The notes under the pieces: generated by a model
What the model was told of the DNA's origin: nothing
Seen by the model: the letters and a program-made list of their open reading frames with translations, nothing else
Databases searched by the model: none
In this document: piece by piece, positions 1 to 64,000 of the stretch
Layout: every line of letters begins with the position of its first letter
Position numbering within the stretch: the stretch's first letter is position 1
Translations under genes and position numbers: made by a program
Assembly (NCBI GenBank): GCA_951812525.1
Contig: OX638316.1
Coordinates: 4,768,506-4,832,505 of the forward strand
Length of the DNA stretch: 64,000 bases
Direction of reading: 5' to 3'
From: an uncultured Poribacteria bacterium
GTDB lineage: Bacteria > Poribacteria > WGA-4E > WGA-3G

Positions 1-1
1 A

Positions 2-958
2 CGCCTTCAAGACGCTCAAGAGCGGTTAGAAGAACTAGAGGAGATAGAAACAGCATGGATGGATAGTGAGAAACAAGCCGAAAAGATGTTGAATGAGTTG
101 GAAGCAGCCAAAGCGAAACAAAGAGCCAGTGAGAAAAAACGCAAGTCTATAGTAAGTGAACTTGAATCAGCTAAAACAGAGAAGTCTAAATTGACGGAAG
201 ACCTTAACACTGCGTCAAGTTGGCTGGAAGATGTGGAAAAAGAGAAAGTTGAACTGAAAAAACGGCTAAAGAAAGCGGAAACAGAGAAGACTGAATTAAA
301 GGAAAATCTTAAAAGTAGGTCTGACCGGTTAGAAAAATTAGAGAAAGTGAAAAAAGAAAATGCTGAACTAAAGAAAGATTTAGAGACAGTGGCAGAAGAG
401 AAGGCTGAATTGGAGAAACAGCTCAAGACCAAGTCTGATAGTAATATACCCGATTCTGTCACTTTCCAAGATACCATCTTTACGATGGATTTGGACAAGT
501 ACCGTGTGGTAGGAGACGATATTGCACAAACTTTCTGGCGTTATTGGCATGCACAAAGAAGTGAAGGAAAACAAGCGATGCGGGATGCCGGGTGGAGTGT
601 TGAAAAAGTAGATGGAGATTGGGAAATAACAATTTCTACAGAAGATTTCCAAGCATGGACAAAAAATGAAGGATCGACAACACAACCTACCGCGCCATTT
701 CAGGAAAGAACGGAACTGCCCACGGGTAAAGAAATGGAGCAACCTGCTCTTGAACTCCTCAGCGACAGAAGAGAATATCCTCGAAGTGAGATTATAGATG
801 TACTTACACAGCATTTCTCCCTTAATAATAATCAGCGGAAGAAGTTAAGTCGAAGTGGAAAAGCAGAAGTTTACTTGAGAAATAAGGGGTTGATAGAACG
901 AACCAGAACAGGTTACTACCGAATAACTTCTCGTGGGCTTGATGTCCTTAGGTCGTAA
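2..958 (+). CDS. Coiled-coil protein with C-terminal winged-helix domain (5' partial)
   Basis: The reading frame is open from base 2, and the residues before the first ATG (base 59) continue the same charged heptad pattern, so the gene starts upstream of the window. The first ~150 visible residues are Lys/Glu/Leu-rich and almost certainly a coiled coil. A short globular segment with an FWRYWHAQRSEGK stretch follows. The last ~63 residues (YPRSEIIDVLTQHF... to GYYRITSRGLDVL) look like the winged-helix domain found at the N-terminus of Mrr-type restriction proteins. DNA or chromatin-associated binding is inferred from that fold only. The role is unknown and no operon partner is visible; the next gene follows after 324 bp. 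Confidence 0.75.
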   Translation, partial: RLQDAQERLEELEEIETAWMDSEKQAEKMLNELEAAKAKQRASEKKRKSIVSELESAKTEKSKLTEDLNTASSWLEDVEKEKVELKKRLKKAETEKTELKENLKSRSDRLEKLEKVKKENAELKKDLETVAEEKAELEKQLKTKSDSNIPDSVTFQDTIFTMDLDKYRVVGDDIAQTFWRYWHAQRSEGKQAMRDAGWSVEKVDGDWEITISTEDFQAWTKNEGSTTQPTAPFQERTELPTGKEMEQPALELLSDRREYPRSEIIDVLTQHFSLNNNQRKKLSRSGKAEVYLRNKGLIERTRTGYYRITSRGLDVLRS

Positions 959-1050
959 GGAAAATTCATACTACATTTCATTTTGAGACGCAAGCAGTGG
1001 CATGAACTGGTACAATATAACGTGCGTTTGATTTTAGTGTGTAGATGGGA

Positions 1051-1155
1051 TGTTGGGTTTCGCTGGGTTTTTGGAATATCCAAGTATTTTGAAAATGCGA
1101 TGTTTCCGGTGTTATAAGAGTCTGATTTTTTATATTCCGCTCAACCCAACCTACG
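1051..1155. repeat. ~105-bp dispersed element, copy 1
   Basis: The stretch begins TGTTGGGTTTCGCT and ends CTCAACCCAACCTACG, so its ends are partly inverted (GTTGGGTT/AACCCAAC). Two further copies of similar length lie at 52169-52275 (opposite orientation) and 55359-55461. Ends are conserved and centres are not. It fills much of the 324-bp gap between genes, and I see no gene in that gap. Confidence 0.6.
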
Positions 1156-1282
1156 TGCTTTGGGACAGAGCGGTTTGAATATGAGATGTCGCGATCCTAG
1201 GACGGGATGTTGCCGCACGGTGGATCGATATAGGTAAAGTTGAGATGTTTACTGTCCACCCGTAGAAAACGAAAGAAAAATT

Positions 1283-1672
1283 ATGAATCAAACTGAATTT
1301 TACCAAGCAAAATTAAATTATGAAACAGACGCATGGGATCTCTTTGAAGCAATTAATAACGGGGAGCCTATCGTTGTAATAGATGCACGCTCTCCAGAGG
1401 CTTATGAACTTGAACATATACCAACATCAATAAATATCCCGCACAGATTAATGTCTGAGGCGACTACAAATCATCTCAATAAGTCAAAGTTGTATGTTAC
1501 GTATTGTGACGGTATCGGCTGTAATGCCTCCACCAAGGGTGCTCTGAATATGGCGAAATTGGGATTTCAGGTTAAGGAGTTGATGGGAGGTTTAGATTGG
1601 TGGCGGCGTGATGGTTATGAAACGAGGGGTAAAAAAGGCACTCCGGGAATTGAAGTTGTGTGTGGGTGCTAA
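1283..1672 (+). CDS. Rhodanese-domain protein
   Basis: This 129-residue single-domain rhodanese has the early VVIDARSPEAYELEHIPTSIN motif split across residues 31-51 and the active-site loop CDGIGCN at residues 75-81, with Cys75 as the expected persulfide-carrying cysteine. A second cysteine (Cys80) sits within the loop, and the protein ends in CGC, so more than one redox-active thiol is possible. Family members move sulfane sulfur, or act as non-catalytic binding domains. The upstream AAAGAAAAATT gives only a weak ribosome site. It stands alone, before tRNA-Asn. Confidence 0.85.
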   Translation: MNQTEFYQAKLNYETDAWDLFEAINNGEPIVVIDARSPEAYELEHIPTSINIPHRLMSEATTNHLNKSKLYVTYCDGIGCNASTKGALNMAKLGFQVKELMGGLDWWRRDGYETRGKKGTPGIEVVCGC

Positions 1673-1719
1673 ATCCGGAAGATCTATTTATTATAATCCA
1701 CCATAAAGTAAAATTTAAT

Positions 1720-1748
1720 TTGCAATCGCTGGCAAGATGGGTTATAAT
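1720..1748 (+). promoter_or_regulatory. Sigma-70-type promoter of tRNA-Asn
   Basis: TTGCAA (1720-1725) and TATAAT (1743-1748) are separated by 17 bp. Transcription would begin about 6-8 bases before the mature tRNA 5' end. Confidence 0.75.
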
Positions 1749-1760
1749 TAATTCTAACAT

Positions 1761-1833
1761 TCCCCCATAGCTCAGTTGGTAGAGCAGATGGCTGTTAACC
1801 ATCGTGTCGGCGGTTCGAGTCCGTCTGGGGGAG
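1761..1833 (+). tRNA. tRNA-Asn (anticodon GTT)
   Basis: A full cloverleaf can be folded. The acceptor stem is TCCCCCA/TGGGGGA, the D arm is GCTC/GAGC, the anticodon stem is GATGG/CCATC around loop CTGTTAA (anticodon GTT, Asn), and the T arm is GGCGG/CCGTC around TTCGAGT. The discriminator is G and CCA is not encoded. Confidence 0.97.
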
Positions 1834-1934
1834 TTCCCAATTTTGCTGGTGGATTTTGCTCTTCAAAGTTCATCAGCAAAAATTTTTAATGTATCTCTGT
1901 TCAAACCCGCCCTACGTCTCCAATGGAGGTAATC

Positions 1935-2759
1935 ATGCCAAAAAAATTTACTGATGCACAGCTTGATGAACTCATTGCGAAAGGCTACTTAATTGTACCC
2001 GACTACTATTCAGGTGAGCAGCTTGCGGAGATGCAAGCCGCTCAACGCCGCGTGCTTCCGACATGGGAAGAAGTTAAGGACAACCCACCGCCGGGCGGAG
2101 CGATTTTGACGGAATTTCCGCCTGCTGAAATGGCTTTATTGCGTGCGATCGTGGACCACGATGCGTGGGCGTTCGCCCGTAAATTTTTGAAAACGGAGCA
2201 CATTCACTATCGTGCTGGGTGTATGATTGCACGCTATCCCGGATTTAAAGGTCCCGGTGTCGATAGCGATCCAAGCAATTTGCATATTGACAATGGAAAC
2301 AACTCATTGCTACCACAGTCCGAGAGTGCTCGTGAATTCGGGCAAATTGGCTTTTGGGTACATCTTGAGGATGTTGATGAAGACCAAGCACCACTTAGAT
2401 TACTTGCTAAGGAGTATGAACGGGATACTTCTAAATATGAACCGCTTGTTTGTAAAGCTGGAACCGTCTGTATCTTTAACAACTACACGTTGCACTCGGC
2501 AAGCGATTATCTACGTGAAGATGGACAACGTTTTACGTGGGGATTCGGTTTGGGACGGGCAGACCACTTTTGGGAAGGCTTTCGGCACTATACGGACAAA
2601 GGTCGGAACGCGACGTTCTCGAAATTTATCGGTACGCTAACAGCAGCAGAGCGCGAGGTTTTCCGGTTTCCGCCTGCTGGACACCCGTATTATACGCCAC
2701 AAACGCTTGAAGCGTTGGAAGAGCAGTATCCGGGTTGGAACGCACGTGGTGAGTATTAA
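1935..2759 (+). CDS. Phytanoyl-CoA dioxygenase (PhyH) family protein
   Basis: This 274-residue Fe(II)/2-oxoglutarate-dependent dioxygenase of the PhyH family shows the iron-binding HxD motif as HID at residues 117-119 and a distal His at 187 (TLHSASD). A following Arg near 198 is the likely 2-oxoglutarate ligand. The in-frame ATG at 1923 overlaps the GGAGGT ribosome site at 1925-1930, so the ATG at 1935 is the better start. The substrate is not known. PhyH paralogues are numerous in some uncultivated marine bacteria and hydroxylate diverse small molecules. The gene stands alone, downstream of tRNA-Asn. Confidence 0.88.
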   Translation: MPKKFTDAQLDELIAKGYLIVPDYYSGEQLAEMQAAQRRVLPTWEEVKDNPPPGGAILTEFPPAEMALLRAIVDHDAWAFARKFLKTEHIHYRAGCMIARYPGFKGPGVDSDPSNLHIDNGNNSLLPQSESAREFGQIGFWVHLEDVDEDQAPLRLLAKEYERDTSKYEPLVCKAGTVCIFNNYTLHSASDYLREDGQRFTWGFGLGRADHFWEGFRHYTDKGRNATFSKFIGTLTAAEREVFRFPPAGHPYYTPQTLEALEEQYPGWNARGEY

Positions 2760-2760
2760 A

Positions 2761-2794
2761 TCTGAATCACGGATTACGCAGATGACACGGATTT
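2761..2794. repeat. Dispersed CACGGATTAC repeat, copy 1
   Basis: The sequence TCTGAATCACGGATTACGCA and the bases after it match a second copy at 23954-23986 (TCTGAACCACGGATTACACG and onward), with two short blocks swapped in order. Both copies are intergenic. Confidence 0.5.
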
Positions 2795-2927
2795 TAAGCG
2801 TTTTGAAATCCATCTGTCGTCTCGCGAATTAACGCCGAATGTGAACTTCGTATTTTTTATCGAACTCACGTTATATACTATTCTCACTGTACGTGGACTC
2901 CAATCGTTAAAGCAAAGGGATTTATGC

Positions 2928-3266
2928 ATGCACCGAGATTCTCAGATTAAACAGGAGTTTTTCCACGCGCTAACCGGATTCGTCTCATCACTCGATGAAC
3001 ATGTTAGTACAGATGATGGTCAATGGCGTATCAAAGGATTTATTGATGTATGTCGAAATATTTATACAATTTCTTCGGATACGAAAATAATATCCAAAAT
3101 TCTTGAAATACATCTGTTTCCTCGTATTCTCAGTCTCGCGGAAGAAATTGGATATCGCGTGGTTTTAGCTGAACATCAGAATTACTATCCTGACATATCT
3201 TTCGTGCATGCCAACAACGAACACATTAAATTCGCTAATGATGAAAGTTATGATTCCACCGATTAA
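2928..3266 (+). pseudogene. EcoRV-family restriction endonuclease, C-terminally truncated
   Basis: The 112 residues from the ATG at 2928 (preceded by AAGGGA) align well with the first ~90 residues of R.EcoRV as I remember it: IYTISSDTKIISKILE against IYPLGSDTKVLSTIFE, and QNYYPDISF against QNHYPDFTL. The Asp at residue 89 corresponds to catalytic Asp74 of EcoRV. The downstream catalytic D-x-K pair is missing. The frame reads KFANDESYDSTD and stops, and those last residues are encoded by the start of the methylase gene. About 150 residues of the usual ~245 are gone. It is probably a dead nuclease left beside an intact methylase. A longer start at 2841 is possible but adds unrelated hydrophobic residues. 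Confidence 0.82.
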
Positions 3267-4170
3267 GTGCCAAGGCATAAAAAGCAAACTTGTTCCTTTC
3301 ATAAAACGAACTGTGGACTGGTCTTTTGAAGGCACATGGATTGAACCCTTTATGGGCTCAGGCGTTGTCGGTTTCAATATCATGCCGCGCAACGCTATTT
3401 TTGCAGATAGCAATCCACATTTGATTAATTTCTATAATGCCATCGTGAGCGGGAAGATTGATGGTTTGAAAGTGAGAAGCTTTCTTGAACAGCACGGTGA
3501 AATACTATCAAAACGCGGGCAAGATTACTATTATGAAGTTCGAGAGCGGTTTAATGAAACACATGAACCCTTAGATTTTCTTTTTTTAAATCGATGCTGC
3601 TTCAATGGAATGATTCGGTTCAATCGCAAAGGAGATTTTAATATACCTTTCGGGCACAAGCCACAGCGGTTTTCTAAAGGATATATCACAAAAATTGTGA
3701 ATCAAGTTGACTACGTTTACGTCATGTCAAGGCATTCTAACTGGTCATTTATTTGTCAAGACTATAGAAAAACACTCAAAAACATTTCTGAAGATGATTT
3801 TGTCTACTGTGATCCGCCTTATGTTGGACGACACGTTGATTATTTCGATCGTTGGGACGAAGAAAATGAACAATACCTATATGAGATACTGAGCCATTCC
3901 GCTTGCAAATTCATCTCATCCACTTGGCATAGCAATCAGTACAGGAAGAATACCTTTCTTGAGACACTGTGGTCAGAATTTCATGTGTTAACCAAGGAGC
4001 ATTTTTACCACGTTGGTGCGAAAGAGGAAAATAGAAAACCGATGCTTGAAGCATTGGTAATGAACTTCACACCTCAACACTTATATGAAGAACCAACCGA
4101 GCGAGCTGAACAGCTTTTGCTTCTTGAAAAATTAACAGATTATCAAAGAAATGAGAGTTTGGTGTTGTGA
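3241..4170 (+). CDS. EcoRV-type adenine-N6 DNA methyltransferase
   Basis: This 309-residue alpha-group N6-adenine methylase has the AdoMet-binding motif EPFMGSG near residue 35 and the catalytic DPPY near 191. Similarity to M.EcoRV is strong along the length: IPPIKCQGIKSKLVPFIKR, SNPHLINFYNA, LDFLFLNRCCFNGMIRFN, DPPYVGRHVDYF and TKEHFYHVGA all have close counterparts. The predicted target is therefore GATATC. ATG codons at 3208, 3238, 3241 and 3250 are possible; 3241 best matches the N-terminus of M.EcoRV. It overlaps the truncated endonuclease frame by 26 bases. With its nuclease dead, it would act as an orphan methylase. Confidence 0.93.
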   Translation: MKVMIPPIKCQGIKSKLVPFIKRTVDWSFEGTWIEPFMGSGVVGFNIMPRNAIFADSNPHLINFYNAIVSGKIDGLKVRSFLEQHGEILSKRGQDYYYEVRERFNETHEPLDFLFLNRCCFNGMIRFNRKGDFNIPFGHKPQRFSKGYITKIVNQVDYVYVMSRHSNWSFICQDYRKTLKNISEDDFVYCDPPYVGRHVDYFDRWDEENEQYLYEILSHSACKFISSTWHSNQYRKNTFLETLWSEFHVLTKEHFYHVGAKEENRKPMLEALVMNFTPQHLYEEPTERAEQLLLLEKLTDYQRNESLVL

Positions 4171-4272
4171 AATGAATTATGTTGATTATTTAGCATGACC
4201 CTCTGCAATTTTTTCATAATTCCATCATGTCCTTGTTGGATGCATCTACTGATTCCGATAGGAGAGGTAAAA

Positions 4273-5829
4273 ATGGAAAAGAAATCTTTCATAACAAAGC
4301 AATTGGATTTATTTTCCTTCGTCGGTAATATCATTCTCCGAAACTATTTTCGCCAGCCAGCATTTCTGAACAGATGCTGGTTTTTTATATGTATTGGTAT
4401 TCTCGCTCTGATTCCGAATGGATTTGCGGTGGATGCTCCATCTGTTCCAGCGTTTCCGGGTGCTGAAGGTTATGGCGCAGTGACACGCGGTGGTAGGAGT
4501 GGAAAAGTGATCATGGTGACGAACCTGAATGACTCCGGACCCGGCAGCTTACGCGAAGCCTGTGAAGCAGAAGGACCGCGCATAGTAGTGTTCACGGTTT
4601 CAGGAACTATCACCCTTGAAAATCCATTGAAAATTTCCAACCCATATATCACCATCGCCGGACAGACAGCCCCTGGAGACGGTATTTGCCTTAGGAGATA
4701 TCAGCTTTCAATTAATGCAAGTGAGGTAATCATCAGGTACATAAGGGTAAGATTGGGAAATGAAACGGATAATGATGCGGATGCCATAGCAGGCAGGTAT
4801 CAGAAAAATATAATCCTTGACCATGTGTCGGCAAGTTGGAGCGTTGATGAAACAGTCTCTATCTACCATTGTGAAAATGTAACCATTCAATGGTGTCTGA
4901 TATCGGAAAGTTTACACGATGCTGGTCACGTTAAAGGCGCGCATGGGTTTGGCGGAATATGGGGATCAAACTATAGCACCTACCACCATAATCTGCTGGC
5001 GCACCACGGCAGTCGTAATCCGCGTTTTGCTTCAGGTTGCGGATATAACGATTTCAGGAATAACGTGGTGTACAACTGGGGTTACAACAGCACTTATGGT
5101 GGCGAGAAAGAACAACCGGGCAAGGAAAATTTAAACTTTGCTGTTATCAACATGGTAGCCAATTACTATAAGCCGGGACCTGCAACCCGTCCAGGCAAGG
5201 TGACACACAGAATTGTTAATCCGTATTCACGTAATTCGGCTGATGGCTTTGCAAAATGGTATATTGCTGATAACGTTGTTGATGGAAACGCAGCAGTTAC
5301 AGCCAACAACTGGGACGGTGGTGTGCATCCTCAGGGCGGTAGTTCATATATTGAAGGATTAAAACTTCAGCACCCTTTTGACGCTATACCTATCAGCCAG
5401 CAAACGGCTGAAGAGGCTTATCACTCTGTTCTTGAGAGTGTAGGTGCGTCATTGCCCAAACGCGATGCAGTGGATGCTCGCACTATTGAAGAAACCCGTA
5501 ACGGCTACGCAACTTATGAAGGGACAGCATACAAAAACAGTAAGTCCGTGCCCGATAAATCACAAAAATGCGGTATTATTGACTCACACACAGACGTTGG
5601 TGGGTGGCCGGAACTTAAGAGTTTGCCTGCTCCCGTTGACAGCGATAATGACGGTATGCCCGATGAATGGGAAATAAGGTACGGGTTTGATTCGCGGGAC
5701 GCTTCCAATACCTCAGAGGACAAGGACGACGATGGATACACCAACATTGAGGAATATCTCAACGGAACCGATCCGACGGAGTTTGTAGATTATAGCAAAC
5801 CTGAAAACAACGTAAACACGCTGAAGTAA
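4273..5829 (+). CDS. Secreted pectate lyase (PL1-like) with C-terminal calcium-binding repeats
   Basis: This 518-residue protein has a long N-terminal region containing a membrane segment (WFFICIGILALIPNGFAVDA) that reads as an extended signal peptide. A parallel beta-helix pectate-lyase domain follows. It opens with FPGAEGYGAVTRGGRSGKV and includes LDHVSASWSVDE and SRNPRFASG, consistent with the substrate/calcium Asp and catalytic Arg regions of PL1. Near the C-terminus two calcium-loop motifs (DSDNDGMPDEWE and DKDDDGYTNIEEYLNGTDP) resemble thrombospondin type 3/EF-hand repeats. The start at 4273 has GGAGAGG just upstream; an in-frame ATG at 4195 has no ribosome site. It would cleave polygalacturonate-like polysaccharide outside the cell. 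It lacks the tail motif seen on other secreted proteins here. Confidence 0.87.
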   Translation: MEKKSFITKQLDLFSFVGNIILRNYFRQPAFLNRCWFFICIGILALIPNGFAVDAPSVPAFPGAEGYGAVTRGGRSGKVIMVTNLNDSGPGSLREACEAEGPRIVVFTVSGTITLENPLKISNPYITIAGQTAPGDGICLRRYQLSINASEVIIRYIRVRLGNETDNDADAIAGRYQKNIILDHVSASWSVDETVSIYHCENVTIQWCLISESLHDAGHVKGAHGFGGIWGSNYSTYHHNLLAHHGSRNPRFASGCGYNDFRNNVVYNWGYNSTYGGEKEQPGKENLNFAVINMVANYYKPGPATRPGKVTHRIVNPYSRNSADGFAKWYIADNVVDGNAAVTANNWDGGVHPQGGSSYIEGLKLQHPFDAIPISQQTAEEAYHSVLESVGASLPKRDAVDARTIEETRNGYATYEGTAYKNSKSVPDKSQKCGIIDSHTDVGGWPELKSLPAPVDSDNDGMPDEWEIRYGFDSRDASNTSEDKDDDGYTNIEEYLNGTDPTEFVDYSKPENNVNTLK

Positions 5830-5839
5830 GATTTTGATC

Positions 5840-5861
5840 GGCGAGGCACTGGAACCTTGCC
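5840..5861. terminator. Possible hairpin between convergent genes
   Basis: GGCGAGG and CCTTGCC flank an 8-base loop just after the pectate lyase stop codon. There is no clear T-run, so termination is only possible. Confidence 0.3.
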
Positions 5862-5935
5862 GAACAGCATTGGCAACACCCTAAATCCCCGTTATCAGCC
5901 GGACTTTAAGAGGAAATGTGTAGTCCTATCCAGTA

Positions 5936-7570
5936 TTAAAAACCGGTTTTGCGGAGCGGATCGGTCTGCAACCAGCTGATTATGTTGATAATGTCGTCCT
6001 GTCGTTCCTGTAACATCACTTCAATGAGTGCTGGTTTCTCAGCAGCGAGTGCGTCCCGTAAGGTCTCCTTAAAGTCGTCCAAATTCTCAACCCGCTTGGC
6101 ATAAGCACCGAAAGACTGTGCGAACTCGACAAAATCGGGGTTAAGCAGGTCTGTATCAATCGTGCGTCCTTCACACCCTTTCAATTGGGATCCCTTAATC
6201 GCTGACAAAGCACCGTCATTTACGACGATCGCCACGACATTGATACCGTATTTCATAGCGGTCGCCATCTCTACTGCACCCATCAGAAATCCACCATCAC
6301 CACTAAAACAGATAACCGGACGGTCAGGATGTGCCACTTTAGCACCGATCGCGGCGGGATAGGCGTGTCCTAATGCTACACCGATATTCGGGTAGAGGAA
6401 GGTTCTCGGATCGTAGATAGGCAACTCGGCAAAAGAGGCGTAACCGAGGGCGTGCACATCAATCGCATAGATGGTGTCTCTTGGAAGCACGTCTTGTAAT
6501 TCGTGAATAACGGGCAGCGAGGGCTGCGCATCAAACTTTGCCCGGAGTTCTGTTAGCACCTCGTCCCACTCGTTTTGACCGGGGGTAACATCTTCGATGA
6601 GTGCTTGCAACGTCAGTTTCAAATCACCGACAACACCGACATCACATGGATACTCAAGACCTATCTCGTTCGCATCTTCATCAATTTGGATAAACGGTTG
6701 CGGTAGTTCCAGAGTCCAATTGCGGGTATCGATGGAGGTGAAACGAGGTCCGATACCGATTAAACAGTCGGAGCGTTCGAGTGCCTCGCGTCCGAGGTAG
6801 CCGTAGCAAATTTGCAGTGCCAGTGGATGGTCCTCCGACAACACACCTTTCCCGTTGCGGGTAACGATGACCGGTGCGTTCAATTTCTCGGCGAGGAGAC
6901 GCAATTCGTTTCGGGCATTTGCGTGGAAAACGGCAGAACCGGCGAAGATTACGGGCATCTTGGCGTTGCGGATTGTCTCAACGGCGGTGCTGAGGTCTGC
7001 GTCGTCGGGCGGCGGTAATTCGGCACGTTCCACACGCCGTGGAATTCGGACATCTCCTTCCCCTGTAACAACATCCATCGGGAATTCCAACATCGTTGGT
7101 CCCGGTCTCCCGTTGCGCATCGCTTTAAAGGCGTTTTCGACGACGACGGGAATCTCGGCAACAGTGTGAGCGATCGCACAATATTTGGTAATCGACTCAA
7201 AAAAGTGCATCTGATCTAAGCCGTGGAACATCTTACTCGGATGTTTACTATAGAGACTGGAATCGCTCTGACCAGTAATCAGCAGTACAGGTGCACAGTC
7301 GGTGAACGCCTCTAAGATTCCGGTCGATGCGTTGCTGGCACCGGGACCTGGGACTGTGATGGCAACACCGGGTTCTCCTGTTGCGCGGGCGAAACCGTCT
7401 GCCATTTGTGTTGCAGCGTATTCGTGCCGAACGAGATAGTGGTCGATTGTGTCGCCACCCCGCTGCAGCAAAGCATCGTAGATTTGGATGTTTTGCGTGC
7501 CGGGCATTCCAAAAACTGCCGAGACTCCTTGTGCTTTCAAGCATTCAATGAGAATTTCTCCGCCTTTCAC
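5936..7570 (-). CDS. Thiamine-diphosphate-dependent enzyme, acetolactate synthase large-subunit-like
   Basis: This 544-residue protein of the acetolactate synthase/benzoylformate decarboxylase family has the cofactor-activating Glu at residue 50 (RHEYAATQMADGFAR), the AITVPGPGASN stretch, and the ThDP/Mg2+ motif SGDGGFLMGAVEMATAMKYG continuing to a terminal ND. It starts at GTG 7570, with AAGGAG ten bases upstream. No small regulatory subunit (IlvH) or other branched-chain amino acid genes are nearby, so a catabolic or sulfo/phosphonopyruvate-type decarboxylase role is as likely as valine synthesis. It follows the ABC ATPase on the same strand after 202 bp. Confidence 0.85.
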   Translation of the reverse strand: MKGGEILIECLKAQGVSAVFGMPGTQNIQIYDALLQRGGDTIDHYLVRHEYAATQMADGFARATGEPGVAITVPGPGASNASTGILEAFTDCAPVLLITGQSDSSLYSKHPSKMFHGLDQMHFFESITKYCAIAHTVAEIPVVVENAFKAMRNGRPGPTMLEFPMDVVTGEGDVRIPRRVERAELPPPDDADLSTAVETIRNAKMPVIFAGSAVFHANARNELRLLAEKLNAPVIVTRNGKGVLSEDHPLALQICYGYLGREALERSDCLIGIGPRFTSIDTRNWTLELPQPFIQIDEDANEIGLEYPCDVGVVGDLKLTLQALIEDVTPGQNEWDEVLTELRAKFDAQPSLPVIHELQDVLPRDTIYAIDVHALGYASFAELPIYDPRTFLYPNIGVALGHAYPAAIGAKVAHPDRPVICFSGDGGFLMGAVEMATAMKYGINVVAIVVNDGALSAIKGSQLKGCEGRTIDTDLLNPDFVEFAQSFGAYAKRVENLDDFKETLRDALAAEKPALIEVMLQERQDDIINIISWLQTDPLRKTGF

Positions 7571-7573
7571 GTA

Positions 7574-7708
7574 TCAGTCTCCTTTGTGTTCTCTGAGAAA
7601 ATTTTCCAGCCACGCATCAGGGTTATACCCCAGTCGACGTAGTAGTTGACACCCGATACGTTTTAGAAAATTTGGGATGAGGTTGAAGAGTTTAAGTCGC
7701 CAATTCAT
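7574..7708 (-). CDS. Possible small basic protein
   Basis: A 44-codon frame (MNWRLKLFNLIPNFLKRIG, then CQLLRRLGYNPDAWLENFLREHKGD) ends just before the GTG start of the ThDP enzyme and contains part of its ribosome site. The composition is amphipathic and basic, like a real small protein. The ATG has no clear ribosome site, and the frame extends upstream through the end of the ABC ATPase gene. I do not recognise it. It could be a coupled leader or chance. Confidence 0.25.
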   Translation of the reverse strand: MNWRLKLFNLIPNFLKRIGCQLLRRLGYNPDAWLENFLREHKGD

Positions 7709-7751
7709 AATGCGTAAAATATAGGAAATCCGCAAATTATGCAATTCAAGA

Positions 7752-7780
7752 GTCGGGATCCAGAGATCCATCCTACAAGA
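7752..7780. repeat. GGGAT hairpin repeat copy
   Basis: GTCGGGATCCAGAGATCCAT followed by CCTACAAGA is one copy of a ~29-bp family. Others lie near 9405, 12947, 36939, 38126, 45423, 45472 and 60402. It overlaps the last codons of the ABC ATPase. Confidence 0.55.
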
Positions 7781-8900
7781 AAGCGTTGCCTGTAGTTTTA
7801 TCGAAAAAATGCATCCGTTCTGCGACGAATGAGACGTACAGATGTTGTCCAATTTCGGCTTGAAAATTAGGTGCAGTGCACGCCTTCAGAATCGTATGTG
7901 ACCCAGTTGTATCCGTTCCGAGGGTTAACTCAACTATTGTTTCCGCGCCGAGCGGTTCAACACTATAGACTTCAGCCTGAAATGCGTTTGAAATGGATTG
8001 ATGACTGATGACAACGTCCTCAGGATGCATGCCGAACACAAGATCTCGGTTTGGATCGTTATTATTCAAGGTTTCCGCAACCATTGAGTCCTGAATTATT
8101 AGCGAGTTCTCTCTACCTACATCGCTCGCCAAAGTCATACGGAGTTTACCATCAGATCTGGAGATGTCAGCCGGAATGCAGTTCATGCTGGGGTTACCGA
8201 CAAAGCTGGCGACAAAGAGGTTTGCGGGATGGTTATAGATATCGGCAGGTGTTCCGAGCTGCTGGATTCTGCCTGCCTCAAGAATAGCGATCCGATCCGC
8301 CATAGACATTGCTTCAACCTGATCATGGGTCACATAGAAAGTCGTTGTACCGAGGTCGCGTTGTCGCCAACGGATTTCGGCGCGCATTTCAGTACGGAGC
8401 TTCGCATCAAGGTTTGAGATGGGTTCATCCATGAGGAACACTTGAGGACGGCGTACCATCGCTCTTCCGAGACCGACCCGTTGCGTTTCGCCACCACTTA
8501 GCTGATTCGGTGTACGCATGAGGAGATGCTCAATATGAAGCATCTGTGCGATATCCCTGACGCGCCGATCAATCTCCTCAGCGGAGAGTTTTCTCGGATG
8601 CAGCGGAAACGCCATGTTCTCGTAGACGCTTAGGTGTGGATAGAGGATATGGGATTGGAAAACAAAAGCCACATCTCGCTCTGCTGGGGTTTTGTCGTTG
8701 ACACTGACCCCGTCCAAGTAGATGGTACCCTCTTCTGGTTTGTCTAAGCCAGCGATGCAACGAAGCGTTGTTGTTTTTCCTGCTCCGGTCTGTCCGAGGA
8801 GGACGAAGAATTCCTCATCTTGTATATCAAGCGTGATGTCGTCAAGGGCAGTGAGGTCGCCGAATCGTTTTGTGATGCTTTCGAGTTTTACTGTTGCCAT
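7773..8900 (-). CDS. ABC transporter ATP-binding protein, MalK/UgpC/FbpC type
   Basis: This 375-residue protein has all nucleotide-binding motifs: Walker A GQTGAGKTT (Lys42), signature LSGGETQRVGLGRAMV, Walker B VFLMDEP, and H-loop YVTHD. A C-terminal ~140-residue extension of the TOBE/regulatory type is present, which places it with sugar, Fe3+ or polyamine importers. It is divergent from the fused permease at 9613, separated by 712 bp. No binding protein is adjacent, so the substrate cannot be read from context. The ribosome site before ATG 8900 is weak. Confidence 0.92.
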   Translation of the reverse strand: MATVKLESITKRFGDLTALDDITLDIQDEEFFVLLGQTGAGKTTTLRCIAGLDKPEEGTIYLDGVSVNDKTPAERDVAFVFQSHILYPHLSVYENMAFPLHPRKLSAEEIDRRVRDIAQMLHIEHLLMRTPNQLSGGETQRVGLGRAMVRRPQVFLMDEPISNLDAKLRTEMRAEIRWRQRDLGTTTFYVTHDQVEAMSMADRIAILEAGRIQQLGTPADIYNHPANLFVASFVGNPSMNCIPADISRSDGKLRMTLASDVGRENSLIIQDSMVAETLNNNDPNRDLVFGMHPEDVVISHQSISNAFQAEVYSVEPLGAETIVELTLGTDTTGSHTILKACTAPNFQAEIGQHLYVSFVAERMHFFDKTTGNAFL

Positions 8901-9050
8901 AAGACGGTTCTACGATTCTGTATTATAGATATTGTTATAGTATAGCAGGGCGATTTAGTTTATATATCTACTTTATATCTGTGAGCATATTTCACACTTT
9001 TTTACTCCTACAACCCGGTAGGCACGGTTTTGCGGCGTACTCGACCCCTA

Positions 9051-9212
9051 GTGAAGCCCACACGGGCTTCATACCCGGTTCATGCCCATAAGGCATGAAT
9101 ACCGTTGATTCTGATTCTGAATGCCATAAGGCATGAATACCCGGTGAAGCCCACACGGGCTTCATACCCGGTTCATGCCATAAGGCATGAATACCGTTGA
9201 TTCTGATTCTGA
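9051..9212 (+). repeat. Tandem hairpin repeat (two ~70-bp copies)
   Basis: Copy 1 (9051-9120) and copy 2 (9144-9212) are nearly identical. Each holds two hairpins: GAAGCCC-acac-GGGCTTC and TTCATGCC-ata(a)-GGCATGAA, then TACCGTTGATTCTGATTCTG. A third small hairpin (ATGCCATAAGGCAT) lies between them at 9121-9134. No T-runs follow, so these look like repetitive or RNA-structured elements and not terminators. They sit in the 712-bp non-coding gap between the divergent ABC genes. Confidence 0.75.
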
Positions 9213-9272
9213 TTCATGCGATCTGCATTCCTAACCGTGCTGGAAACGAGAAAAGGCGTAAAACCTGATATA

Positions 9273-9292
9273 TTCTTAAAACTAAATGACCC
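9273..9292 (+). repeat. 20-bp exact repeat, copy 1
   Basis: TTCTTAAAACTAAATGACCC recurs exactly at 52560-52579. Both copies lie upstream of a promoter-bearing gene on the + strand, about 240 bp before a TATAAT here and about 45 bp before one there. Confidence 0.5.
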
Positions 9293-9509
9293 AAATAGTA
9301 TAGCAGGAATTGTGTTTAGAGGCAACAGGAAATGGTTTTGGGTCTTGGGTTGTTAGTTGTCAGAGGAATGACTGTCAGCTATCGGCTATTAGCAGTCAGT
9401 CAGAGTCGCGATCAGGGGATCGCTCGTACAGGAAGCATCGGGAAATGGAAAGCAGAGCCGAATTGCGCTTTAGAAACACAATTTGGAAATCCCTCTACAG
9501 AAAAAATAT

Positions 9510-9538
9510 ATGCAATTCGGTGGCGTATAGGGTATAAT
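9510..9538 (+). promoter_or_regulatory. Probable sigma-70 promoter of the fused ABC permease
   Basis: ATGCAA (9510-9515), 17 bp, then TATAAT (9533-9538). The box and following bases (GGTATAATTAATTG) resemble the tRNA-Asn promoter. The permease ATG lies 75 bases downstream. Confidence 0.5.
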
Positions 9539-9612
9539 TAATTGAAGGAATGTAAAGGTTCCTACGTTGCAAGCGTAAAAACAGGTGTAAAACAGTCAGG
9601 CCGGAGAAAACG

Positions 9613-11412
9613 ATGTTGAATCGCCAAGAGGCACAACAGAACATTCACAGCAACCTGTCTTTAATGGATAGGATCAGACGACGATACGATTTAACCCCCT
9701 CAATCACGCTGGTTTTGGGACTGACGACTCTGTTTTTCGTTGTCTTCCTCATATATCCCCTCCTCTATGTTTTCAAAGAAGCTTTCTGGATAGAAAAGAA
9801 ATTTACCTTCAGATACTTCGAACTGATGGTAACCGATCCAAATATCCGAGAATTGGTTATCAATAGTTTCAAAATCGGTGTGATGGTTACACTGGTAACG
9901 AGCATCGTGAGTCTGCCATTGGCATATTTCTTGACGCGATACCGCTATCCAGGACGCAACTTGTTACGCTCGGTTATCTTGATTCCGATGATTATGCCTC
10001 CGTTTGTGGGTGCGATTGGCATGAAGCAGTTCTTCGGCTTATACGGGAGTGTGAATATGCTCCTCGTGAAACTTAACCTGATTGATATAACCGAAACTAT
10101 CGACTGGTTCCATGGTGGCTTCTGGGGTGTGGTGATGTTGTCAACACTACATCTGTACCCGATAATGTATCTCAACATTGTCGCCGCACTCGCAAACGTC
10201 GATCCGAGTCTGGAGGAAGCTGCGGAAAATATGGGGGCATCGCGGTTCCAAGTCTTCCGTCAGATAACTCTCCCTTTAATGATGCCGGGTTATTTTGCTG
10301 GTGCGATCCTCGTTTTCATCTGGGCATTCACGGATCTTGGCACCCCCTTGATTTTTGAGTACCGCAACGTAGTTTCGGTGCGAATCTTCAACCAAGTAAC
10401 CGAGGCGAATACAAATCCAATGGGGTACGCCCTTGTTGTCTTAATTATCGTGTTGACTGCACTCGCCTTTTACGTTTCCAAACGGTGGACGGGCAGTAAA
10501 CACTATGAGATGCTCGGCAGGGGACATGTGACTTCCCGTGAAGTAGATGCAAACTGGATCATGCGGACGATCATCTACGTCTTTATCGGTGGATTGACGC
10601 TGACAGCGTTGTTACCACATATCAGTGTCATCATGGTTTCCTTAACGCCGGATGCAAGCCAGTGGCGCTTGAGCGTGCTACCACAATCGTGGACGCTGTC
10701 GCACTATGTGGAGACGTTCACACATTCCGATACGCTACCGAGTATTCTTAACAGCCTGAAATACAGCGTTTTTAGTACATTGTTGGCACTCATCGTCGGG
10801 ATCGTAGTGTCATATCTCTTGACTCGCAAACGTCTTCCGTTCCAAAACCTATTGGATGCGGTTGCGATGTTGCCCTTGGCGTTACCAGGGGTTGCGATTG
10901 CATTTGGTTACCTTGGGAGCTTCTCCGATACAACGCTCCTACTGCGGTATCTACCAGACGGACTCATCTCTGTGATTGATCCGAGACAGAACCCGACCTT
11001 TCTTTTGATTATCAGTTATGGGGTGCGTAGACTGCCGTATATGCTGCGTTCCATCTACGCCGGTCTCCAGCAGACGAGTGTGTCATACGAAGAAGCGTCA
11101 CAAAATATGGGAGCGACACCGATTCGGACTTTGTATAAAATTACCTTGCCGCTTGTTATTGCGAATATCCTCGCTGGTGCGATCCTTGTGTTCTCGTTCT
11201 CTATGCTTGAAGTGAGTGATAGCTTAATCTTGGCAATGAAAGATCAACACTATCCGATTACAAAAGCGATTTGGTCACTTTCCCAACGTCCCGACCAAGG
11301 TCCTTACACAGCAAGTGCACTCGGTGTGGTGGGTATGCTCATTTTAATTGCGTGTCTGCTAGGTGCTGGACGTGTGCTGGGTGGGAAATTAGGCGAAATT
11401 TTCCGAATTTAG
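9613..11412 (+). CDS. ABC transporter permease, two fused domains (FbpB/ThiP type)
   Basis: This 599-residue inner-membrane protein has two tandem permease domains and about twelve membrane segments. Each half carries an EAA loop contacting the ATPase: EEAAENMGASRFQVFRQITL in the first and EEASQNMGATPIRTLYKITL in the second. Fused permeases of this layout serve ferric iron, thiamine and 2-aminoethylphosphonate importers. The natural partner is the divergent ATPase at 7773-8900. No binding protein is nearby, so the substrate is unknown. Confidence 0.92.
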   Translation: MLNRQEAQQNIHSNLSLMDRIRRRYDLTPSITLVLGLTTLFFVVFLIYPLLYVFKEAFWIEKKFTFRYFELMVTDPNIRELVINSFKIGVMVTLVTSIVSLPLAYFLTRYRYPGRNLLRSVILIPMIMPPFVGAIGMKQFFGLYGSVNMLLVKLNLIDITETIDWFHGGFWGVVMLSTLHLYPIMYLNIVAALANVDPSLEEAAENMGASRFQVFRQITLPLMMPGYFAGAILVFIWAFTDLGTPLIFEYRNVVSVRIFNQVTEANTNPMGYALVVLIIVLTALAFYVSKRWTGSKHYEMLGRGHVTSREVDANWIMRTIIYVFIGGLTLTALLPHISVIMVSLTPDASQWRLSVLPQSWTLSHYVETFTHSDTLPSILNSLKYSVFSTLLALIVGIVVSYLLTRKRLPFQNLLDAVAMLPLALPGVAIAFGYLGSFSDTTLLLRYLPDGLISVIDPRQNPTFLLIISYGVRRLPYMLRSIYAGLQQTSVSYEEASQNMGATPIRTLYKITLPLVIANILAGAILVFSFSMLEVSDSLILAMKDQHYPITKAIWSLSQRPDQGPYTASALGVVGMLILIACLLGAGRVLGGKLGEIFRI

Positions 11413-11440
11413 CGGCGATATTACGGAAATAACTCTGTGG

Positions 11441-11452
11441 CTTAATATTAAG
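11441..11452. promoter_or_regulatory. Palindrome before PIN/antitoxin remnant
   Basis: CTTAATATTAAG is a perfect 12-bp palindrome 25 bases before the ATG at 11478. Toxin-antitoxin operons usually repress themselves through such sites. The match to function is inference only. Confidence 0.3.
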
Positions 11453-11477
11453 AAGAGTTTGAAAGCAAATTTATTTC

Positions 11478-11966
11478 ATGATAAAATATGAAAAAATAAA
11501 ACCGAAAGTATACATTGAAACCACAGTAGTTAGCTACTTAGCAGCGCGTCTCAGTGAGGATGTAATCTTAGGTACTCGACAACAAGCCACACGACAATTG
11601 TGGGAAGATTACTCAGATAACTTTGAGTTTATCGTATCTGATATAGTTATTACTGAAATTAGACGAGGCGATGAAACAGCAGCACAGCGTCGGATTGACG
11701 CGTTATCAGGTCTTACAGTATTGGATTTGTCCCCGGATGCAGTTGTACTCGCAGCAGAGTTAATTGAGGAAATACAGATGAAAGAGAAACAACATCCACC
11801 CATGGATCCCATCCTTGAAGAATGCTATCGAATGAAAGAAGAGTTTGCTGCCCAATTTAAAACTATGCAGGAACTTGTCGATTATTTGAAGGCAGAAAAC
11901 ATAAAGAACAAAGCAGCAGGTTGGAAATATATATCACCACTAGCCAAACGCCATAAACATGACTAA
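11478..11966 (+). pseudogene. PIN-domain toxin fragment fused to its antitoxin
   Basis: Residues 1-~98 (KPKVYIETTVVSYLAAR, SDIVITEIRRGDETAAQRR) match the N-terminal two thirds of VapC-like PIN toxins that normally continue into a PPKAADDALHIA-type segment holding further catalytic acids. Here that segment is replaced, in frame, by MKEKQHPPMDPILEECYRMK and on to residue 162. That part looks like the small antitoxin normally encoded upstream of such toxins. The ATG at 11778 keeps its own GAGGA ribosome site seven bases upstream, so the 62-residue antitoxin (11778-11966) may still be made separately. A deletion between tandem antitoxin-toxin copies would explain the order. Confidence 0.65.
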
Positions 11967-12024
11967 TGCATCTACGCTCTTGCTCCATGCCAAGAGTTGT
12001 ATTGAGACAAGATATAGAATGTAT

Positions 12025-12054
12025 GCAGGGCATTTGGGATTGCCCTGCTTTTTT
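12025..12054 (+). terminator. Rho-independent terminator
   Basis: GCAGGGCA pairs with TGCCCTGC across an 8-base loop and is followed directly by TTTTTT. It ends the PIN/antitoxin transcript. Confidence 0.85.
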
Positions 12055-12102
12055 GTCAAATCGCTGTAATAGAAAAAATAACACAAGGAAACCACTCCGG
12101 TT

Positions 12103-12120
12103 TCTATTCCGCGGAATAGA
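12103..12120. promoter_or_regulatory. Perfect 18-bp palindrome, likely operator
   Basis: TCTATTCCGCGGAATAGA reads the same on both strands and lies 36 bases before the isomerase ATG at 12157. A dimeric regulator site is the simplest reading. I do not recognise the regulator. Confidence 0.45.
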
Positions 12121-12156
12121 CTAAAAACTTTCACACCCATAAAGAGAAAAAATACA

Positions 12157-12744
12157 ATGGACATTTTGGATACGATTCGCGATGCGTTGTTAACAGCACA
12201 GGATGCACTCAATCGGTTTATTCAAGATCCTGAAAATATTGCGACGATCGCGAAAACCGCAGAAATGATGCGAGATGTGTTTGAACGGGAAGGGCGGATC
12301 TTCACGTGTGGGAACGGCGGAAGTCTGTGCGACGCGATGCATTTTGCGGAAGAATGCACGGGGAAATTTCGAGATAATCGGAGACCACTTCCAGCGATTG
12401 CCCTCAGTGATGCCGGACATATTACCTGTACAGCGAACGATTTCGGTTTTACAGAGATATTTGCACGCCCCTTATTGGCACTCGGACACTCTGGGGACCT
12501 ATTGGTGGCACTCTCAACGAGTGGGAACTCGGCTAACGTTGTCCGGGCAGCTGAAACGGCAAAATCGAGCGGAATGCAGGTGTTCGGTTTACTCGGCGGA
12601 GATGGTGGGGAACTCAAACACCACTGTGATATTTACCTCATCGCTCCCGGCGACACCTCGGATCGCATCCAAGAAATCCATATTAAGGTGTTGCACATTC
12701 TGATAGAGCATGTGGAACGGTTGATGTTTCCTGAGAATTATTGA
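12157..12744 (+). CDS. gmhA: SIS-domain sugar-phosphate isomerase, GmhA-like
   Basis: This 195-residue protein matches phosphoheptose isomerase, which converts sedoheptulose 7-phosphate to D-glycero-manno-heptose 7-phosphate for LPS core or S-layer glycans. Visible motifs are GNGGS (residues 51-55), the SIS phosphate loop ALSTSGNSANV, and the metal-site residues in CDAMHFAEE and RIQEIHIKVLH (GmhA uses His, Glu, Gln and His there). The second-shell residues differ from the usual GNGGSAADAQHFA, reading GNGGSLCDAMHFA, so a related DiaA/SIS isomerase role is possible. No other heptose genes are nearby. Confidence 0.8.
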   Translation: MDILDTIRDALLTAQDALNRFIQDPENIATIAKTAEMMRDVFEREGRIFTCGNGGSLCDAMHFAEECTGKFRDNRRPLPAIALSDAGHITCTANDFGFTEIFARPLLALGHSGDLLVALSTSGNSANVVRAAETAKSSGMQVFGLLGGDGGELKHHCDIYLIAPGDTSDRIQEIHIKVLHILIEHVERLMFPENY

Positions 12745-12835
12745 CAGCACGTGAATGTCCTGCTACTATGGAATGTTAGTTTTCTAATTCAGACGCGACA
12801 GCCCAGTAGATTTTACAATTACTGACAATAGAACT

Positions 12836-12854
12836 GCGAGGTTAGGAACCTCGC
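12836..12854. repeat. GCGAGGTT hairpin
   Basis: GCGAGGTT-AGG-AACCTCGC forms a perfect 8-bp stem. Nearby AGTAGATTTTACAATTA resembles 16940-16956 (AGTAGATTTTACGATTA), which also precedes a GCGAGGT sequence, so this is probably a dispersed repeat. Confidence 0.45.
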
Positions 12855-12910
12855 TAGCAGTGGAGAAGTTGCATTTTCTCTATAAACGAAATGGATTTAT
12901 ATCATCTACT

Positions 12911-12928
12911 GCTCAACCCAACCTACGT
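12911..12928. repeat. Solo end of the ~105-bp element
   Basis: GCTCAACCCAACCTACGT matches the right end of the elements at 1051, 52169 and 55359. No left end lies within the expected distance. Confidence 0.45.
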
Positions 12929-12946
12929 AGTGTGTAGCAGGCAATA

Positions 12947-12975
12947 GTCGGGATTCGGAGATCCCTCCTACAAGA
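12947..12975. repeat. GGGAT hairpin repeat copy
   Basis: GTCGGGATTCGGAGATCCCT then CCTACAAGA is the cleanest copy of the family. GGGAT and ATCCC can pair. Confidence 0.6.
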
Positions 12976-13004
12976 GCAATCCGTGGCAGTCCAACGGAGG
13001 ACCA

Positions 13005-13289
13005 TTGATGGATACATCAGCAAAAAATAAGGTATACTGGCGAAAAAATTTGCAATATCTCGCCATTTTATTAGGAATTTGGTTTATTACCTCATATCTC
13101 TGCTCGGTTGTGTTCGTAGAACAATTGGACAAAATCCGTATTGCAGGATGTCCTCTTGGATTCTATTTTGCACAACAGGCATCAATTTGGATTTTCGTTG
13201 AACTCATTTTCGTCTACGCTTGGTTGATGAACCGTTTAGAGAAGAGATTCCAGACGAACGAAAATACGGAGGACATAGAACAATCATGA
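13005..13289 (+). CDS. Sodium:solute symporter small subunit (DUF4212)
   Basis: This 94-residue protein has two membrane segments (IWFITSYLCSVVFV and IWIFVELIFVYAWLMN), matching the DUF4212 small subunit that accompanies a large SSS-family carrier. GGAGG lies just upstream of ATG 13005. Its stop overlaps the large-subunit start as ATGA (13286-13289), so the two are translationally coupled. Such pairs import acetate-like or other small organic solutes with Na+. Confidence 0.9.
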   Translation: MMDTSAKNKVYWRKNLQYLAILLGIWFITSYLCSVVFVEQLDKIRIAGCPLGFYFAQQASIWIFVELIFVYAWLMNRLEKRFQTNENTEDIEQS

Positions 13290-14983
13290 GCGTACAAGCA
13301 TGGACCTTCGTAATGGTAGGACTCTCCTTCGCGTTATACATTGGCGTAGCAATCTGGTCGAAGGCGCGTTCGACCGGCGATTTTTACGTTGCAGGAAGCA
13401 ACGTGCACCCAGTTGTCAACGGAATGGCAACGGCAGCGGATTGGATGAGTGCTGCCTCTTTTATCTCTATGGCGGGTCTCATCTCGTTTATGGGGCGCGA
13501 CGGTTCTGTTTATCTGCTCGGTTGGACAGGTGGCTACGTGCTGCTGGCGTTGTTATTGGCACCCTACCTCCGTAAATTCGGTAAATATACAGTTCCCGAT
13601 TTTGTTGGAGATCGGTATTATTCACAATTAGCACGGATCGTCGCTGTCGTGTGCGCTATTTTTGTCTCGTTTACCTACGTTGCCGGACAGATGCGCGGCG
13701 TCGGTATTGTTTTCTCCCGATTTCTGAGTGTCAACATCGAAATCGGGGTTTTAATCGGCATGGGAATTGTGTTCTTTTATGCTGTGCTTGGCGGGATGAA
13801 AGGCATTACTTACACACAGGTAGCACAGTATTGTGTCCTGATTTTTGCGTTTCTTGTGCCTGCGATTTTCATCTCTATCTTGATCACAGGCAACGTTATC
13901 CCACAGATGGGGTTAATGGGAAAAGTAGCGGACGGTTCAGGACTCTACTTGCTTGATCGGCTCAACGGCTTGAACGAAGAACTGGGATTTAATTTATATA
14001 CAGATGGCAGTAAAAGCACCATTGACGTTTTCTTTATCACAGCGGCTTTGATGTTGGGAACAGCCGGACTACCACATGTGATTATCCGATTCTATACCGT
14101 ACGAAAAGCCTCCGAGGCACGAATTTCTGCGGGCTGGGCTTTACTCTTCATCGCTATTCTCTATACGACAGCACCTGCCGTAGCCGTATTTGCCAGAACG
14201 AATTTACTGAAAACTGTTAGTCCCGAACAGAACGGTGAATTAACGGATGTCAGGTATGAAGATGTACCGACCTGGTTTAAGAATTGGGAAGCGACAGGTC
14301 TTATTAAATTCGATGATAAAAACGGGGACGGTGCGGTTCAATATCGCGGTCCGAAATCAGAGATCCAGAACGAATTGACGATCGACCGAGACATTATGGT
14401 ATTGGCGAACCCAGAGATTGCGAAACTTCCGAACTGGATTGTCGGCTTAGTTGCTGCAGGTGGTTTAGCTGCTGCGCTCTCAACGGCAGCGGGTTTACTG
14501 CTGGTCATCTCAACGGCGATCGCGCACGATCTCCTGAAGGGCGCGATTATGCCGACCCTAGAAGAAAAACAGGAGTTGAGGGCAGCGCGTATTGCAGCGG
14601 GGGTTGCAGTCTGTATTGCCGGTTACTTTGGGATAAATCCGCCTGGATTTGTAGGACAAGTCGTTGCTTTTGCCTTTGGACTCGCAGCGAGCTCATTTTT
14701 CCCTGCAATTGTTATGGGGATTTTCTCCAAACGCATGAATAAAGAAGGTGCGATTAGCGGTATGATTGTTGGCATTACCTTCACGGCGACGTATATTATC
14801 TTCTTCAAATTCATCAGTCCAGAACTGAACACACCGGATCACTGGTTATGGGGTATTTCACCAGAAGGTATCGGCACCCTCGGTATGGCTTTAAACTTTA
14901 TTGTTTCCCTCAGTGTGTCTGCACTGACTGCACCGCCACCAGACGAGGTCCAAGTGCTTGTTGATGACATTCGTGTTCCATAG
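13286..14983 (+). CDS. Sodium:solute symporter large subunit (SSS family)
   Basis: This 565-residue carrier has about thirteen membrane segments. SSS-family signatures include DFYVAGSNVHPVVNGMATAADWMSAASF and GTAGLPHVIIRFYTV (given in parts: DFYVAGS, ADWMSAASF, GLPHVIIRF). A ~60-residue soluble insert around residues 315-385 contains a DDKNGDGAVQ stretch like a single calcium loop. The start at 13286 overlaps the small-subunit stop and has GGAGGA 12 bases upstream; the longer frame from 13220 would run through the small subunit. The substrate is probably acetate or a related carboxylate by family, and is not proven. Confidence 0.9.
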   Translation: MSVQAWTFVMVGLSFALYIGVAIWSKARSTGDFYVAGSNVHPVVNGMATAADWMSAASFISMAGLISFMGRDGSVYLLGWTGGYVLLALLLAPYLRKFGKYTVPDFVGDRYYSQLARIVAVVCAIFVSFTYVAGQMRGVGIVFSRFLSVNIEIGVLIGMGIVFFYAVLGGMKGITYTQVAQYCVLIFAFLVPAIFISILITGNVIPQMGLMGKVADGSGLYLLDRLNGLNEELGFNLYTDGSKSTIDVFFITAALMLGTAGLPHVIIRFYTVRKASEARISAGWALLFIAILYTTAPAVAVFARTNLLKTVSPEQNGELTDVRYEDVPTWFKNWEATGLIKFDDKNGDGAVQYRGPKSEIQNELTIDRDIMVLANPEIAKLPNWIVGLVAAGGLAAALSTAAGLLLVISTAIAHDLLKGAIMPTLEEKQELRAARIAAGVAVCIAGYFGINPPGFVGQVVAFAFGLAASSFFPAIVMGIFSKRMNKEGAISGMIVGITFTATYIIFFKFISPELNTPDHWLWGISPEGIGTLGMALNFIVSLSVSALTAPPPDEVQVLVDDIRVP

Positions 14984-14999
14984 GAAATGGAGGTCCACG

Positions 15000-16754
15000 A
15001 TGAAAGCAAAATTTCTACAGCAAAGAGGACAATTTTCCATTCAATACATCAGAAAGCCGTTTCGGCGTACCCGAGTGGTGGCTTTTCGAGTGTGTTGTGT
15101 CGTTCTATCCTTGCTAATCATCTCCTTTGCGGATGCAGCGAAGGTGGAAGACTTTATGCCTCAGGAGAGCGTCTTCTATGCAAAACTCCAAAATATAGAC
15201 GAAGTCTACAGCGAAATCGAAACATCGGAAGACTGGGAGAAAGCACTTGCTATATTAGCGACCACACCTAATTGGCAGGAAACACAGCAAGGACTCGCAA
15301 TGTTACAAGTCACGATTGGGACTGACCTGTTAGGCATAGTCGAGACGGTGGGCTACCGAACCGGATTCGCTGCATGGCAAGATGAATTGGACAGTTGGCA
15401 AGTTGGTATCGTGATACATTCAGGCGGGAATCTCGCCAGACTCCAACAGCTTACCAAAGTTGTAGAAGGACTCATTGGGATGAGTAGCGAGAACACCTTA
15501 CGCTTGGATGCGGGTGTTTACCAGCGAGTTCGCTACAATGCGATGGAAAGGTTCGACCTTGTCATTAAATACGGGTTCGTGGATGAGTTTCTTGTGATCG
15601 GTGCGGGTGAGGGTGCTTTCGAGAAATTGCTGGATACCTTCCGAAAGCAAGCAGCTTCAATAGCGAAAAACATGCAGTATGCGAAAATATCCAAGAAGTC
15701 AGGTTCTGGGCAGGTATTAATCTTCTCAGCCACGCATCTAATCCCAAAAAACATGGGAGAAGCAGATGTTTTAGGGGCAGTTATCGCTGAAGGCCTACTG
15801 ACGGGACTTAAGTCATTTGAGATAGTCTTCGGAGAACTCAACCTTTTAGAGAAGGGCGAGTTTCTCACGTTGCACGGACAATTGACCGAGAAAACTATTA
15901 ACCAGTTCAGTGAGATAGTTACTATGCCGGAACGTCTCTTCAAAAAAGAAATTACTTTCAAAACGGTCAAAGCCGTGTCTCCAGACGGAGATATGTTTGT
16001 CGCTCTCGCCCCGGTAGTTTCCGAAGTCATTTGGCAGTTAATTAACAAATTCATCGCTGAATCAGCAGATGATAATGTTTATGAAGCAATTTCTTTTTTA
16101 GAAGGGATTTTGAATTTGAATCTGGAAGACGATATTCTTCCAAGTCTGACAGGCGAAATTGCCATAGCCGTAAACGATTTTACACAATTCGATCCGACTG
16201 CTTTCGGGAATATGGAAGCTAACTTTGAGGGAACGTTTACACTGGATGCCAGCGGTGCAGAAACACAAGGCACCTTAATTTTTAATGCCAGCAACTCACC
16301 GAAATGGAACCAGTTAAACAATAGTATTTCTAACTTGCAAAATCAATCGGTCTCTCAAACAGACCACAAAGGCGTGACAGTTTCTACATTTGCAACCAAC
16401 CTTCACTATAGTAACGTAGATGGACTCTTTCTTTTGGGAGCATCGGAAGAGCAGATGTATTCCCTCATTGACGAAATCCAGAACGGTAAGAGTCCGGTTT
16501 ACTTCATGCAGCTGCCGAAAACATCTATAGCCATCGCGCAGCTGAATCTGGCACGGGCTTTGGAGATGGAAAAAGGCGCGCCACCCGTCGATAAGGTTAT
16601 TGTCAATTCCAGTCAGATTTCCCCGTTACTGGCGTGGATTTCTGTCAAAGATGACGAAGCATCGCTACAAATGACGCTATCTCGAAGAGGTACTGGACTT
16701 GAGGCACTCGCGAGATTGATGCCATTTTTCCTCTGGAGCATGGAGCAGGAATAG
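15000..16754 (+). CDS. DUF3352-type secreted or membrane-anchored protein
   Basis: This 584-residue protein has an N-terminal hydrophobic stretch (CCVVLSLLIISFADA) acting as a signal or anchor. The body starts DFMPQESVFYAKLQNIDEVY, typical of DUF3352, a family of repeated alpha/beta modules of unknown function. TGGAGGT sits five bases before the ATG at 15000; in-frame ATGs at 14958 and 14964 overlap the symporter gene and lack such a site. The 16-base gap after the symporter suggests co-transcription. Function unknown. Confidence 0.75.
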   Translation: MKAKFLQQRGQFSIQYIRKPFRRTRVVAFRVCCVVLSLLIISFADAAKVEDFMPQESVFYAKLQNIDEVYSEIETSEDWEKALAILATTPNWQETQQGLAMLQVTIGTDLLGIVETVGYRTGFAAWQDELDSWQVGIVIHSGGNLARLQQLTKVVEGLIGMSSENTLRLDAGVYQRVRYNAMERFDLVIKYGFVDEFLVIGAGEGAFEKLLDTFRKQAASIAKNMQYAKISKKSGSGQVLIFSATHLIPKNMGEADVLGAVIAEGLLTGLKSFEIVFGELNLLEKGEFLTLHGQLTEKTINQFSEIVTMPERLFKKEITFKTVKAVSPDGDMFVALAPVVSEVIWQLINKFIAESADDNVYEAISFLEGILNLNLEDDILPSLTGEIAIAVNDFTQFDPTAFGNMEANFEGTFTLDASGAETQGTLIFNASNSPKWNQLNNSISNLQNQSVSQTDHKGVTVSTFATNLHYSNVDGLFLLGASEEQMYSLIDEIQNGKSPVYFMQLPKTSIAIAQLNLARALEMEKGAPPVDKVIVNSSQISPLLAWISVKDDEASLQMTLSRRGTGLEALARLMPFFLWSMEQE

Positions 16755-16842
16755 ACTGTGATTTTATTGTCTTCAACTATAGTACCCCAAGTTGCTACTA
16801 ACGAATGTTGGATGTTTCAATAAGATTATAAGGCACTTTTCA

Positions 16843-16917
16843 CACCCCAGAGGGGTGTTATGTCTATAGAAAACCGTATATTTATGTCTCGCACCCCAGA
16901 GGGGTGCTATGTCTATT
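16843..16917. repeat. Two copies of CACCCC-GGGGTG palindrome with TATGTCTAT tail
   Basis: CACCCCAGAGGGGTGTTATG and CACCCCAGAGGGGTGCTATG (starts 16843 and 16892) are each followed by TCTAT. Related copies with different stems but the same tail lie at 24144-24173 and 24194-24220. The rest of the 302-bp gap (16755-17056) shows no gene. Confidence 0.7.
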
Positions 16918-17056
16918 AATAGGTGGTAACTTGCGTTATAGTAGATTTTACGATTAACGGGACCTTGTGAATGTATGCTAGCGAGGTCGCAAACCTTGTC
17001 TACTCATTCTATGGATATGGGTTTTCGCTTCTATTACAATCAAGGAGGAAACAACA

Positions 17057-18205
17057 GTGATTCGTAAACGATGGTTTTGGGTGACAACAACCGTGATTGG
17101 TGTGTTATTAGGTTTAGGAATTGGTCAGATAGTGGAATTTCAAGAGGCAACGGCGGAACCACAAAGCGGCTTGTCCGAACTCAGGGACGAACTGAACACG
17201 CTGAAAGCCAAACAGAGAGCACTGCAAGCGGAATGGCAATCTGAATTACTGGCACAAGTTGTGCCGACTTTGGCTGACGAATCCGAACGGGTGAAGCGTG
17301 AATTTGTGGATTTTCTCGAAAAAATTGGCAATCCAGGTACTGCTGCGCTCATCGCTATGCTTCAAGATCCATCCGAACGGGTCCGCAGAGAGGCAATCGA
17401 TGTGTTAGGAGAGATTGGTGAACGCGAGCGGAAAGCTAAACGCAATGTTGATGCTATTGCTATCGGGATCGCGACAACACTCAACGACTCATCTGAGAGA
17501 GTTTTCCGTGAAGCCCTCGCAGAATTAGGCGATGTTCGTCCGGCATCATCGACGTCAACTGCTGTTGTTGTCCCCGCCCTTATCGCGGTACGGGCGAAAG
17601 GTTCATCGCGAGTGCGCTCCCAGGTCTTGGATGTGTTAGGAAGTATCGGCGAGAGCCTTGCAAAAAAAGGAGAATCCACTGACACAATCCGAGATGCATT
17701 AATTGCAGGCATTACAGACGATTCCTCAAGAGTCCGAACGAATGCTATAGAAGAGTTGTCTGATATACGAGCAACTTCCACGGAAACCTTCACTGCATTG
17801 GTAAACACTTTGGCAGACAAATCTAAGTCTGTCCGAAATAGTGCTGAAGATGCGTTGATTGAACTTGGTAAAAGTGGTGCGACAACTGTCACGCCGATGT
17901 TGGCGGACGCGCTTGGGAACAGCACATCACCTGCAACCCGTGGACACATTGTAGATGTATTGGGTGGTATAGGTGAAAAAGGCAAAACGACTGAAAATAC
18001 TGTCGACTTGATTGTCCAAACCCTTCTTGTAGCACTGCGAGATTCTGATGAGAACGTTCGCCGTAATGCTGCTGATGAGCTTGGTGAAATGCAAGCGACT
18101 TCGCCCGATGTGCTTCCTGCGTTGAGAAATGCTCTGAAAGACAGCTCTGAAAAGGTTCGCAAGGCTGCGCAAAAGGCAATCCAGCGACTTGGAAAGGGGC
18201 AGTAA
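17057..18205 (+). CDS. HEAT-repeat protein with N-terminal membrane anchor
   Basis: This 382-residue protein starts at GTG 17057 with AAGGAGG eight bases upstream. A hydrophobic segment (WVTTTVIGVLLGLGIGQIV) anchors or exports it, a short coiled coil follows (residues ~40-75), and then about eight to nine HEAT/PBS-lyase-like helical repeats. Each repeat carries a S-[SE]-[RK]-V-R-x-x-A motif such as PSERVRREAIDVLGEIG and SDENVRRNAADELGEM. HEAT arrays bind other proteins. It sits 201 bp upstream of gspE on the same strand, so a role in secretion assembly is possible but unproven. Confidence 0.85.
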   Translation: MIRKRWFWVTTTVIGVLLGLGIGQIVEFQEATAEPQSGLSELRDELNTLKAKQRALQAEWQSELLAQVVPTLADESERVKREFVDFLEKIGNPGTAALIAMLQDPSERVRREAIDVLGEIGERERKAKRNVDAIAIGIATTLNDSSERVFREALAELGDVRPASSTSTAVVVPALIAVRAKGSSRVRSQVLDVLGSIGESLAKKGESTDTIRDALIAGITDDSSRVRTNAIEELSDIRATSTETFTALVNTLADKSKSVRNSAEDALIELGKSGATTVTPMLADALGNSTSPATRGHIVDVLGGIGEKGKTTENTVDLIVQTLLVALRDSDENVRRNAADELGEMQATSPDVLPALRNALKDSSEKVRKAAQKAIQRLGKGQ

Positions 18206-18406
18206 GATTTTTTAAACGGCGAAGCTAGATACATCGCCTACCAAGTGGAGGATGGAAACGGTATTGCGCTCCTTAAACTTATTCATGGCTGCTACGTCTT
18301 AAACAACATAGGAAGTAGAAACCATTAAATAGATTAATAGAAAAAATAAGATAGGGAGACCGCTTGCGCTAGGGTCAGAATCGCCACTGGTGTAAGCGTT
18401 CATACC

Positions 18407-20176
18407 ATGCAACAGACACTAAACACAGCATCGCTTGTTGAGGTGGTTCGACAGGCATCTGCTATCTCCGAGCAAGTCTATAAAGACATCGTCGCAGAAA
18501 TAAAACAGACTGGTGCCTCTGAAGCGGCTGTGCTTTCTAAGCACGGTGTGCCATCGGATATCCTCACACTTGCCACAAAAAGCGTTGAATACAGAACACC
18601 CTTCATTCAACTGGAAGGCACCACTCCCGATTCTGCCGTACTTGAGAAAGTATCCCCGGGTTTTGCATATCGCAATAAAATTGTACCTATCGAATTAACA
18701 GGTGATGAACTCACCGTTGCGTTGGCAGATGTCTTGGATGTTGTGCTCATAGACGAACTCCAACTCATCACCAGCTGCCGAATTATCCCCATTCTTGCCG
18801 ATGAAACAGATATTGATGAAGCAATAGTTCGTCTCTACGGACGTACTGCGGAGAGCCTTCTCAGTGCGGGTATTAAGGGACCTGTCGGCGCAACTACCAC
18901 GTTTGAACGCGAAACGATTGATGACTTCGGAATTGACGAAAAAGACCTGAGTCAAGACCCAACAGTCATACACGCCGTTGACCAGATGATCATTGATGCT
19001 GTTCGGATGGGTGCAAGTGATATACACATCGAGCCTTACCCGACGCAATTGAAGATTCGGTTTCGTGTTGATGGCGTGCTGGAAGATCAACCGCAACCGC
19101 CCGCCTATTTGCAATCGGCAATCACCTCACGTATCAAAATTATGGCTGGTATGGACGTTGCAGAACGTAGACGGCCGCAAGATGGAAAAATCAGTCGGCA
19201 GATTGGCAGCGTTGGTAACCGACAGATAGATCTTCGCGTCTCCACGGTTCCAACCGTTGCAACCCTGCACGGCGAAAGTGTTGTTCTCCGTATTCTCGAC
19301 CGGCAATCCATTGAATTTGGACTCGCAGAGCTTGGATTGACCGAAGATAACCTTGCACTCTTCCATCGTATGATTCGCAAACCGCACGGCATCATCCTTG
19401 CCACAGGTCCTACGGGAAGTGGAAAAACGACCTCACTCTACGCCTGTCTGAAAGAGATTAATTCACCCGACGTAAAAATCATCACCCTTGAAGATCCAGT
19501 CGAGTATGAATTAGACGGTATCAACCAAATTCAGGTTAATCCGGATATCGACTTTACTTTCGCCGATGGGCTCCGCCATATTTTACGCCAAGATCCTGAT
19601 AAGGTATTAGTCGGTGAGATTCGCGACTATGAGACTGCTGAAATGGCAATCCACACGTCGCTGACCGGACACCTAGTCTTCAGCACCCTCCACACCAATG
19701 ATGCGCCTGGTGCTATTACACGGCTTATTGATATGAATGTTGAACCTTATCTGGTCGCCTCGACGGTTGAAGGCATTATTGCTCAACGGCTTGCACGTCG
19801 TGTATGTAAGGTATGTTGTGAAATGTACTTGCCTGAAATGCATGAACTGGCAGGGCTTATGGGGAACGGTCATGGCAACGGCTCTCCTCTCCCCTACGAT
19901 CTGCAGATTCCGAAAGCGGTTGGCTGCAAAGAGTGCCGCGGCAGAGGGTATAAAGGCAGAATTGGCATCTTCGAAGTCCTACTTATGAATGAAGAAGTCC
20001 GTGCAATGGCACTTAAACAGGCATCAACGAGTGAAATTCGCCGTCTCGCAATCCAATTGGGAATGAAAAGCTTACGTGAAGACGGTTGGCGCAAAGTCGC
20101 GGCGGGTTTGACAACCGTTGAGGAAGTTATCCGATTAACTCAGGAAGATGAATTCGATTTCGGAGAAGTTGTGTAG
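18407..20176 (+). CDS. gspE: Type II secretion ATPase GspE
   Basis: This 589-residue cytoplasmic ATPase of the GspE/PilB family drives pseudopilus assembly. The N-terminal ~150 residues look like the MshEN/GspE N-domain. The catalytic part has Walker A GPTGSGKTT (Lys340), the Asp box ITLEDPVEYEL, Walker B LRQDPDKVLVGEIRD and the His box GHLVFSTLHTNDA. The zinc-binding tetracysteine is present as CKVC and CKEC around residues 467-510, with a Gly/His-rich insert between. It opens the secretion gene cluster. There is no strong ribosome site before ATG 18407. Confidence 0.95.
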   Translation: MQQTLNTASLVEVVRQASAISEQVYKDIVAEIKQTGASEAAVLSKHGVPSDILTLATKSVEYRTPFIQLEGTTPDSAVLEKVSPGFAYRNKIVPIELTGDELTVALADVLDVVLIDELQLITSCRIIPILADETDIDEAIVRLYGRTAESLLSAGIKGPVGATTTFERETIDDFGIDEKDLSQDPTVIHAVDQMIIDAVRMGASDIHIEPYPTQLKIRFRVDGVLEDQPQPPAYLQSAITSRIKIMAGMDVAERRRPQDGKISRQIGSVGNRQIDLRVSTVPTVATLHGESVVLRILDRQSIEFGLAELGLTEDNLALFHRMIRKPHGIILATGPTGSGKTTSLYACLKEINSPDVKIITLEDPVEYELDGINQIQVNPDIDFTFADGLRHILRQDPDKVLVGEIRDYETAEMAIHTSLTGHLVFSTLHTNDAPGAITRLIDMNVEPYLVASTVEGIIAQRLARRVCKVCCEMYLPEMHELAGLMGNGHGNGSPLPYDLQIPKAVGCKECRGRGYKGRIGIFEVLLMNEEVRAMALKQASTSEIRRLAIQLGMKSLREDGWRKVAAGLTTVEEVIRLTQEDEFDFGEVV

Positions 20177-20213
20177 TTCACTTGAAACCCTTTTCCGCTA
20201 AAGGAGAGTTGCG

Positions 20214-21023
20214 ATGAAGTTGACAACGATTGGAATAGCAATTTTGCTTCTCACTCTTCCGGCATGGGCGGGGACATTACGGGTGGACTTTGACAAGGGA
20301 AACTTAAAGGAGTGGCAGGAATTACTTATGGGTAATGCTGTCCCAGGTTCTTGGAGAATCGTTAACGATGAACTTCATGCGGTAAGCCCAGACAGATGGA
20401 CACGTCTACTCACGATTGGTGATACTACATGGGACGATTACACCATCGAATTTGATGTCAAGCCTCTCAAAAAGCCAGGTGCCGGCAATATTGCTATTGC
20501 GGCTCGGATCAAGGACGACTGGGCAGTGTGGTGCATGATCGGTGATCACCCATTACCCGGTAATATCTCTGAAGCTGTGTGTACGGCAGGCAATTTTCGA
20601 GATCCCTCGCCACTTTACTTCTTCGGATTCAAACCCCACCAACCGTTGGGATTAAAGCAGTGGTCAAAACTGAAACTGAGTGTTGAGACGAATACCTTAA
20701 ATTTTTGGATTAACGGAGAGCATGCCCTTGGACCAATAGTACTTCCGAACCGCGAAACCTTTATACGTCGTGAGGCTGTCAGAAAGCAGCATCATGAAGA
20801 ACATCATGCGGATGAAAACGGGAATTTGCCAGGATTTCGACCAATGCAGTTAGATGGATTCCAAGATTTCCTGACAGGTGCAGTCGGTTTGGGTCTCGCA
20901 AATCAGACAGCGAGATTCGACAACGTTATAATCACGGGTGACAATATACCGAACAGCGTTGGATTGTCGGTAACACCCAGAGCAAAACTCGCAACACTGT
21001 GGGGAAGTCTGAAGGGTCTTTAA
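20214..21023 (+). CDS. Secreted LamG/DUF1080-like protein with C-terminal WGSLK tail, inside the T2SS operon
   Basis: This 269-residue protein has a signal peptide (IAILLLTLPAWAGTLRVDF) and a concanavalin-like jelly-roll body: LRVDFDKGNLKEWQ, WDDYTIEFDVKPL, then ARFDNVIITGDNI. Similar domains bind or cleave glycans. The protein ends VTPRAKLATLWGSLKGL, a tail shared with four other secreted proteins in this window. AAAGGAG lies eight bases before the ATG. It lies 37 bp after gspE and 40 bp before gspF on the same strand, which makes it a likely pilot substrate or accessory factor of this secretion system. No catalytic residues are recognised. Confidence 0.8.
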   Translation: MKLTTIGIAILLLTLPAWAGTLRVDFDKGNLKEWQELLMGNAVPGSWRIVNDELHAVSPDRWTRLLTIGDTTWDDYTIEFDVKPLKKPGAGNIAIAARIKDDWAVWCMIGDHPLPGNISEAVCTAGNFRDPSPLYFFGFKPHQPLGLKQWSKLKLSVETNTLNFWINGEHALGPIVLPNRETFIRREAVRKQHHEEHHADENGNLPGFRPMQLDGFQDFLTGAVGLGLANQTARFDNVIITGDNIPNSVGLSVTPRAKLATLWGSLKGL

Positions 21024-21063
21024 GGCATCAGTGTAGTGCGAAAGTATAACGGAGAGGTTGATT

Positions 21064-22290
21064 GTGCCGATATTCCGATATGAAGCTCTTACGCATAGCG
21101 GTGGTAGCGTTAGCAATACGCTGGAAGCCGAATCCAAAGCCGAACTTATTTCCCGACTGCGACAGATGGGCTATTGGCCCACAAATATCGTCGAAGAGTC
21201 AGAAGACACCAATCCTACAGATATACGGCGATGGCTCCAAATAGGTCGTCGCCGGGTCAAACCGGCGGATGTTGAGTTTTTCACCTACCAGTTGGCAACA
21301 TTGGTAAACGCACACGTCCCGTTGCCGCGCGCATTAGAGGTATCCCTCGCACAAATTGAGAGTCCGGCGCTCCACCGCATCGTCTCACAAGTCAAATACG
21401 ATGTCGAACACGGTGCAACCTTCCACGATGCACTGACCGAACACCCGAAGGCATTTTCTAATCTCTATATCAACATGGTAAGAGCCGGAGAGAGCGGCGG
21501 CGTACTCGGTTTAGTCTTAGAACGCCTCGCAGAATTCGCAGAACGCCAGAGGCTCCTGAAAAATGATGTCGTTTCAGCCCTCTTCTATCCTATTATCTTG
21601 TTGACGCTTAGCATCACGGCTGTTACGGTGCTCATGATTCTTGTCATACCGAAATTCACAGCAATGTTTAACGATTTGGGGGTCGCATTGCCGCTTCCGA
21701 CCCAGATTCTCATTAACGTAACGGCTGCCTTCCAAACCTATTGGTGGGTTGGATTGCTGATCGCTATTATAGGTGGTGCGGGGTTAAGACAATATCTTCA
21801 GCATGAAACGGGGCAAGTCTGGTTTGATAGGTTGAAACTCAAGTTGCCCCTCATCGGTCCGATATTTAGTACTTTTGCTATTGTTCGTTTCACACGGACA
21901 ATGGCAACTCTTTTGGAAAACGGTGTTCGTATGCTACCTGCTCTCCAGGTTGTCAAAGACACTATCGGAAACAAGGTGTATAGCAACGTCATCACAGCAG
22001 CAACAGTGGAAGTTGAACAAGGTTCCACGCTCTCTCGTGAACTCGGCAGAAGCAAGGATTTTCCTGAATTTGTTACCCACATGGTGGCTGTTGGTGAGGA
22101 GTCGGGTGAACCTGTTCACATGCTCAGCAAACTCTCCGAATACTACGATTTAGAAATAAAAAAGAGTCTTGAACGTTTAACGAGTTCCATCGGTCCGCTT
22201 GTTATCTTACTGATGGGAATTATTATCGGGTTTATCGCTGTTGCGATGATCCTTCCGATCTTTGAAGCAAATCAATTGTTAAGCAATTAG
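21064..22290 (+). CDS. gspF: Type II secretion inner-membrane platform protein GspF
   Basis: This 408-residue protein has the duplicated GspF/PilC domain: VEFFTYQLATLVNAHVPLPR in the first half and RFTRTMATLLENGVRMLPAL in the second. It has three membrane segments, with the last at the C-terminus (VILLMGIIIGFIAVAMILPI). GTG 21064 lies six bases after GGAGAGG, better than TTG 21058. It links GspE to the pseudopilus. Confidence 0.94.
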   Translation: MPIFRYEALTHSGGSVSNTLEAESKAELISRLRQMGYWPTNIVEESEDTNPTDIRRWLQIGRRRVKPADVEFFTYQLATLVNAHVPLPRALEVSLAQIESPALHRIVSQVKYDVEHGATFHDALTEHPKAFSNLYINMVRAGESGGVLGLVLERLAEFAERQRLLKNDVVSALFYPIILLTLSITAVTVLMILVIPKFTAMFNDLGVALPLPTQILINVTAAFQTYWWVGLLIAIIGGAGLRQYLQHETGQVWFDRLKLKLPLIGPIFSTFAIVRFTRTMATLLENGVRMLPALQVVKDTIGNKVYSNVITAATVEVEQGSTLSRELGRSKDFPEFVTHMVAVGEESGEPVHMLSKLSEYYDLEIKKSLERLTSSIGPLVILLMGIIIGFIAVAMILPIFEANQLLSN

Positions 22291-22353
22291 TTGGGAATCG
22301 GGGTTACAAACCGCTCCTACAGTATGTTTTGAGTTTAGACAGGAGAAAAATAA

Positions 22354-22809
22354 ATGGTCACGCACCTAAAATCCGACGAATCTGGATTAACACTCATTGA
22401 ACTGACAATCGTGATTGTCATCTTAGGTATCCTCGCAGCCTTCATCGCGCCTCGTGTCATAAACGCTCCGCAGCAGGCGAAAGTCGCGAAGGCACAAACA
22501 GAGATTAACAGTATTAAGACGGCGTTGGAACAGTATGCGATAACAACAGGGGAATATCCGACAACCGAACAGGGATTAAGTGCCTTGTGGCGCGTCCCGA
22601 GCCCCGCGCCAACAAACTGGGACGGTCCCTATGTAGACAGTCCAAATTTCTTAGATCCATGGGATAACCCATACGTCTATCGCCAACCTGGCACGCATTA
22701 CGGCTACGACTATGACCTTTATTCAACCGGAAAAGATGGCAAGATAGGCGGGACTGAGCTGGATGCGGACATTACCAATTGGGTTGACGAAACAACCGGA
22801 GTAAATTAA
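22354..22809 (+). CDS. gspG: Major pseudopilin GspG
   Basis: This 151-residue prepilin has the cleavage site ESG/LTLIELTIVIVILGILAA, with Glu at +5 of the mature protein, followed by the canonical GspG region VINAPQQAKVAKAQTEINSI and GEYPTTEQGLSALW. A C-terminal calcium-site-like region (WDNPYVYR, DYDLYSTGKDGKIGG) is typical of GspG. GGAG lies just upstream. It builds the pseudopilus shaft. Confidence 0.95.
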   Translation: MVTHLKSDESGLTLIELTIVIVILGILAAFIAPRVINAPQQAKVAKAQTEINSIKTALEQYAITTGEYPTTEQGLSALWRVPSPAPTNWDGPYVDSPNFLDPWDNPYVYRQPGTHYGYDYDLYSTGKDGKIGGTELDADITNWVDETTGVN

Positions 22810-22813
22810 ACCA

Positions 22814-23494
22814 GTGTTGCAAGCTACAGATAGGCGATCTTCTCAACTGCAGAGGGGATTCACAGTCACAGAGTTACTGCTTGTTTTAGTAATCATCGGC
22901 GTGCTCTCGGTAATCTCAATGCCTGCCCTGAAGGGGTTCGCGGCAACGCGACGCTTAAAAGCATCTGCCTATACGCTTCGCAGTCTACTTACTTTTGCGC
23001 GAGACATGGCAATAACGGATCAGATAACGTATCTTGTGGTGTTCAATCTTGACAACGGTCAGTACTGGCTCGCCTCCAGTGAAACGTTTAACCCGAGTGA
23101 TCCGCTCAGGTCAGCACTCACCGCTCAAAACTCCACTGCGTTAGCAGCTATTCAGAACAATATTAACGGAGCTCCTCCTACAATTGGAAACTCCCGTCAA
23201 CAGAATCCCTTGTCTCGTGTTGGTGGTATCCTCGGTGTACCACATTCAATGGAACAGCATGTAACCTTAGCCTCAATGTTAACGAACTACAACGGCAGAA
23301 CTGTCCAAGCCGATGCCGGTGTCGGTTACATCCATTTCTCGCCTAATGCGACCTCCGAAGAGGCAGTCGTGTACCTGCGGAACTTGCGCAACCAGATAAT
23401 GTCTGTCACCGTTGAAGCAGCGAGTGGACGTGTCCGTGTCCGACAACTTGTGCCTGCGGAAATAGAAATGTTAGGGTTTGAAACAGAAAACTAA
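22814..23494 (+). CDS. gspH: Minor pseudopilin GspH-like
   Basis: This 226-residue prepilin has the cleavage region QRG/FTVTELLLVLVIIGVLSV and a following helix KASAYTLRSLLTFARDMAI that fits GspH. It starts at GTG 22814, four bases after the gspG stop. The globular domain is poorly conserved, so assignment to H rests on order and length. Confidence 0.82.
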   Translation: MLQATDRRSSQLQRGFTVTELLLVLVIIGVLSVISMPALKGFAATRRLKASAYTLRSLLTFARDMAITDQITYLVVFNLDNGQYWLASSETFNPSDPLRSALTAQNSTALAAIQNNINGAPPTIGNSRQQNPLSRVGGILGVPHSMEQHVTLASMLTNYNGRTVQADAGVGYIHFSPNATSEEAVVYLRNLRNQIMSVTVEAASGRVRVRQLVPAEIEMLGFETEN

Positions 23495-23529
23495 TTTGTC
23501 TGCAACTTCGGATCGAAGGCATTACAAAC

Positions 23530-23943
23530 ATGACACCTTCAATCAAAGACTTGACCAGAAAAGAAAAAGAAGGTTTTACGCTCGTCGAGATACTCGTAAC
23601 GCTAACGATTTTGGCGGCTGCACTCCCGGCACTTTTGCAGGCGTTCGCTTCTGCTACACGGAATCAAGGACTTTCAGATAACACCACGACTGCCCTCTAC
23701 CTCCTCAAATTTCGGATGGCGGAGATTGAGATGGAAGGGTATCCAGATGTAGGACAGGAAACGGGTGAATTCGGTGAAAATACGCGCTACCAGTGGCGTT
23801 CGGTCGTTGAAGACATCGAATCTGATGAAGTTGAAAATATCCGACGGGTTATGGTGACGGTTACGTGGCAACATAGAAATAGAGCGCGTTCAATGTCTAT
23901 GAGCACCTTTATAGCGGATCGACAAATGCCACAGGAAGAATAG
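23530..23943 (+). CDS. gspI: Minor pseudopilin GspI-like
   Basis: This 137-residue prepilin has the site KEG/FTLVEILVTLTILAAALPA and the short GspI-type domain (LYLLKFRMAEIEMEGYPDVG, TVTWQHRNRARSMSMSTF). GAAGG lies upstream of ATG 23530. Position H-I-J-K supports the call. Confidence 0.85.
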   Translation: MTPSIKDLTRKEKEGFTLVEILVTLTILAAALPALLQAFASATRNQGLSDNTTTALYLLKFRMAEIEMEGYPDVGQETGEFGENTRYQWRSVVEDIESDEVENIRRVMVTVTWQHRNRARSMSMSTFIADRQMPQEE

Positions 23944-23953
23944 CAATCGGCTG

Positions 23954-24220
23954 TCTGAACCACGGATTACACGGATGACGCAGATTATTCGGGTTGTGTG
24001 CATCCGATACCTATAATTGAGTGTTGGAGGACACTTCGCATCCCACAAACTATGGGAAATTATAAAAATACATTGACATTTCAATGAAGCAGAAAAGCAT
24101 ATTTAATAAATATACGAACGCTTCTATACAGACAGACTCTTGAGTCCCGGAGGGACGTTATGTCTATAGAAAATCCTGATCGCCAATCTCGTGAACCCCG
24201 TAGGGGTGACATACGTAAAA
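23954..24220. repeat. Repeat-filled gap inside the T2SS operon
   Basis: The 419-bp gap between gspI and gspJ holds the second CACGGATTAC repeat (23954-23986) and two palindromes with the shared tail: GTCCCGGAGGGACGTTATGT (24144 on) and AACCCCGTAGGGGTGACATA (24194 on). I see no gene. Repeats have probably accumulated here between genes that are usually adjacent. Confidence 0.6.
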
Positions 24221-24362
24221 CTTTCCACTTGCTGGTCCGTTTCATGGTGTCAAAGTATTCTAAAATCTACCATAAATGAAGTTTCAGAATTTAATTCGCT
24301 AATTTCTCAACGTGCGATAAATCGCACTACTACAAACTGGAACGCGGAGTTATTAAAGAATC

Positions 24363-25277
24363 GTGAAGAGAGAAAACAAGCAACCCCATATTATCAGTGA
24401 GAGTGGGCTGACACTCATCGAAATGCTTATGGCAGTCAGTATCCTCGTTATTATTGGAGGCTCAGCGTATTTTGCATTTAAGACAGCCGTAGATGCCTAT
24501 CATCGGACAGAGGCAAAGATATTGGCTGCACAAAGATGTCGGGTCGCTATGGATCGGTTGGTAACAGACCTACAAAACATGTACATTTCGCTTGAGGCAC
24601 CAGAACTTGCACTTCACACGCAAGACGGACCGAGTCAACTCGGCGATAGAGATATGCTTAGCTTCGTCACACTGGTAAAAACAGACCCGGATCCCTTTCT
24701 GGAGCAGCTTGCGAGTTTTCAATCTCAGAACACTGCACAAGCGCCTTTGCAACTTTTAAGTGATGTGCAACGTGTGGCGTACTTCGTTGGACCTGAACTG
24801 CCACCCGGTGAGTCGGCACTGAGTTCAGGATCTTTCCAAGGCGGAATTACAAGCGACACAAGTTCTGAACAGACTGGCGAGTACGCTCTCTTTCGCGTTG
24901 CAACGACAACTCTCGATCCTGAAACTGTCATCGGCACCTTTTTACAAACAGGTGAGGTGCCACAAACAGACGAAAATGGCGATCCTATTTATGTCGATAT
25001 GGCGACTCTCATTGCGGGACTTGCGAGTTTCGACCTGAAGTATTTTGATGGCGAGACAGAGAGATGGAATCCGTCATGGGATGATGCTGAGAGTATACCC
25101 AGTGCGGTTCAGATTCTCATAACAGTTCAAGGTGAGCCACAGCAGACGGTAAGTGTTGATACGACACAACCTGTGCTGCAAGGTCAACCTGTAACGCAGC
25201 CAAACAGTATGACACAATCAACGATGGTGTATCTACCAGCGAGTGCTACTGCAGGTGGTGCTCCTCAGGGACAGTAG
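24363..25277 (+). CDS. gspJ: Minor pseudopilin GspJ-like
   Basis: This 304-residue prepilin starts at GTG 24363. The cleavage site is SESG/LTLIEMLMAVSILVIIGGS, then YHRTEAKILAAQRCRVAMDRLVTDLQ, typical of GspJ. The C-terminal half is longer than usual and ends in a Gln/Thr/Pro-rich stretch. It runs to within five bases of gspK. Confidence 0.85.
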   Translation: MKRENKQPHIISESGLTLIEMLMAVSILVIIGGSAYFAFKTAVDAYHRTEAKILAAQRCRVAMDRLVTDLQNMYISLEAPELALHTQDGPSQLGDRDMLSFVTLVKTDPDPFLEQLASFQSQNTAQAPLQLLSDVQRVAYFVGPELPPGESALSSGSFQGGITSDTSSEQTGEYALFRVATTTLDPETVIGTFLQTGEVPQTDENGDPIYVDMATLIAGLASFDLKYFDGETERWNPSWDDAESIPSAVQILITVQGEPQQTVSVDTTQPVLQGQPVTQPNSMTQSTMVYLPASATAGGAPQGQ

Positions 25278-25281
25278 ACAG

Positions 25282-26847
25282 ATGACACAGTTGGCAAAAT
25301 GTGCTTTCCAGACGTTCCGCAAAGAGCAGCACGGGTTATCTCTCGTTTCAACGCTCTGGATACTGACGATTCTCTCAATTCTGGCGACGCAGCTGCTTTA
25401 CTCGATCCACATAGAACAACGCACACAACGAAATTTTTTGGACAGAGCGAAGTTTCACTATGCCGCTAGAGCTGGGTTTGAATGGACGTTGGCGCGCATG
25501 CGTGGAGATCAGACGCCTTTCGATTCACTGGGGGAAAGTTGGACAGAACCTATTGAGGGACAGGTTGAAGACGGTATCCAAGTTGGTAATTTCTTAAACT
25601 ATCGTGTGACAATCACTGACGAAGCGTCAAAAGTGAATGTTAACACTGCGGACGTAGGACTTATTAGCAATTTGCTCGCGCAGGTAGGGGCTTCGCCAGA
25701 TGATGCGCTGACGCAAGAACTTGCGAATAAAATTGTAGAAGGGAAGCCATACCGCACGGTTCGAGACCTTGCTCGCGTCGAAGGAATGACATCCGAACTC
25801 CTCTATGGCGTACAACAAACAGGGGGATTCACACAAACCTCTACGACCACAACGAGTGCAACCACTGGATTCTCAACAGCCAATTTCAGCAACCCTCAAG
25901 CGACCGCAACAGATAGACAACCGGGACTTGTCGATTTAGCAACCATCTACTCAATCGATGCCAGCACTGATCCAAACGGACAACCACTGGTCAATATCAA
26001 CACCGCAGATGCAGAGGCACTCACCCAAATTAACGGGCAACAAAATCAACCTGTTTTTACACAAGGTGAGGCAGAATCACTCATCCAACAACGCGAATTT
26101 GATAAGTTTGCAGCGTTGATAGACGTACAGGCTGTTTCCGACGAAATTTTTAACAATATCCAAGACCGACTGACGACCGAAGATACTAATGAAGAAACTG
26201 AGGAAGAAAAAACCGAGGAAGAAGAAACCAACAATCCACAGCAACAAAACGGGCAACAGCAAGACGAAAATGGACAAGTGAATATTAACACTGCCGATGT
26301 CGAAACCTTTGAATCATTACCCGACATTGATCAAGGGATTGCCCAACGGATCGTCAATCACCGTGATACACAAGGATTTTTCCAGAACATTGATGCTATT
26401 AAAGATGTCAAAATGTTAACACAACAAGAATTCATCGGTATTGTTGACAAAATTACGCTAAAAGACGGAGACACACGCAACGGTCTGATTAACATAAATA
26501 CGGCACCATCGGAGATCCTCGCACTGTTACCTGGCATGGACCCACAAAAGGCGGAGGCGATTGTTGCACGCCGAGAATCGGATGCACCCGATACCTCGCA
26601 GCTACAGAGTTTTACGGAAGAAGTGATAAAAGGCAATCCGTTTACCAGTATCTCACAGCTTTCTGAGTTAGCGGAAATTGACTTTGCAACGTTTCGTGAA
26701 GTTGTGGATTGGGTAACCCATCGCTCCCACGGATACCGGATTGAAGCAAACGGCGTTGATATGGCAGACAAAGTTATCTCAACCTGTATCGGTATCATCG
26801 ACCGCACGGGTAACGAGATTCGTGTTCAATACTGGCGACAGGATTGA
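25282..26847 (+). CDS. gspK: Pseudopilin-tip protein GspK with four helix-hairpin-helix motifs
   Basis: This 521-residue protein has an N-terminal prepilin-like segment (EQHGLSLVSTLWILTILSILA) and the GspK helix DRAKFHYAARAGFEWTLARM. It then holds four ComEA-type N-[IV]-N-T-A motifs: KVNVNTADV near residue 117, LVNINTADA near 237, QVNINTADV near 333 and LININTAPS near 403. An acidic, Gln-rich linker separates the second and third. GspK usually has one or two such SAM/HhH-like modules, so this version is expanded. ATG 25282 is preferred to the ATG at 25243 inside gspJ. Confidence 0.87.
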   Translation: MTQLAKCAFQTFRKEQHGLSLVSTLWILTILSILATQLLYSIHIEQRTQRNFLDRAKFHYAARAGFEWTLARMRGDQTPFDSLGESWTEPIEGQVEDGIQVGNFLNYRVTITDEASKVNVNTADVGLISNLLAQVGASPDDALTQELANKIVEGKPYRTVRDLARVEGMTSELLYGVQQTGGFTQTSTTTTSATTGFSTANFSNPQATATDRQPGLVDLATIYSIDASTDPNGQPLVNINTADAEALTQINGQQNQPVFTQGEAESLIQQREFDKFAALIDVQAVSDEIFNNIQDRLTTEDTNEETEEEKTEEEETNNPQQQNGQQQDENGQVNINTADVETFESLPDIDQGIAQRIVNHRDTQGFFQNIDAIKDVKMLTQQEFIGIVDKITLKDGDTRNGLININTAPSEILALLPGMDPQKAEAIVARRESDAPDTSQLQSFTEEVIKGNPFTSISQLSELAEIDFATFREVVDWVTHRSHGYRIEANGVDMADKVISTCIGIIDRTGNEIRVQYWRQD

Positions 26848-26914
26848 ATTATGGATTGTGGGTTATGGGTTGTGAATTGTGGGTTATGAGTCAGGAAATG
26901 TAAGGGTAAAAAAA

Positions 26915-28693
26915 ATGGCAAAAAACCGAGTCGTGGCGATAGATATCGGCACAAACACAGCGAAAATGGTGCAACTTGAACTGTCATCTACAGCCGTGCA
27001 TCTTATTGATGCAAACGTCGTGACATATCCAGATGCGGCTGATCGGCAGCATGTTGTTGAATCGATAGAGCGTCTTTGGTCGTCGTTAGATACGCCACCA
27101 ACGCCACGAAATCTCCGCTCATTATTCAACAGGGATAAGACAGAGATCGCGCTTGCCCTTCCACGATTCTTGGTAAGTACGAAACGTTTAGGGAACCTAC
27201 CTGCTGCGACAGACAACCAACTCGCTAACATTGTTGCGATCTCGGCAGAAACAGAACTCCCTTTTCGCATTGATGAAGCCATCTTTACCTACCACGATGT
27301 GCATCGAACATCAGAGGCGGTGTCGGTAGAGTTAATATCGACCCGACGTTCTACGGTTACAGACTACCTTGCTCTACTTGAACAGATTGGCGTGTCAGCT
27401 TCGGCGGTCATACCTTCAACGATAGCAATCGCTGAGGTGGCCGCGAAGAGTGGATGCCCCCGACCCACATTCATCGTTGATATTGGTGCCGAACAGACAG
27501 ACTTCTGTTTCATGCAAGATGGTGTACTTCGGTTCTCCCGAAGTTTCCGGCTCGGTGAAAACCATCTGTCCGAGCAGGTGAGAAGTGCATTGAATACTGA
27601 TATTGAAACAGCAAGGGAAGAAAAAAAGTTCATCTCGGCAGGCGAACCTCCTACATCTACATGGACAACTCAATTCATCGGTGAACTTCAGCGTTCGATT
27701 GCTGCTGCCAAGCCCCACGAAGAAACTAATGGTTTTGGTACGGCAGAAAACGCAGGCGGTGCTACCAATCTGATGCCATCGACAGCAGAAACAGAACTTT
27801 GGTTGTGTGGTAGCGGTGCACGCGTCCCAGAACTGACCACCGCTTGTGAAACTGAACTCAACATTACAACACAACTATGGAATCCGCTCGACGCTATTGA
27901 ACAGCACGCAAGTATTGATACACAACTTGCAAGTGCAGCAGCGAAAACCATACTCGACGAATGGGGTGACACGTTGGCTGTGCCATTAGGCGTTGCGCTT
28001 AATACGCTGAATCCGAGCACAAAAGTGTCACTTCTACCTAAAGAAGCCGTTGATACGCTGACCCAAACGACACGACAACGGCAGATGTTCGCTGCTGCTG
28101 GATTAGGGGTTCTGGTGATCGGGGGACTCCTTTTTGGTGGCTATACCCTTCAACGCTCGCAGGAGCACAGATCCGAAGCACTGGACACACAACTGGCGCA
28201 CTACGCACAGCCTATGGCGTTAGCGAAAGCCCAACTCGGACGCGAACTGGCAATTACCGAGATGTTAGCGCACCATATCTCGCCACTGGACATTCTACAC
28301 ACGCTTAGTGCGATGTTCAACGATAGAACGCAGATAGCTTGGACAAATTTCAATATTACGAATCTCAACACGCCTGAGACGGCTCGCATCACCTTCAATT
28401 TGGAGAGTTCTTCTCATAACGCCATTAACTCTCTGTTGCGTGCGCTTAATCGGTCAGATGTTTTTAACAATGTTCAAGCTGGGGAAGTAACAACAACTAC
28501 CCAAAACAGGAAACAGATTTTTCAAGTGCAGGTACGCTGCAACCTTATGTCATCTGCAGTCCGGGCATTTGCTAAAAAACGCTATCCAATGCCGCAACCG
28601 TCAACCGATGACATGGCGATGGATGCTGAACTAAACATCAGACCGCCTGCGATGAACACCATCGAAGAGAAGAAAAACGAAACAGACAAATAA
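26915..28693 (+). CDS. gspL: GspL/PilM-like ATPase-fold protein fused to a PilN-like domain
   Basis: This 592-residue protein begins with an actin-like fold of the PilM/GspL type (VVAIDIGTNTAKMVQLE, then TFIVDIGAEQTDFCFMQDG). Near residues 390-412 is a membrane segment (MFAAAGLGVLVIGGLLFGGY), followed by a periplasmic ferredoxin-like PilN/GspL domain ending in VQVRCN. It would link GspE to the inner-membrane platform. ATG 26915 follows TAAGGGT. Just upstream, 26850-26889 holds imperfect copies of GTGGGTTATGGGTTGTGAAT. Confidence 0.85.
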   Translation: MAKNRVVAIDIGTNTAKMVQLELSSTAVHLIDANVVTYPDAADRQHVVESIERLWSSLDTPPTPRNLRSLFNRDKTEIALALPRFLVSTKRLGNLPAATDNQLANIVAISAETELPFRIDEAIFTYHDVHRTSEAVSVELISTRRSTVTDYLALLEQIGVSASAVIPSTIAIAEVAAKSGCPRPTFIVDIGAEQTDFCFMQDGVLRFSRSFRLGENHLSEQVRSALNTDIETAREEKKFISAGEPPTSTWTTQFIGELQRSIAAAKPHEETNGFGTAENAGGATNLMPSTAETELWLCGSGARVPELTTACETELNITTQLWNPLDAIEQHASIDTQLASAAAKTILDEWGDTLAVPLGVALNTLNPSTKVSLLPKEAVDTLTQTTRQRQMFAAAGLGVLVIGGLLFGGYTLQRSQEHRSEALDTQLAHYAQPMALAKAQLGRELAITEMLAHHISPLDILHTLSAMFNDRTQIAWTNFNITNLNTPETARITFNLESSSHNAINSLLRALNRSDVFNNVQAGEVTTTTQNRKQIFQVQVRCNLMSSAVRAFAKKRYPMPQPSTDDMAMDAELNIRPPAMNTIEEKKNETDK

Positions 28694-28747
28694 AATACAG
28701 GTTTTCGTTGGCTCTAATAAACGTCCGTGTCTATAGAGGACTGATTT

Positions 28748-30058
28748 ATGGAACTGAATTTTGAATTAACACCTCGAAGCAAAATTTTACTCGGAATTTT
28801 AGGCTGTGTACTCCTGATTGTGCTCATATTACAGGCGGCTCCTATCTTCTATGGTATATTTGCAAATCAAGACACCAAAACGAAACAAGCGGAGCTGATA
28901 AAGACCGAAAATTTGGTTCAGGTTGCTGAAATACTCAAACCTATTGAATTTGAAATTTACAAAGCCGCAGGCTTGGCACCTACAGCAGATGTACAGATGA
29001 ACACACGCACACAAGATGCCACTACACTCTTTGACACAGAATCCCCTGAAACAGTGATTCGGGCGCGTATTGATGCACTTGTCAGACGTGCTGGCATTCA
29101 ACAGAATTATCAACTGCTAACGAAGCCGGGGACAACTAAACAGACGCAAAAACTAACCATGCAGACACGGGAAAACCTTGTCCGCTACCTCTACCTCAAG
29201 CATATAGAGACGGAACAAAAAGAACTCACAGAGATTAATGAAGAGCAGACAGAAGCAGACACCTTCAATATGCTGATGAATGCGTGGCTCTCGGAAACCG
29301 AAACCGACGAAAAGAAGGAGAAATCAGACAGTTCGTCTTCCAAGTCGGCATCCGCCACAGACTTTTCAAAAACTGTTTCGCCGCGTTCCACTGGGTCGGA
29401 AGCCGAGGATAAAGCACGCTCAATTAATCCAATAGAGACTGGGGGTGTGTGGAAATTTGCGCCGCTTCCAGAAGTGATACCTATCACACTTCGCGTTAAA
29501 CTTGCGGGGTTTATCAAAACCATGACGCTGCAGCAGCTACGCGGTGCGACAGACTTTAGGCAAGGCTTCTTTGAAGCACAGATTCAGAAAATCAGAACTT
29601 CTGCGACATCCGGTATTTTGGGTATCGGTGCGAAGCCAGCTACGGTCACAATCCAATTGCGCAGGAACGGTGCGCTGTTGAACTTTCTTACGCAAGCGTT
29701 AGACGAGGTGTACATCGAGGAGCCGTTAGATATAGGTGAACTCCAATCTTCACTCATCAAATATATTGAGAGAATTCAAGAACAACAAGCGATGCTTCTG
29801 GAGCAACTGGCGTTAGCACCGCCGACTTATCAGACAGAACTGTACACCGTCGAAATGAAATTCAAAACAGACCTTGAAAAACTTGTTAACCTAAACCACC
29901 TCATTGAAACGGGTGCCAAATGGCTGACAGTGCGCGATTTACGAATTTCCGCTGATAAACAGGGCGCAGCGAGTCCCGCAGCGGCGCGTGGACGGAATCC
30001 TGAGGATGCCGGCGCGAATTTGAATGTGGATATATTCCTTATCGCTCGGATATTTTAA
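28748..30058 (+). CDS. GspM/PilO-like inner-membrane protein
   Basis: This 436-residue protein has one N-terminal membrane segment (ILLGILGCVLLIVLILQAAP), a long helical region, a Ser/Lys/Glu-rich linker near 190-225, and a C-terminal alpha/beta domain. Position after the GspL-like gene and topology fit GspM/PilO, which completes the inner-membrane assembly platform. It is longer than typical GspM (~160-200 residues). AGAGGA precedes the ATG. Confidence 0.65.
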   Translation: MELNFELTPRSKILLGILGCVLLIVLILQAAPIFYGIFANQDTKTKQAELIKTENLVQVAEILKPIEFEIYKAAGLAPTADVQMNTRTQDATTLFDTESPETVIRARIDALVRRAGIQQNYQLLTKPGTTKQTQKLTMQTRENLVRYLYLKHIETEQKELTEINEEQTEADTFNMLMNAWLSETETDEKKEKSDSSSSKSASATDFSKTVSPRSTGSEAEDKARSINPIETGGVWKFAPLPEVIPITLRVKLAGFIKTMTLQQLRGATDFRQGFFEAQIQKIRTSATSGILGIGAKPATVTIQLRRNGALLNFLTQALDEVYIEEPLDIGELQSSLIKYIERIQEQQAMLLEQLALAPPTYQTELYTVEMKFKTDLEKLVNLNHLIETGAKWLTVRDLRISADKQGAASPAAARGRNPEDAGANLNVDIFLIARIF

Positions 30059-30269
30059 CCTAAGTTACCACCTTGTAGTATAACCTGTTAGGTTGTGCAT
30101 CTTTGTGCCGAAAATGACAAGGAACACGCAAAAATGACGCTTCTCGCTGAAAAATAGGGTTCGTGACCTAAAATCATATACGTAGCAAGTTGGGTTATTT
30201 TAATAGCTTGGGCAAATAAAAAATCTTTTTAAACGACAACAGGAAACTAACAACTAAGGATTAGATGTT

Positions 30270-33218
30270 ATGCAAGGACGAAAATTCTTATTTATTTCGC
30301 TACTGTGCTTGGGATTGCTCATCGCAGGACTTGTTGAGTTGCCGGCACAGGAACAAGAATCGACAATGAGGGTCGCACAAACCGATGTAGAAGGTCGGGC
30401 GATCCGCTTTGACTTTAACTTTACGAGTCAAGAACTGAAAGGTCTCTTTGAATGGCTCTCACGCGAAACTGACCTTACTATTATTGCCAGCGAAGAGGAT
30501 ATTCAGGATAAAAAATTCTCACTCATCAATCTTAGAAATGTAACAATCGAAGAGGTAATCGAAAAAATTAAAACCGTCCTGACGCAATATGACCTGACGC
30601 TTATCCAAACCGATAACACACTCTTAATCACAACATTTGAGCGTGCCATGGTAACAAAAGGGACAGTAAAAAATATCACACCCGATCCTGAACTCGTCGA
30701 TATGACCGACGAAATCCAAACTTATATTATCCAATTAAACACTGTCGTCGCCTCCGAACAGGTAGAACGCCTCAAACCACTACTGAACAAACAGGCAAAC
30801 ATCTTCGCAGATACCGCAACAAACACACTCGTCATAACGGATGTTGCCTCCAACATACGCCGAATTGTGGCGATTCTTCAGGTAGCTGACGAAGGTGAAC
30901 GCTTTCCCTTAAAGATTCTCATTATCCCGCTCGGTTATGCTGATGCGAGTACCTTGGCACAGACATTGAGCAGCATTTTTCAGGAAAGAGATGATGATGA
31001 TAATGAGAGACAGCAAACAGGGAGTGGACCCGGTATGAGTGCAGAAGATGCCAAAACTGCTGCGGCTGAAATGAAAGCCGACGGTACAGGTTATGAAGTT
31101 CTCGACGGGACGATTAAGATTGTTGCTGAAACCAGTTCTAATTCACTCGTCCTCAAAGCCTCTGAGGCGAACCTAGTTTTCCTCCAAGAGATCGTCAGGG
31201 AGCTTGACGTCGCTCCGAGTCTGCAAACCCATATACGGACATTCCGACTCAAATACGCAGCCGCTGAAGATGTCGCAACAACACTCCAAGAAGTTCTTAC
31301 CGGCGAACGCAGCGAAAATCGTGGTCGAATGGACCCTTGGGACCGAGCGAAACTCAGAGATTATCAACGTGAACGGGGGGTCGACCAATCCCAAGGTATC
31401 ATCGGTAACGTCAACGTCTCTCACAATGATCGGCTCAATATCGTCGTTGTCTCCTCAGATCCGCGTAACTTCTCCATCATTGAAAAGGTTATCAACGAAC
31501 TCGACCAAGAACAGACCCAAGAAGAAATTAGGCTATATTTTCTAAAGTTCGCTGATGCTGAAACCCTCGTACCGAGCCTACAGGACCTCTTTGAAGGTGG
31601 CACTACTGGCGCCGATAGGGAACGTCCATGGTGGGAACGCAGATTCCGAGAACCAACGGAAGAGGGTGGTGGTGGTGGTGGATTTGGTGTGCAAGGTGAG
31701 GTCCATCTCGTTGCCGACATACGTCTCAATGCGGTCCTTATCTCTACGAGCGCACAGAATTTTGAGACGATTGATGGACTTATCAAAAAACTGGATGTCA
31801 ACATGCCGGACCAGGAATGGGGTACCCGCATGTATAAACTCAAATTTGCCGATGCTGAGAATGTTGCAGCTATCATCAACAACGTATATCAAGGCAGTGG
31901 CGGCAACACTGGAAACTTCTTCTTTTTTCTTGCTGAACGTCAACGCAATCAGACGCAAGGTTCACTCGCAGGTAACGTGACTGCTGAAGCCTACCCGACG
32001 CTGAATGCGGTCATCGTCTCAACTGCTACACAACGTAACTTCGATCTAATTACAGAGTTTATTAACTCCATGGACGTTCCCACACCCGAAGGGCAAAGGG
32101 AGATTACTGAAGCAATACGGCTTGAGTATGGCAACGCCGATCATCTTCAGCAAGTTCTCGATCAGGTCTGGGAAGGCGATGAATCTGATGGATTCGATTT
32201 TAGAGCCTTCTTCGCCTCCGGTGGCAGGCAGGAACAGCAAGACATTAACTCCTTACGTGGCAAAGTCACTATCTTTGCTGATGCCGATACCAATTCCCTG
32301 ATTGTCACGACGCGGCAGCGATACCTTCCGGCTGTCAGAGCACTCATTAAGAAATTAGACTTCGTCCGAGGACAGGTCTGGATAGATATTCAGATTCTGG
32401 AAGTCACGCTTGACGAGACCACTAAACTCGGTATTGAACTTACTGCGCAAGAAAAAAGAATCTTTGGGACCTCCATAGCTCCTGGCAACCCACTCATTGG
32501 CAATTTTGAAAGCCAACTCGGACTGGAACAGGAAATCTCTGGGTTTAACATCGGTTTGGCAACTAGGGAGTATCTGTCTCTGCTCCATACCCTTATGCGT
32601 GAGAACAAGGTTCAAACCCTGTCAACACCTTCACTATTGACACGAGACTCTTGGAACGCTACGTGGAGCAGTGGACGACGAATTCCATACCTACAGAGTG
32701 TTGATACGACGAGTATCTTGGGTGAGGCAGTTTCACAACCGCTTTTCAACTACGATTTCATCGATCCACCCGTGGGTATCAATATCTCACTCACGCCTTA
32801 CATTGCTAAGTCGCAAGTAAGCGAAGATGGCAAACGGACGATCGGCTTGGATATTGAAAACATTAGTGCGAGTAATTTCATTGAGTTTACCGACTTCAAT
32901 GCGCCTATCACCGATGATAACGCTATTAGCGTTTATATTGACGTTGAAGATGGTCAACAGATTGTCGTCGGGGGTATCATTCGGAAGAAGCAGAAACAGG
33001 TAGAAAATAAACTCCCAATCTTAGGTGATATACCGTTGATCGGTAGGCTCTTCAAAAACACCGAAACCGGTGTTGAAGATACGGAGATTGTCATCATTAT
33101 TACGCCACATATCGTTGACATCAATAATCCTGATGACCTCGAGAAACTTAAGGAGAAAGCCCAAGATTGGCAGAATAACGGTGCGACTGAAAAAGAAAAA
33201 GAGTCTGGAGAGGAATAG
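30270..33218 (+). CDS. gspD: Type II secretion outer-membrane secretin GspD, with expanded N-domain array
   Basis: This 982-residue secretin has a signal peptide (FISLLCLGLLIAGLVELPAQ), an N0-like domain (residues ~45-130), and about six N1-type modules instead of the usual three. Their starts read IQLNTVVASEQVERL, IPLGYADASTLAQTL, FRLKYAAAEDVATTL, YFLKFADAETLVPSL, YKLKFADAENVAAII and IRLEYGNADHLQQVL. The conserved secretin barrel follows from VWIDIQILEVTLDETTKLG to VGGIIRKKQKQVENKLPILG and TEIVIIITPHIV. It forms the outer-membrane exit pore. It closes the cluster; no GspC or prepilin peptidase is in the window. Confidence 0.93.
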   Translation: MQGRKFLFISLLCLGLLIAGLVELPAQEQESTMRVAQTDVEGRAIRFDFNFTSQELKGLFEWLSRETDLTIIASEEDIQDKKFSLINLRNVTIEEVIEKIKTVLTQYDLTLIQTDNTLLITTFERAMVTKGTVKNITPDPELVDMTDEIQTYIIQLNTVVASEQVERLKPLLNKQANIFADTATNTLVITDVASNIRRIVAILQVADEGERFPLKILIIPLGYADASTLAQTLSSIFQERDDDDNERQQTGSGPGMSAEDAKTAAAEMKADGTGYEVLDGTIKIVAETSSNSLVLKASEANLVFLQEIVRELDVAPSLQTHIRTFRLKYAAAEDVATTLQEVLTGERSENRGRMDPWDRAKLRDYQRERGVDQSQGIIGNVNVSHNDRLNIVVVSSDPRNFSIIEKVINELDQEQTQEEIRLYFLKFADAETLVPSLQDLFEGGTTGADRERPWWERRFREPTEEGGGGGGFGVQGEVHLVADIRLNAVLISTSAQNFETIDGLIKKLDVNMPDQEWGTRMYKLKFADAENVAAIINNVYQGSGGNTGNFFFFLAERQRNQTQGSLAGNVTAEAYPTLNAVIVSTATQRNFDLITEFINSMDVPTPEGQREITEAIRLEYGNADHLQQVLDQVWEGDESDGFDFRAFFASGGRQEQQDINSLRGKVTIFADADTNSLIVTTRQRYLPAVRALIKKLDFVRGQVWIDIQILEVTLDETTKLGIELTAQEKRIFGTSIAPGNPLIGNFESQLGLEQEISGFNIGLATREYLSLLHTLMRENKVQTLSTPSLLTRDSWNATWSSGRRIPYLQSVDTTSILGEAVSQPLFNYDFIDPPVGINISLTPYIAKSQVSEDGKRTIGLDIENISASNFIEFTDFNAPITDDNAISVYIDVEDGQQIVVGGIIRKKQKQVENKLPILGDIPLIGRLFKNTETGVEDTEIVIIITPHIVDINNPDDLEKLKEKAQDWQNNGATEKEKESGEE

Positions 33219-33289
33219 GATTTTCGAGATTATCCACAGAAATCTCGTAGCACAAACTTGCCTCGCAGTGAGCGTTTGCGCACTCACAG

Positions 33290-33310
33290 GCACAATCTAA
33301 CAGATTGTGC
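33290..33310. terminator. Hairpin between convergent gspD and TPR gene
   Basis: GCACAATCT-AAC-AGATTGTGC is a perfect 9-bp stem with a three-base loop. It lies between converging genes. No T-run follows, so it may be a repeat that also stops transcription. Confidence 0.5.
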
Positions 33311-33336
33311 TACAAAGGTAGCAACTTACATTACAA

Positions 33337-35211
33337 TTATTGGACGAGTGCTCGGAATGCTGGGGTAAAGCGGATCGCATCGAATTCATTTTGGGTTTGG
33401 AGTCTCTGGACGATGCGCTTATCGAGGGCAATCGCTTGAGTCAGGTATTCTAATGCTCGAGCGGATTGACCGTTCTTTATTGCAGCTAAACTGCCGTGAT
33501 AGAGGTATTCAGGGTTGTTCTGTGCGCGAGCGATTACCTGTTCAAATGCGTCAAGGGCTTCAGTGTAGCGTCCCTGCTTATACAATATCCATCCAAGTGT
33601 ATCGTGAATATGCGTTGCATCGGGTTCAAGTTCGTGTGCCCGCCTTGCCAATCTTTCCGCTTCTGCTAAGTTTGTCCCTAATTTATCAGCATAGAGCCAC
33701 GCAAGTGTATTGTATGCTGGCGCAAACTTGGGACCGGTTGCGATTGCTTCCGAGAGCAACGTAACTGCTTGCTCCAGATTCCCGGCTGCGCTGAAGCGTC
33801 GTCCCTGGTCCCATAGTTGGTAAGTTTTAAACGGATATTTTCCCGCTTTAAGTTCACCGGCAAATGTAATCAACTGGTCAATCTGCGGATTGGGATGAAG
33901 GGTTTGAACGGTCTTTCCTGCTCGGATGGCATCGTCGAATCGTTTTAGGTTGAAATACGTCCACACCAAGTTTTCGTGCGCTGTTATGTAACGCGGGCTT
34001 AGTGTGATCGCCTGCTCCCACAATTTAAGTGCAGTCGGTGTATCCCCGCGGTTTCCTGCAGACATCCCCTGTCTCCATAAGCGATAAGCTTGCATCGTGT
34101 ATTTGCCTGCTTTTATATCTTTAGCAGTCTTAAGCGTGAATCCAATGATATTTAATTCAGACGGAGAAACAGGCGATGCCTTGCCTAAGGAGCGTGCAGT
34201 GTTATGTGCTTTTAATGCTGACTGGCATGCCGTAATAGCGGAATTAAAACGCTCCATTTCAAGCAGGACAGAACCCATGTTTGCCCAAGCACTCACCATT
34301 TCTGGGTTTATATCTACGGCTTGTTGGTAGGCAGAAATCGCTGACTCCAATTGCTGTGTGCGTAGATAACTGTTGCCGAGGTTATAGAAAATGTTCGCTA
34401 TGACGGCAGGTTGAGAAAGTTCACTTTCGGATACCAACGAGATTGCTGAAAGATAGGTCTGAATTGCCGACTGATATTCGTTTCTGTTAAAGTATAGGTC
34501 AGCCAATTGAAGATGTGCCTGTAAATATTTTGGGCTTTCGGCAATGGCTTGTTTCCAAGCCGCTACTGCTGCTTCTGTTCTCCCAGCGCGCTTAGCGCGC
34601 ACGCCTTCCTGATAGTGTCGATACGAAGCAAGCGAATAGATGCCAGCCTGCAAGTCGCGTGCAGTCGTGAGATTGGTGTGGAGCTGCGGTTGGTCTGGAT
34701 TGAGGGTTAACCCTTCCTCGTAGGCAGTAATTGCGTCATCAAACTGACCTAATTCTTGGTATGCCAGTCCTAAATTGTTGAGTGCATCTACGTTATGCGG
34801 GCGGATTTCAAGGGCAGTTCGATAGGCCTCAACGGCCTGTTCGTAGAACGCACGTCTGGCGACGGAATCGGTGGTATCTGCGTCGCCTGCTTTGTGTGAA
34901 GCCAATCCTAATTTGATATGGGCATCAATGTCACGGGGTAGGAGTTCTAAAGTCCGAGTGAAGGCTTCAATCGCCTTTCGGAATTCTGATTTTTGATAGT
35001 AAGCCAGTCCGAGATGATAGTGTGCATCGGCAAAATCAGGCACGATTGTTGCAACCTGCTTGAAAGTCTCAAGCGCAGTGTCCAACTGTCCAGCGTTTAA
35101 TTCTTCAACCCCCTGTGCAAACAGGGACATCGCCTGTTCACTTGCGTCAGCCTGACTCCCAATAGCGACGAGAAGAACACATATCCAAATTAGGGATTGG
35201 TAGCGGGACAT
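33337..35211 (-). CDS. Secreted tetratricopeptide-repeat protein
   Basis: This 624-residue protein has a signal peptide (LIWICVLLVAIGSQADASE) and about twelve TPR units, such as ADAHYHLGLAYYQKSEFRKA and VDALNNLGLAYQELGQFDDA. The array is interrupted twice by spacers reading AGIYSLASYRHYQEGVRAKR and AGKYTMQAYRLWRQGMSAG, so the protein is built from larger duplicated blocks. TPR arrays bind protein partners. GGGAGAA precedes the ATG. Role unknown. Confidence 0.88.
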   Translation of the reverse strand: MSRYQSLIWICVLLVAIGSQADASEQAMSLFAQGVEELNAGQLDTALETFKQVATIVPDFADAHYHLGLAYYQKSEFRKAIEAFTRTLELLPRDIDAHIKLGLASHKAGDADTTDSVARRAFYEQAVEAYRTALEIRPHNVDALNNLGLAYQELGQFDDAITAYEEGLTLNPDQPQLHTNLTTARDLQAGIYSLASYRHYQEGVRAKRAGRTEAAVAAWKQAIAESPKYLQAHLQLADLYFNRNEYQSAIQTYLSAISLVSESELSQPAVIANIFYNLGNSYLRTQQLESAISAYQQAVDINPEMVSAWANMGSVLLEMERFNSAITACQSALKAHNTARSLGKASPVSPSELNIIGFTLKTAKDIKAGKYTMQAYRLWRQGMSAGNRGDTPTALKLWEQAITLSPRYITAHENLVWTYFNLKRFDDAIRAGKTVQTLHPNPQIDQLITFAGELKAGKYPFKTYQLWDQGRRFSAAGNLEQAVTLLSEAIATGPKFAPAYNTLAWLYADKLGTNLAEAERLARRAHELEPDATHIHDTLGWILYKQGRYTEALDAFEQVIARAQNNPEYLYHGSLAAIKNGQSARALEYLTQAIALDKRIVQRLQTQNEFDAIRFTPAFRALVQ

Positions 35212-35488
35212 TAATTTTCTCCCAAGCAGGTTTACAGATTCATCCTTTCAATATTGTAGCGAGTTTACCGTTTTATTGCAACCTGATGGATGAAGCCACT
35301 GAAAGATTCTGGATTTCTACTTATGGATGCGATATAATATGCGAAAGTTCAATGTCGTGCCTTCGGTGCTTGGATCAACTATAAAGCCTTTCAAAAGATG
35401 CTCTGCTATCATAACCTACGGAGTCTGTAGGATGAGGTGCGGAAAATTTCGACGCATAACAATTCTTATTCCAGACGAGGTGTGAAAA

Positions 35489-36682
35489 ATGAATACAAAC
35501 ACTTTCACGATGATTTTCCTAATCTTAGTCGCAATCTCAGCCGTATTGCTTTCTGGATGCGAACAGGCGAGACGAGTCGTGGGATCAGACCCTTCCTCCC
35601 CTGACGCTGCACTCACCGTTAAAATTGGCATAATTCAACCATCAGGATTCGCCACGACCTTTTCCAAAGGTGCTGAACTCGCGAAATCTCAAATCAACGC
35701 CAAAGGTGGTGTACTAGGAATGCCGATTGAATTTATCGTCATGGATAATCAGGAAACACGACCCCTTCCGGATGCATCAGAAACCATTCGTATCGCTAAA
35801 GCACTAATTCAGCAGGAAGGCGTTACCGCAATTTTGGGTCCCATTTTCTCAACCAACTCCACGCAAGTTGGACCGGTCGTCAGTGAACTCGGCTACCCCT
35901 TAATTACCGGTTCATCAGGCTCTAATGTGCCCTCTACGGGAGAGTTCGTTTTCATTGTTGTTGCTCCTGCATCAATTCAAGGCGCAGCAATGGCAGAATT
36001 CGCGTCTGCTGCAGCTGAACTTAGCGCAAAAACTGCCGTTACGATTCACCAAAATAAAGATGTACACTCAACCGATGCCACCCGAGCTTTTGAAGAGACC
36101 TTCCAGAAACTTGGTGGTAAAATCCTGGCAAGTGAAGTCTATGAACATGAGGCGAAAACCTTTGATAGACAGCTGACGAGTATTAAAGAAGCATCCCCAG
36201 ATGTAATTTATCTCGCAGGTTTTAACCCGGAAGTCCCGCTATTAGTAGCACAAGCGAGAGCAGTGGGTATTGAGGCAACATTTTTGGGGAGCGACGGCTG
36301 GGATGAACCGAAGAAACTCTTCGGCACCTTAGAAGATAACGCTCCCTTGGAAGGTGCTTACTTTACAAGGAATTTTAGCTTGGAATCAGCAGCTTCTGCC
36401 CCGTTTGTTGAAGCCTATACTGCGATGTTTATGGATCCACCAAATGACCAAGCTGGACGTGGTTACGATGCCATGTCTCTGCTGGCTATCGCTATAGAAA
36501 CCGCAGAAACGTTAGAGACGACTGCGATCCGAGATGCCTTCGCGAGCATCACAGACTACCAAGGTGCGGTCTCTATTTCTCACTATGACGAAAATCGGTA
36601 TCCCGTCATAAACCTTGTGCTTCACACAATTCGTGGCGGAAAAATAGTACTCTACGATGGAGAAATGGCAACACCGAAATAG
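35489..36682 (+). CDS. Leu/Ile/Val-type ABC substrate-binding lipoprotein
   Basis: This 397-residue protein has the lipobox LLSGC after a hydrophobic N-terminus, and the type I periplasmic binding fold of the LivJ family (VKIGIIQPSGFATTFSKGAE, LGPIFSTNSTQVGPVVSELG, PLITGSSGSN). No Liv permease or ATPase genes adjoin it, so it is an orphan binding protein or sensor. GAGGTG lies upstream of the ATG. A TATAAT at 35333-35338 may be its -10 box but no good -35 is seen. Confidence 0.9.
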   Translation: MNTNTFTMIFLILVAISAVLLSGCEQARRVVGSDPSSPDAALTVKIGIIQPSGFATTFSKGAELAKSQINAKGGVLGMPIEFIVMDNQETRPLPDASETIRIAKALIQQEGVTAILGPIFSTNSTQVGPVVSELGYPLITGSSGSNVPSTGEFVFIVVAPASIQGAAMAEFASAAAELSAKTAVTIHQNKDVHSTDATRAFEETFQKLGGKILASEVYEHEAKTFDRQLTSIKEASPDVIYLAGFNPEVPLLVAQARAVGIEATFLGSDGWDEPKKLFGTLEDNAPLEGAYFTRNFSLESAASAPFVEAYTAMFMDPPNDQAGRGYDAMSLLAIAIETAETLETTAIRDAFASITDYQGAVSISHYDENRYPVINLVLHTIRGGKIVLYDGEMATPK

Positions 36683-36710
36683 AGTGGTCCGATATTGAGG
36701 AGAAAACCTT

Positions 36711-36797
36711 ATGGAAAAAGTTACGAAACCCTCTTTAGTGATACTTCGCTGTTTCGCTGTTGTAATGCCCACCATTGCATCCGTCACACAGGAGTGA
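36711..36797 (+). CDS. Possible 28-residue peptide or truncated gene start
   Basis: MEKVTKPSLVILRCFAVVMP and eight more residues (TIASVTQE) follow a GGAG ribosome site nine bases upstream, 28 bp after the binding-lipoprotein stop. It looks like the start of a signal peptide cut short by TGA, so it may be the stump of a deleted exported protein. Chance is possible. Confidence 0.3.
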   Translation: MEKVTKPSLVILRCFAVVMPTIASVTQE

Positions 36798-36895
36798 GCG
36801 TCAAAAAAAATCAAACATAGTGAAAATTAGCAACAAACGAAAACCCAGTTATAACATGCTTTCTCCTCACATCCTCAACGCCACATGCGTTTCGC

Positions 36896-36981
36896 CGTAG
36901 AAAAACAGGAGGCGCAATTAGAAATCGCGCCTCCGTTCCGTCGCGATAGGGTATCCGCCTACAAGGCGATCGCGACAAGCT
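36896..36981 (-). repeat. Terminator-bearing direct repeat, copy 1 (end of LRR gene)
   Basis: This 86-bp unit recurs at 38082-38168; the first 42 bases differ at one position. On the minus strand it reads GGAGGCGC-loop-GCGCCTCC then TGTTTTTCTA, a good Rho-independent terminator (36901-36934) placed 56 bp after the leucine-rich-repeat stop codon. The rest holds GTCGCGAT and ATCGCGAC in inverted order and a GGGAT-family core. Confidence 0.8.
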
Positions 36982-36989
36982 CAAGTCAC

Positions 36990-38021
36990 CTACTCAGTCA
37001 CATCTATGTCAATATCGGTAATTTTCCCGCCATTCGCCGACAAGAGCGGATAAAGCGGTGAAGTATCCGAAATCGGATTCTCCGCCAGATATAACCGCGT
37101 CAGATTCGTCAGGTTTGACAGGGCGTTGACATCGCTTATTGCGTTGCCTGAGAGCCATAAATCCGTCAGAGTCGTCAAGTCTTTTAGCGGATTCACATCG
37201 CTGATCGAGTTCAATGACAGCGATAATGTTGTAAGGCTTCTCAAGCCTGATAGCGGACTCACGTCGCTTATTGAATTATCCAACAGAACTAACGTCGTCA
37301 GGAGCGTCAAGTCTTTTAGCGGATTCACATCACTGATCGAGTTCGATGCCAGCGATAACCTTGTCAGAGCCATCAAGTCTTTCAGCGGACTCACATCACT
37401 TACTGAATTAATTTCAAGCGATAACGTTGTCAGAGCTGTCAAGTCTTTCAGTGGACTCACATCGCTGATCAAATTGAATTCAAGCGATAATATTGTAAGG
37501 TTTCTCAAGTCTTTTAAAGGACTCACGTCACTGATCAAATTGACTCCAAGCAATAACGTTGTAAGGTTTCTCAAGTCTTTCAGCGGTCGCAGGTCGCTGA
37601 TTGAATTATCGAACAGCGATAACATTGTAAGGTTTCTTAAGTCTTTTAAAGGGCTTACATCGCTGATCGAATTGAATTCCAAACCTACCTCGGTCAGGCT
37701 CCTCAAGTCTTTCAGTGGACTCACATCGCTGATTGAATTTGCTCTCAGTGACAACATCGTAAGGCTCGTGGCATATTCCAATCCCGTGAGGTCTTCTATA
37801 TCCCTACTATGAACTCGGAGTTCCGTGAGTTGTGTTATTTTCGTCTTGGTGAGTGCCTCATCGTCCTCGATACCGAGTTTATCCCGAACCGCTTGCCTGA
37901 GATTAGCATCCGATATCCATACAGTTTCGGGTGCGTCTAGATCGACAGGCGGATTCTCTGCGTGTATCAGAGAAGTGAGCAGTAGATATATCACAACGGT
38001 CGCGATAGCTTGTTTTTGCAT
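36990..38021 (-). CDS. Secreted leucine-rich-repeat protein (internalin-like repeats)
   Basis: This 343-residue protein has a signal peptide (IATVVIYLLLTSLIHAE), a short LRR cap (VWISDANLRQAVRDKLG) and about eleven near-identical 22-residue repeats of the pattern L-T-x-L-x-L-x-x-N-x-I-S-D-V-S-P-L-K-D-L. The cap-plus-repeat layout matches internalin-type LRRs. They make curved binding surfaces for protein or glycan partners. Repeats are close to identical at the DNA level too, so the array has probably expanded recently. AAAGGAG lies upstream of the ATG. The protein lacks any anchor or tail motif. Confidence 0.9.
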   Translation of the reverse strand: MQKQAIATVVIYLLLTSLIHAENPPVDLDAPETVWISDANLRQAVRDKLGIEDDEALTKTKITQLTELRVHSRDIEDLTGLEYATSLTMLSLRANSISDVSPLKDLRSLTEVGLEFNSISDVSPLKDLRNLTMLSLFDNSISDLRPLKDLRNLTTLLLGVNLISDVSPLKDLRNLTILSLEFNLISDVSPLKDLTALTTLSLEINSVSDVSPLKDLMALTRLSLASNSISDVNPLKDLTLLTTLVLLDNSISDVSPLSGLRSLTTLSLSLNSISDVNPLKDLTTLTDLWLSGNAISDVNALSNLTNLTRLYLAENPISDTSPLYPLLSANGGKITDIDIDVTE

Positions 38022-38081
38022 ACTGTGACTCCTTTATTCGGACTCTAATTTTCTATCACCGTTGTGAGCCTCACTCACTGG

Positions 38082-38168
38082 CGTAGAAAAACAGGAGGCG
38101 CAATTAGAAATCGCGCCTCTGTTAAGTCGCGATCAGGAGATACTCCTACCGGGCGATCGCGACAAGCT
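38082..38168 (-). repeat. Terminator-bearing direct repeat, copy 2
   Basis: This second copy has the minus-strand hairpin AGAGGCGC/GCGCCTCC followed by TGTTTTTCTA (38086-38120). It lies 3' of the sigma-54 activator gene and 5' of the LRR gene, so it probably ends the activator transcript. The two copies bracket the LRR gene about 1.19 kb apart. Confidence 0.75.
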
Positions 38169-38385
38169 TAATACCTGTCCCTTCCTTACCAGTATGTTCA
38201 GCGTTGCGGTGAATTCTCCCGCTGTAAGCATGTAGAAATAGGCACACTCGCTACCTGCTCACCTACCTAATTTCTGCCATCCAATATGCCGCACTGTTTT
38301 GCTATGATATATTCCAGGAACTTGATCCCCCGGAATCAATCTGTCGTCTAAGGTCAGGAATAGTATTTTTTTCATATAGAGAAAA

Positions 38386-39318
38386 TTATTCGTCTGACTC
38401 CTTCCACTGCGCGTATCTCTGAAGCGTGCGAATATCAATGTCTAATGATTCAGCTGCATCACGCAGAGAAGGGTATTGCTGTATACGCTTCTGGGCGACC
38501 GCGCGCAGAATTTGGTTCTGACTCATATTCTCTATATTCAGCGTTGGGGCAAGTTCTGGATAGAGATCGGGGAAATCCTTGGGTTCAAGTCTCTCGGCTG
38601 TCGCCAGAGCGACAGCTATCTGCACCCTGCTCCTCAACTCTCGGATGTTTCCGGGCCACGCCCCCTGTGCAAGACGCATCAGTACCTCTGGAATAATGCC
38701 TGTGACATTTTTCTCGTATGCCGCAGAGAACTCGCTAATAAATGCTTCTACTAAAGGCGGAATATCCTCTGGGCGTTCCCTGAGTGGCGGTAGATGAAAC
38801 ACCATGCCCTTAAGACGGTGGTAGAGATCCTCCCTTAACGCCTTTCGCGCAACCGTTTTCATAATGTCTTTGTTCGTCGCTGCGACAATGTGAACGTCCA
38901 CCGTCAAAACTTCATTGCCACCCAGACGCGTAAAACTCGCTGTGTCTAAGACCCGAAGTAGCATTTTCTGCGCCGTCAACGACATATCCGGAATTTCATC
39001 CAAAAAGAGGATGCCACCATCTGCTATTTCAAACGCCCCGCGACGTTGATGGATTGCACTCGTAAACGCTCCAGCTTCATGACCAAAGAGTTCACTTTGC
39101 AGGAGTTCTGTGTAAAACCGACTACAGTTGATAGGAATAAAAGGTCGGTCGCGTCGGGGACCGTTTTCATGGATATATCGTGCAAGGCTTTCCTTACCCA
39201 CACCCGTTTCACCGGTAATGAAGAACGGGATATTTGGCTTGCCAACCCGCCGAATTGTGTTATAGATCGCATGCATCGGTGCCGATGGCAATTGAATGAA
39301 GATGGGTTGTTGCTTCAT
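38386..39318 (-). CDS. Sigma-54-dependent activator lacking a sensory domain
   Basis: This 310-residue protein is only the AAA+ central domain plus a C-terminal DNA-binding helix-turn-helix (SLRDAAESLDIDIRTLQRYA). Motifs are Walker A GETGVGKES, the sigma-54 contact loop GAFTSA (usually GAFTGA), Walker B GGILFLDEIPDM and arginine-finger region LPPLRERPEDIPPL. It has no receiver, GAF or PAS domain, so it resembles PspF in layout and would be controlled by a partner protein or by amount. AAGGAG lies ten bases before the ATG. It diverges from the 925-residue gene. Confidence 0.9.
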   Translation of the reverse strand: MKQQPIFIQLPSAPMHAIYNTIRRVGKPNIPFFITGETGVGKESLARYIHENGPRRDRPFIPINCSRFYTELLQSELFGHEAGAFTSAIHQRRGAFEIADGGILFLDEIPDMSLTAQKMLLRVLDTASFTRLGGNEVLTVDVHIVAATNKDIMKTVARKALREDLYHRLKGMVFHLPPLRERPEDIPPLVEAFISEFSAAYEKNVTGIIPEVLMRLAQGAWPGNIRELRSRVQIAVALATAERLEPKDFPDLYPELAPTLNIENMSQNQILRAVAQKRIQQYPSLRDAAESLDIDIRTLQRYAQWKESDE

Positions 39319-39613
39319 ATTGACACTGCTCCTTAAAGGACAATTCTCTGGTTACCCAGAGCGACATAGATGCCATGGGTTTAAGAAATACAAATAGAAA
39401 AATAGGACCCATCTTAAATTCCATGATGCAGGTTGTTTTTAACCCACACAACCTGCAAAGCGAGGTTTTAACAAAACAACTACCCGACGGACCGCTTGGC
39501 AGACAGGGAATAAGGAGCACCTCTGAAATGACCTGTCCGTTAAATCAGCGTGCGGGTGTTCTGCTAAGTCCAGATTTTTTTACACAGGTAAGTAAAAAAA
39601 TAGTAGTTATGGG

Positions 39614-39651
39614 ACAATATATAATAATTATTTATTAATTATATATTATTG
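39614..39651. repeat. AT-rich inverted repeat in 611-bp non-coding gap
   Basis: CAATATATAATAATTA and TAATTATATATTATTG face each other across a short centre. The surrounding gap (39319-39929) is unusually AT-rich for this window, holds no convincing gene, and separates the activator from the 925-residue gene. Confidence 0.4.
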
Positions 39652-39838
39652 CCTTAAAACGACTAAATTATATATGAGTTTGATACACAAGTCAAATTAA
39701 ATTTGAACAATAATGTCTAATTTCGCGAATTTTATCCTTTTTGATGAAAAAAGTTCCTAATTTGTCTGAATTCCAAAGCACAAATTGATTTTGACGGTAC
39801 ATTTTTTTCAGGTTGCTACAAGTATGCTCAAAAATAGT

Positions 39839-39867
39839 CTGACTTTTCCACGTCCGTGTGTTATAAT
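39839..39867 (+). promoter_or_regulatory. Probable promoter of the 925-residue gene
   Basis: CTGACT (39839-39844), 17 bp, TATAAT (39862-39867). The TTG start at 39930 lies 62 bases downstream. Confidence 0.5.
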
Positions 39868-39929
39868 AGAAGCGAAAATGCCTTGTTGATCACAAATTAA
39901 TCCGATGTGGGATAGGAGATTTTTTTGCT

Positions 39930-42707
39930 TTGCTTAATGAGAATCTGTCAATGGATTTCTTGAAAGATATTATTCAACGCTGCCATGAACGGCATGCCAA
40001 ACAACTTCGGCAGCGAAAAACCGTAGCAATGCCTTCCATGTTCACCAAAGGGCATTTTTATCAGTATAGGGTCTATTGTGCGCACAACGCCCCTGTCCTG
40101 CTCGATGATCTGGAGATGGCAGATATTTCATTTATGCCGATAGGACGCGCCCCTGAGAACGACCGCGGTCCGAGACATTTTGGCGGTGAGTTATTCCGCA
40201 GGCGTACAAAGGCGGAAAACTGGGGCTTTAGACGATGGGAGACATCATGGGGCATTCAGGTCTACACGGGTATCCCTTCCGAACGCGCAGGCGCACACTG
40301 GCACGATCTGAACTTTACATATCAGGCATTATGTGACGCACCCGATGCGGTGCTTGCCTGTATTGAAGCACTTTTTAGCACCATTGCTAATCCGCTGCTA
40401 ACGCTTACAAAGTCCGGTGGACTCCGCCTCTCTTTCAGAATCCCAGACTACCTTCATCAAGATACCCAAGACGAGAAGTTGTATATCTATAAGCATACAC
40501 CAGGCAATCCGAACCTACGCGCCGTGTATCTCGAAATCCGTGGGGAAAAGGGGTACAGCCGTTGGGATGCACGCTACGAAATTCTGCTGGGCAATCTCTT
40601 AGAGCCGCCGGTCATTGTCAAAGAGGCACTCTTTGCACCCATTAATGCCCTCCGCGCTGTGCTCCACAAACCCGCTCCGGAAGCAGTAAAACAGACACCG
40701 ACTATCCCTGCTGCACCATTACGTCTGGGGTCGTATCAACTCGATCTCGCAAAACAGACATTTATGAAGCGCCGTTTCTCTTATGTTCGCCGAGATGGTG
40801 ATCTTCACCACTGGATCGCATCCGCTAACAAAGCCGGTGACGATGTAGAAGTGTTGCTCTGGGAGGACGCTGGAACGGTGTGGGTGCGAGCGTCTACGCT
40901 GTCGGTCGGGATACCCACGACAGCTACACCTATAACAGATGTCTGGGATGATACGGGTATCGTGCCACCGGTGCCCAGCACGGGGCTGCGAGTCTCTGAT
41001 AAAGTGCTCGCAGTCCGAGAAGGACTCAGCCCATTAGCAATAAAACGCCCGCCTGCGACCTTACAGAAGGCAGAAGCTACCGAAAAAACTACCGAGATAC
41101 GTCGTGTTTTCGAGAGTCCGGCGCGAATTATTGGACTTACGGTTTCCGAGACGAGCGTGACGACACACTATAAAAAAGAAATAAAACAACACTTTCAAGT
41201 GCCGATGCCAGAAATGCTTGAATCCGTAGATGAAAACCTTTGTGCCATCAAGGTCGGAACAGCACCCGAACTCTTTCTCAAATGTATGATATTAATAAAC
41301 ACATTACAGGCGTGGGAGGTCAACTGGCAAGGGCGGGCTTTAGGAAACTTTGTCAAGACTTTATGCAATGCTTTAGAAATCAAAGGCAAACATCATGCTG
41401 ATGCCGTCAAAGGTGTCCGCGCAGTGATACACTCCTTTGAATGGCAAGAAGAAGAAATCATCCGTCAAATGTGCCAAATCCAGGACACGCAAACGCTTCA
41501 GGATACAAACGTCTATTCGGATCCAAATTGGACATTTTGGCATCAGCTGAAGCGTTTCTTTGCCCATTACACACGGGATGCTGACGCACCGATTCGCTGG
41601 GATGGAGAGGGGCTGCATTTCTGGGTGCCACCAGTGCTACATCCGAGTATCAAACGCCTTTTGGTAATGTCCTCAGACATCTCTGAAGCACATTTACGCA
41701 GGACGTTCCCTGATGAGACAATTGAAGTTTTTCGCACGGGTCCAACGCCGTGGGTCGCTGGCAACCAGGTCTTTCAGATTCGCACAGACACCTATCCACG
41801 AGAGACACTTTTAGATTACGACAGCTCCTGGGACGTGATTGCTACCTCTCAAAAGGGGCAGCACTTTCTTTTCGGTATCCGTGCCGAGATTCAGAGGGAT
41901 CCAAACGTTAAGCACGCCATTATCGCCGATTCAGAAGTCATCGAACCCTTGCAGGATATTACCACAGCCAGCGAAAACGTCTGTTTCCTGAGACCCTTCC
42001 AAGAAATGGGAAAACGCGACTTTCCTTTTCAAGCTTTTCAACAAGCAGAAGTCATTTGGATTCTCGGCGCGCCAGAACGACCACCCGGTTTGATGTGGCG
42101 TCATGCGCAAATCTTGTTTGGAAATCACGAGCAACCCCTCTCTTATGAGACAGAAACGGGGTCTAACGCTTATACAGACCCACGGATACAGAATGTTTAT
42201 GAACAGAGGGCTACCAGTCTACTCACAGAGATTTTCGAGACTGTCAAGTTCAACGACAAGACCGCCAAGAAAGTGGTCCTGCTCACGGGGGTACGGCTGC
42301 CGAACATCACCGACAGACCCGACACCCTCCTTTTTGACTGGGAAGATTTTCAGGTCGCCGGTGGACTCGACAAACTCGCTGAGGTCATCGCCATACGCCA
42401 GCAGTTTGAAATGCAACGTGACAATCTAACCGCTGACACCAGCAGAGAAGAAGTAGAGCGTGTTCTCGGATGCTCATCAAGGCAGGCAAACCGTGTTTTG
42501 AAAAAACTGAGAGGCGGACAAGCCCTACGGGTGCCACTCCGTGAGCAGATCCTCGATGCGCTTGCCAATGGCGAAATGAAAACTGCTGAACTCGTTGAAG
42601 CGATTGATGGCTATCCAACGACAATAAAAAATCGGATCAGGGAACTCGTCGATGCCGGAGAGGTCGTCAAGGTCAAACGAGCGGTGTATGCTCTCAAAAC
42701 AGAGTAA
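39930..42707 (+). CDS. Large primase/helicase-like protein of unknown function with C-terminal winged helix
   Basis: This 925-residue protein starts at TTG 39930, with AGGAG about 11 bases upstream; ATG 39951 is an alternative. Residues ~90-235 resemble an archaeo-eukaryotic primase/Prim-Pol core: WGIQVYTGIPSE, then WHDLNF where the first acidic pair would be, LTLTKSGGLRLSFRIPDY in place of SGGxHxxF, and VYLEIRGEKGYSRWD. Residues ~560-800 resemble the second RecA-like half of an SF2 helicase (KRLLVMSSDIS, QQAEVIWILGAPERP, PRIQNVYEQRA). No Walker A or DEAD box is visible. It ends with two DNA-binding helical motifs (VLGCSSRQANRVLKKL, then a winged helix at ~870-925). All this is pattern-based inference. 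It may be a replication protein of an old mobile element, or a repurposed DNA-binding factor. Confidence 0.6.
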   Translation: MLNENLSMDFLKDIIQRCHERHAKQLRQRKTVAMPSMFTKGHFYQYRVYCAHNAPVLLDDLEMADISFMPIGRAPENDRGPRHFGGELFRRRTKAENWGFRRWETSWGIQVYTGIPSERAGAHWHDLNFTYQALCDAPDAVLACIEALFSTIANPLLTLTKSGGLRLSFRIPDYLHQDTQDEKLYIYKHTPGNPNLRAVYLEIRGEKGYSRWDARYEILLGNLLEPPVIVKEALFAPINALRAVLHKPAPEAVKQTPTIPAAPLRLGSYQLDLAKQTFMKRRFSYVRRDGDLHHWIASANKAGDDVEVLLWEDAGTVWVRASTLSVGIPTTATPITDVWDDTGIVPPVPSTGLRVSDKVLAVREGLSPLAIKRPPATLQKAEATEKTTEIRRVFESPARIIGLTVSETSVTTHYKKEIKQHFQVPMPEMLESVDENLCAIKVGTAPELFLKCMILINTLQAWEVNWQGRALGNFVKTLCNALEIKGKHHADAVKGVRAVIHSFEWQEEEIIRQMCQIQDTQTLQDTNVYSDPNWTFWHQLKRFFAHYTRDADAPIRWDGEGLHFWVPPVLHPSIKRLLVMSSDISEAHLRRTFPDETIEVFRTGPTPWVAGNQVFQIRTDTYPRETLLDYDSSWDVIATSQKGQHFLFGIRAEIQRDPNVKHAIIADSEVIEPLQDITTASENVCFLRPFQEMGKRDFPFQAFQQAEVIWILGAPERPPGLMWRHAQILFGNHEQPLSYETETGSNAYTDPRIQNVYEQRATSLLTEIFETVKFNDKTAKKVVLLTGVRLPNITDRPDTLLFDWEDFQVAGGLDKLAEVIAIRQQFEMQRDNLTADTSREEVERVLGCSSRQANRVLKKLRGGQALRVPLREQILDALANGEMKTAELVEAIDGYPTTIKNRIRELVDAGEVVKVKRAVYALKTE

Positions 42708-42788
42708 ACCCAACAGGTAGGACTCGATTAGAATAGAACATTGTAGTAAGTAACCTACCAAGCCCAAAACTACATATTGCGTTTTTTT

Positions 42789-44444
42789 ATGAAGATTGCA
42801 TTCCTACTTCTCTTGAGCCTTCTCATCACTCCCAATGTAAATGGCGAACCGAGTGTTATATTCACGGACGCGACGGAGGAGAGTGGAATTAGATTCCAGC
42901 ACGAAGATGGTCGTAGTTATAAGAAGTATTTTGTCGAGACGCTCGGTTCTGGTGTCGCTCTGTTCGACTATGACAATGACAACGATTTAGATATTTATCT
43001 CGTCAACGGAGCGAATTTGGATTCATCTGATGCGGCTCCAGATGCGATGAATCGTCTCTATCGCAACAATGGCACTGGACGGTTTGTTGATGTGACCGAA
43101 GCGAGTGGCGTTGGACATCGCGGTTATGGTGTCGGCGTTTGTGTCGGGGACTACGATAACGACGGTTGGCTCGACATGTACGTAACTAACTTTAGTGCCA
43201 ATGTGCTTTACCGAAATAATGGGGATGGCACTTTCACAGATCGCACAGCAGAAGCAGGCGTTCAGTCTCTCAACTGGAGTGCCGGATGTGCATTTGCGGA
43301 TGTGGATGCAGATGGCGATTTGGATCTCTATGTTGCTAATTACGTCAATTTCTCTGTGGAAACGCACACGCCGTGTAGGGTCAACGGGATCTTGGTTTAT
43401 TGTAGTCCTCGCGTTTATGATGGGGTGAAAGATGTCTTTTTTCGCAATAATGGGGACGGTACATTTTCAGAGAACACAGAAGATGCTGGCTTTGATAATC
43501 TCGCTTCGCGTGGGCTTGGTGTTACTTTCGGGGACTATGACGCAGATGGCGACACAGATCTCTACGTCGCAAACGATGCAGACGCGAACTTCCTCTATAA
43601 CAACGATGGAAAGGGGCAATTTCGAGAACAGAGTCAATTCTCTGGCGTGGCACTCAGCGAACACGGATTGGTCGAAAACGGTATGGGTGTTGCCTTCGGT
43701 GATTATGACAACGATACATGGTTAGATTTGGCGGTCACTAACTTTCAACACCAAACAAATACACTTTATCATAGCGATGCTGGTGAATTCTTCACGGATC
43801 AGACTTATTCCTCCGGCACCGGAGATGTTAGCCTACCGTATTTAGCATGGGGTGTGAATTTTTTTGATTTTGACCACGATGGATTTCAGGATATCTTTGT
43901 TGCAAACGGTCATATTCACGACAATGTAACCCTCATCGATAGCTCAACAACTTATGCGCAATTGAATCATCTATTTTGGAACAACGGGAACGGCACCTTT
44001 ACTGATGTCACGACAGAAAGTGGTTCAGGAATGGCACTGCAACATTCGAGTCGTGGTAGTGCTGTTGCGGATATAGACAACGACGGTGATCTGGATCTAG
44101 TGGTGTCAAACGTTGGAGAAAGGATTGACATCCTACGAAACGATGGAGGAAATCGTTCTGGGAACTGGATAAACCTTAAACTGATTGGTACTGTTTCTAA
44201 CCGGGCTGCTATTGGGACACGCGTTATTCTCAAAGCAGGTGCGTACCAACAGATACGAGAGGTGCAAAGCGGCTCAAGCTACCTCTCACAGAACGATTTA
44301 CGCTTACATTTTGGCATCGGCACACAAGAGAGGGTTGAATTAGAAATTCAGTGGCAGAATGGAACCGTTCAGCGATTTGAAGATGTTCCTGTTAACGGGT
44401 TCCTGAAAATAGTGGAGGGTGATAATCAAATTGAATCGTATTAA
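42789..44444 (+). CDS. Secreted CRTAC1-family protein (FG-GAP/VCBS repeats plus ASPIC domain)
   Basis: This 551-residue protein has a signal peptide (AFLLLLSLLITPNVNGEP) and seven FG-GAP-like calcium-binding loops, such as DYDNDNDLDIYLVNG, DYDNDGWLDMYVTNF and DIDNDGDLDLVVSNVG. They form an integrin-like propeller. The C-terminal ~85 residues are an ASPIC/UnbV domain (NWINLKLIGTVSNRAAIGTR, FGIGTQERVELEIQW). Probably binds extracellular glycans or proteins; function unproven. ATG 42789 fits the signal peptide better than TTG 42777. Its TAA overlaps the stop of the next gene on the other strand through a shared TTAA (44441-44444). Confidence 0.9.
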   Translation: MKIAFLLLLSLLITPNVNGEPSVIFTDATEESGIRFQHEDGRSYKKYFVETLGSGVALFDYDNDNDLDIYLVNGANLDSSDAAPDAMNRLYRNNGTGRFVDVTEASGVGHRGYGVGVCVGDYDNDGWLDMYVTNFSANVLYRNNGDGTFTDRTAEAGVQSLNWSAGCAFADVDADGDLDLYVANYVNFSVETHTPCRVNGILVYCSPRVYDGVKDVFFRNNGDGTFSENTEDAGFDNLASRGLGVTFGDYDADGDTDLYVANDADANFLYNNDGKGQFREQSQFSGVALSEHGLVENGMGVAFGDYDNDTWLDLAVTNFQHQTNTLYHSDAGEFFTDQTYSSGTGDVSLPYLAWGVNFFDFDHDGFQDIFVANGHIHDNVTLIDSSTTYAQLNHLFWNNGNGTFTDVTTESGSGMALQHSSRGSAVADIDNDGDLDLVVSNVGERIDILRNDGGNRSGNWINLKLIGTVSNRAAIGTRVILKAGAYQQIREVQSGSSYLSQNDLRLHFGIGTQERVELEIQWQNGTVQRFEDVPVNGFLKIVEGDNQIESY

Positions 44445-45349
44445 GGTGGCGGGTTTGCTGCACATCGAAAACCGATCGTTAGATTGCGAGTTTCTGGGCG
44501 GGCGTGAAATCGATAAGCACACCGCATCTGATAGATACCAAAAACGTTGTTACTCCACGAACCGCCGCGCAGGCTCCGTGTTTGTCCTGTTTTAGGTCCT
44601 TGTGGGTTTTCTTGTTGACTGTGCTGATAATAATCCGGTGCGTACCAGTCAGCACACCACTCGAACACATTGCCTGCCATATCGGACAATCCGTATCCGT
44701 TAGGTGGAAAACTCCCGATAGGGGAGGTCCAGAGCCATTTGTCTTTTCCCCAGACCCCAACGGTGTTTGCATGGTTTCGAGAGGATTCGTTTCCCCAGGG
44801 ATAGTTCTGATTGACAAGCCCACCGCGTGCCGCCTTTTCCCATTCAGCTTCTGTAGGAAGCCGTTTACCTGCCCATTCGCAATACACCAGCGCATCAGCA
44901 TAAGAAACCCCTACAACAGGGTGTGTGCTGTGTTTGACTCCGATAGGAAAGGGTTCTTCTACTCCCATATATGGGGCGTGCGTCCAATACTTCGGGGGTG
45001 GATGTCCGGTTGCCGCAATAAAAGCCGCATACTGTGCGTTGGTCACCGCGGAGCGATCCATATAGAACGCCGGCAGCGATACAGTGTGCTGGGAATGCTC
45101 GGTGTGGAAAAAATCTGGAGAAAGCCTGTCATCGTTGTTAATCAAGGCGGTGGTTTGCGCTGGTGTACTTCCCATCAGATAGCTGCCTGCTGGAATCAGC
45201 ACCATCTCACTACCGTCGGTTTCATTGATGATGACGAGTGGGAGTTCAGTGAACGCTGTATTTGTAGGCATAAAAAGACAGCTGCTCAAGAAGATAAAAA
45301 TTAGAGTATTCTTGATCCATAGGTGAGTTGTTTTGTTTTTCAGATCCAT
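44441..45349 (-). CDS. Formylglycine-generating-enzyme-like (SUMF1) exported protein
   Basis: This 302-residue protein has an N-terminal hydrophobic segment with a lipobox-like LSSC, so it may be a lipoprotein. The FGE-sulfatase domain is clear: MVLIPAGSYLMGS, DRSAVTNAQYAAF, KRLPTEAEWEKAARGG, YGLSDMAGNVFEWCADWY, RSLRGGSWSNN and IGFRCAANPPP. Most bacterial relatives without the exact copper-binding cysteine pair are not sulfatase activators but work in other oxidations or bind ligands. No sulfatase gene is nearby. Confidence 0.9.
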   Translation of the reverse strand: MDLKNKTTHLWIKNTLIFIFLSSCLFMPTNTAFTELPLVIINETDGSEMVLIPAGSYLMGSTPAQTTALINNDDRLSPDFFHTEHSQHTVSLPAFYMDRSAVTNAQYAAFIAATGHPPPKYWTHAPYMGVEEPFPIGVKHSTHPVVGVSYADALVYCEWAGKRLPTEAEWEKAARGGLVNQNYPWGNESSRNHANTVGVWGKDKWLWTSPIGSFPPNGYGLSDMAGNVFEWCADWYAPDYYQHSQQENPQGPKTGQTRSLRGGSWSNNVFGIYQMRCAYRFHARPETRNLTIGFRCAANPPP

Positions 45350-45418
45350 TTTTCTTCAGCCTTTTTTGGATGTGCAGAGTGTAGCACAGAATCAGCGCAA
45401 GGTCAATTCTAATCAAAA

Positions 45419-45502
45419 CTCTTCTGTAGGACGGATTTCCCAATCCCGACGTATGCTGGTATCAGGGCTCTTCTGTAGGACGGATTTCCCAATCCCGACG
45501 TA
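45419..45502. repeat. Tandem pair of GGGAT hairpin repeats
   Basis: Two identical 35-bp units (45419-45453 and 45468-45502) carry CTCTTCTGTAGGACGGATTT then CCCAATCCCGACGTA, period 49. They are in the inverse orientation to most other copies of the family. Confidence 0.8.
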
Positions 45503-45575
45503 TTCTCGCAGATGCCCAATGTATACGTAATCCTAATATCTACCATAGTAGGCATCGGGAAATGTAACACCAAGA

Positions 45576-45603
45576 CAAATTGTGCGTTTATACGCACAAT
45601 TTG
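45576..45603. other. Perfect 12-bp-stem hairpin between divergent genes
   Basis: CAAATTGTGCGT-TTAT-ACGCACAATTTG folds into a 12-bp perfect stem. It lies 53 bp upstream of the promoter at 45656 and may be an operator or a repeat. No T-run follows. Confidence 0.5.
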
Positions 45604-45655
45604 GAGTTCCGTCGTACAGAAGAACTGAACGACCCTAAAAATGTACAAACAATCC

Positions 45656-45685
45656 TTGACAAACGCGTACAAAATAGATTATAAT
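45656..45685 (+). promoter_or_regulatory. Strong sigma-70 promoter
   Basis: Consensus TTGACA (45656-45661) and TATAAT (45680-45685) with an 18-bp spacer. It would drive the secreted-protein gene at 45721 and perhaps the two paralogues after it. Confidence 0.85.
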
Positions 45686-45720
45686 TAAGAAAGACTTTTA
45701 TGCAGAGGGAGGTAACTGCC

Positions 45721-46449
45721 GTGCGAAAAATGGTTATTTTCTGTTACCTGATAATGTCAGTTCTGCTGTTGTGTCAGGTAAGCGATGCGAAGCTGCTCGT
45801 AGCAGATGAGTTTAATGGTAAACTCAACGGTAAATATTGGAAGGGCCAAGGCGAGTCTTGGGATACGAATAACGGTCGTTTAGAAATCCATCGAGTTGGT
45901 GGAGATGGCAACGGTGCGATTGATTTTGGATATGGATTGATAGAATTTGAAGATTTCGGGCTGCGTCTCGATTTCCATCTGCTTGTTGATCCATTTCCGA
46001 GCAAAATGGAACTCCTGTTTCGTGCCAACGTAGATTACCACTTCTATCAAGTGATTATCACGCCGTCCGATGGTGCTGGTCGCCCGAATTCTGCACGCTG
46101 GTATAAGCGCGAAGGAAATGATCGGGGTACTTGGAATGAGTACCGTGAACATAGAGCGGAATTCCCAATTGAGGTTTTATCGAAAACGTGGTACACGCTG
46201 GCGTTGCTTGGGACCGGCAATACATTCCAACTCTATATCAAAGAACAAGGTCAACTTGTCTATGATAAGGTTTATGAATGGACGGATCCGAAAAACCTCC
46301 ATCCTAAAGGGGTTCTTGGGATTCACACGAATCAACTTCAACACTACTACATTGACAACCTTTTCCTTTATGATAACCCGCGCGAGGTTAACCTCGCCGT
46401 TGAACCTGAAGGCAAACTTGCTCTAACATGGGCTAGTCTTAAGCAGTAA
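45721..46449 (+). CDS. Secreted LamG/DUF1080-like protein with WASLK tail
   Basis: This 242-residue protein has a signal peptide (MVIFCYLIMSVLLLCQVSDA) and a jelly-roll domain: VADEFNGKLNGKYWKGQGES, WDTNNGRLEIHRVGG, FGLRLDFHLLVDPF and YYIDNLFLYDN. Related domains bind or cleave carbohydrate. It ends VEPEGKLALTWASLKQ, matching the tail of the protein inside the T2SS operon. GTG 45721 is eight bases after GGGAGG; ATG 45700 would place that site within the gene, and ATG 45730 is also possible. The catalytic status is unclear. Confidence 0.8.
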   Translation: MRKMVIFCYLIMSVLLLCQVSDAKLLVADEFNGKLNGKYWKGQGESWDTNNGRLEIHRVGGDGNGAIDFGYGLIEFEDFGLRLDFHLLVDPFPSKMELLFRANVDYHFYQVIITPSDGAGRPNSARWYKREGNDRGTWNEYREHRAEFPIEVLSKTWYTLALLGTGNTFQLYIKEQGQLVYDKVYEWTDPKNLHPKGVLGIHTNQLQHYYIDNLFLYDNPREVNLAVEPEGKLALTWASLKQ

Positions 46450-46569
46450 ATGCTCAATTTTCAAGGAAACTTGCGATGTGTTAGACGAAGAGCACACTTC
46501 AATCAGAAGTAGATGCACACAAAATAGGACAAACGTAAAATCAGTTACCCCAAAGGAGGCTTGATCGTT

Positions 46570-47442
46570 ATGAAACAGTTTTTCCTAATATCGGCACTCA
46601 GTTTATCGCTTTTCGCGCTCGCATTGACGAGTGCGTTCGCAGCAGATCTGGCAATCTATTCGGGTCCGACGAACTCGGGTTGGATTTCACAAGACGCTGC
46701 CATCGCGAACGCTGAAACGATTATGGACGATGATCAGATGCAAGCGATTTTCGAGAGTATTGAAAACTACGGAGATGGTGATGAAGTCGGTTCCGATTCA
46801 CCTTTAGGTCAATGGATGATAGCACACACGGGAAACGGACAGCAGGATGTCTTTATTGCTGCGTCTGGTACCGCCCCAAGTGCGGTCTATCAATTCCCGA
46901 ACGTAGATCCGGACGGCTCCAACATTGAGAATTTCATTGAGGACGGGAACGTTTTTATTAACGTTGCCGACTGGCTCTTGTATATGAGTTACGAAGGCGG
47001 GAGCCGGAGTGCTGATAATGGTGCCGCTGGGGCTGCGAACGTTTTTGACATCGATGGTCTTAGCTTCGGCAACCGAGGTGGTCCACAGGTTCCAACGGAC
47101 ACTGGTCAGGCATACATTCCATCGCTGGAAGAGTTTCAATCCGATAGGCCTTGGCACCTTGAGCAGTTTGATGGCACAGATTGGGAAGTTACCCCTTTCG
47201 CTACCTCAGGCGACGATCCGAACACCGCTGATCCAGCCGTTGCTGTTAATACAACATACGGCGGCGTTATCGCCGCAATGTGGCAAAAAGCACAGCCTGA
47301 CTGGGACGGCGACGACCCGCGGGCAAGTGGTGTCATAGAATTTATCGCCAACTGGCTCACGGAAAACGGAGACATCGCAACTCCTGTAGAAGCCCAGGAC
47401 AAGGCAGCAACAACCTGGGGCAGAATTAAATCTGGTCGATAG
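46570..47442 (+). CDS. Secreted protein of unknown function with WGRIK tail, paralogue 1
   Basis: This 290-residue protein has a signal peptide (LISALSLSLFALALTSAFAA) and begins DLAIYSGPTNSGWIS. It shares most of its sequence with the next gene: IENYGDGDE, IAHTGNGQQDVFI, GNVFINVADWLLYMSYEGG, NGAAGAANVFDI, RPWHLEQFDGTDW and IAAMWQK. It ends VEAQDKAATTWGRIKSGR. AAAGGAGG lies 11 bases before ATG 46570. I do not recognise the fold; the alternating hydrophobic strands and VADW region weakly recall amidotransferase-like (ThuA) folds. It probably acts in the periplasm or outside. Confidence 0.8.
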   Translation: MKQFFLISALSLSLFALALTSAFAADLAIYSGPTNSGWISQDAAIANAETIMDDDQMQAIFESIENYGDGDEVGSDSPLGQWMIAHTGNGQQDVFIAASGTAPSAVYQFPNVDPDGSNIENFIEDGNVFINVADWLLYMSYEGGSRSADNGAAGAANVFDIDGLSFGNRGGPQVPTDTGQAYIPSLEEFQSDRPWHLEQFDGTDWEVTPFATSGDDPNTADPAVAVNTTYGGVIAAMWQKAQPDWDGDDPRASGVIEFIANWLTENGDIATPVEAQDKAATTWGRIKSGR

Positions 47443-47462
47443 TTGTTTTTCAATCAAACCGT

Positions 47463-47486
47463 GGGTGGCGCGCGAACGCGCCACCC
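47463..47486 (+). terminator. Strong hairpin between paralogues
   Basis: GGGTGGCGCG-CGAA-CGCGCCACCC has a 10-bp GC-rich stem and a CGAA tetraloop, 21 bp after the first stop codon. No T-run follows, so it may instead protect or attenuate the shared mRNA. Confidence 0.6.
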
Positions 47487-47538
47487 CCATAACGATTAAT
47501 TCACATTGATGGCAATCCAAAAGGAGGCATTGCAAATC

Positions 47539-48405
47539 ATGAAAATCTATGTAGGTATAGCCCTCTTTGCTCTTTTGAGCTGCGTGGCTACAGTTTCAGC
47601 AAACGATTTGGCATTCTACTCAGGACCCACCAATCCGGGTTGGATTTCTGACGGTGCAGTCGCCGAAAATGTCAAAGCGATTAGCAATGACCCGGGGGTC
47701 AAAGCCCTGTTTAACAGCATTGAAAATTTTGGTGACGGCGACGAAGAAGGCGACAATTCACCCCTCGCCCAATGGTGTGTTGATCACACAGGTAACGGTC
47801 AACAAGACGTTATTATCCTTGCTTGTGGCACCTCACCGAGTGCACTTTATCCGTTCCCAAACAAAAAGCCCGATGGCTCTAATGTAGAGAACTTCATTGA
47901 GGAAGGTAATGTCGTCATTAACGTGGCAGACTGGATCTTCTACATGAGCTACGAAGGTGGCGTTCGGAGCCCAGATAACGGTGCAGCGGGTGCTGCGAAT
48001 GTTTTTGATATTCCCGGGTTAAGTTTCGGCGACCGGGGTGCTAACTTTGAAGCAACTGCTCTCGGAAAAAAGGTTATTCCTTCGTTCAAGCCCTATAAAT
48101 CCACACGTCCGTGGCATCTGGAACAGTTCGATGGTTCGGATTGGGATGTTGTCGTTTTCGCCGAAGCAGATAAGAATACCGCAGACCCAGCAGTCGCAGT
48201 CAGCAAGACACCCGGTGGAGATGGTACTGGGATGATTGCAGCAATGTGGCAGAAGAATGCCCCTATCTGGGCTGATAAACCAGATATCCGAGGTGTTGGC
48301 GTTGCTGAATTCATCAACAACTGGCTTGCAGTAGAAGGATCGTTTGACGTTGAAGCGAAGAATAAAGCAGCGACAACCTGGGGAGCAATCAAGCAGGGTC
48401 GCTAA
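47539..48405 (+). CDS. Secreted protein of unknown function with WGAIK tail, paralogue 2
   Basis: This 288-residue tandem duplicate of the previous gene starts MKIYVGIALFALLSCVATVS, then NDLAFYSGPTNPGWIS. Conserved blocks match throughout, with an extra cysteine-containing pair (WCVDHTGNGQQ, LACGTSPSALYPF). It ends VEAKNKAATTWGAIKQGR. AAAGGAGG precedes ATG 47539 by 11 bases, the same spacing as in paralogue 1. ATG 47509 would put the ribosome site inside the gene. Confidence 0.8.
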   Translation: MKIYVGIALFALLSCVATVSANDLAFYSGPTNPGWISDGAVAENVKAISNDPGVKALFNSIENFGDGDEEGDNSPLAQWCVDHTGNGQQDVIILACGTSPSALYPFPNKKPDGSNVENFIEEGNVVINVADWIFYMSYEGGVRSPDNGAAGAANVFDIPGLSFGDRGANFEATALGKKVIPSFKPYKSTRPWHLEQFDGSDWDVVVFAEADKNTADPAVAVSKTPGGDGTGMIAAMWQKNAPIWADKPDIRGVGVAEFINNWLAVEGSFDVEAKNKAATTWGAIKQGR

Positions 48406-48462
48406 TTTCGCACGCTTTCTTATCCAGACAACATCACGTTGTTTTGGACATCTTCTATAGGG

Positions 48463-48506
48463 AAATGCCGCTGTATCACCTAAGTTATGCAGCGGCATTT
48501 TCTTTT
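48463..48506. terminator. Bidirectional terminator
   Basis: AAATGCCGCTG and CAGCGGCATTT pair over a 16-base loop, followed by TTCTTTTCTT on the + side and preceded by A/G-rich sequence on the other. It lies between convergent genes. Confidence 0.8.
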
Positions 48507-48542
48507 CTTCCCTTTTGCCAATCTCTTTTAACAGAAGCCACG

Positions 48543-49523
48543 CTATTTGGTTGACGTAACTTTCATTTTGCTCCACGTCGTTGTTAATAAGTGCGGTTGC
48601 GGTGAAACAGGCAAAGCAAATGCTGGGTCAAACCAGTCCCCCACATAATGCCAAAATCCTGGAGGCGTGAGTTGTACGGGTTCGCCGTCGTCCAAAGAGA
48701 CTTTGAACATTTGTAAGTTATTGTCATCATCAAAAGCGTGGTAAAGGAGTGTGTCGGCGGAGGGAGACCAACTCGGTTCCACAGCGCGACCGACGGTTTT
48801 GTCAAGTATCTGTCGAACGCCTGTACCATCACGATTAACAATATAAATGGTTTCTGCGTCCATATCTCCGATGTCTCTGCTCCAAGAAAACGCGAGTTTG
48901 TCTCCTCTTGGTGCCCATGCTACATGCCGTACCCAGTCAGGTGCCTTAGGCGGAAAAAAGAACTTGTGATTGCGCGTCCGCACGTCGAGGATACTAATAC
49001 GCTTCGGATCTCGTGTTCCCCCCTCAATAAAGGCTATCTCCGTCCCGTCCGGCGACCACGAAGGTTGACTCCCGATTATCACGCGCGCCTCCTTTTTCCC
49101 ATCTATTGGCGCGATATAGATATAATTTATTCCTTGCTCCCAGCGGGTGTAAACAATCTGTTTCCCATCGGGCGACCATACTGCGGATCTCCTATCCCTC
49201 GATTTGGCGAAAATTCGCCGCACATTAGAACCGTCGGCATCCATCAGATACAGATCCCAACTGAGTGGAACTCGATCTCTATCTGATTCAAAAAGAATCT
49301 GTTCGCCAGTCGGCGACCATCTGGGACCGACATCCATTGCGGGGTGATGGGTGATTCTCTCCATTCCACTGCCGTCGGGGTTTATCAGGTAAATATCCCG
49401 ATTCTTATTGCGTGCTGTCATGAACGCTATTTTAGCAGTTGTAGGTGCTTGTGCGAAAATCGGATAAATGTTGACGTAGAACAGCATCAGACAAAGAATA
49501 CAAAGAATGTGTGGGCGTTTCAT
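48543..49523 (-). CDS. Secreted TolB-like (PD40) beta-propeller with WSKMK tail
   Basis: This 326-residue protein has a signal peptide (ILCILCLMLFYVNIYPIFAQ) and about six PD40 repeats of the pattern P-x-W-S-P-D-G-x-x-I-x-[FY], for example GPRWSPTGEQILFESDRDRV and SAVWSPDGKQIVYTRWEQG. It ends PHLLTTTWSKMKVTSTK, a looser fifth member of the tail family. TolB-like propellers bind proteins or glycans. No tol/pal genes are present, so it is not TolB itself. GGGAGAA precedes the ATG. Confidence 0.85.
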   Translation of the reverse strand: MKRPHILCILCLMLFYVNIYPIFAQAPTTAKIAFMTARNKNRDIYLINPDGSGMERITHHPAMDVGPRWSPTGEQILFESDRDRVPLSWDLYLMDADGSNVRRIFAKSRDRRSAVWSPDGKQIVYTRWEQGINYIYIAPIDGKKEARVIIGSQPSWSPDGTEIAFIEGGTRDPKRISILDVRTRNHKFFFPPKAPDWVRHVAWAPRGDKLAFSWSRDIGDMDAETIYIVNRDGTGVRQILDKTVGRAVEPSWSPSADTLLYHAFDDDNNLQMFKVSLDDGEPVQLTPPGFWHYVGDWFDPAFALPVSPQPHLLTTTWSKMKVTSTK

Positions 49524-49611
49524 AATTAGATTCTCCCAAGTTTCTAACGAAAACTAGTATGCTTAAGATTCCCTTTCACTTAATCTAATTTGCGGGTGCT
49601 TAAATCTGATA

Positions 49612-50298
49612 TTAGCGGATTTGGCTATAAAGCCTTGCGAGTTTTTCTGGTGAGACACCAAGGAAGTAAAGCAAGGTAATCAACCAGTTGTTGAGCGTTG
49701 TTCGGACAATTCCGCTTGCTTCCCAACGTCGCGATGAGATATGGATATATGGCGTTAGTAGCGTTGTCTTGCCGAGTCGCCGCAGGCATTTTGAAAACTC
49801 CATTTCCTCCAGAATTGGGACATCAGGAAAACCGCCGATTTTCTCGAAATTCATCCGTGTGAGGAAGATACCGCTATCACCATAAAATACCTTTAGGTGT
49901 CTGCCTCGAAAATTCCCTGCTATCTCAATCAGACGATATAGGACACTCTCACCATCAATTTTCTGACGAAACCCACCACCGACGGACCCTACAGATATTG
50001 CTGTTGCTACCGCTGTTAGTGCTCCCTTCTCAAGCCAGATATCTGCATGCAGGAAGATTAGGATGTCGCCTGTCGCTACTGCGGCACCAGCGTTTAACTG
50101 CTTTGCCCTGCCACGCTCGGATATAACCACCTTCCCGTATTTTTCTGCGATCCGAACGGAGTTATCAGTGCTTCCACCGTCCACGACGATAAGCTCGTGG
50201 GTTCCGAGTTCCGGTTGAAGTTGCGAAAGTGTTTTCTCCAGAACCTTCGCCTCATTCAGAATCGGAATGATAATTGAGATCTTTTGTGGCGTTTCCAT
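49612..50298 (-). CDS. Family 2 glycosyltransferase, TIGR04283-like
   Basis: This 228-residue GT-A glycosyltransferase has the nucleotide-binding ISIIIPILNEAKVLEKTL and VVDGGSTDNS, RAKQLNAGAAVATGDILIFL, then HAD as the metal-binding DxD-like site, and FRQKIDG. The compact length and LEEMEFSKCLRRLG match the TIGR04283 family. It begins six bases after the stop of the squalene-cyclase-like gene, so the two form an operon. A job glycosylating a triterpenoid or membrane lipid is an attractive inference. Confidence 0.88.
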   Translation of the reverse strand: METPQKISIIIPILNEAKVLEKTLSQLQPELGTHELIVVDGGSTDNSVRIAEKYGKVVISERGRAKQLNAGAAVATGDILIFLHADIWLEKGALTAVATAISVGSVGGGFRQKIDGESVLYRLIEIAGNFRGRHLKVFYGDSGIFLTRMNFEKIGGFPDVPILEEMEFSKCLRRLGKTTLLTPYIHISSRRWEASGIVRTTLNNWLITLLYFLGVSPEKLARLYSQIR

Positions 50299-50304
50299 GC
50301 GGAA

Positions 50305-52044
50305 CTAAGGCGGCGTTTGCAAAAACTGATTCAGAGCCAGGACGGGAAAAACAGACGCATAAATCGGATCGGCGTACCCACCGATAATCTCCCAATAAAT
50401 ACCGACACATTGCTCATGCCATGAACCGTTTTCCTGCTGATGCTTGAGCAGAAAAGCTATACCGTCTTGAGCTGCACTGTTTTCCGGGGCAGCCAGCAGA
50501 AGGGCATAGGTGCTCCACGCTGTCTGCTCCACTGTGCTTTCAGTTGGACTTCCGAACATATCCTCGCCCCAACCACCGTCAGCGTTTTGACTACGTTCTA
50601 ACCACTCAACACCACGCTGGATTTCGGGGACATCTCCCAGTCCAACTTTTACGAGAGCGATGATGGCACATGCGGTTCCATAAGTATCTTTCGCCAACCA
50701 GAGATCTCGCCAGTACCCCTCCCGGTTAATTTGTCTACGAAGCCAATCGATGCCACGATTCATCTCGCGCTGCATATCAGGTTTATCTGCAATATCGCTT
50801 CGACCTAATTCAAATAGTGCTTCAATTGCATGTGCTGTGATGCTGACACACCCAACATCTCCCTGTCCGGGTTGATATGTACTCCAACCACCATCTCGAC
50901 TTTGCTGTGTCTTTAGCCAGGCAACTCCTCGGTGAACAGAATTATCTAAAGCATTTCGGTCAGACGGTGTACTCACATTGAGAGAACGGATAAGGGCAAG
51001 TGTACCGAGTGCGGTATCGTCTGCATCGCTTGGAAGTGTGCTGTCGTCCAACCCTGAAAATGCCCAACCACCGTCCGAATTTTGGTGTTTGACGAGCCAC
51101 TGCGCTGCACGTTGTACTTTATCCGGCAGCTCAAGGTTCAACGGCACGGCACCATTGTCTTCAGCATACACGTCCGTTAGAGCCATGACACTCAACGCGG
51201 TATCCCAAACGTTTAGGTTCAATGCCTCTCTGCATCCACCGTCAGGATTTCTCGTGGTGCGAAGCCAAGCGATACCGCGCTCTATAAATGCGGCGGTATC
51301 TTCATCTGGCTTCCACTTCTTCTGTAATTCGATGAGTGCCAAAACGGAGAGGGCTGTGATATAGTTTACCCGAAACCAACTACCATCACTGAGAACATGT
51401 GATTTCAACCATGAAACCAGCGATTCGATCATTTCAGGTCGTCTGGCTGTATTTAGTTCAATTAGAATGAAAACGGGGACAAGTGTATGCTGTTCAGCAA
51501 TGAAAAACGTCTCGAACATCGGCGTATTGAACAGTGCCACAGGAGGCAAACGATGCCGTGGTGGTTTTAACCGACTGCCAAGCACAGGAATCTTTGTCAA
51601 TTGTCTTGCGAGTTTCATGATCGGCAGCGCGTTTTCTGAGAGCGTAAGTTCATTCCAATCGAACTGATCAAAAGCAGCGTAGGCTAATTTCACCAGTGCA
51701 AGGTGCGGTGGGAATTCCGGGACGGATGCCAACAGGTTTTGGAGGGACGGATCGGGCGATTGGAGATGAATCTGCTCCAGCATTAATCGGACAAACCGGG
51801 TCGCTTCGGCGTTCGATATGTTTGCGGTATCCAATCCCCATCCGCCATCTTCGTTCTGATTGGCAACGAACCACTCTGTAAGATTCGGATCTGGTGTTTC
51901 ACCTTGTGCAAACTCGATCCATGCATACGCGCAAGTTGGAAACGTATTTGAGGAGAGTTGTCCTTCAAAACCGCCATCTTGGCGTCGTTGTGTGAGCAAA
52001 AAAGTAGTGCCGCGTGTTAGAGCTGATTTAGCCTGTTTTTTCAT
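50305..52044 (-). CDS. Squalene-hopene-cyclase-like terpene cyclase
   Basis: This 579-residue protein has about seven QW-type motifs (QRRQDGGFEG, QNEDGGWG, RNPDGGCRE, QNSDGGWAF, QSRDGGWS, INREGYWRD, QNADGGWGED) of an alpha-alpha barrel. The acid motif of class II cyclases is present as SDADDTALG, which fits the DxDD proton donor of squalene-hopene cyclases. It is shorter than typical SHC (about 630-720), lacking much of the C-terminal region, so squalene may not be the substrate. Without an N-terminal signal it would act at the inner membrane. GAGAAG precedes ATG 52044. Confidence 0.82.
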   Translation of the reverse strand: MKKQAKSALTRGTTFLLTQRRQDGGFEGQLSSNTFPTCAYAWIEFAQGETPDPNLTEWFVANQNEDGGWGLDTANISNAEATRFVRLMLEQIHLQSPDPSLQNLLASVPEFPPHLALVKLAYAAFDQFDWNELTLSENALPIMKLARQLTKIPVLGSRLKPPRHRLPPVALFNTPMFETFFIAEQHTLVPVFILIELNTARRPEMIESLVSWLKSHVLSDGSWFRVNYITALSVLALIELQKKWKPDEDTAAFIERGIAWLRTTRNPDGGCREALNLNVWDTALSVMALTDVYAEDNGAVPLNLELPDKVQRAAQWLVKHQNSDGGWAFSGLDDSTLPSDADDTALGTLALIRSLNVSTPSDRNALDNSVHRGVAWLKTQQSRDGGWSTYQPGQGDVGCVSITAHAIEALFELGRSDIADKPDMQREMNRGIDWLRRQINREGYWRDLWLAKDTYGTACAIIALVKVGLGDVPEIQRGVEWLERSQNADGGWGEDMFGSPTESTVEQTAWSTYALLLAAPENSAAQDGIAFLLKHQQENGSWHEQCVGIYWEIIGGYADPIYASVFPVLALNQFLQTPP

Positions 52045-52168
52045 AACTTCTCACAGAAGGTTTGGAAACGCGCACGTCCATTTTGTTAGATTCATGCTCT
52101 GTTCCGCCTGTAACCAGAGATTTGATACATAGTTTAGCGTGAGTTCGATAATAAAAATGCCCTGTAAA

Positions 52169-52275
52169 CGTAGGTTGGGTTGAGCGGTAAATGACACGTA
52201 TCCCTCGCGTTTATAGACAGAATATTCTTCTCCGATGATTCGTGTGTATAGATAAATGTAGCGACACCCAACGTC
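52169..52275. repeat. ~105-bp dispersed element, copy 2 (inverted)
   Basis: It starts CGTAGGTTGGGTTGAGCGG and ends GCGACACCCAACGTC, the reverse arrangement of the element at 1051. The rest of the 754-bp gap (52045-52798) holds the 20-bp repeat and a promoter; I see no gene. Confidence 0.6.
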
Positions 52276-52559
52276 CCAAACCGTTCAATCCCCGAATGTC
52301 TTATGCGGATTTGGCATTGATTTGCTACGTGCTTATCTCAAACTCACGTTAGTTTAGCATGAAAGTACTGTAAACGTCAAATTCTTTGCTCGGAATTAGG
52401 ATCATTCAGTTTTCCAATAATTTATATCCGGACGCCCGGATTTAGTCTGGGAATAGACGAAATCCATTCCTTGTATTACATTCTTGTTCGGGACAGAGCG
52501 CGTAACTCGGATAAATTCGGGCATCCATCAACAGGAATCCTTTACATAAGTAAACTTAT

Positions 52560-52579
52560 TTCTTAAAACTAAATGACCC
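52560..52579 (+). repeat. 20-bp exact repeat, copy 2
   Basis: TTCTTAAAACTAAATGACCC is identical to 9273-9292. Confidence 0.5.
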
Positions 52580-52600
52580 TAGCTGCAGATAGATTCCAAA

Positions 52601-52630
52601 TTGACTGCAACTGGTAAAATATGTTATAAT
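52601..52630 (+). promoter_or_regulatory. Sigma-70 promoter of the TonB-dependent receptor
   Basis: TTGACT (52601-52606), 18 bp, TATAAT (52625-52630). It leaves a leader of about 160 bases before ATG 52799. I saw no clear riboswitch in the leader. Confidence 0.8.
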
Positions 52631-52798
52631 TGCTCTACAAAATCAGGCATACCACAGCAAATCTACAATCAACAATACATACTGAATAGGCAAGGTAAAA
52701 ACCTACGCCAACAAGGAGGCGACGTTCACGACGCTACAGCTTACTGAAAGGTCTGTATATCTTTATATTTTCCTATAATAAATGCTGAGAGGGATAGG

Positions 52799-54829
52799 AT
52801 GTTTAACACTCGTTTTCGACGCACAATGTACTTGATTTCTTACGTCTTACTCTCTGGAATCGTAAGCTTGCCCACGGTTTTCGCAGAAGAGGATGCTGCC
52901 CCTGTACGTATGGAAAAGATTGTTGTAACACCCGGTCGTTTTACGATTTACGACGGCACCTCAGCAAGAATTTCTCTATCCAAACAGGAAATCGAACAAT
53001 TCCCGCTCATCGACAATGATGTCATGCGGGCGGGACATATTTTTCCTGGCGTGGTTTCTAGCGATTACAGCGCACGATTCAGCGTGCGCGGTGGTGAAAA
53101 GAGTGATATTTCGGTCAGATTAGACGGCATGGAACTCTATGATCCCTACCATCTTCAGGACTTCGGTGGTGCTGTCTCACTCATAGGGATCGATCTTATT
53201 CAGAATACTGAATTACTCATAGGAGGATTTCCGGCAGAATACGGTGAGAAGATGTCCGGGGTATTTGACATCACGACAAGGACACCAAACACCAAGCAAT
53301 TCTCTGCCAATTTCGGAGTAGACTTAATTAACGCGACAGCTACTTTGGAAGGACCGCTCACTGAAAATGGAAGTTGGCTCCTATCAGCTCGACGTGGGTA
53401 TATAGATCTGATTCTCATGCTGATGGAAATCGACGAAAACTATAAGCCGCAGTACGCTGATGTCTATGGTAAATTGACTTATCAGATTACACCAACGGAT
53501 ACCGTTACTTTCAATGGGCTTTACGGTTGGGACAAAAATCGGATTCGCGTAGACGATGTAGACAATAACTTGGATTCTCGGTACGATAATTCGACTGCCT
53601 GGGCGAAGTGGCGACGGACCTTCGGCACGTCATACTGGACAGATGTTTTCGTTTTTGCTGGCACCTCCCGTCAAGATAGAACGACTGGTAAGGCAGACTT
53701 TGATGATCGCGATTTCCAATTTTTCGGGACAAAAGCGGAATTCACAGCAAACCTTTTTGAAAAACATACGTTTCGTAGTGGTGTAACGTGGCGGTGGTTA
53801 GCGGCACAATATCAGTACGACGTTCAGGAACGGCAAGCCGGTATAAACGTCTACAAGCCAATTCTCGCTGATGTGGACGACAGTGGTTACGAATTCAAAG
53901 GTTTTTTGCAAGATGAATGGCAGCTGCATCCGAAACTTGCTCTCAATGTCGGTGGGCGTTATCTCTACCAACAGTATCGGGAAGAAGGCATCGAGCGTTA
54001 TGAGATTGGACCGCGGGTTGCGCTTGCCATAAAACCAATGGAAGATCTGGTCCTGCGTGGAGCATGGGGGATTTACCACCAACCGATTCACTTGATGGGA
54101 ATCCCCGTGGAAGATGGGATTGAGACCGTAGGACATGCGGAACAAGCCGTGCATTACATCCTCGGTGCTGAGTATACCCCCGCTGATAACTTCTTGGTGA
54201 GTGTTGAGGGGTACTATAACACGTTTGATAATCTTGTTGGGCGGCTACGTGAGTTCGGACGACAGAATCAGATTTTCGCCTCACCTGAATCCGGTAGGGC
54301 AAGAGGCGTTGATGTATTCATGACACACACGGTCTCGCATCGCTTGGCATGGACGCTCGGGTACGCGTTCGGCGTTGCAGAGGAGGTTGCAGGTGGTAGA
54401 ACAATTTTTCGCCAGCATGATCGACGGCACTCTTTCGCCATCAGTAGTAATTATCAGTTTGCACCGACTTGGCACCTCTATCTGAGTTGGCGTTTCTATA
54501 CTGGCGAACCGCGAACCCCTCTTGATCACAACGAGATCCGTTTACCTGATGGCGGTATTGCCTGTGATCGGCAGTTCGGCGATACCCATTCAGCGCGGAT
54601 GCCTGCATATCATAGTCTCGATTTTCGTATTACCAAAAGGAGTCCTTATCGAAGGTGGGAGATGTCTTGGTATTTCCAGATCTTGAACTTATATAACCAT
54701 ACAAATGTAGATCAGTACGCGTTTAGCGAAGTTCGAGATGAAGAGACAAATGCTATTACCGGTTGTGCAATTGATGAAGAACCCCTTTTTCCGATCGTTC
54801 CGACGTTAGGCGTCACGGTAAACTTCTAA
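52799..54829 (+). CDS. TonB-dependent outer-membrane receptor
   Basis: This 676-residue protein has a signal peptide (YLISYVLLSGIVSLPTVFAE), a TonB-box-like KIVVTPGRF, a plug domain (GVVSSDYSARFSVRGGEKSD, VRLDGMELYDPYHL, AEYGEKMSGVFDITTRTP) and a barrel ending in PTLGVTVNF with terminal Phe. It takes up a ligand such as a siderophore, cobalamin or glycan using TonB energy. No partner transporter or regulator is nearby, so the ligand is unknown. Confidence 0.93.
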   Translation: MFNTRFRRTMYLISYVLLSGIVSLPTVFAEEDAAPVRMEKIVVTPGRFTIYDGTSARISLSKQEIEQFPLIDNDVMRAGHIFPGVVSSDYSARFSVRGGEKSDISVRLDGMELYDPYHLQDFGGAVSLIGIDLIQNTELLIGGFPAEYGEKMSGVFDITTRTPNTKQFSANFGVDLINATATLEGPLTENGSWLLSARRGYIDLILMLMEIDENYKPQYADVYGKLTYQITPTDTVTFNGLYGWDKNRIRVDDVDNNLDSRYDNSTAWAKWRRTFGTSYWTDVFVFAGTSRQDRTTGKADFDDRDFQFFGTKAEFTANLFEKHTFRSGVTWRWLAAQYQYDVQERQAGINVYKPILADVDDSGYEFKGFLQDEWQLHPKLALNVGGRYLYQQYREEGIERYEIGPRVALAIKPMEDLVLRGAWGIYHQPIHLMGIPVEDGIETVGHAEQAVHYILGAEYTPADNFLVSVEGYYNTFDNLVGRLREFGRQNQIFASPESGRARGVDVFMTHTVSHRLAWTLGYAFGVAEEVAGGRTIFRQHDRRHSFAISSNYQFAPTWHLYLSWRFYTGEPRTPLDHNEIRLPDGGIACDRQFGDTHSARMPAYHSLDFRITKRSPYRRWEMSWYFQILNLYNHTNVDQYAFSEVRDEETNAITGCAIDEEPLFPIVPTLGVTVNF

Positions 54830-54908
54830 CGACGTGCAATGCTATGATACCCTCTCCGTCGGAACGTCTCATAACCATAAATCTTGTTGACTTTCAAGAA
54901 GACAAAAA

Positions 54909-55352
54909 ATGTTTGAATATATCAAAAAAACATTGAGAAAGATTTGGTGGCATTTTACTGCACCTGCGCGGGATCGGAAATTACCGAAAGCTGCGCCAAG
55001 TGTGGTGGAGGCGATTCTTCCTTTGGATACGGACACCTACAGTATCACACCGAGGCATCTAAGGGAGATGATGCTCGGAGGAAAACCGTTTGTTTTGTTG
55101 GACGTACGGGAAGAGTGGGAGTATCAGATGGTTCACCTTGAAGGAGCCATCTCAATGCCGTTCGGCGAGTTACTGAAGCGGTTTAGGGAAATTAAACCGG
55201 GGAACGAAGTGATCGTTTATTGCCACCGCGGGATGCGCAGTCTTGATGCAGCGTTTCTTTTACAACAACTCGGTTTTAAGTCGGTCAGGCGTCTACTTGG
55301 TGGTATTGATCGGTGGGCACAAGAGATTGATACGCGGGTTTTACGGTATTAG
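54909..55352 (+). CDS. Rhodanese-domain protein with basic N-terminal helix
   Basis: This 147-residue protein has a basic N-terminal ~35 residues, then a rhodanese domain: FVLLDVREEWEYQMVHLEGA and the active loop YCHRGMRSLDAA with the catalytic Cys near residue 114. LGGIDRWAQEID near the end fits the MoeB-C-terminal/GlpE type. It transfers sulfane sulfur. It follows the receptor gene after 79 bp. Confidence 0.9.
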   Translation: MFEYIKKTLRKIWWHFTAPARDRKLPKAAPSVVEAILPLDTDTYSITPRHLREMMLGGKPFVLLDVREEWEYQMVHLEGAISMPFGELLKRFREIKPGNEVIVYCHRGMRSLDAAFLLQQLGFKSVRRLLGGIDRWAQEIDTRVLRY

Positions 55353-55358
55353 CGAAGA

Positions 55359-55461
55359 CGTTGGGTTTCACTCGGTATTTTTGCCATGAGGTGAGACGAA
55401 TCAGACATCCGGTATTTTTCCCACCTTATTTTTCGATCCAACCCGTTCAACCCAACCTACG
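55359..55461. repeat. ~105-bp dispersed element, copy 3
   Basis: It starts CGTTGGGTTTCACT and ends CCGTTCAACCCAACCTACG, then GATGTTTTTT. It fills the gap between converging genes and the final T-run may help terminate the rhodanese transcript. Confidence 0.6.
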
Positions 55462-55510
55462 ATGTTTTTTAAAATTGACATCTATGCCTTAAGGAAAATA
55501 AAACCTATAC

Positions 55511-56902
55511 CTACAGGTCTGTTTTGAAATCTTGGCTTTGAAGACCATATTTCTGCATGCGGTGCTGAAGTTTTCGGCGCGAGATACCCAGTAATTTTGC
55601 GGCTTGAATCTGTGTGCCGTTGCTTTTTGTTAATGCGATACACACATATTCCTTGATAATCTCATCAAGGGAAACACCTTCCTCTGGAATATCAAACTCA
55701 ACATCAGTTGTTGGCAGCGAAGTGTCCAAAATCTCCGGCGGCAATTCGTCTTTGTCGATAACTTCATTTTCTGAGAGCACAAAAATACGGCGGAGATAGT
55801 TTTCTAACTGCCGAATATTGCCGGGCCACTGATAGCGTCTGAGTGCCGATATCGCTTGTGGCGTGACCTGTTTAGGTAGTGCTTCGGCGTACTCGTTGCT
55901 AAACTTTTGGATTAGAAAATTGACGAGCAGGGGAATGTCTTCTGGATGTTCGCGAAGTGGTGGAACATGGATCGGAATAACATTTAGACGGAAATAGAGG
56001 TCGTCTCGAAAAGCCCCGTCTCGGACAGCCTGAATGAGGTCTTTGTTTGTTGCAGCAATGACACAGACATCCACTTTGATGTTTTGGGTACCCCCGATGC
56101 GGCGTATCTCGCGCTCCTCAAGCACCTGTAAGAGTTTGCTCTGCGTTAGAACAGGTAGGTCTCCAATTTCATCAAGGAAAAGGACACCGTTGTTTGCAAC
56201 CTCAAAGAGTCCCTTTTTCTGCTGCACAGCGTCCGTAAATGCCCCCTTTTCGTGTCCAAAGAGTTCACTCTCAATGAGCGTATCTGGAATTGCCCCACAG
56301 TTAATTGCTATGAACGGCTTATCTTTTCGGTTTCCGTGTGTATGGAGTGCTCGCGCGATCAGACTTTTGCCAGAGCCTGTCTCTCCTGTAATAAGCACTT
56401 GGGTAACACCACGGTGAAGGATCCGTGCCATATTCTTGAAAAGCTCCTGCATCTGCTCACTCTCACCTATAATTTCATCAATCTGAATTTCAGGTGTTGA
56501 AGCATCAGTCTCCTCTCCAGTTTCGCCAAGTGCGCCGCGAGTCTGTAGTGCATGTTTCACCTCGCGTTTAAGGACATCAATCTGAATAGGTTTTTCAAGA
56601 TAGTAGAACGCCCCTTCGTGAGCGACGAGGTTAACTGCGTCGTTAAGCTCCGCAAACGCTGTCATGATAAGCACAGGTAGGTCTGGATCTGTCCGCTTAA
56701 TTTCTCGTAGGAGATCGCGTCCCTCAAAGCGTGAGGACATCCACATATCGCTGATAACGAGATCAAACATCTGCTTGTCCAAGGTTTCAAGCGCATCTTT
56801 GCTATCGCCAACGATTTCAACGCTATAGCCCTCGCGTTTCAAGATACGCTGCAGAATTGTCAGTTGTGCCTGGTCGTCGTCTACTATCAATATTGATGCC
56901 AT
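55511..56902 (-). CDS. NtrC-family response regulator (sigma-54 activator)
   Basis: This 463-residue protein has an N-terminal receiver (SILIVDDDQAQ, with the phospho-Asp in DLVISDMWMSS), a sigma-54 AAA+ domain (GETGSGKSL, GAFTDA, GVLFLDEIGDLP, VPPLREHPEDIPLL) and a C-terminal Fis-type helix-turn-helix (TQIQAAKLLGISRRKLQHRM). ATG 56902 is preferred, with GAAGGAG nine bases upstream. It begins 27 bp after the histidine kinase stop and is the kinase's evident partner. Confidence 0.95.
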   Translation of the reverse strand: MASILIVDDDQAQLTILQRILKREGYSVEIVGDSKDALETLDKQMFDLVISDMWMSSRFEGRDLLREIKRTDPDLPVLIMTAFAELNDAVNLVAHEGAFYYLEKPIQIDVLKREVKHALQTRGALGETGEETDASTPEIQIDEIIGESEQMQELFKNMARILHRGVTQVLITGETGSGKSLIARALHTHGNRKDKPFIAINCGAIPDTLIESELFGHEKGAFTDAVQQKKGLFEVANNGVLFLDEIGDLPVLTQSKLLQVLEEREIRRIGGTQNIKVDVCVIAATNKDLIQAVRDGAFRDDLYFRLNVIPIHVPPLREHPEDIPLLVNFLIQKFSNEYAEALPKQVTPQAISALRRYQWPGNIRQLENYLRRIFVLSENEVIDKDELPPEILDTSLPTTDVEFDIPEEGVSLDEIIKEYVCIALTKSNGTQIQAAKLLGISRRKLQHRMQKYGLQSQDFKTDL

Positions 56903-56929
56903 CGTCCGACTCCTTCTCATTTGTGCGGT

Positions 56930-58648
56930 TTATTTTAGGGTAGGGTTATCTTGATCGAGCATAAAACTGATCTTAAAAGCTGTTCCCATTCCCATTTTGC
57001 TTCGGACTTCGATTGTTCCTTTATGTGCGGTTATAATCTGGTGGGAGACAGCGAGCCCCAGACCGATGCCGCCGGTAGCGTCTTTTGTAGTAAAATACGC
57101 GTCGTAAATCTGCTCCTGAATCTCTTCAGGGATGCCGATCCCTGTATCCCGAATTTCAAGGACGACCTGTCGAGAGGCATCATCTATCTCGTCGAGCAGG
57201 GTGGTGACATAGATACTACCACCCTTCGGTATTGCTTGGATGCCATTTTGCACAAGATTGAAGAGTGTTTGCCGCATCAACCCTGAATCTAATGGAACAT
57301 CCGGCAGGTTTTCATCATAGTTTCTGATTACCTGAACTTTCGCCTCTTCAGCGACGAGGGCAAACTCGGATAACACGCGATCAACGAGAGTATTAAGATT
57401 TACCGGTTCTACATTTAATTTTCTGGGGCGGTTCAGAGTGAGGAACTGCTCTGAAATCTGCTTGAGTTCCGTTATTTTCTGGTCAACAATTTCTAAAAGT
57501 TCTTTCGCCTCGTCAATATCATCAGGTTTAACTTTGGGTTGCGAGAAAACAGATTTCAGGTGTTGTGCGGTCATACCAATAGAATTCAAAGGATTCCGAA
57601 TTTCGTGAGCGACACCAGCCGCGAATTGTCCCAAGGCAGCAATCCGTTTTGAATGCGAGTCGCGTAATTGCCAGAGCATCCTTGCGAGGTTATAGGTTGC
57701 CCTTCCGATTTCATCTGACGAATATACCTCTTGGGGCGATAAATCCCCACTTTCCGCGCTCTGAATAATCCCGGTCATGCGCTCTAACGGCTTCATAATC
57801 AGATGATTTGTTGTTAAATCAATTAGAATCACGAGCAGTGCGCCAACAATTACGATCATTATTGCGTGCATCAGCAATGAGTATCGAATGGATCTGCCGA
57901 TATAAGGGACATCAAAAAGGACCTGTATGTAGCCAGTCAATGATCGCTGAATCCATAAAATCCCATCTTGTTTCCATAAATTGTAGGAATCACCTTTTGC
58001 GCGATCCGTAACTCGCCAGCGGCTGCCTTTTTCTTCAGATATCACTGGCTCCTCTGGTACATAGACATCTTCACCAAAGACTCTTTTCCAAACATCATAC
58101 CAAGCGGCATCATAGGGGAGCATTCCCTCATCAAGTATCCGTTCATACGCGAAACCACTTAGTTCTAACTCAATTGGCTCTGGTGCGGTCACAGGGGCGA
58201 TGTATTTAATAACGATAGCGGTAGCGTTCTGCCCCTCAACAGTGTGTATTGTGGCACCTTTTGTGTCAATTTGCGCCAAATCTGTTGAGTCGAGATTAAT
58301 ACTAACGGCATCTTCACCTGCGAGTAAACTGGAGCGAATACGGGTATCATTCAAAGAGATATGGACGTTGAGTACATCCCGCATATCTGGGTGTTCCTGC
58401 TTCAGTTTATTTAGCACCCGATCAAGTCGCTGGACATCAAACGCTTTTGTGGTTTCGATCTCGCTTGTAACAGCGTCAAGAATCGTGCTTTCAGCGATTT
58501 TTCTCAGTTCAGCACCGCGTTCTGCCCCTAAGGCGTGAAGTGCATTCATCTCATTGCGGACGCGGATACTATCGAAAAAGTAAAACGCCACGAGAATTGC
58601 GATTACAGAGAGATTAATAACAAGTGAGTATTTCCATTGGAGTCGCAT
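56930..58648 (-). CDS. Sensor histidine kinase (NtrB/AtoS/ZraS type)
   Basis: This 572-residue kinase has a first membrane segment at residues ~8-26, a ~200-residue periplasmic sensor domain, a second membrane segment (HAIMIVIVGALLVILIDL), a HAMP linker, HisKA with the phosphorylated His in AAGVAHEIRNPLNS, and a HATPase domain (NLVQNGIQAIPKGG, DTGIGIPEE, GGIGLGLAVSHQII). ATG 58648 is one base from the glpK stop (TAAAATG), so translation is coupled to glpK. The ligand is unknown; the linkage suggests glycerol or envelope lipid status. Confidence 0.95.
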   Translation of the reverse strand: MRLQWKYSLVINLSVIAILVAFYFFDSIRVRNEMNALHALGAERGAELRKIAESTILDAVTSEIETTKAFDVQRLDRVLNKLKQEHPDMRDVLNVHISLNDTRIRSSLLAGEDAVSINLDSTDLAQIDTKGATIHTVEGQNATAIVIKYIAPVTAPEPIELELSGFAYERILDEGMLPYDAAWYDVWKRVFGEDVYVPEEPVISEEKGSRWRVTDRAKGDSYNLWKQDGILWIQRSLTGYIQVLFDVPYIGRSIRYSLLMHAIMIVIVGALLVILIDLTTNHLIMKPLERMTGIIQSAESGDLSPQEVYSSDEIGRATYNLARMLWQLRDSHSKRIAALGQFAAGVAHEIRNPLNSIGMTAQHLKSVFSQPKVKPDDIDEAKELLEIVDQKITELKQISEQFLTLNRPRKLNVEPVNLNTLVDRVLSEFALVAEEAKVQVIRNYDENLPDVPLDSGLMRQTLFNLVQNGIQAIPKGGSIYVTTLLDEIDDASRQVVLEIRDTGIGIPEEIQEQIYDAYFTTKDATGGIGLGLAVSHQIITAHKGTIEVRSKMGMGTAFKISFMLDQDNPTLK

Positions 58649-58649
58649 T

Positions 58650-60191
58650 TTAACTCATCACTCGTTGCACCGCCCTTTTCCACTGCGAGAGTTTCTGATT
58701 GCGTTGGTCTGTATCGATCTGCGGTGAAAAAACTCTGGCTTTAAGTGCATTGGTTGCAAATTGAGCTTGCCCAGATCGGTGTGTCTCCAGTTCTTCAACG
58801 TTGTTCCATATACCCGTTGTAATACCAGCGAGATATGCGGCACCCAGCCCAGTCGATTCTATCTGTGCCGGACGTTCCACATCTATTCCGAGAATATCTG
58901 CCTGGAACTGCATCAGGAAGTCGTTCGCGGCAGCACCGCCGTCTACGCGTAATCGGTCAATTGCCCCAGCTGTCTCGCTTACCATCGCCGTAACGACATC
59001 GGCGGATTGATAGGCGATTGACTCTAATGTCGCTCGGACAATCTGGTCCCGCGTGCTCCCTCGCGTTAAGCCGAGGATGGCACCACGTGCTTCAGGGTCC
59101 CAATAGGGTGCGCCAAGCCCGGTAAAGGCAGGCACAACGAACACGCCGCCTGAATCGGGTATACGCGTTGCGATTTCTTCCGTTTCTTGTGCGCTGCCGA
59201 TAATCTCAATACCGTCTCGCAGCCACTGGACGGCAGCACCAGCGACAAATACACTTCCTTCCAAGGCGTAAACAGGATTTTCATCCAAACTACAAGCCAG
59301 TGTCGTCAGCAGTCCCGTCTTTGTCTCAATCTTTTCAGCACCCGTATTTAGCATCAGGAAACATCCAGTCCCATAGGTATTTTTCGCCATGCCGGGGTTT
59401 GTGCACAATTGACCGAAGAGCGCTGCTTGTTGGTCTCCTGCGATTCCGGTAATCGGAATGCCGTCTAGGGATATATTTTTCCCAAAGGTTTCAAGCCAAA
59501 AATTGCGATAGAAATTGGCTGTGCCGAAATTGTTAGCAGATGGACACACTTCAGGTAACATGGCTTTTGGAACGTTGAATATTTCTAAAAGTGTTTCGTC
59601 CCATGAAAGGTTGTTGATATTAAAGAGTAAGGTACGTGATGCGTTTGTATAATCGGTTTTATGGACTGCCCTATCTGTTAATTTCCACAGAAGCCAAGTG
59701 TCTACAGTGCCAAAGGCGAGTTCGCCTCGTTCCGCTCGTTCCCGTGCACCGCTAACGTGATCCAGAATCCACGCCACTTTTGTTCCGGAAAAGTAGGGAT
59801 CGAGCACAAGTCCTGTTTTCGCTTTTATCTCTTCAGCGACTCCGTTCTTTTCAAGAGAAGCACACATATCTGCGGTGCGCCGACACTGCCAGACAATTGC
59901 TGGATGAATCGATTTTCCTGTTTCTCTGTCCCAGACCAAGGTGGTTTCGCGTTGATTTGCAATTCCGATAGCAACAATGTTCAAAGGATTGTCTTCAAAA
60001 AGTGCATCTATTGCTTGTAATGTAGCCTTCCAGATTTCATCTGGATCGTGTTCTACCCAACCGGGGTGTGGATAGTATTGCGTGAATTCTTGGTATCCTC
60101 GTGCAATGATGTTGCCCTCTACATCAACGAGAAGGGCTGTAGTACCTGTTGTCCCTTGGTCGATCGAGAGAATGCAAGCGGTATTCGACAT
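58650..60191 (-). CDS. glpK: Glycerol kinase
   Basis: This 513-residue FGGY-family kinase converts glycerol and ATP to sn-glycerol 3-phosphate. Markers: ILSIDQGTTGTTALLVDVEG, IANQRETTLVWDRETGKSIH, TDYTNASRTLLFNI, GITGIAGDQQAALFGQ read in part as GIAGDQQAALFGQ, and VDGGAAANDFLMQFQADILG. Length is typical. AGGAGC lies upstream of the ATG. It is first in a three-gene operon with a histidine kinase and an NtrC-type regulator, which is unusual; no glpF or glpD is in view. Confidence 0.96.
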   Translation of the reverse strand: MSNTACILSIDQGTTGTTALLVDVEGNIIARGYQEFTQYYPHPGWVEHDPDEIWKATLQAIDALFEDNPLNIVAIGIANQRETTLVWDRETGKSIHPAIVWQCRRTADMCASLEKNGVAEEIKAKTGLVLDPYFSGTKVAWILDHVSGARERAERGELAFGTVDTWLLWKLTDRAVHKTDYTNASRTLLFNINNLSWDETLLEIFNVPKAMLPEVCPSANNFGTANFYRNFWLETFGKNISLDGIPITGIAGDQQAALFGQLCTNPGMAKNTYGTGCFLMLNTGAEKIETKTGLLTTLACSLDENPVYALEGSVFVAGAAVQWLRDGIEIIGSAQETEEIATRIPDSGGVFVVPAFTGLGAPYWDPEARGAILGLTRGSTRDQIVRATLESIAYQSADVVTAMVSETAGAIDRLRVDGGAAANDFLMQFQADILGIDVERPAQIESTGLGAAYLAGITTGIWNNVEELETHRSGQAQFATNALKARVFSPQIDTDQRNQKLSQWKRAVQRVMS

Positions 60192-60273
60192 GCTATGGGT
60201 GCTGCTCCTAAACTGTTTTCTTTATAGAATAACACGGGGAAAGAAAAAGAGCAAGTGAAAATGGGGAAATGTT

Positions 60274-60290
60274 TGGCATAGAACTTGCTT
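60274..60290 (+). promoter_or_regulatory. Sigma-54 (-24/-12) promoter
   Basis: TTGGCATAGAACTTGCT keeps GG and GC 10 bases apart (60276-60277, 60288-60289), a close match to YTGGCACGNNNNTTGCW. It reads to the right, away from the glpK-kinase-regulator operon whose regulator is a sigma-54 activator, toward the S55 gene at 60732. Confidence 0.7.
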
Positions 60291-60401
60291 AACAATGACG
60301 GGATATAGTTTGTGTTTTATCAACGCTTGTGTGATAAACCCTTAAGTCAAACTTACGTCATAACTATTAAGAATATACACGGAGATGCTCTTATAGGAAG
60401 A

Positions 60402-60430
60402 AGCCCGGATTTGGAAATCCCTCCTACAGG
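60402..60430. repeat. GGGAT hairpin repeat copy
   Basis: GCCCGGATTTGGAAATCCCT then CCTACAGG belongs to the family listed at 12947. It lies between the two promoters. Confidence 0.5.
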
Positions 60431-60465
60431 AAAACTGAATGCCCCTAAATTTTTGTCAATACAAG

Positions 60466-60494
60466 TTGACATCAGAATCTATTCTCGGTATAAT
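60466..60494 (+). promoter_or_regulatory. Consensus sigma-70 promoter
   Basis: TTGACA (60466-60471), 17 bp, TATAAT (60489-60494): a perfect match to consensus. It lies 192 bp downstream of the sigma-54 site and 238 bp before the S55 gene start, so the gene probably has two promoters. Confidence 0.85.
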
Positions 60495-60731
60495 AGATAT
60501 TACGTCTTTAGTGGACTCGTAGGACTGGTCATACTTTACATTACACAATGCCACCGCTTTTAGCCTTATACAAAAAACCCCCACATACTGTCCCACCAGA
60601 TAGCACTTTGATTGGGTGATTAAAACAGCGAAAAGGCGAATTAGATAACGCTACGATTCAATTAATTTACAAGTGAGATTATTGCCGTGAACATAAACAG
60701 ATTTCCAATAGTTCAGAGAGGAGTAAACGTT

Positions 60732-62612
60732 GTGAAAAAGGCTTTGCTTTGCGCGCTTGTGGTATTCTGCTTGGCTGCGCCTCATGGTTATTCGCAGATC
60801 GAGTGGGATGCTGAAAAATTCATGCCGTTGTCTGAGGTAAAAAAGGGCATGAAAGGGAAAGGGTACACGGTATTTTCCGGAACAACGGTCGAAGAATTTG
60901 AATTTGAAGTTGTGAGTATTGAATACAACTTTTCCCCCGGTTGGCATGTCGTATGGGTTGAAGGACTGAGCGACAATTATAAATATACCGGCGTTGCAGG
61001 CGGTATGAGCGGTAGTCCGATGTATATAGATGGACGGCTTATGGGTGCACTCTCGCTTGGGTATTTCAATCAGCGGGAACGCTCCAATATCACTGGTGTC
61101 ACACCGTTTGAATTGATGGTTAAAGTTACGCAACGCGGTATGGAACCCAACTTAAGCTACGCAGGTGCTCAACTCTTTAACCTTGGTTCAGCAGCTGCGA
61201 CGCAAGACTATGGTCTGGATATGGGACCGACTCTTCTCGGAGACGGTAAAATCGCACAGGCACCCCGTACCTTCGATGAAAGATTATTTCAGGATACCTT
61301 CAACGCACCGTCCGGCGCTAAATCAGCACAGTTACCATTACCCATCGCACTTCCGACGCTTAATTCGGACGTAATGCGATTTGTTCAACCACTCTTTGAC
61401 GAATTCAATTTCGTCCCGGTGCAGGCAGCAGGCGGTGGAAGCCCAGTTAAAGAATCACCGGTTGAAGAAGGTCAGATTGTCGGGACAGAGTTAGCGCGCG
61501 GTGTCATTCCAGCCTTTGGCTATGGGACGATCACCTATGTAGATGGAGACGAGTTACTGGCTTACGGACACCCGGGCTTCGGAGAAGGCAACATTAACCT
61601 ACCAATGTCGGGTGGGTACGTGCATTTTATCTTACCGAGTCGCTCCCGTTCCTTTAAAGTGGCAGCGCCAACACAACCAATAGGAACTATTGTCCAAGAC
61701 CGAGAACCGGCAATCGCTGGCGTTCTCGGCAAGCATCCGAGTTATATTCCGGTAAATGTCAACGTGCAGACAGTTGATGGGAAACATCACGAGAAGTATT
61801 ATGAAGTGGTGCGGCATCGGAGTTTTTCTCCACTCTTCACTGCCTTAGGTGCTAGGATCATCGTGGATGCGCTTGAATTCTCTATTAATGACTACACGCT
61901 CAATCTGGGAGCGACCATCACTTTAAAAGAACACTCCGACCTGAAAACGCGTGAATTAACTTATAATAACACTTATTCTTCCCTCGGTTCACCAGGATTT
62001 GGGGTCACACAGGCACTTATGTTGCCGCTATTCCAACTCGGCAGCAACCCTTATACGAAGGTTCAAGTTGAGAACGTTACCCTGGATCTGAAAATAGAAG
62101 ATAAGCGTCGAACAGCGAGGATTCAGAGCCTTCGGATGGACAAACTCCGCTATCGCCCTGGGGACACTGTGGATGTGGAAATAACTTTGCAACCCTATCT
62201 TGAAACACCCATAACACAGACAGGAACAATCACAATTCCGAAGGATACGCCAGATGGGCTTGTCATGCTCCTCGCCGGAAATGGGAATTTTCATGAGGCA
62301 TGGCAGCGTTCGCGGGCACCGCTGAACTTTCGCCACAAAAACATCAATCAACTGATCGAATTGCTCCAACGTGAAGAACGTAATACTGATATTATTATGG
62401 AGCTTTTTGTGCCTGAACCCGGACTTACCGTTCAAGGTGAAGAATTCGAGCATTTGCCACCTTCAGTGATGTCTGTAATGAACACCGCAAAACAGGTTGG
62501 CAATAGCGGGTACACTGCAGGGACAACGCTGCATATCGACAGAACCTCTACAGACTACGTTATCTACGGTAGTGGCATCATTCGATTTGTTGTTGACAGA
62601 AACGCCGAATAG
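60732..62612 (+). CDS. SpoIVB-like peptidase S55 domain protein
   Basis: This 626-residue protein has a signal peptide (KALLCALVVFCLAAPHGYSQ), then the S55 region VKKGMKGKGYTVFSGTTVEE and YTGVAGGMSGSPMYIDGRLM with the expected catalytic Ser in GGMSGSP, and LAYGHPGFGEG. The ~300-residue C-terminal part looks beta-rich, with no known domain recognised. Spo IVB proteases cut partner proteins, but bacteria without sporulation often carry S55 proteins of unknown role. GTG 60732 has GGAG eight bases upstream; GTG 60687 is an alternative. It may be controlled by the neighbouring NtrC-type system. Confidence 0.85.
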   Translation: MKKALLCALVVFCLAAPHGYSQIEWDAEKFMPLSEVKKGMKGKGYTVFSGTTVEEFEFEVVSIEYNFSPGWHVVWVEGLSDNYKYTGVAGGMSGSPMYIDGRLMGALSLGYFNQRERSNITGVTPFELMVKVTQRGMEPNLSYAGAQLFNLGSAAATQDYGLDMGPTLLGDGKIAQAPRTFDERLFQDTFNAPSGAKSAQLPLPIALPTLNSDVMRFVQPLFDEFNFVPVQAAGGGSPVKESPVEEGQIVGTELARGVIPAFGYGTITYVDGDELLAYGHPGFGEGNINLPMSGGYVHFILPSRSRSFKVAAPTQPIGTIVQDREPAIAGVLGKHPSYIPVNVNVQTVDGKHHEKYYEVVRHRSFSPLFTALGARIIVDALEFSINDYTLNLGATITLKEHSDLKTRELTYNNTYSSLGSPGFGVTQALMLPLFQLGSNPYTKVQVENVTLDLKIEDKRRTARIQSLRMDKLRYRPGDTVDVEITLQPYLETPITQTGTITIPKDTPDGLVMLLAGNGNFHEAWQRSRAPLNFRHKNINQLIELLQREERNTDIIMELFVPEPGLTVQGEEFEHLPPSVMSVMNTAKQVGNSGYTAGTTLHIDRTSTDYVIYGSGIIRFVVDRNAE

Positions 62613-62798
62613 CGAAACACAAAACAGGGCGGAGACAGGTAATTTTCTGCCTACCACACTCGGATAGTAGGATAGACGGACGAAAACTTGCTCCGACATG
62701 CCGAAGAAAGCTAAATCATATACAAAAACTTAAATTTGGCAGCTTGCAACACCATTTTTCAAGTTCCGTCCAAATAACCCTATAGGAGGGTATTTTCA

Positions 62799-64000
62799 AT
62801 GCGCTGTGTCATCTCCTTTTGGAGTCTTATTTTACCCGTTTTTATTTTCGCGAATGCCGGATTCGCAGTCCAAACCTCGCTGTGGCAACAGCAACATCAC
62901 GCCGATTTTGAGGCAGGCAAGCCGAAAGATCTTTCAATGACAAGCAACGGCGATGTTATGTTGTCTCCCAAAATTGAGTCCTTCACAAAATTGAAGGAGA
63001 CCCAAGTCTGGGCAGTTGTTGAAGATTCCGCAGGTAATCTCTATGTTGGGACTGGTAACGAAGGGAAAATCTACAAGATTAGTGCAGATGGCGACACTGC
63101 CGAACTCTACTATAACTCACCCGAAGTTACGATTTATAGTCTCGCGATCGGACCCGACGATGCCCTTTACGCTGGCACAGGACCTGACGGTCTGATTTAC
63201 AAAATTACGGATGCTACAACACCGCCGACAACTATCCTCAATGAAGGCGATAAATACGTATGGGCGTTGCAATTTGATGCTGAAGGCAATCTCTACGCTG
63301 CAACAGGCACCAATGGTAAGATTTATAAAATAACATCCGAAGGCGAATCCAGCGTCCTCTTTGATGCTGAAGAGAAAAATATCATGACGTTGCTGGCACA
63401 AGAAGACGGTTTCTATGCGGGCAGCAGCGAAAACGGTATCATCTATCATGTTATGAACGACGGCACGGCGAAGGTTATCTACCAAGCGAAAGAAAAAGAG
63501 GTTCGCGCCCTTGCCATGGATAGCCAAAGCAACCTCTATGCGGCAGTCGTTACATCGGCACCCGCTGAACCCTCAAGAGGTCGGCGCGGTGCAAATGGAC
63601 CTCCGACCCCGAGTGGTCCTCCACCTCCTGGCGGCGGTGCGCCTCAAGAAAATACATCTAACATCTACAAAATTCGCCCTGACGGCACTGCTGTACCGAT
63701 TTGGAATTCGCCGGAGCCACTCATCTTGGCGATCGTTATTGAAAGCGACACCCAAATTCTTGTGGGGACCGGAGATGATGGGAAACTCTACCGCATCAAC
63801 CCAATGACTGGAGACCACATTGAAGTCGGAAAGTGTTCAGCGAACCAAGTCATCGCGATACACCAAAAAGAGATGGAAGGAAGTACGCGAACACTTCTCG
63901 CCACCGGTAACCCAGGTAAACTCTTCACGCTTACAGCGAATTACGTTGAAGAAGGCACGCTTGAGTCAACAGTCCACGACGCAAAAAGCCTTTCCCGCTG
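62799..64000 (+). CDS. Secreted beta-propeller protein (3' partial)
   Basis: From ATG 62799, with TAGGAGGG nine bases upstream, the frame stays open to the window end (400 codons). The N-terminus is a signal peptide (IISFWSLILPVFIFANAGFA read as translated: VISFWSLILPVFIFANAGFA). The body has at least six ~50-residue blades of the pattern G-N-L-Y-x-x-T-G-x-x-G-K-I-Y-K-I, for example SAGNLYVGTGNEGKIYKI-like and EGNLYAATGTNGKIYKI. A Pro/Gly/Arg-rich loop near residues 260-285 interrupts the blades. WD40/YVTN-like propellers bind partners. The C-terminus is unseen, so whether it carries the tail motif is open. Confidence 0.85.
   Translation, partial: MRCVISFWSLILPVFIFANAGFAVQTSLWQQQHHADFEAGKPKDLSMTSNGDVMLSPKIESFTKLKETQVWAVVEDSAGNLYVGTGNEGKIYKISADGDTAELYYNSPEVTIYSLAIGPDDALYAGTGPDGLIYKITDATTPPTTILNEGDKYVWALQFDAEGNLYAATGTNGKIYKITSEGESSVLFDAEEKNIMTLLAQEDGFYAGSSENGIIYHVMNDGTAKVIYQAKEKEVRALAMDSQSNLYAAVVTSAPAEPSRGRRGANGPPTPSGPPPPGGGAPQENTSNIYKIRPDGTAVPIWNSPEPLILAIVIESDTQILVGTGDDGKLYRINPMTGDHIEVGKCSANQVIAIHQKEMEGSTRTLLATGNPGKLFTLTANYVEEGTLESTVHDAKSLSR

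Follow-up and report, generated by a model that had tools for sequence, protein, structure and literature searches.

A short WG-containing C-terminal tail on exported proteins of Poribacteria as a likely sorting signal

Five tailed proteins in a window with a type II secretion operon

The window, that is the whole 64,000-nucleotide stretch of DNA analyzed here (G000:C1:4768506-4832505), lies within a 5.06 Mb single-contig genome of Candidatus Poribacteria, a group best known from marine sponges. It carries a complete type II secretion system (T2SS) operon, into which the gene for an exported protein, hereafter X, is inserted, and four further genes for proteins that share with X a similar C-terminal tail (Table 1). 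All five tails read as the original prediction had stated, with the correction that the gene at 48543-49523 sits on the minus strand. The proposed unlikeness of the proteins that bear them also stood, except in the number of families: since the products of 46570-47442 and 47539-48405 are paralogous, the window holds four body families rather than five. The relatives of X come, every one, from Candidatus Poribacteria. A paralogue of X in the same genome (G000:C1:1665799-1666530, minus strand; L003) has an in-frame TGA and appears broken. The window further codes for a 925-residue protein (39930-42707; start KDIIQRCHERH) from a family of three in the 1.66 Mb of this genome that we sampled, the members of which lie within three genes of four of the 56 tailed genes.

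Table 1. Tails in the window and secretion genes of the same genome (positions without a locus prefix are those of the window)
Feature	Position	Strand	Remarks
WG tail VTPRAKLATLWGSLK of X	20970..21014	+	carrier: 3-keto-disaccharide-hydrolase-like protein 20214-21023
WG tail VEPEGKLALTWASLK	46399..46443	+	carrier: exported protein 45721-46449, possible ORF start 45700
WG tail VEAQDKAATTWGRIK	47386..47430	+	carrier: exported protein 46570-47442, without Pfam match
WG tail VEAKNKAATTWGAIK	48349..48393	+	carrier: exported protein 47539-48405, paralogue of 46570-47442
WG tail VSPQPHLLTTTWSKMK	48561..48608	-	carrier: TolB/PD40-like propeller protein 48543-49523; disordered in confident model
Type II secretion operon gspE-X-gspF-G-H-I-J-K-L-M-D	18407..33218	+	complete T2SS in window
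X, tailed exported protein between gspE and gspF	20214..21023	+	insertion in own genus
PorU-like C25 protein	L134:10010-16297	-	2095 residues; NF033707 E 3e-110; PDB PorU 6za2 E 4e-32
PorV-family protein	L134:8890-9909	-	above its cut-off; adjoins PorU-like gene
SprA-like 2248-aa protein	L136:1073-7819	-	TIGR04189 E 3e-41; ~25 kb from PorU-PorV pair

The tail is 15-17 residues long, has the rough form V-x-P-x-G-K-L-x-T-T-W-G-x-L-K and is followed, behind the last conserved Lys, by 1-12 mostly polar residues, without a trailing hydrophobic helix, as the original prediction had already observed. The structural model of the propeller protein 48543-49523 is confident (mean pLDDT 80; TolB as the top PDB match), with most of the propeller at a pLDDT of about 80-94 and the last 20 residues (307-326) below 50. 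The AlphaFold model of P0001 is of low confidence (mean pLDDT 47), and its tail scores low too.

A conserved motif at the end of many exported proteins

We scored a 17-column profile, the seed motif of which demanded W[GAS]x[LIMFV]K, against 1,086 ORFs called with simple scripts in a 1.664 Mb sample of the own genome, taken by region. It matched 58 proteins at 15-51 bits and none of the shuffled proteins, the best of which reached 5.7 bits; the 12 columns outside the seed selection hold ~27 bits of information. A position at the extreme C-terminus had been predicted, and 56 of the 58 matches indeed lie within 20 residues of it, in a region that holds only ~5% of the 17-mers, the profile stopping 1-12 residues short of the stop codon. 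Matches inside proteins had been named as evidence against a tag: two of the 58 are internal, and both stand directly before a C-terminal domain (CTD) like the type A sorting domains of the type IX secretion system (T9SS). The consensus is [LF][PA]V[ES][PA]x[GD]KL[TAS]TTW[GA]x[LI]K, followed mostly by 2-4 variable residues. At the DNA level, a degenerate pattern for T-T-W-G-x-[LIMF]-K has 57 matches in the own genome and its reversed control has none; at 28 of 30 TTWGx[LIMF]K loci examined the protein ends within 12 residues past the W (16 and 95 residues at the other two). Extrapolated from the 1.66 Mb sample, the genome codes for about 170 tailed proteins.

The Thr, Gly and Lys codons of the motif vary freely, so its conservation is at the protein level; repeat-borne DNA as the source of the similarity was rejected. 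Among ten orthologues and paralogues of X, V253, P255, K258, L259, T261, W263, G264, L266 and K267 are invariant, with both the codons of the motif and the residues in between variable, and the motif is under purifying selection.

By a crude rule, applied with simple scripts, signal peptides are called in 51 of the 56 tailed proteins versus 362 of the 1,030 untailed ones (Fisher p 2e-17; p 7e-16 with the window left out), in line with the expectation that the motif would be found almost only in signal-peptide proteins. Of the five tailed proteins that fail the rule, two show an evident hydrophobic N-terminus on inspection and three are 5′-truncated ORFs; essentially all intact tailed proteins are predicted to carry signal peptides. 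Their bodies, which had been expected to be many and different, form 15 unrelated groups (Blast components of the 56 proteins), in a set dominated by homologous LamG proteins (30/56 with LamG-like bodies). Many of them look sugar- or surface-binding (LamG, jelly-roll).

These data bear on two trivial explanations, the chance of which we put at practically nil. A fortuitous similarity is refuted by the absence of matches among shuffled proteins and of the reversed DNA pattern, whereas a common domain with the tail as its final strand, which would have undone the original prediction, is excluded by the 15 body families together with the disorder of the tail (pLDDT below 50) relative to the propeller that it follows. 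No Pfam or NCBIfam model covers the tail, nor was any NCBIfam match found at the tail in the five window proteins or in 10 from outside the phylum, and the literature, of which our coverage is incomplete, offered nothing relevant on the motif or on a Poribacteria sorting signal. The original prediction, too, knew of no described system with this motif. We hold it to be nearly certain that the WG tail is a real and so far undescribed short C-terminal tag.

Under the strict pattern, the tail is present in 84 of 85 Poribacteria genomes. The exception, G009, codes for LamG proteins with variant tails such as SVEPAGKLAVQWADLRSQR, which rule it out as a natural knockout and, once counted, bring the tally to 85/85; in remote members of the phylum, too, the tail stands at the extreme C-terminus. 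As every genome of the phylum has the tail, phylogenetic profiling is without power. The pattern is largely missing from the 302 non-Poribacteria genomes, with an excess in G204 (12), G218 (7), G355 (6), G109 (5) and G277 (5). In G218, G355 and G277 (L281-L292, L297-L300), TTWGxIKxLYR* or a close variant is found at the extreme end of exported proteins, behind beta-helix, NHL-propeller, CHRD and Cys-rich bodies; the overhang past the K is tighter here, at 4-5 residues. The predicted tag, in the form TTWGxIKxLYR*, is found in at least three families outside Poribacteria. In another genome, G187, the motif is terminal in two short ORFs, and two propeller-like proteins, L295:2868-3944 and L296:4012-5082 (-), have TTWGGIKKM and then ~45 basic residues.

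Short C-terminal signals and the type II secretion reading

The PEP-CTERM/exosortase, GlyGly-CTERM/rhombosortase and MYXO-CTERM/myxosortase systems each involve a short C-terminal homology region on exported proteins that are otherwise unlike and number dozens in a genome (PMC1569441, PMC3237569, PMC11980579), and in being common to many unlike exported proteins of one genome the WG tail is like them. Those regions comprise a signature motif, a transmembrane helix and a basic cluster, whereas the WG tail lacks the helix and has 1-12 polar residues after its Lys; it displays neither a C-terminal transmembrane helix with a basic cluster nor a match to a curated CTERM model. The likeness to PEP-CTERM-type sorting signals that the original prediction drew survives only as an analogy. 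For the tail itself we infer the function of a sorting or localization signal, a reading that we consider likely.

Being without a hydrophobic helix, the tail is not exosortase- or rhombosortase-like, which also tells against its being a processing tag for a periplasmic protease, chaperone or transpeptidase, apart from outer-membrane export. The shortness of the motif, its place close to the C-terminus of exported proteins and the free residues after the K would suit such a tag, but that free end of 1-12 residues counts against carboxylate-binding PDZ-type readers, and we regard this option as highly improbable. The similarity to encapsulin cargo-loading peptides, which are likewise short and C-terminal, is superficial: their cargoes are cytosolic, whereas the WG-tailed proteins are exported.

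The T2SS presents a different candidate. How it recognizes its substrates is an old open question, and we know of no shared linear C-terminal signal established for it. Its substrates carry Sec signal peptides, exit folded and, like the tailed proteins, have extracellular-type bodies; T2SSK is found in 82/85 Poribacteria genomes. The complete gsp operon of the window, with a tailed X between gspE and gspF, speaks for the tail as a substrate-recognition signal of this system, and the same tightly packed gspE-X-gspF, with X tailed in every case, recurs in six related Poribacteria records (seven with the own genome), the own-genus status of which was inferred from 85-89% GspE identity and not from taxonomy. 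However, G029, which belongs to a sister genus within the family, has no X between gspE and gspF, and neither has any of the remoter T2SS loci in which the gspE-gspF junction is covered; no conserved genetic link of X to the gsp genes was found outside close relatives, and of the roughly 170 tailed genes X is a single one. As the arrangement is limited to close relatives, the T2SS was demoted as the system of the tail, and the exchange of the tail with T9SS domains described below favors the T9SS instead. We therefore view a T2SS signal as unlikely; were it correct, it would be the first linear signal for this system. At L064:6001-7664, the tailed gene between gspE and gspF is tandem-duplicated.

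Relation of the tail to type IX secretion domains

The T9SS CTDs (type A TIGR04183/PF18962, type B TIGR04131/PF13585 and type C) are, like the tail, C-terminal signals on many unlike Sec-exported bodies; in Poribacteria the two occupy the same position behind the same body domain, and both end in or near a Lys. Unlike the 15-17-residue, unfolded tail, which matches none of the CTD models, a CTD is folded and spans ~70-100 residues, and to our knowledge the T9SS signals described so far are all folded domains of about this size. Separate CTD proteins match TIGR04183, and none of the window proteins matches the folded CTD of TIGR04183 or TIGR04131. GFP is secreted with no more than the last 22 residues of the HBP35 CTD (PMC10202324), which makes a short T9SS signal conceivable.

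A homology search with an FN3-like body domain in 19 remote genomes found it ending in the tail in six proteins, in a CTD in at least nine, and in a tail, intact or degenerate, plus a CTD in five. Seven tail-plus-CTD proteins turned up in searches that imposed no spacing, and in every one the CTD has its [YF]P exactly 7 residues after the K/R; such proteins are rare, at 0-2 per genome by a fixed-spacing pattern. CTDs sit on large proteins and tails on small ones (medians 887 versus 266 aa; p 2e-9), and the gene neighborhoods have no enrichment of tailed genes near CTD genes. As they replace each other on homologous bodies, the tail and the CTD may serve related ends; the exchange could also be compatible with bodies switching between two export routes.

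The constant position of the motif immediately ahead of the CTD in these seven proteins also befits a retention or anchoring peptide, that is, a tail that would bind a surface receptor after export by a general route, or the end left by CTD cleavage: if PorU cut off the CTD, the protein would end much as the tailed proteins do, and many of the bodies look sugar- or surface-binding. Nevertheless, no receptor candidate was found and 18 of 20 sampled CTD proteins are without the motif, which makes us rather skeptical of a retention peptide.

T9SS sorting domains in Poribacteria had been noted by Kamke et al. (2014; PMC3909097), who saw no structural Por genes and could not find the export route of the CTD proteins; candidate genes for it are now available. 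The own genome contains the outer-membrane and attachment parts of a T9SS (PorV family, PorU-like and SprA-like), with scores for the SprA-like and PorU-like proteins that are strong, yet below the NCBIfam equivalog cut-offs. The PorU-PorV pair and the SprA-like protein probably constitute the outer-membrane route of the T9SS-CTD proteins of Poribacteria. Across the 85 genomes of the phylum, C25 peptidases occur in 84, an SprA_N match in 79 (30 of them above the Pfam cut-off) and YPNPFNPE CTDs in all; no GldM was found in a search that had no working positive control. With the tail universal and parts of both the T2SS and the T9SS in nearly all Poribacteria, co-occurrence cannot choose between them within the phylum.

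The leading specific model, to which we give an even chance, is that of a short unfolded C-terminal sorting tag on Sec-exported proteins that is read by a T9SS-like pathway, the most likely of the routes. The Sec signal peptide would bring the tailed protein to the periplasm, where its body would fold, leaving V-x-P-x-x-K-L-x-T-T-W-[GA]-x-[LI]-K, and the few variable, polar residues that follow, exposed. A receptor might then bind the exposed tail and send the protein on to the outer membrane or out of the cell. The pathway most likely to supply this receptor is a type IX-like outer-membrane apparatus of SprA-, PorV- and PorU-like proteins, to which the tail would offer a minimal second signal alongside the folded CTD. 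More tentatively, a ~15-residue unfolded peptide of Poribacteria and several unrelated groups might replace a whole folded T9SS domain, giving two interchangeable signals on one outer-membrane route and well over 100 surface-bound proteins per cell.

The tail resembles a new kind of address label for cell-surface proteins, and with it the probable surface or secreted proteome of an uncultured phylum could be listed from sequence data alone; if it is a T9SS signal, it would show that a peptide much shorter than any known CTD can suffice.

Two protein families of the own genome deserve mention beside these systems. Three C25 (gingipain/PorU-type) proteins are encoded at L179:4067-9172, L180:6065-12505 and L134:10010-16297, with lengths of 1701, 2146 and 2095 residues, respectively, and about three are present in most Poribacteria. 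Proteins that combine LTD and FN3-like domains make up a large tailed family, comprising L017:6903-8810 (-) and its relatives (seven proteins of 333-990 aa, some truncated), the last body domain of which is common to CTD proteins.
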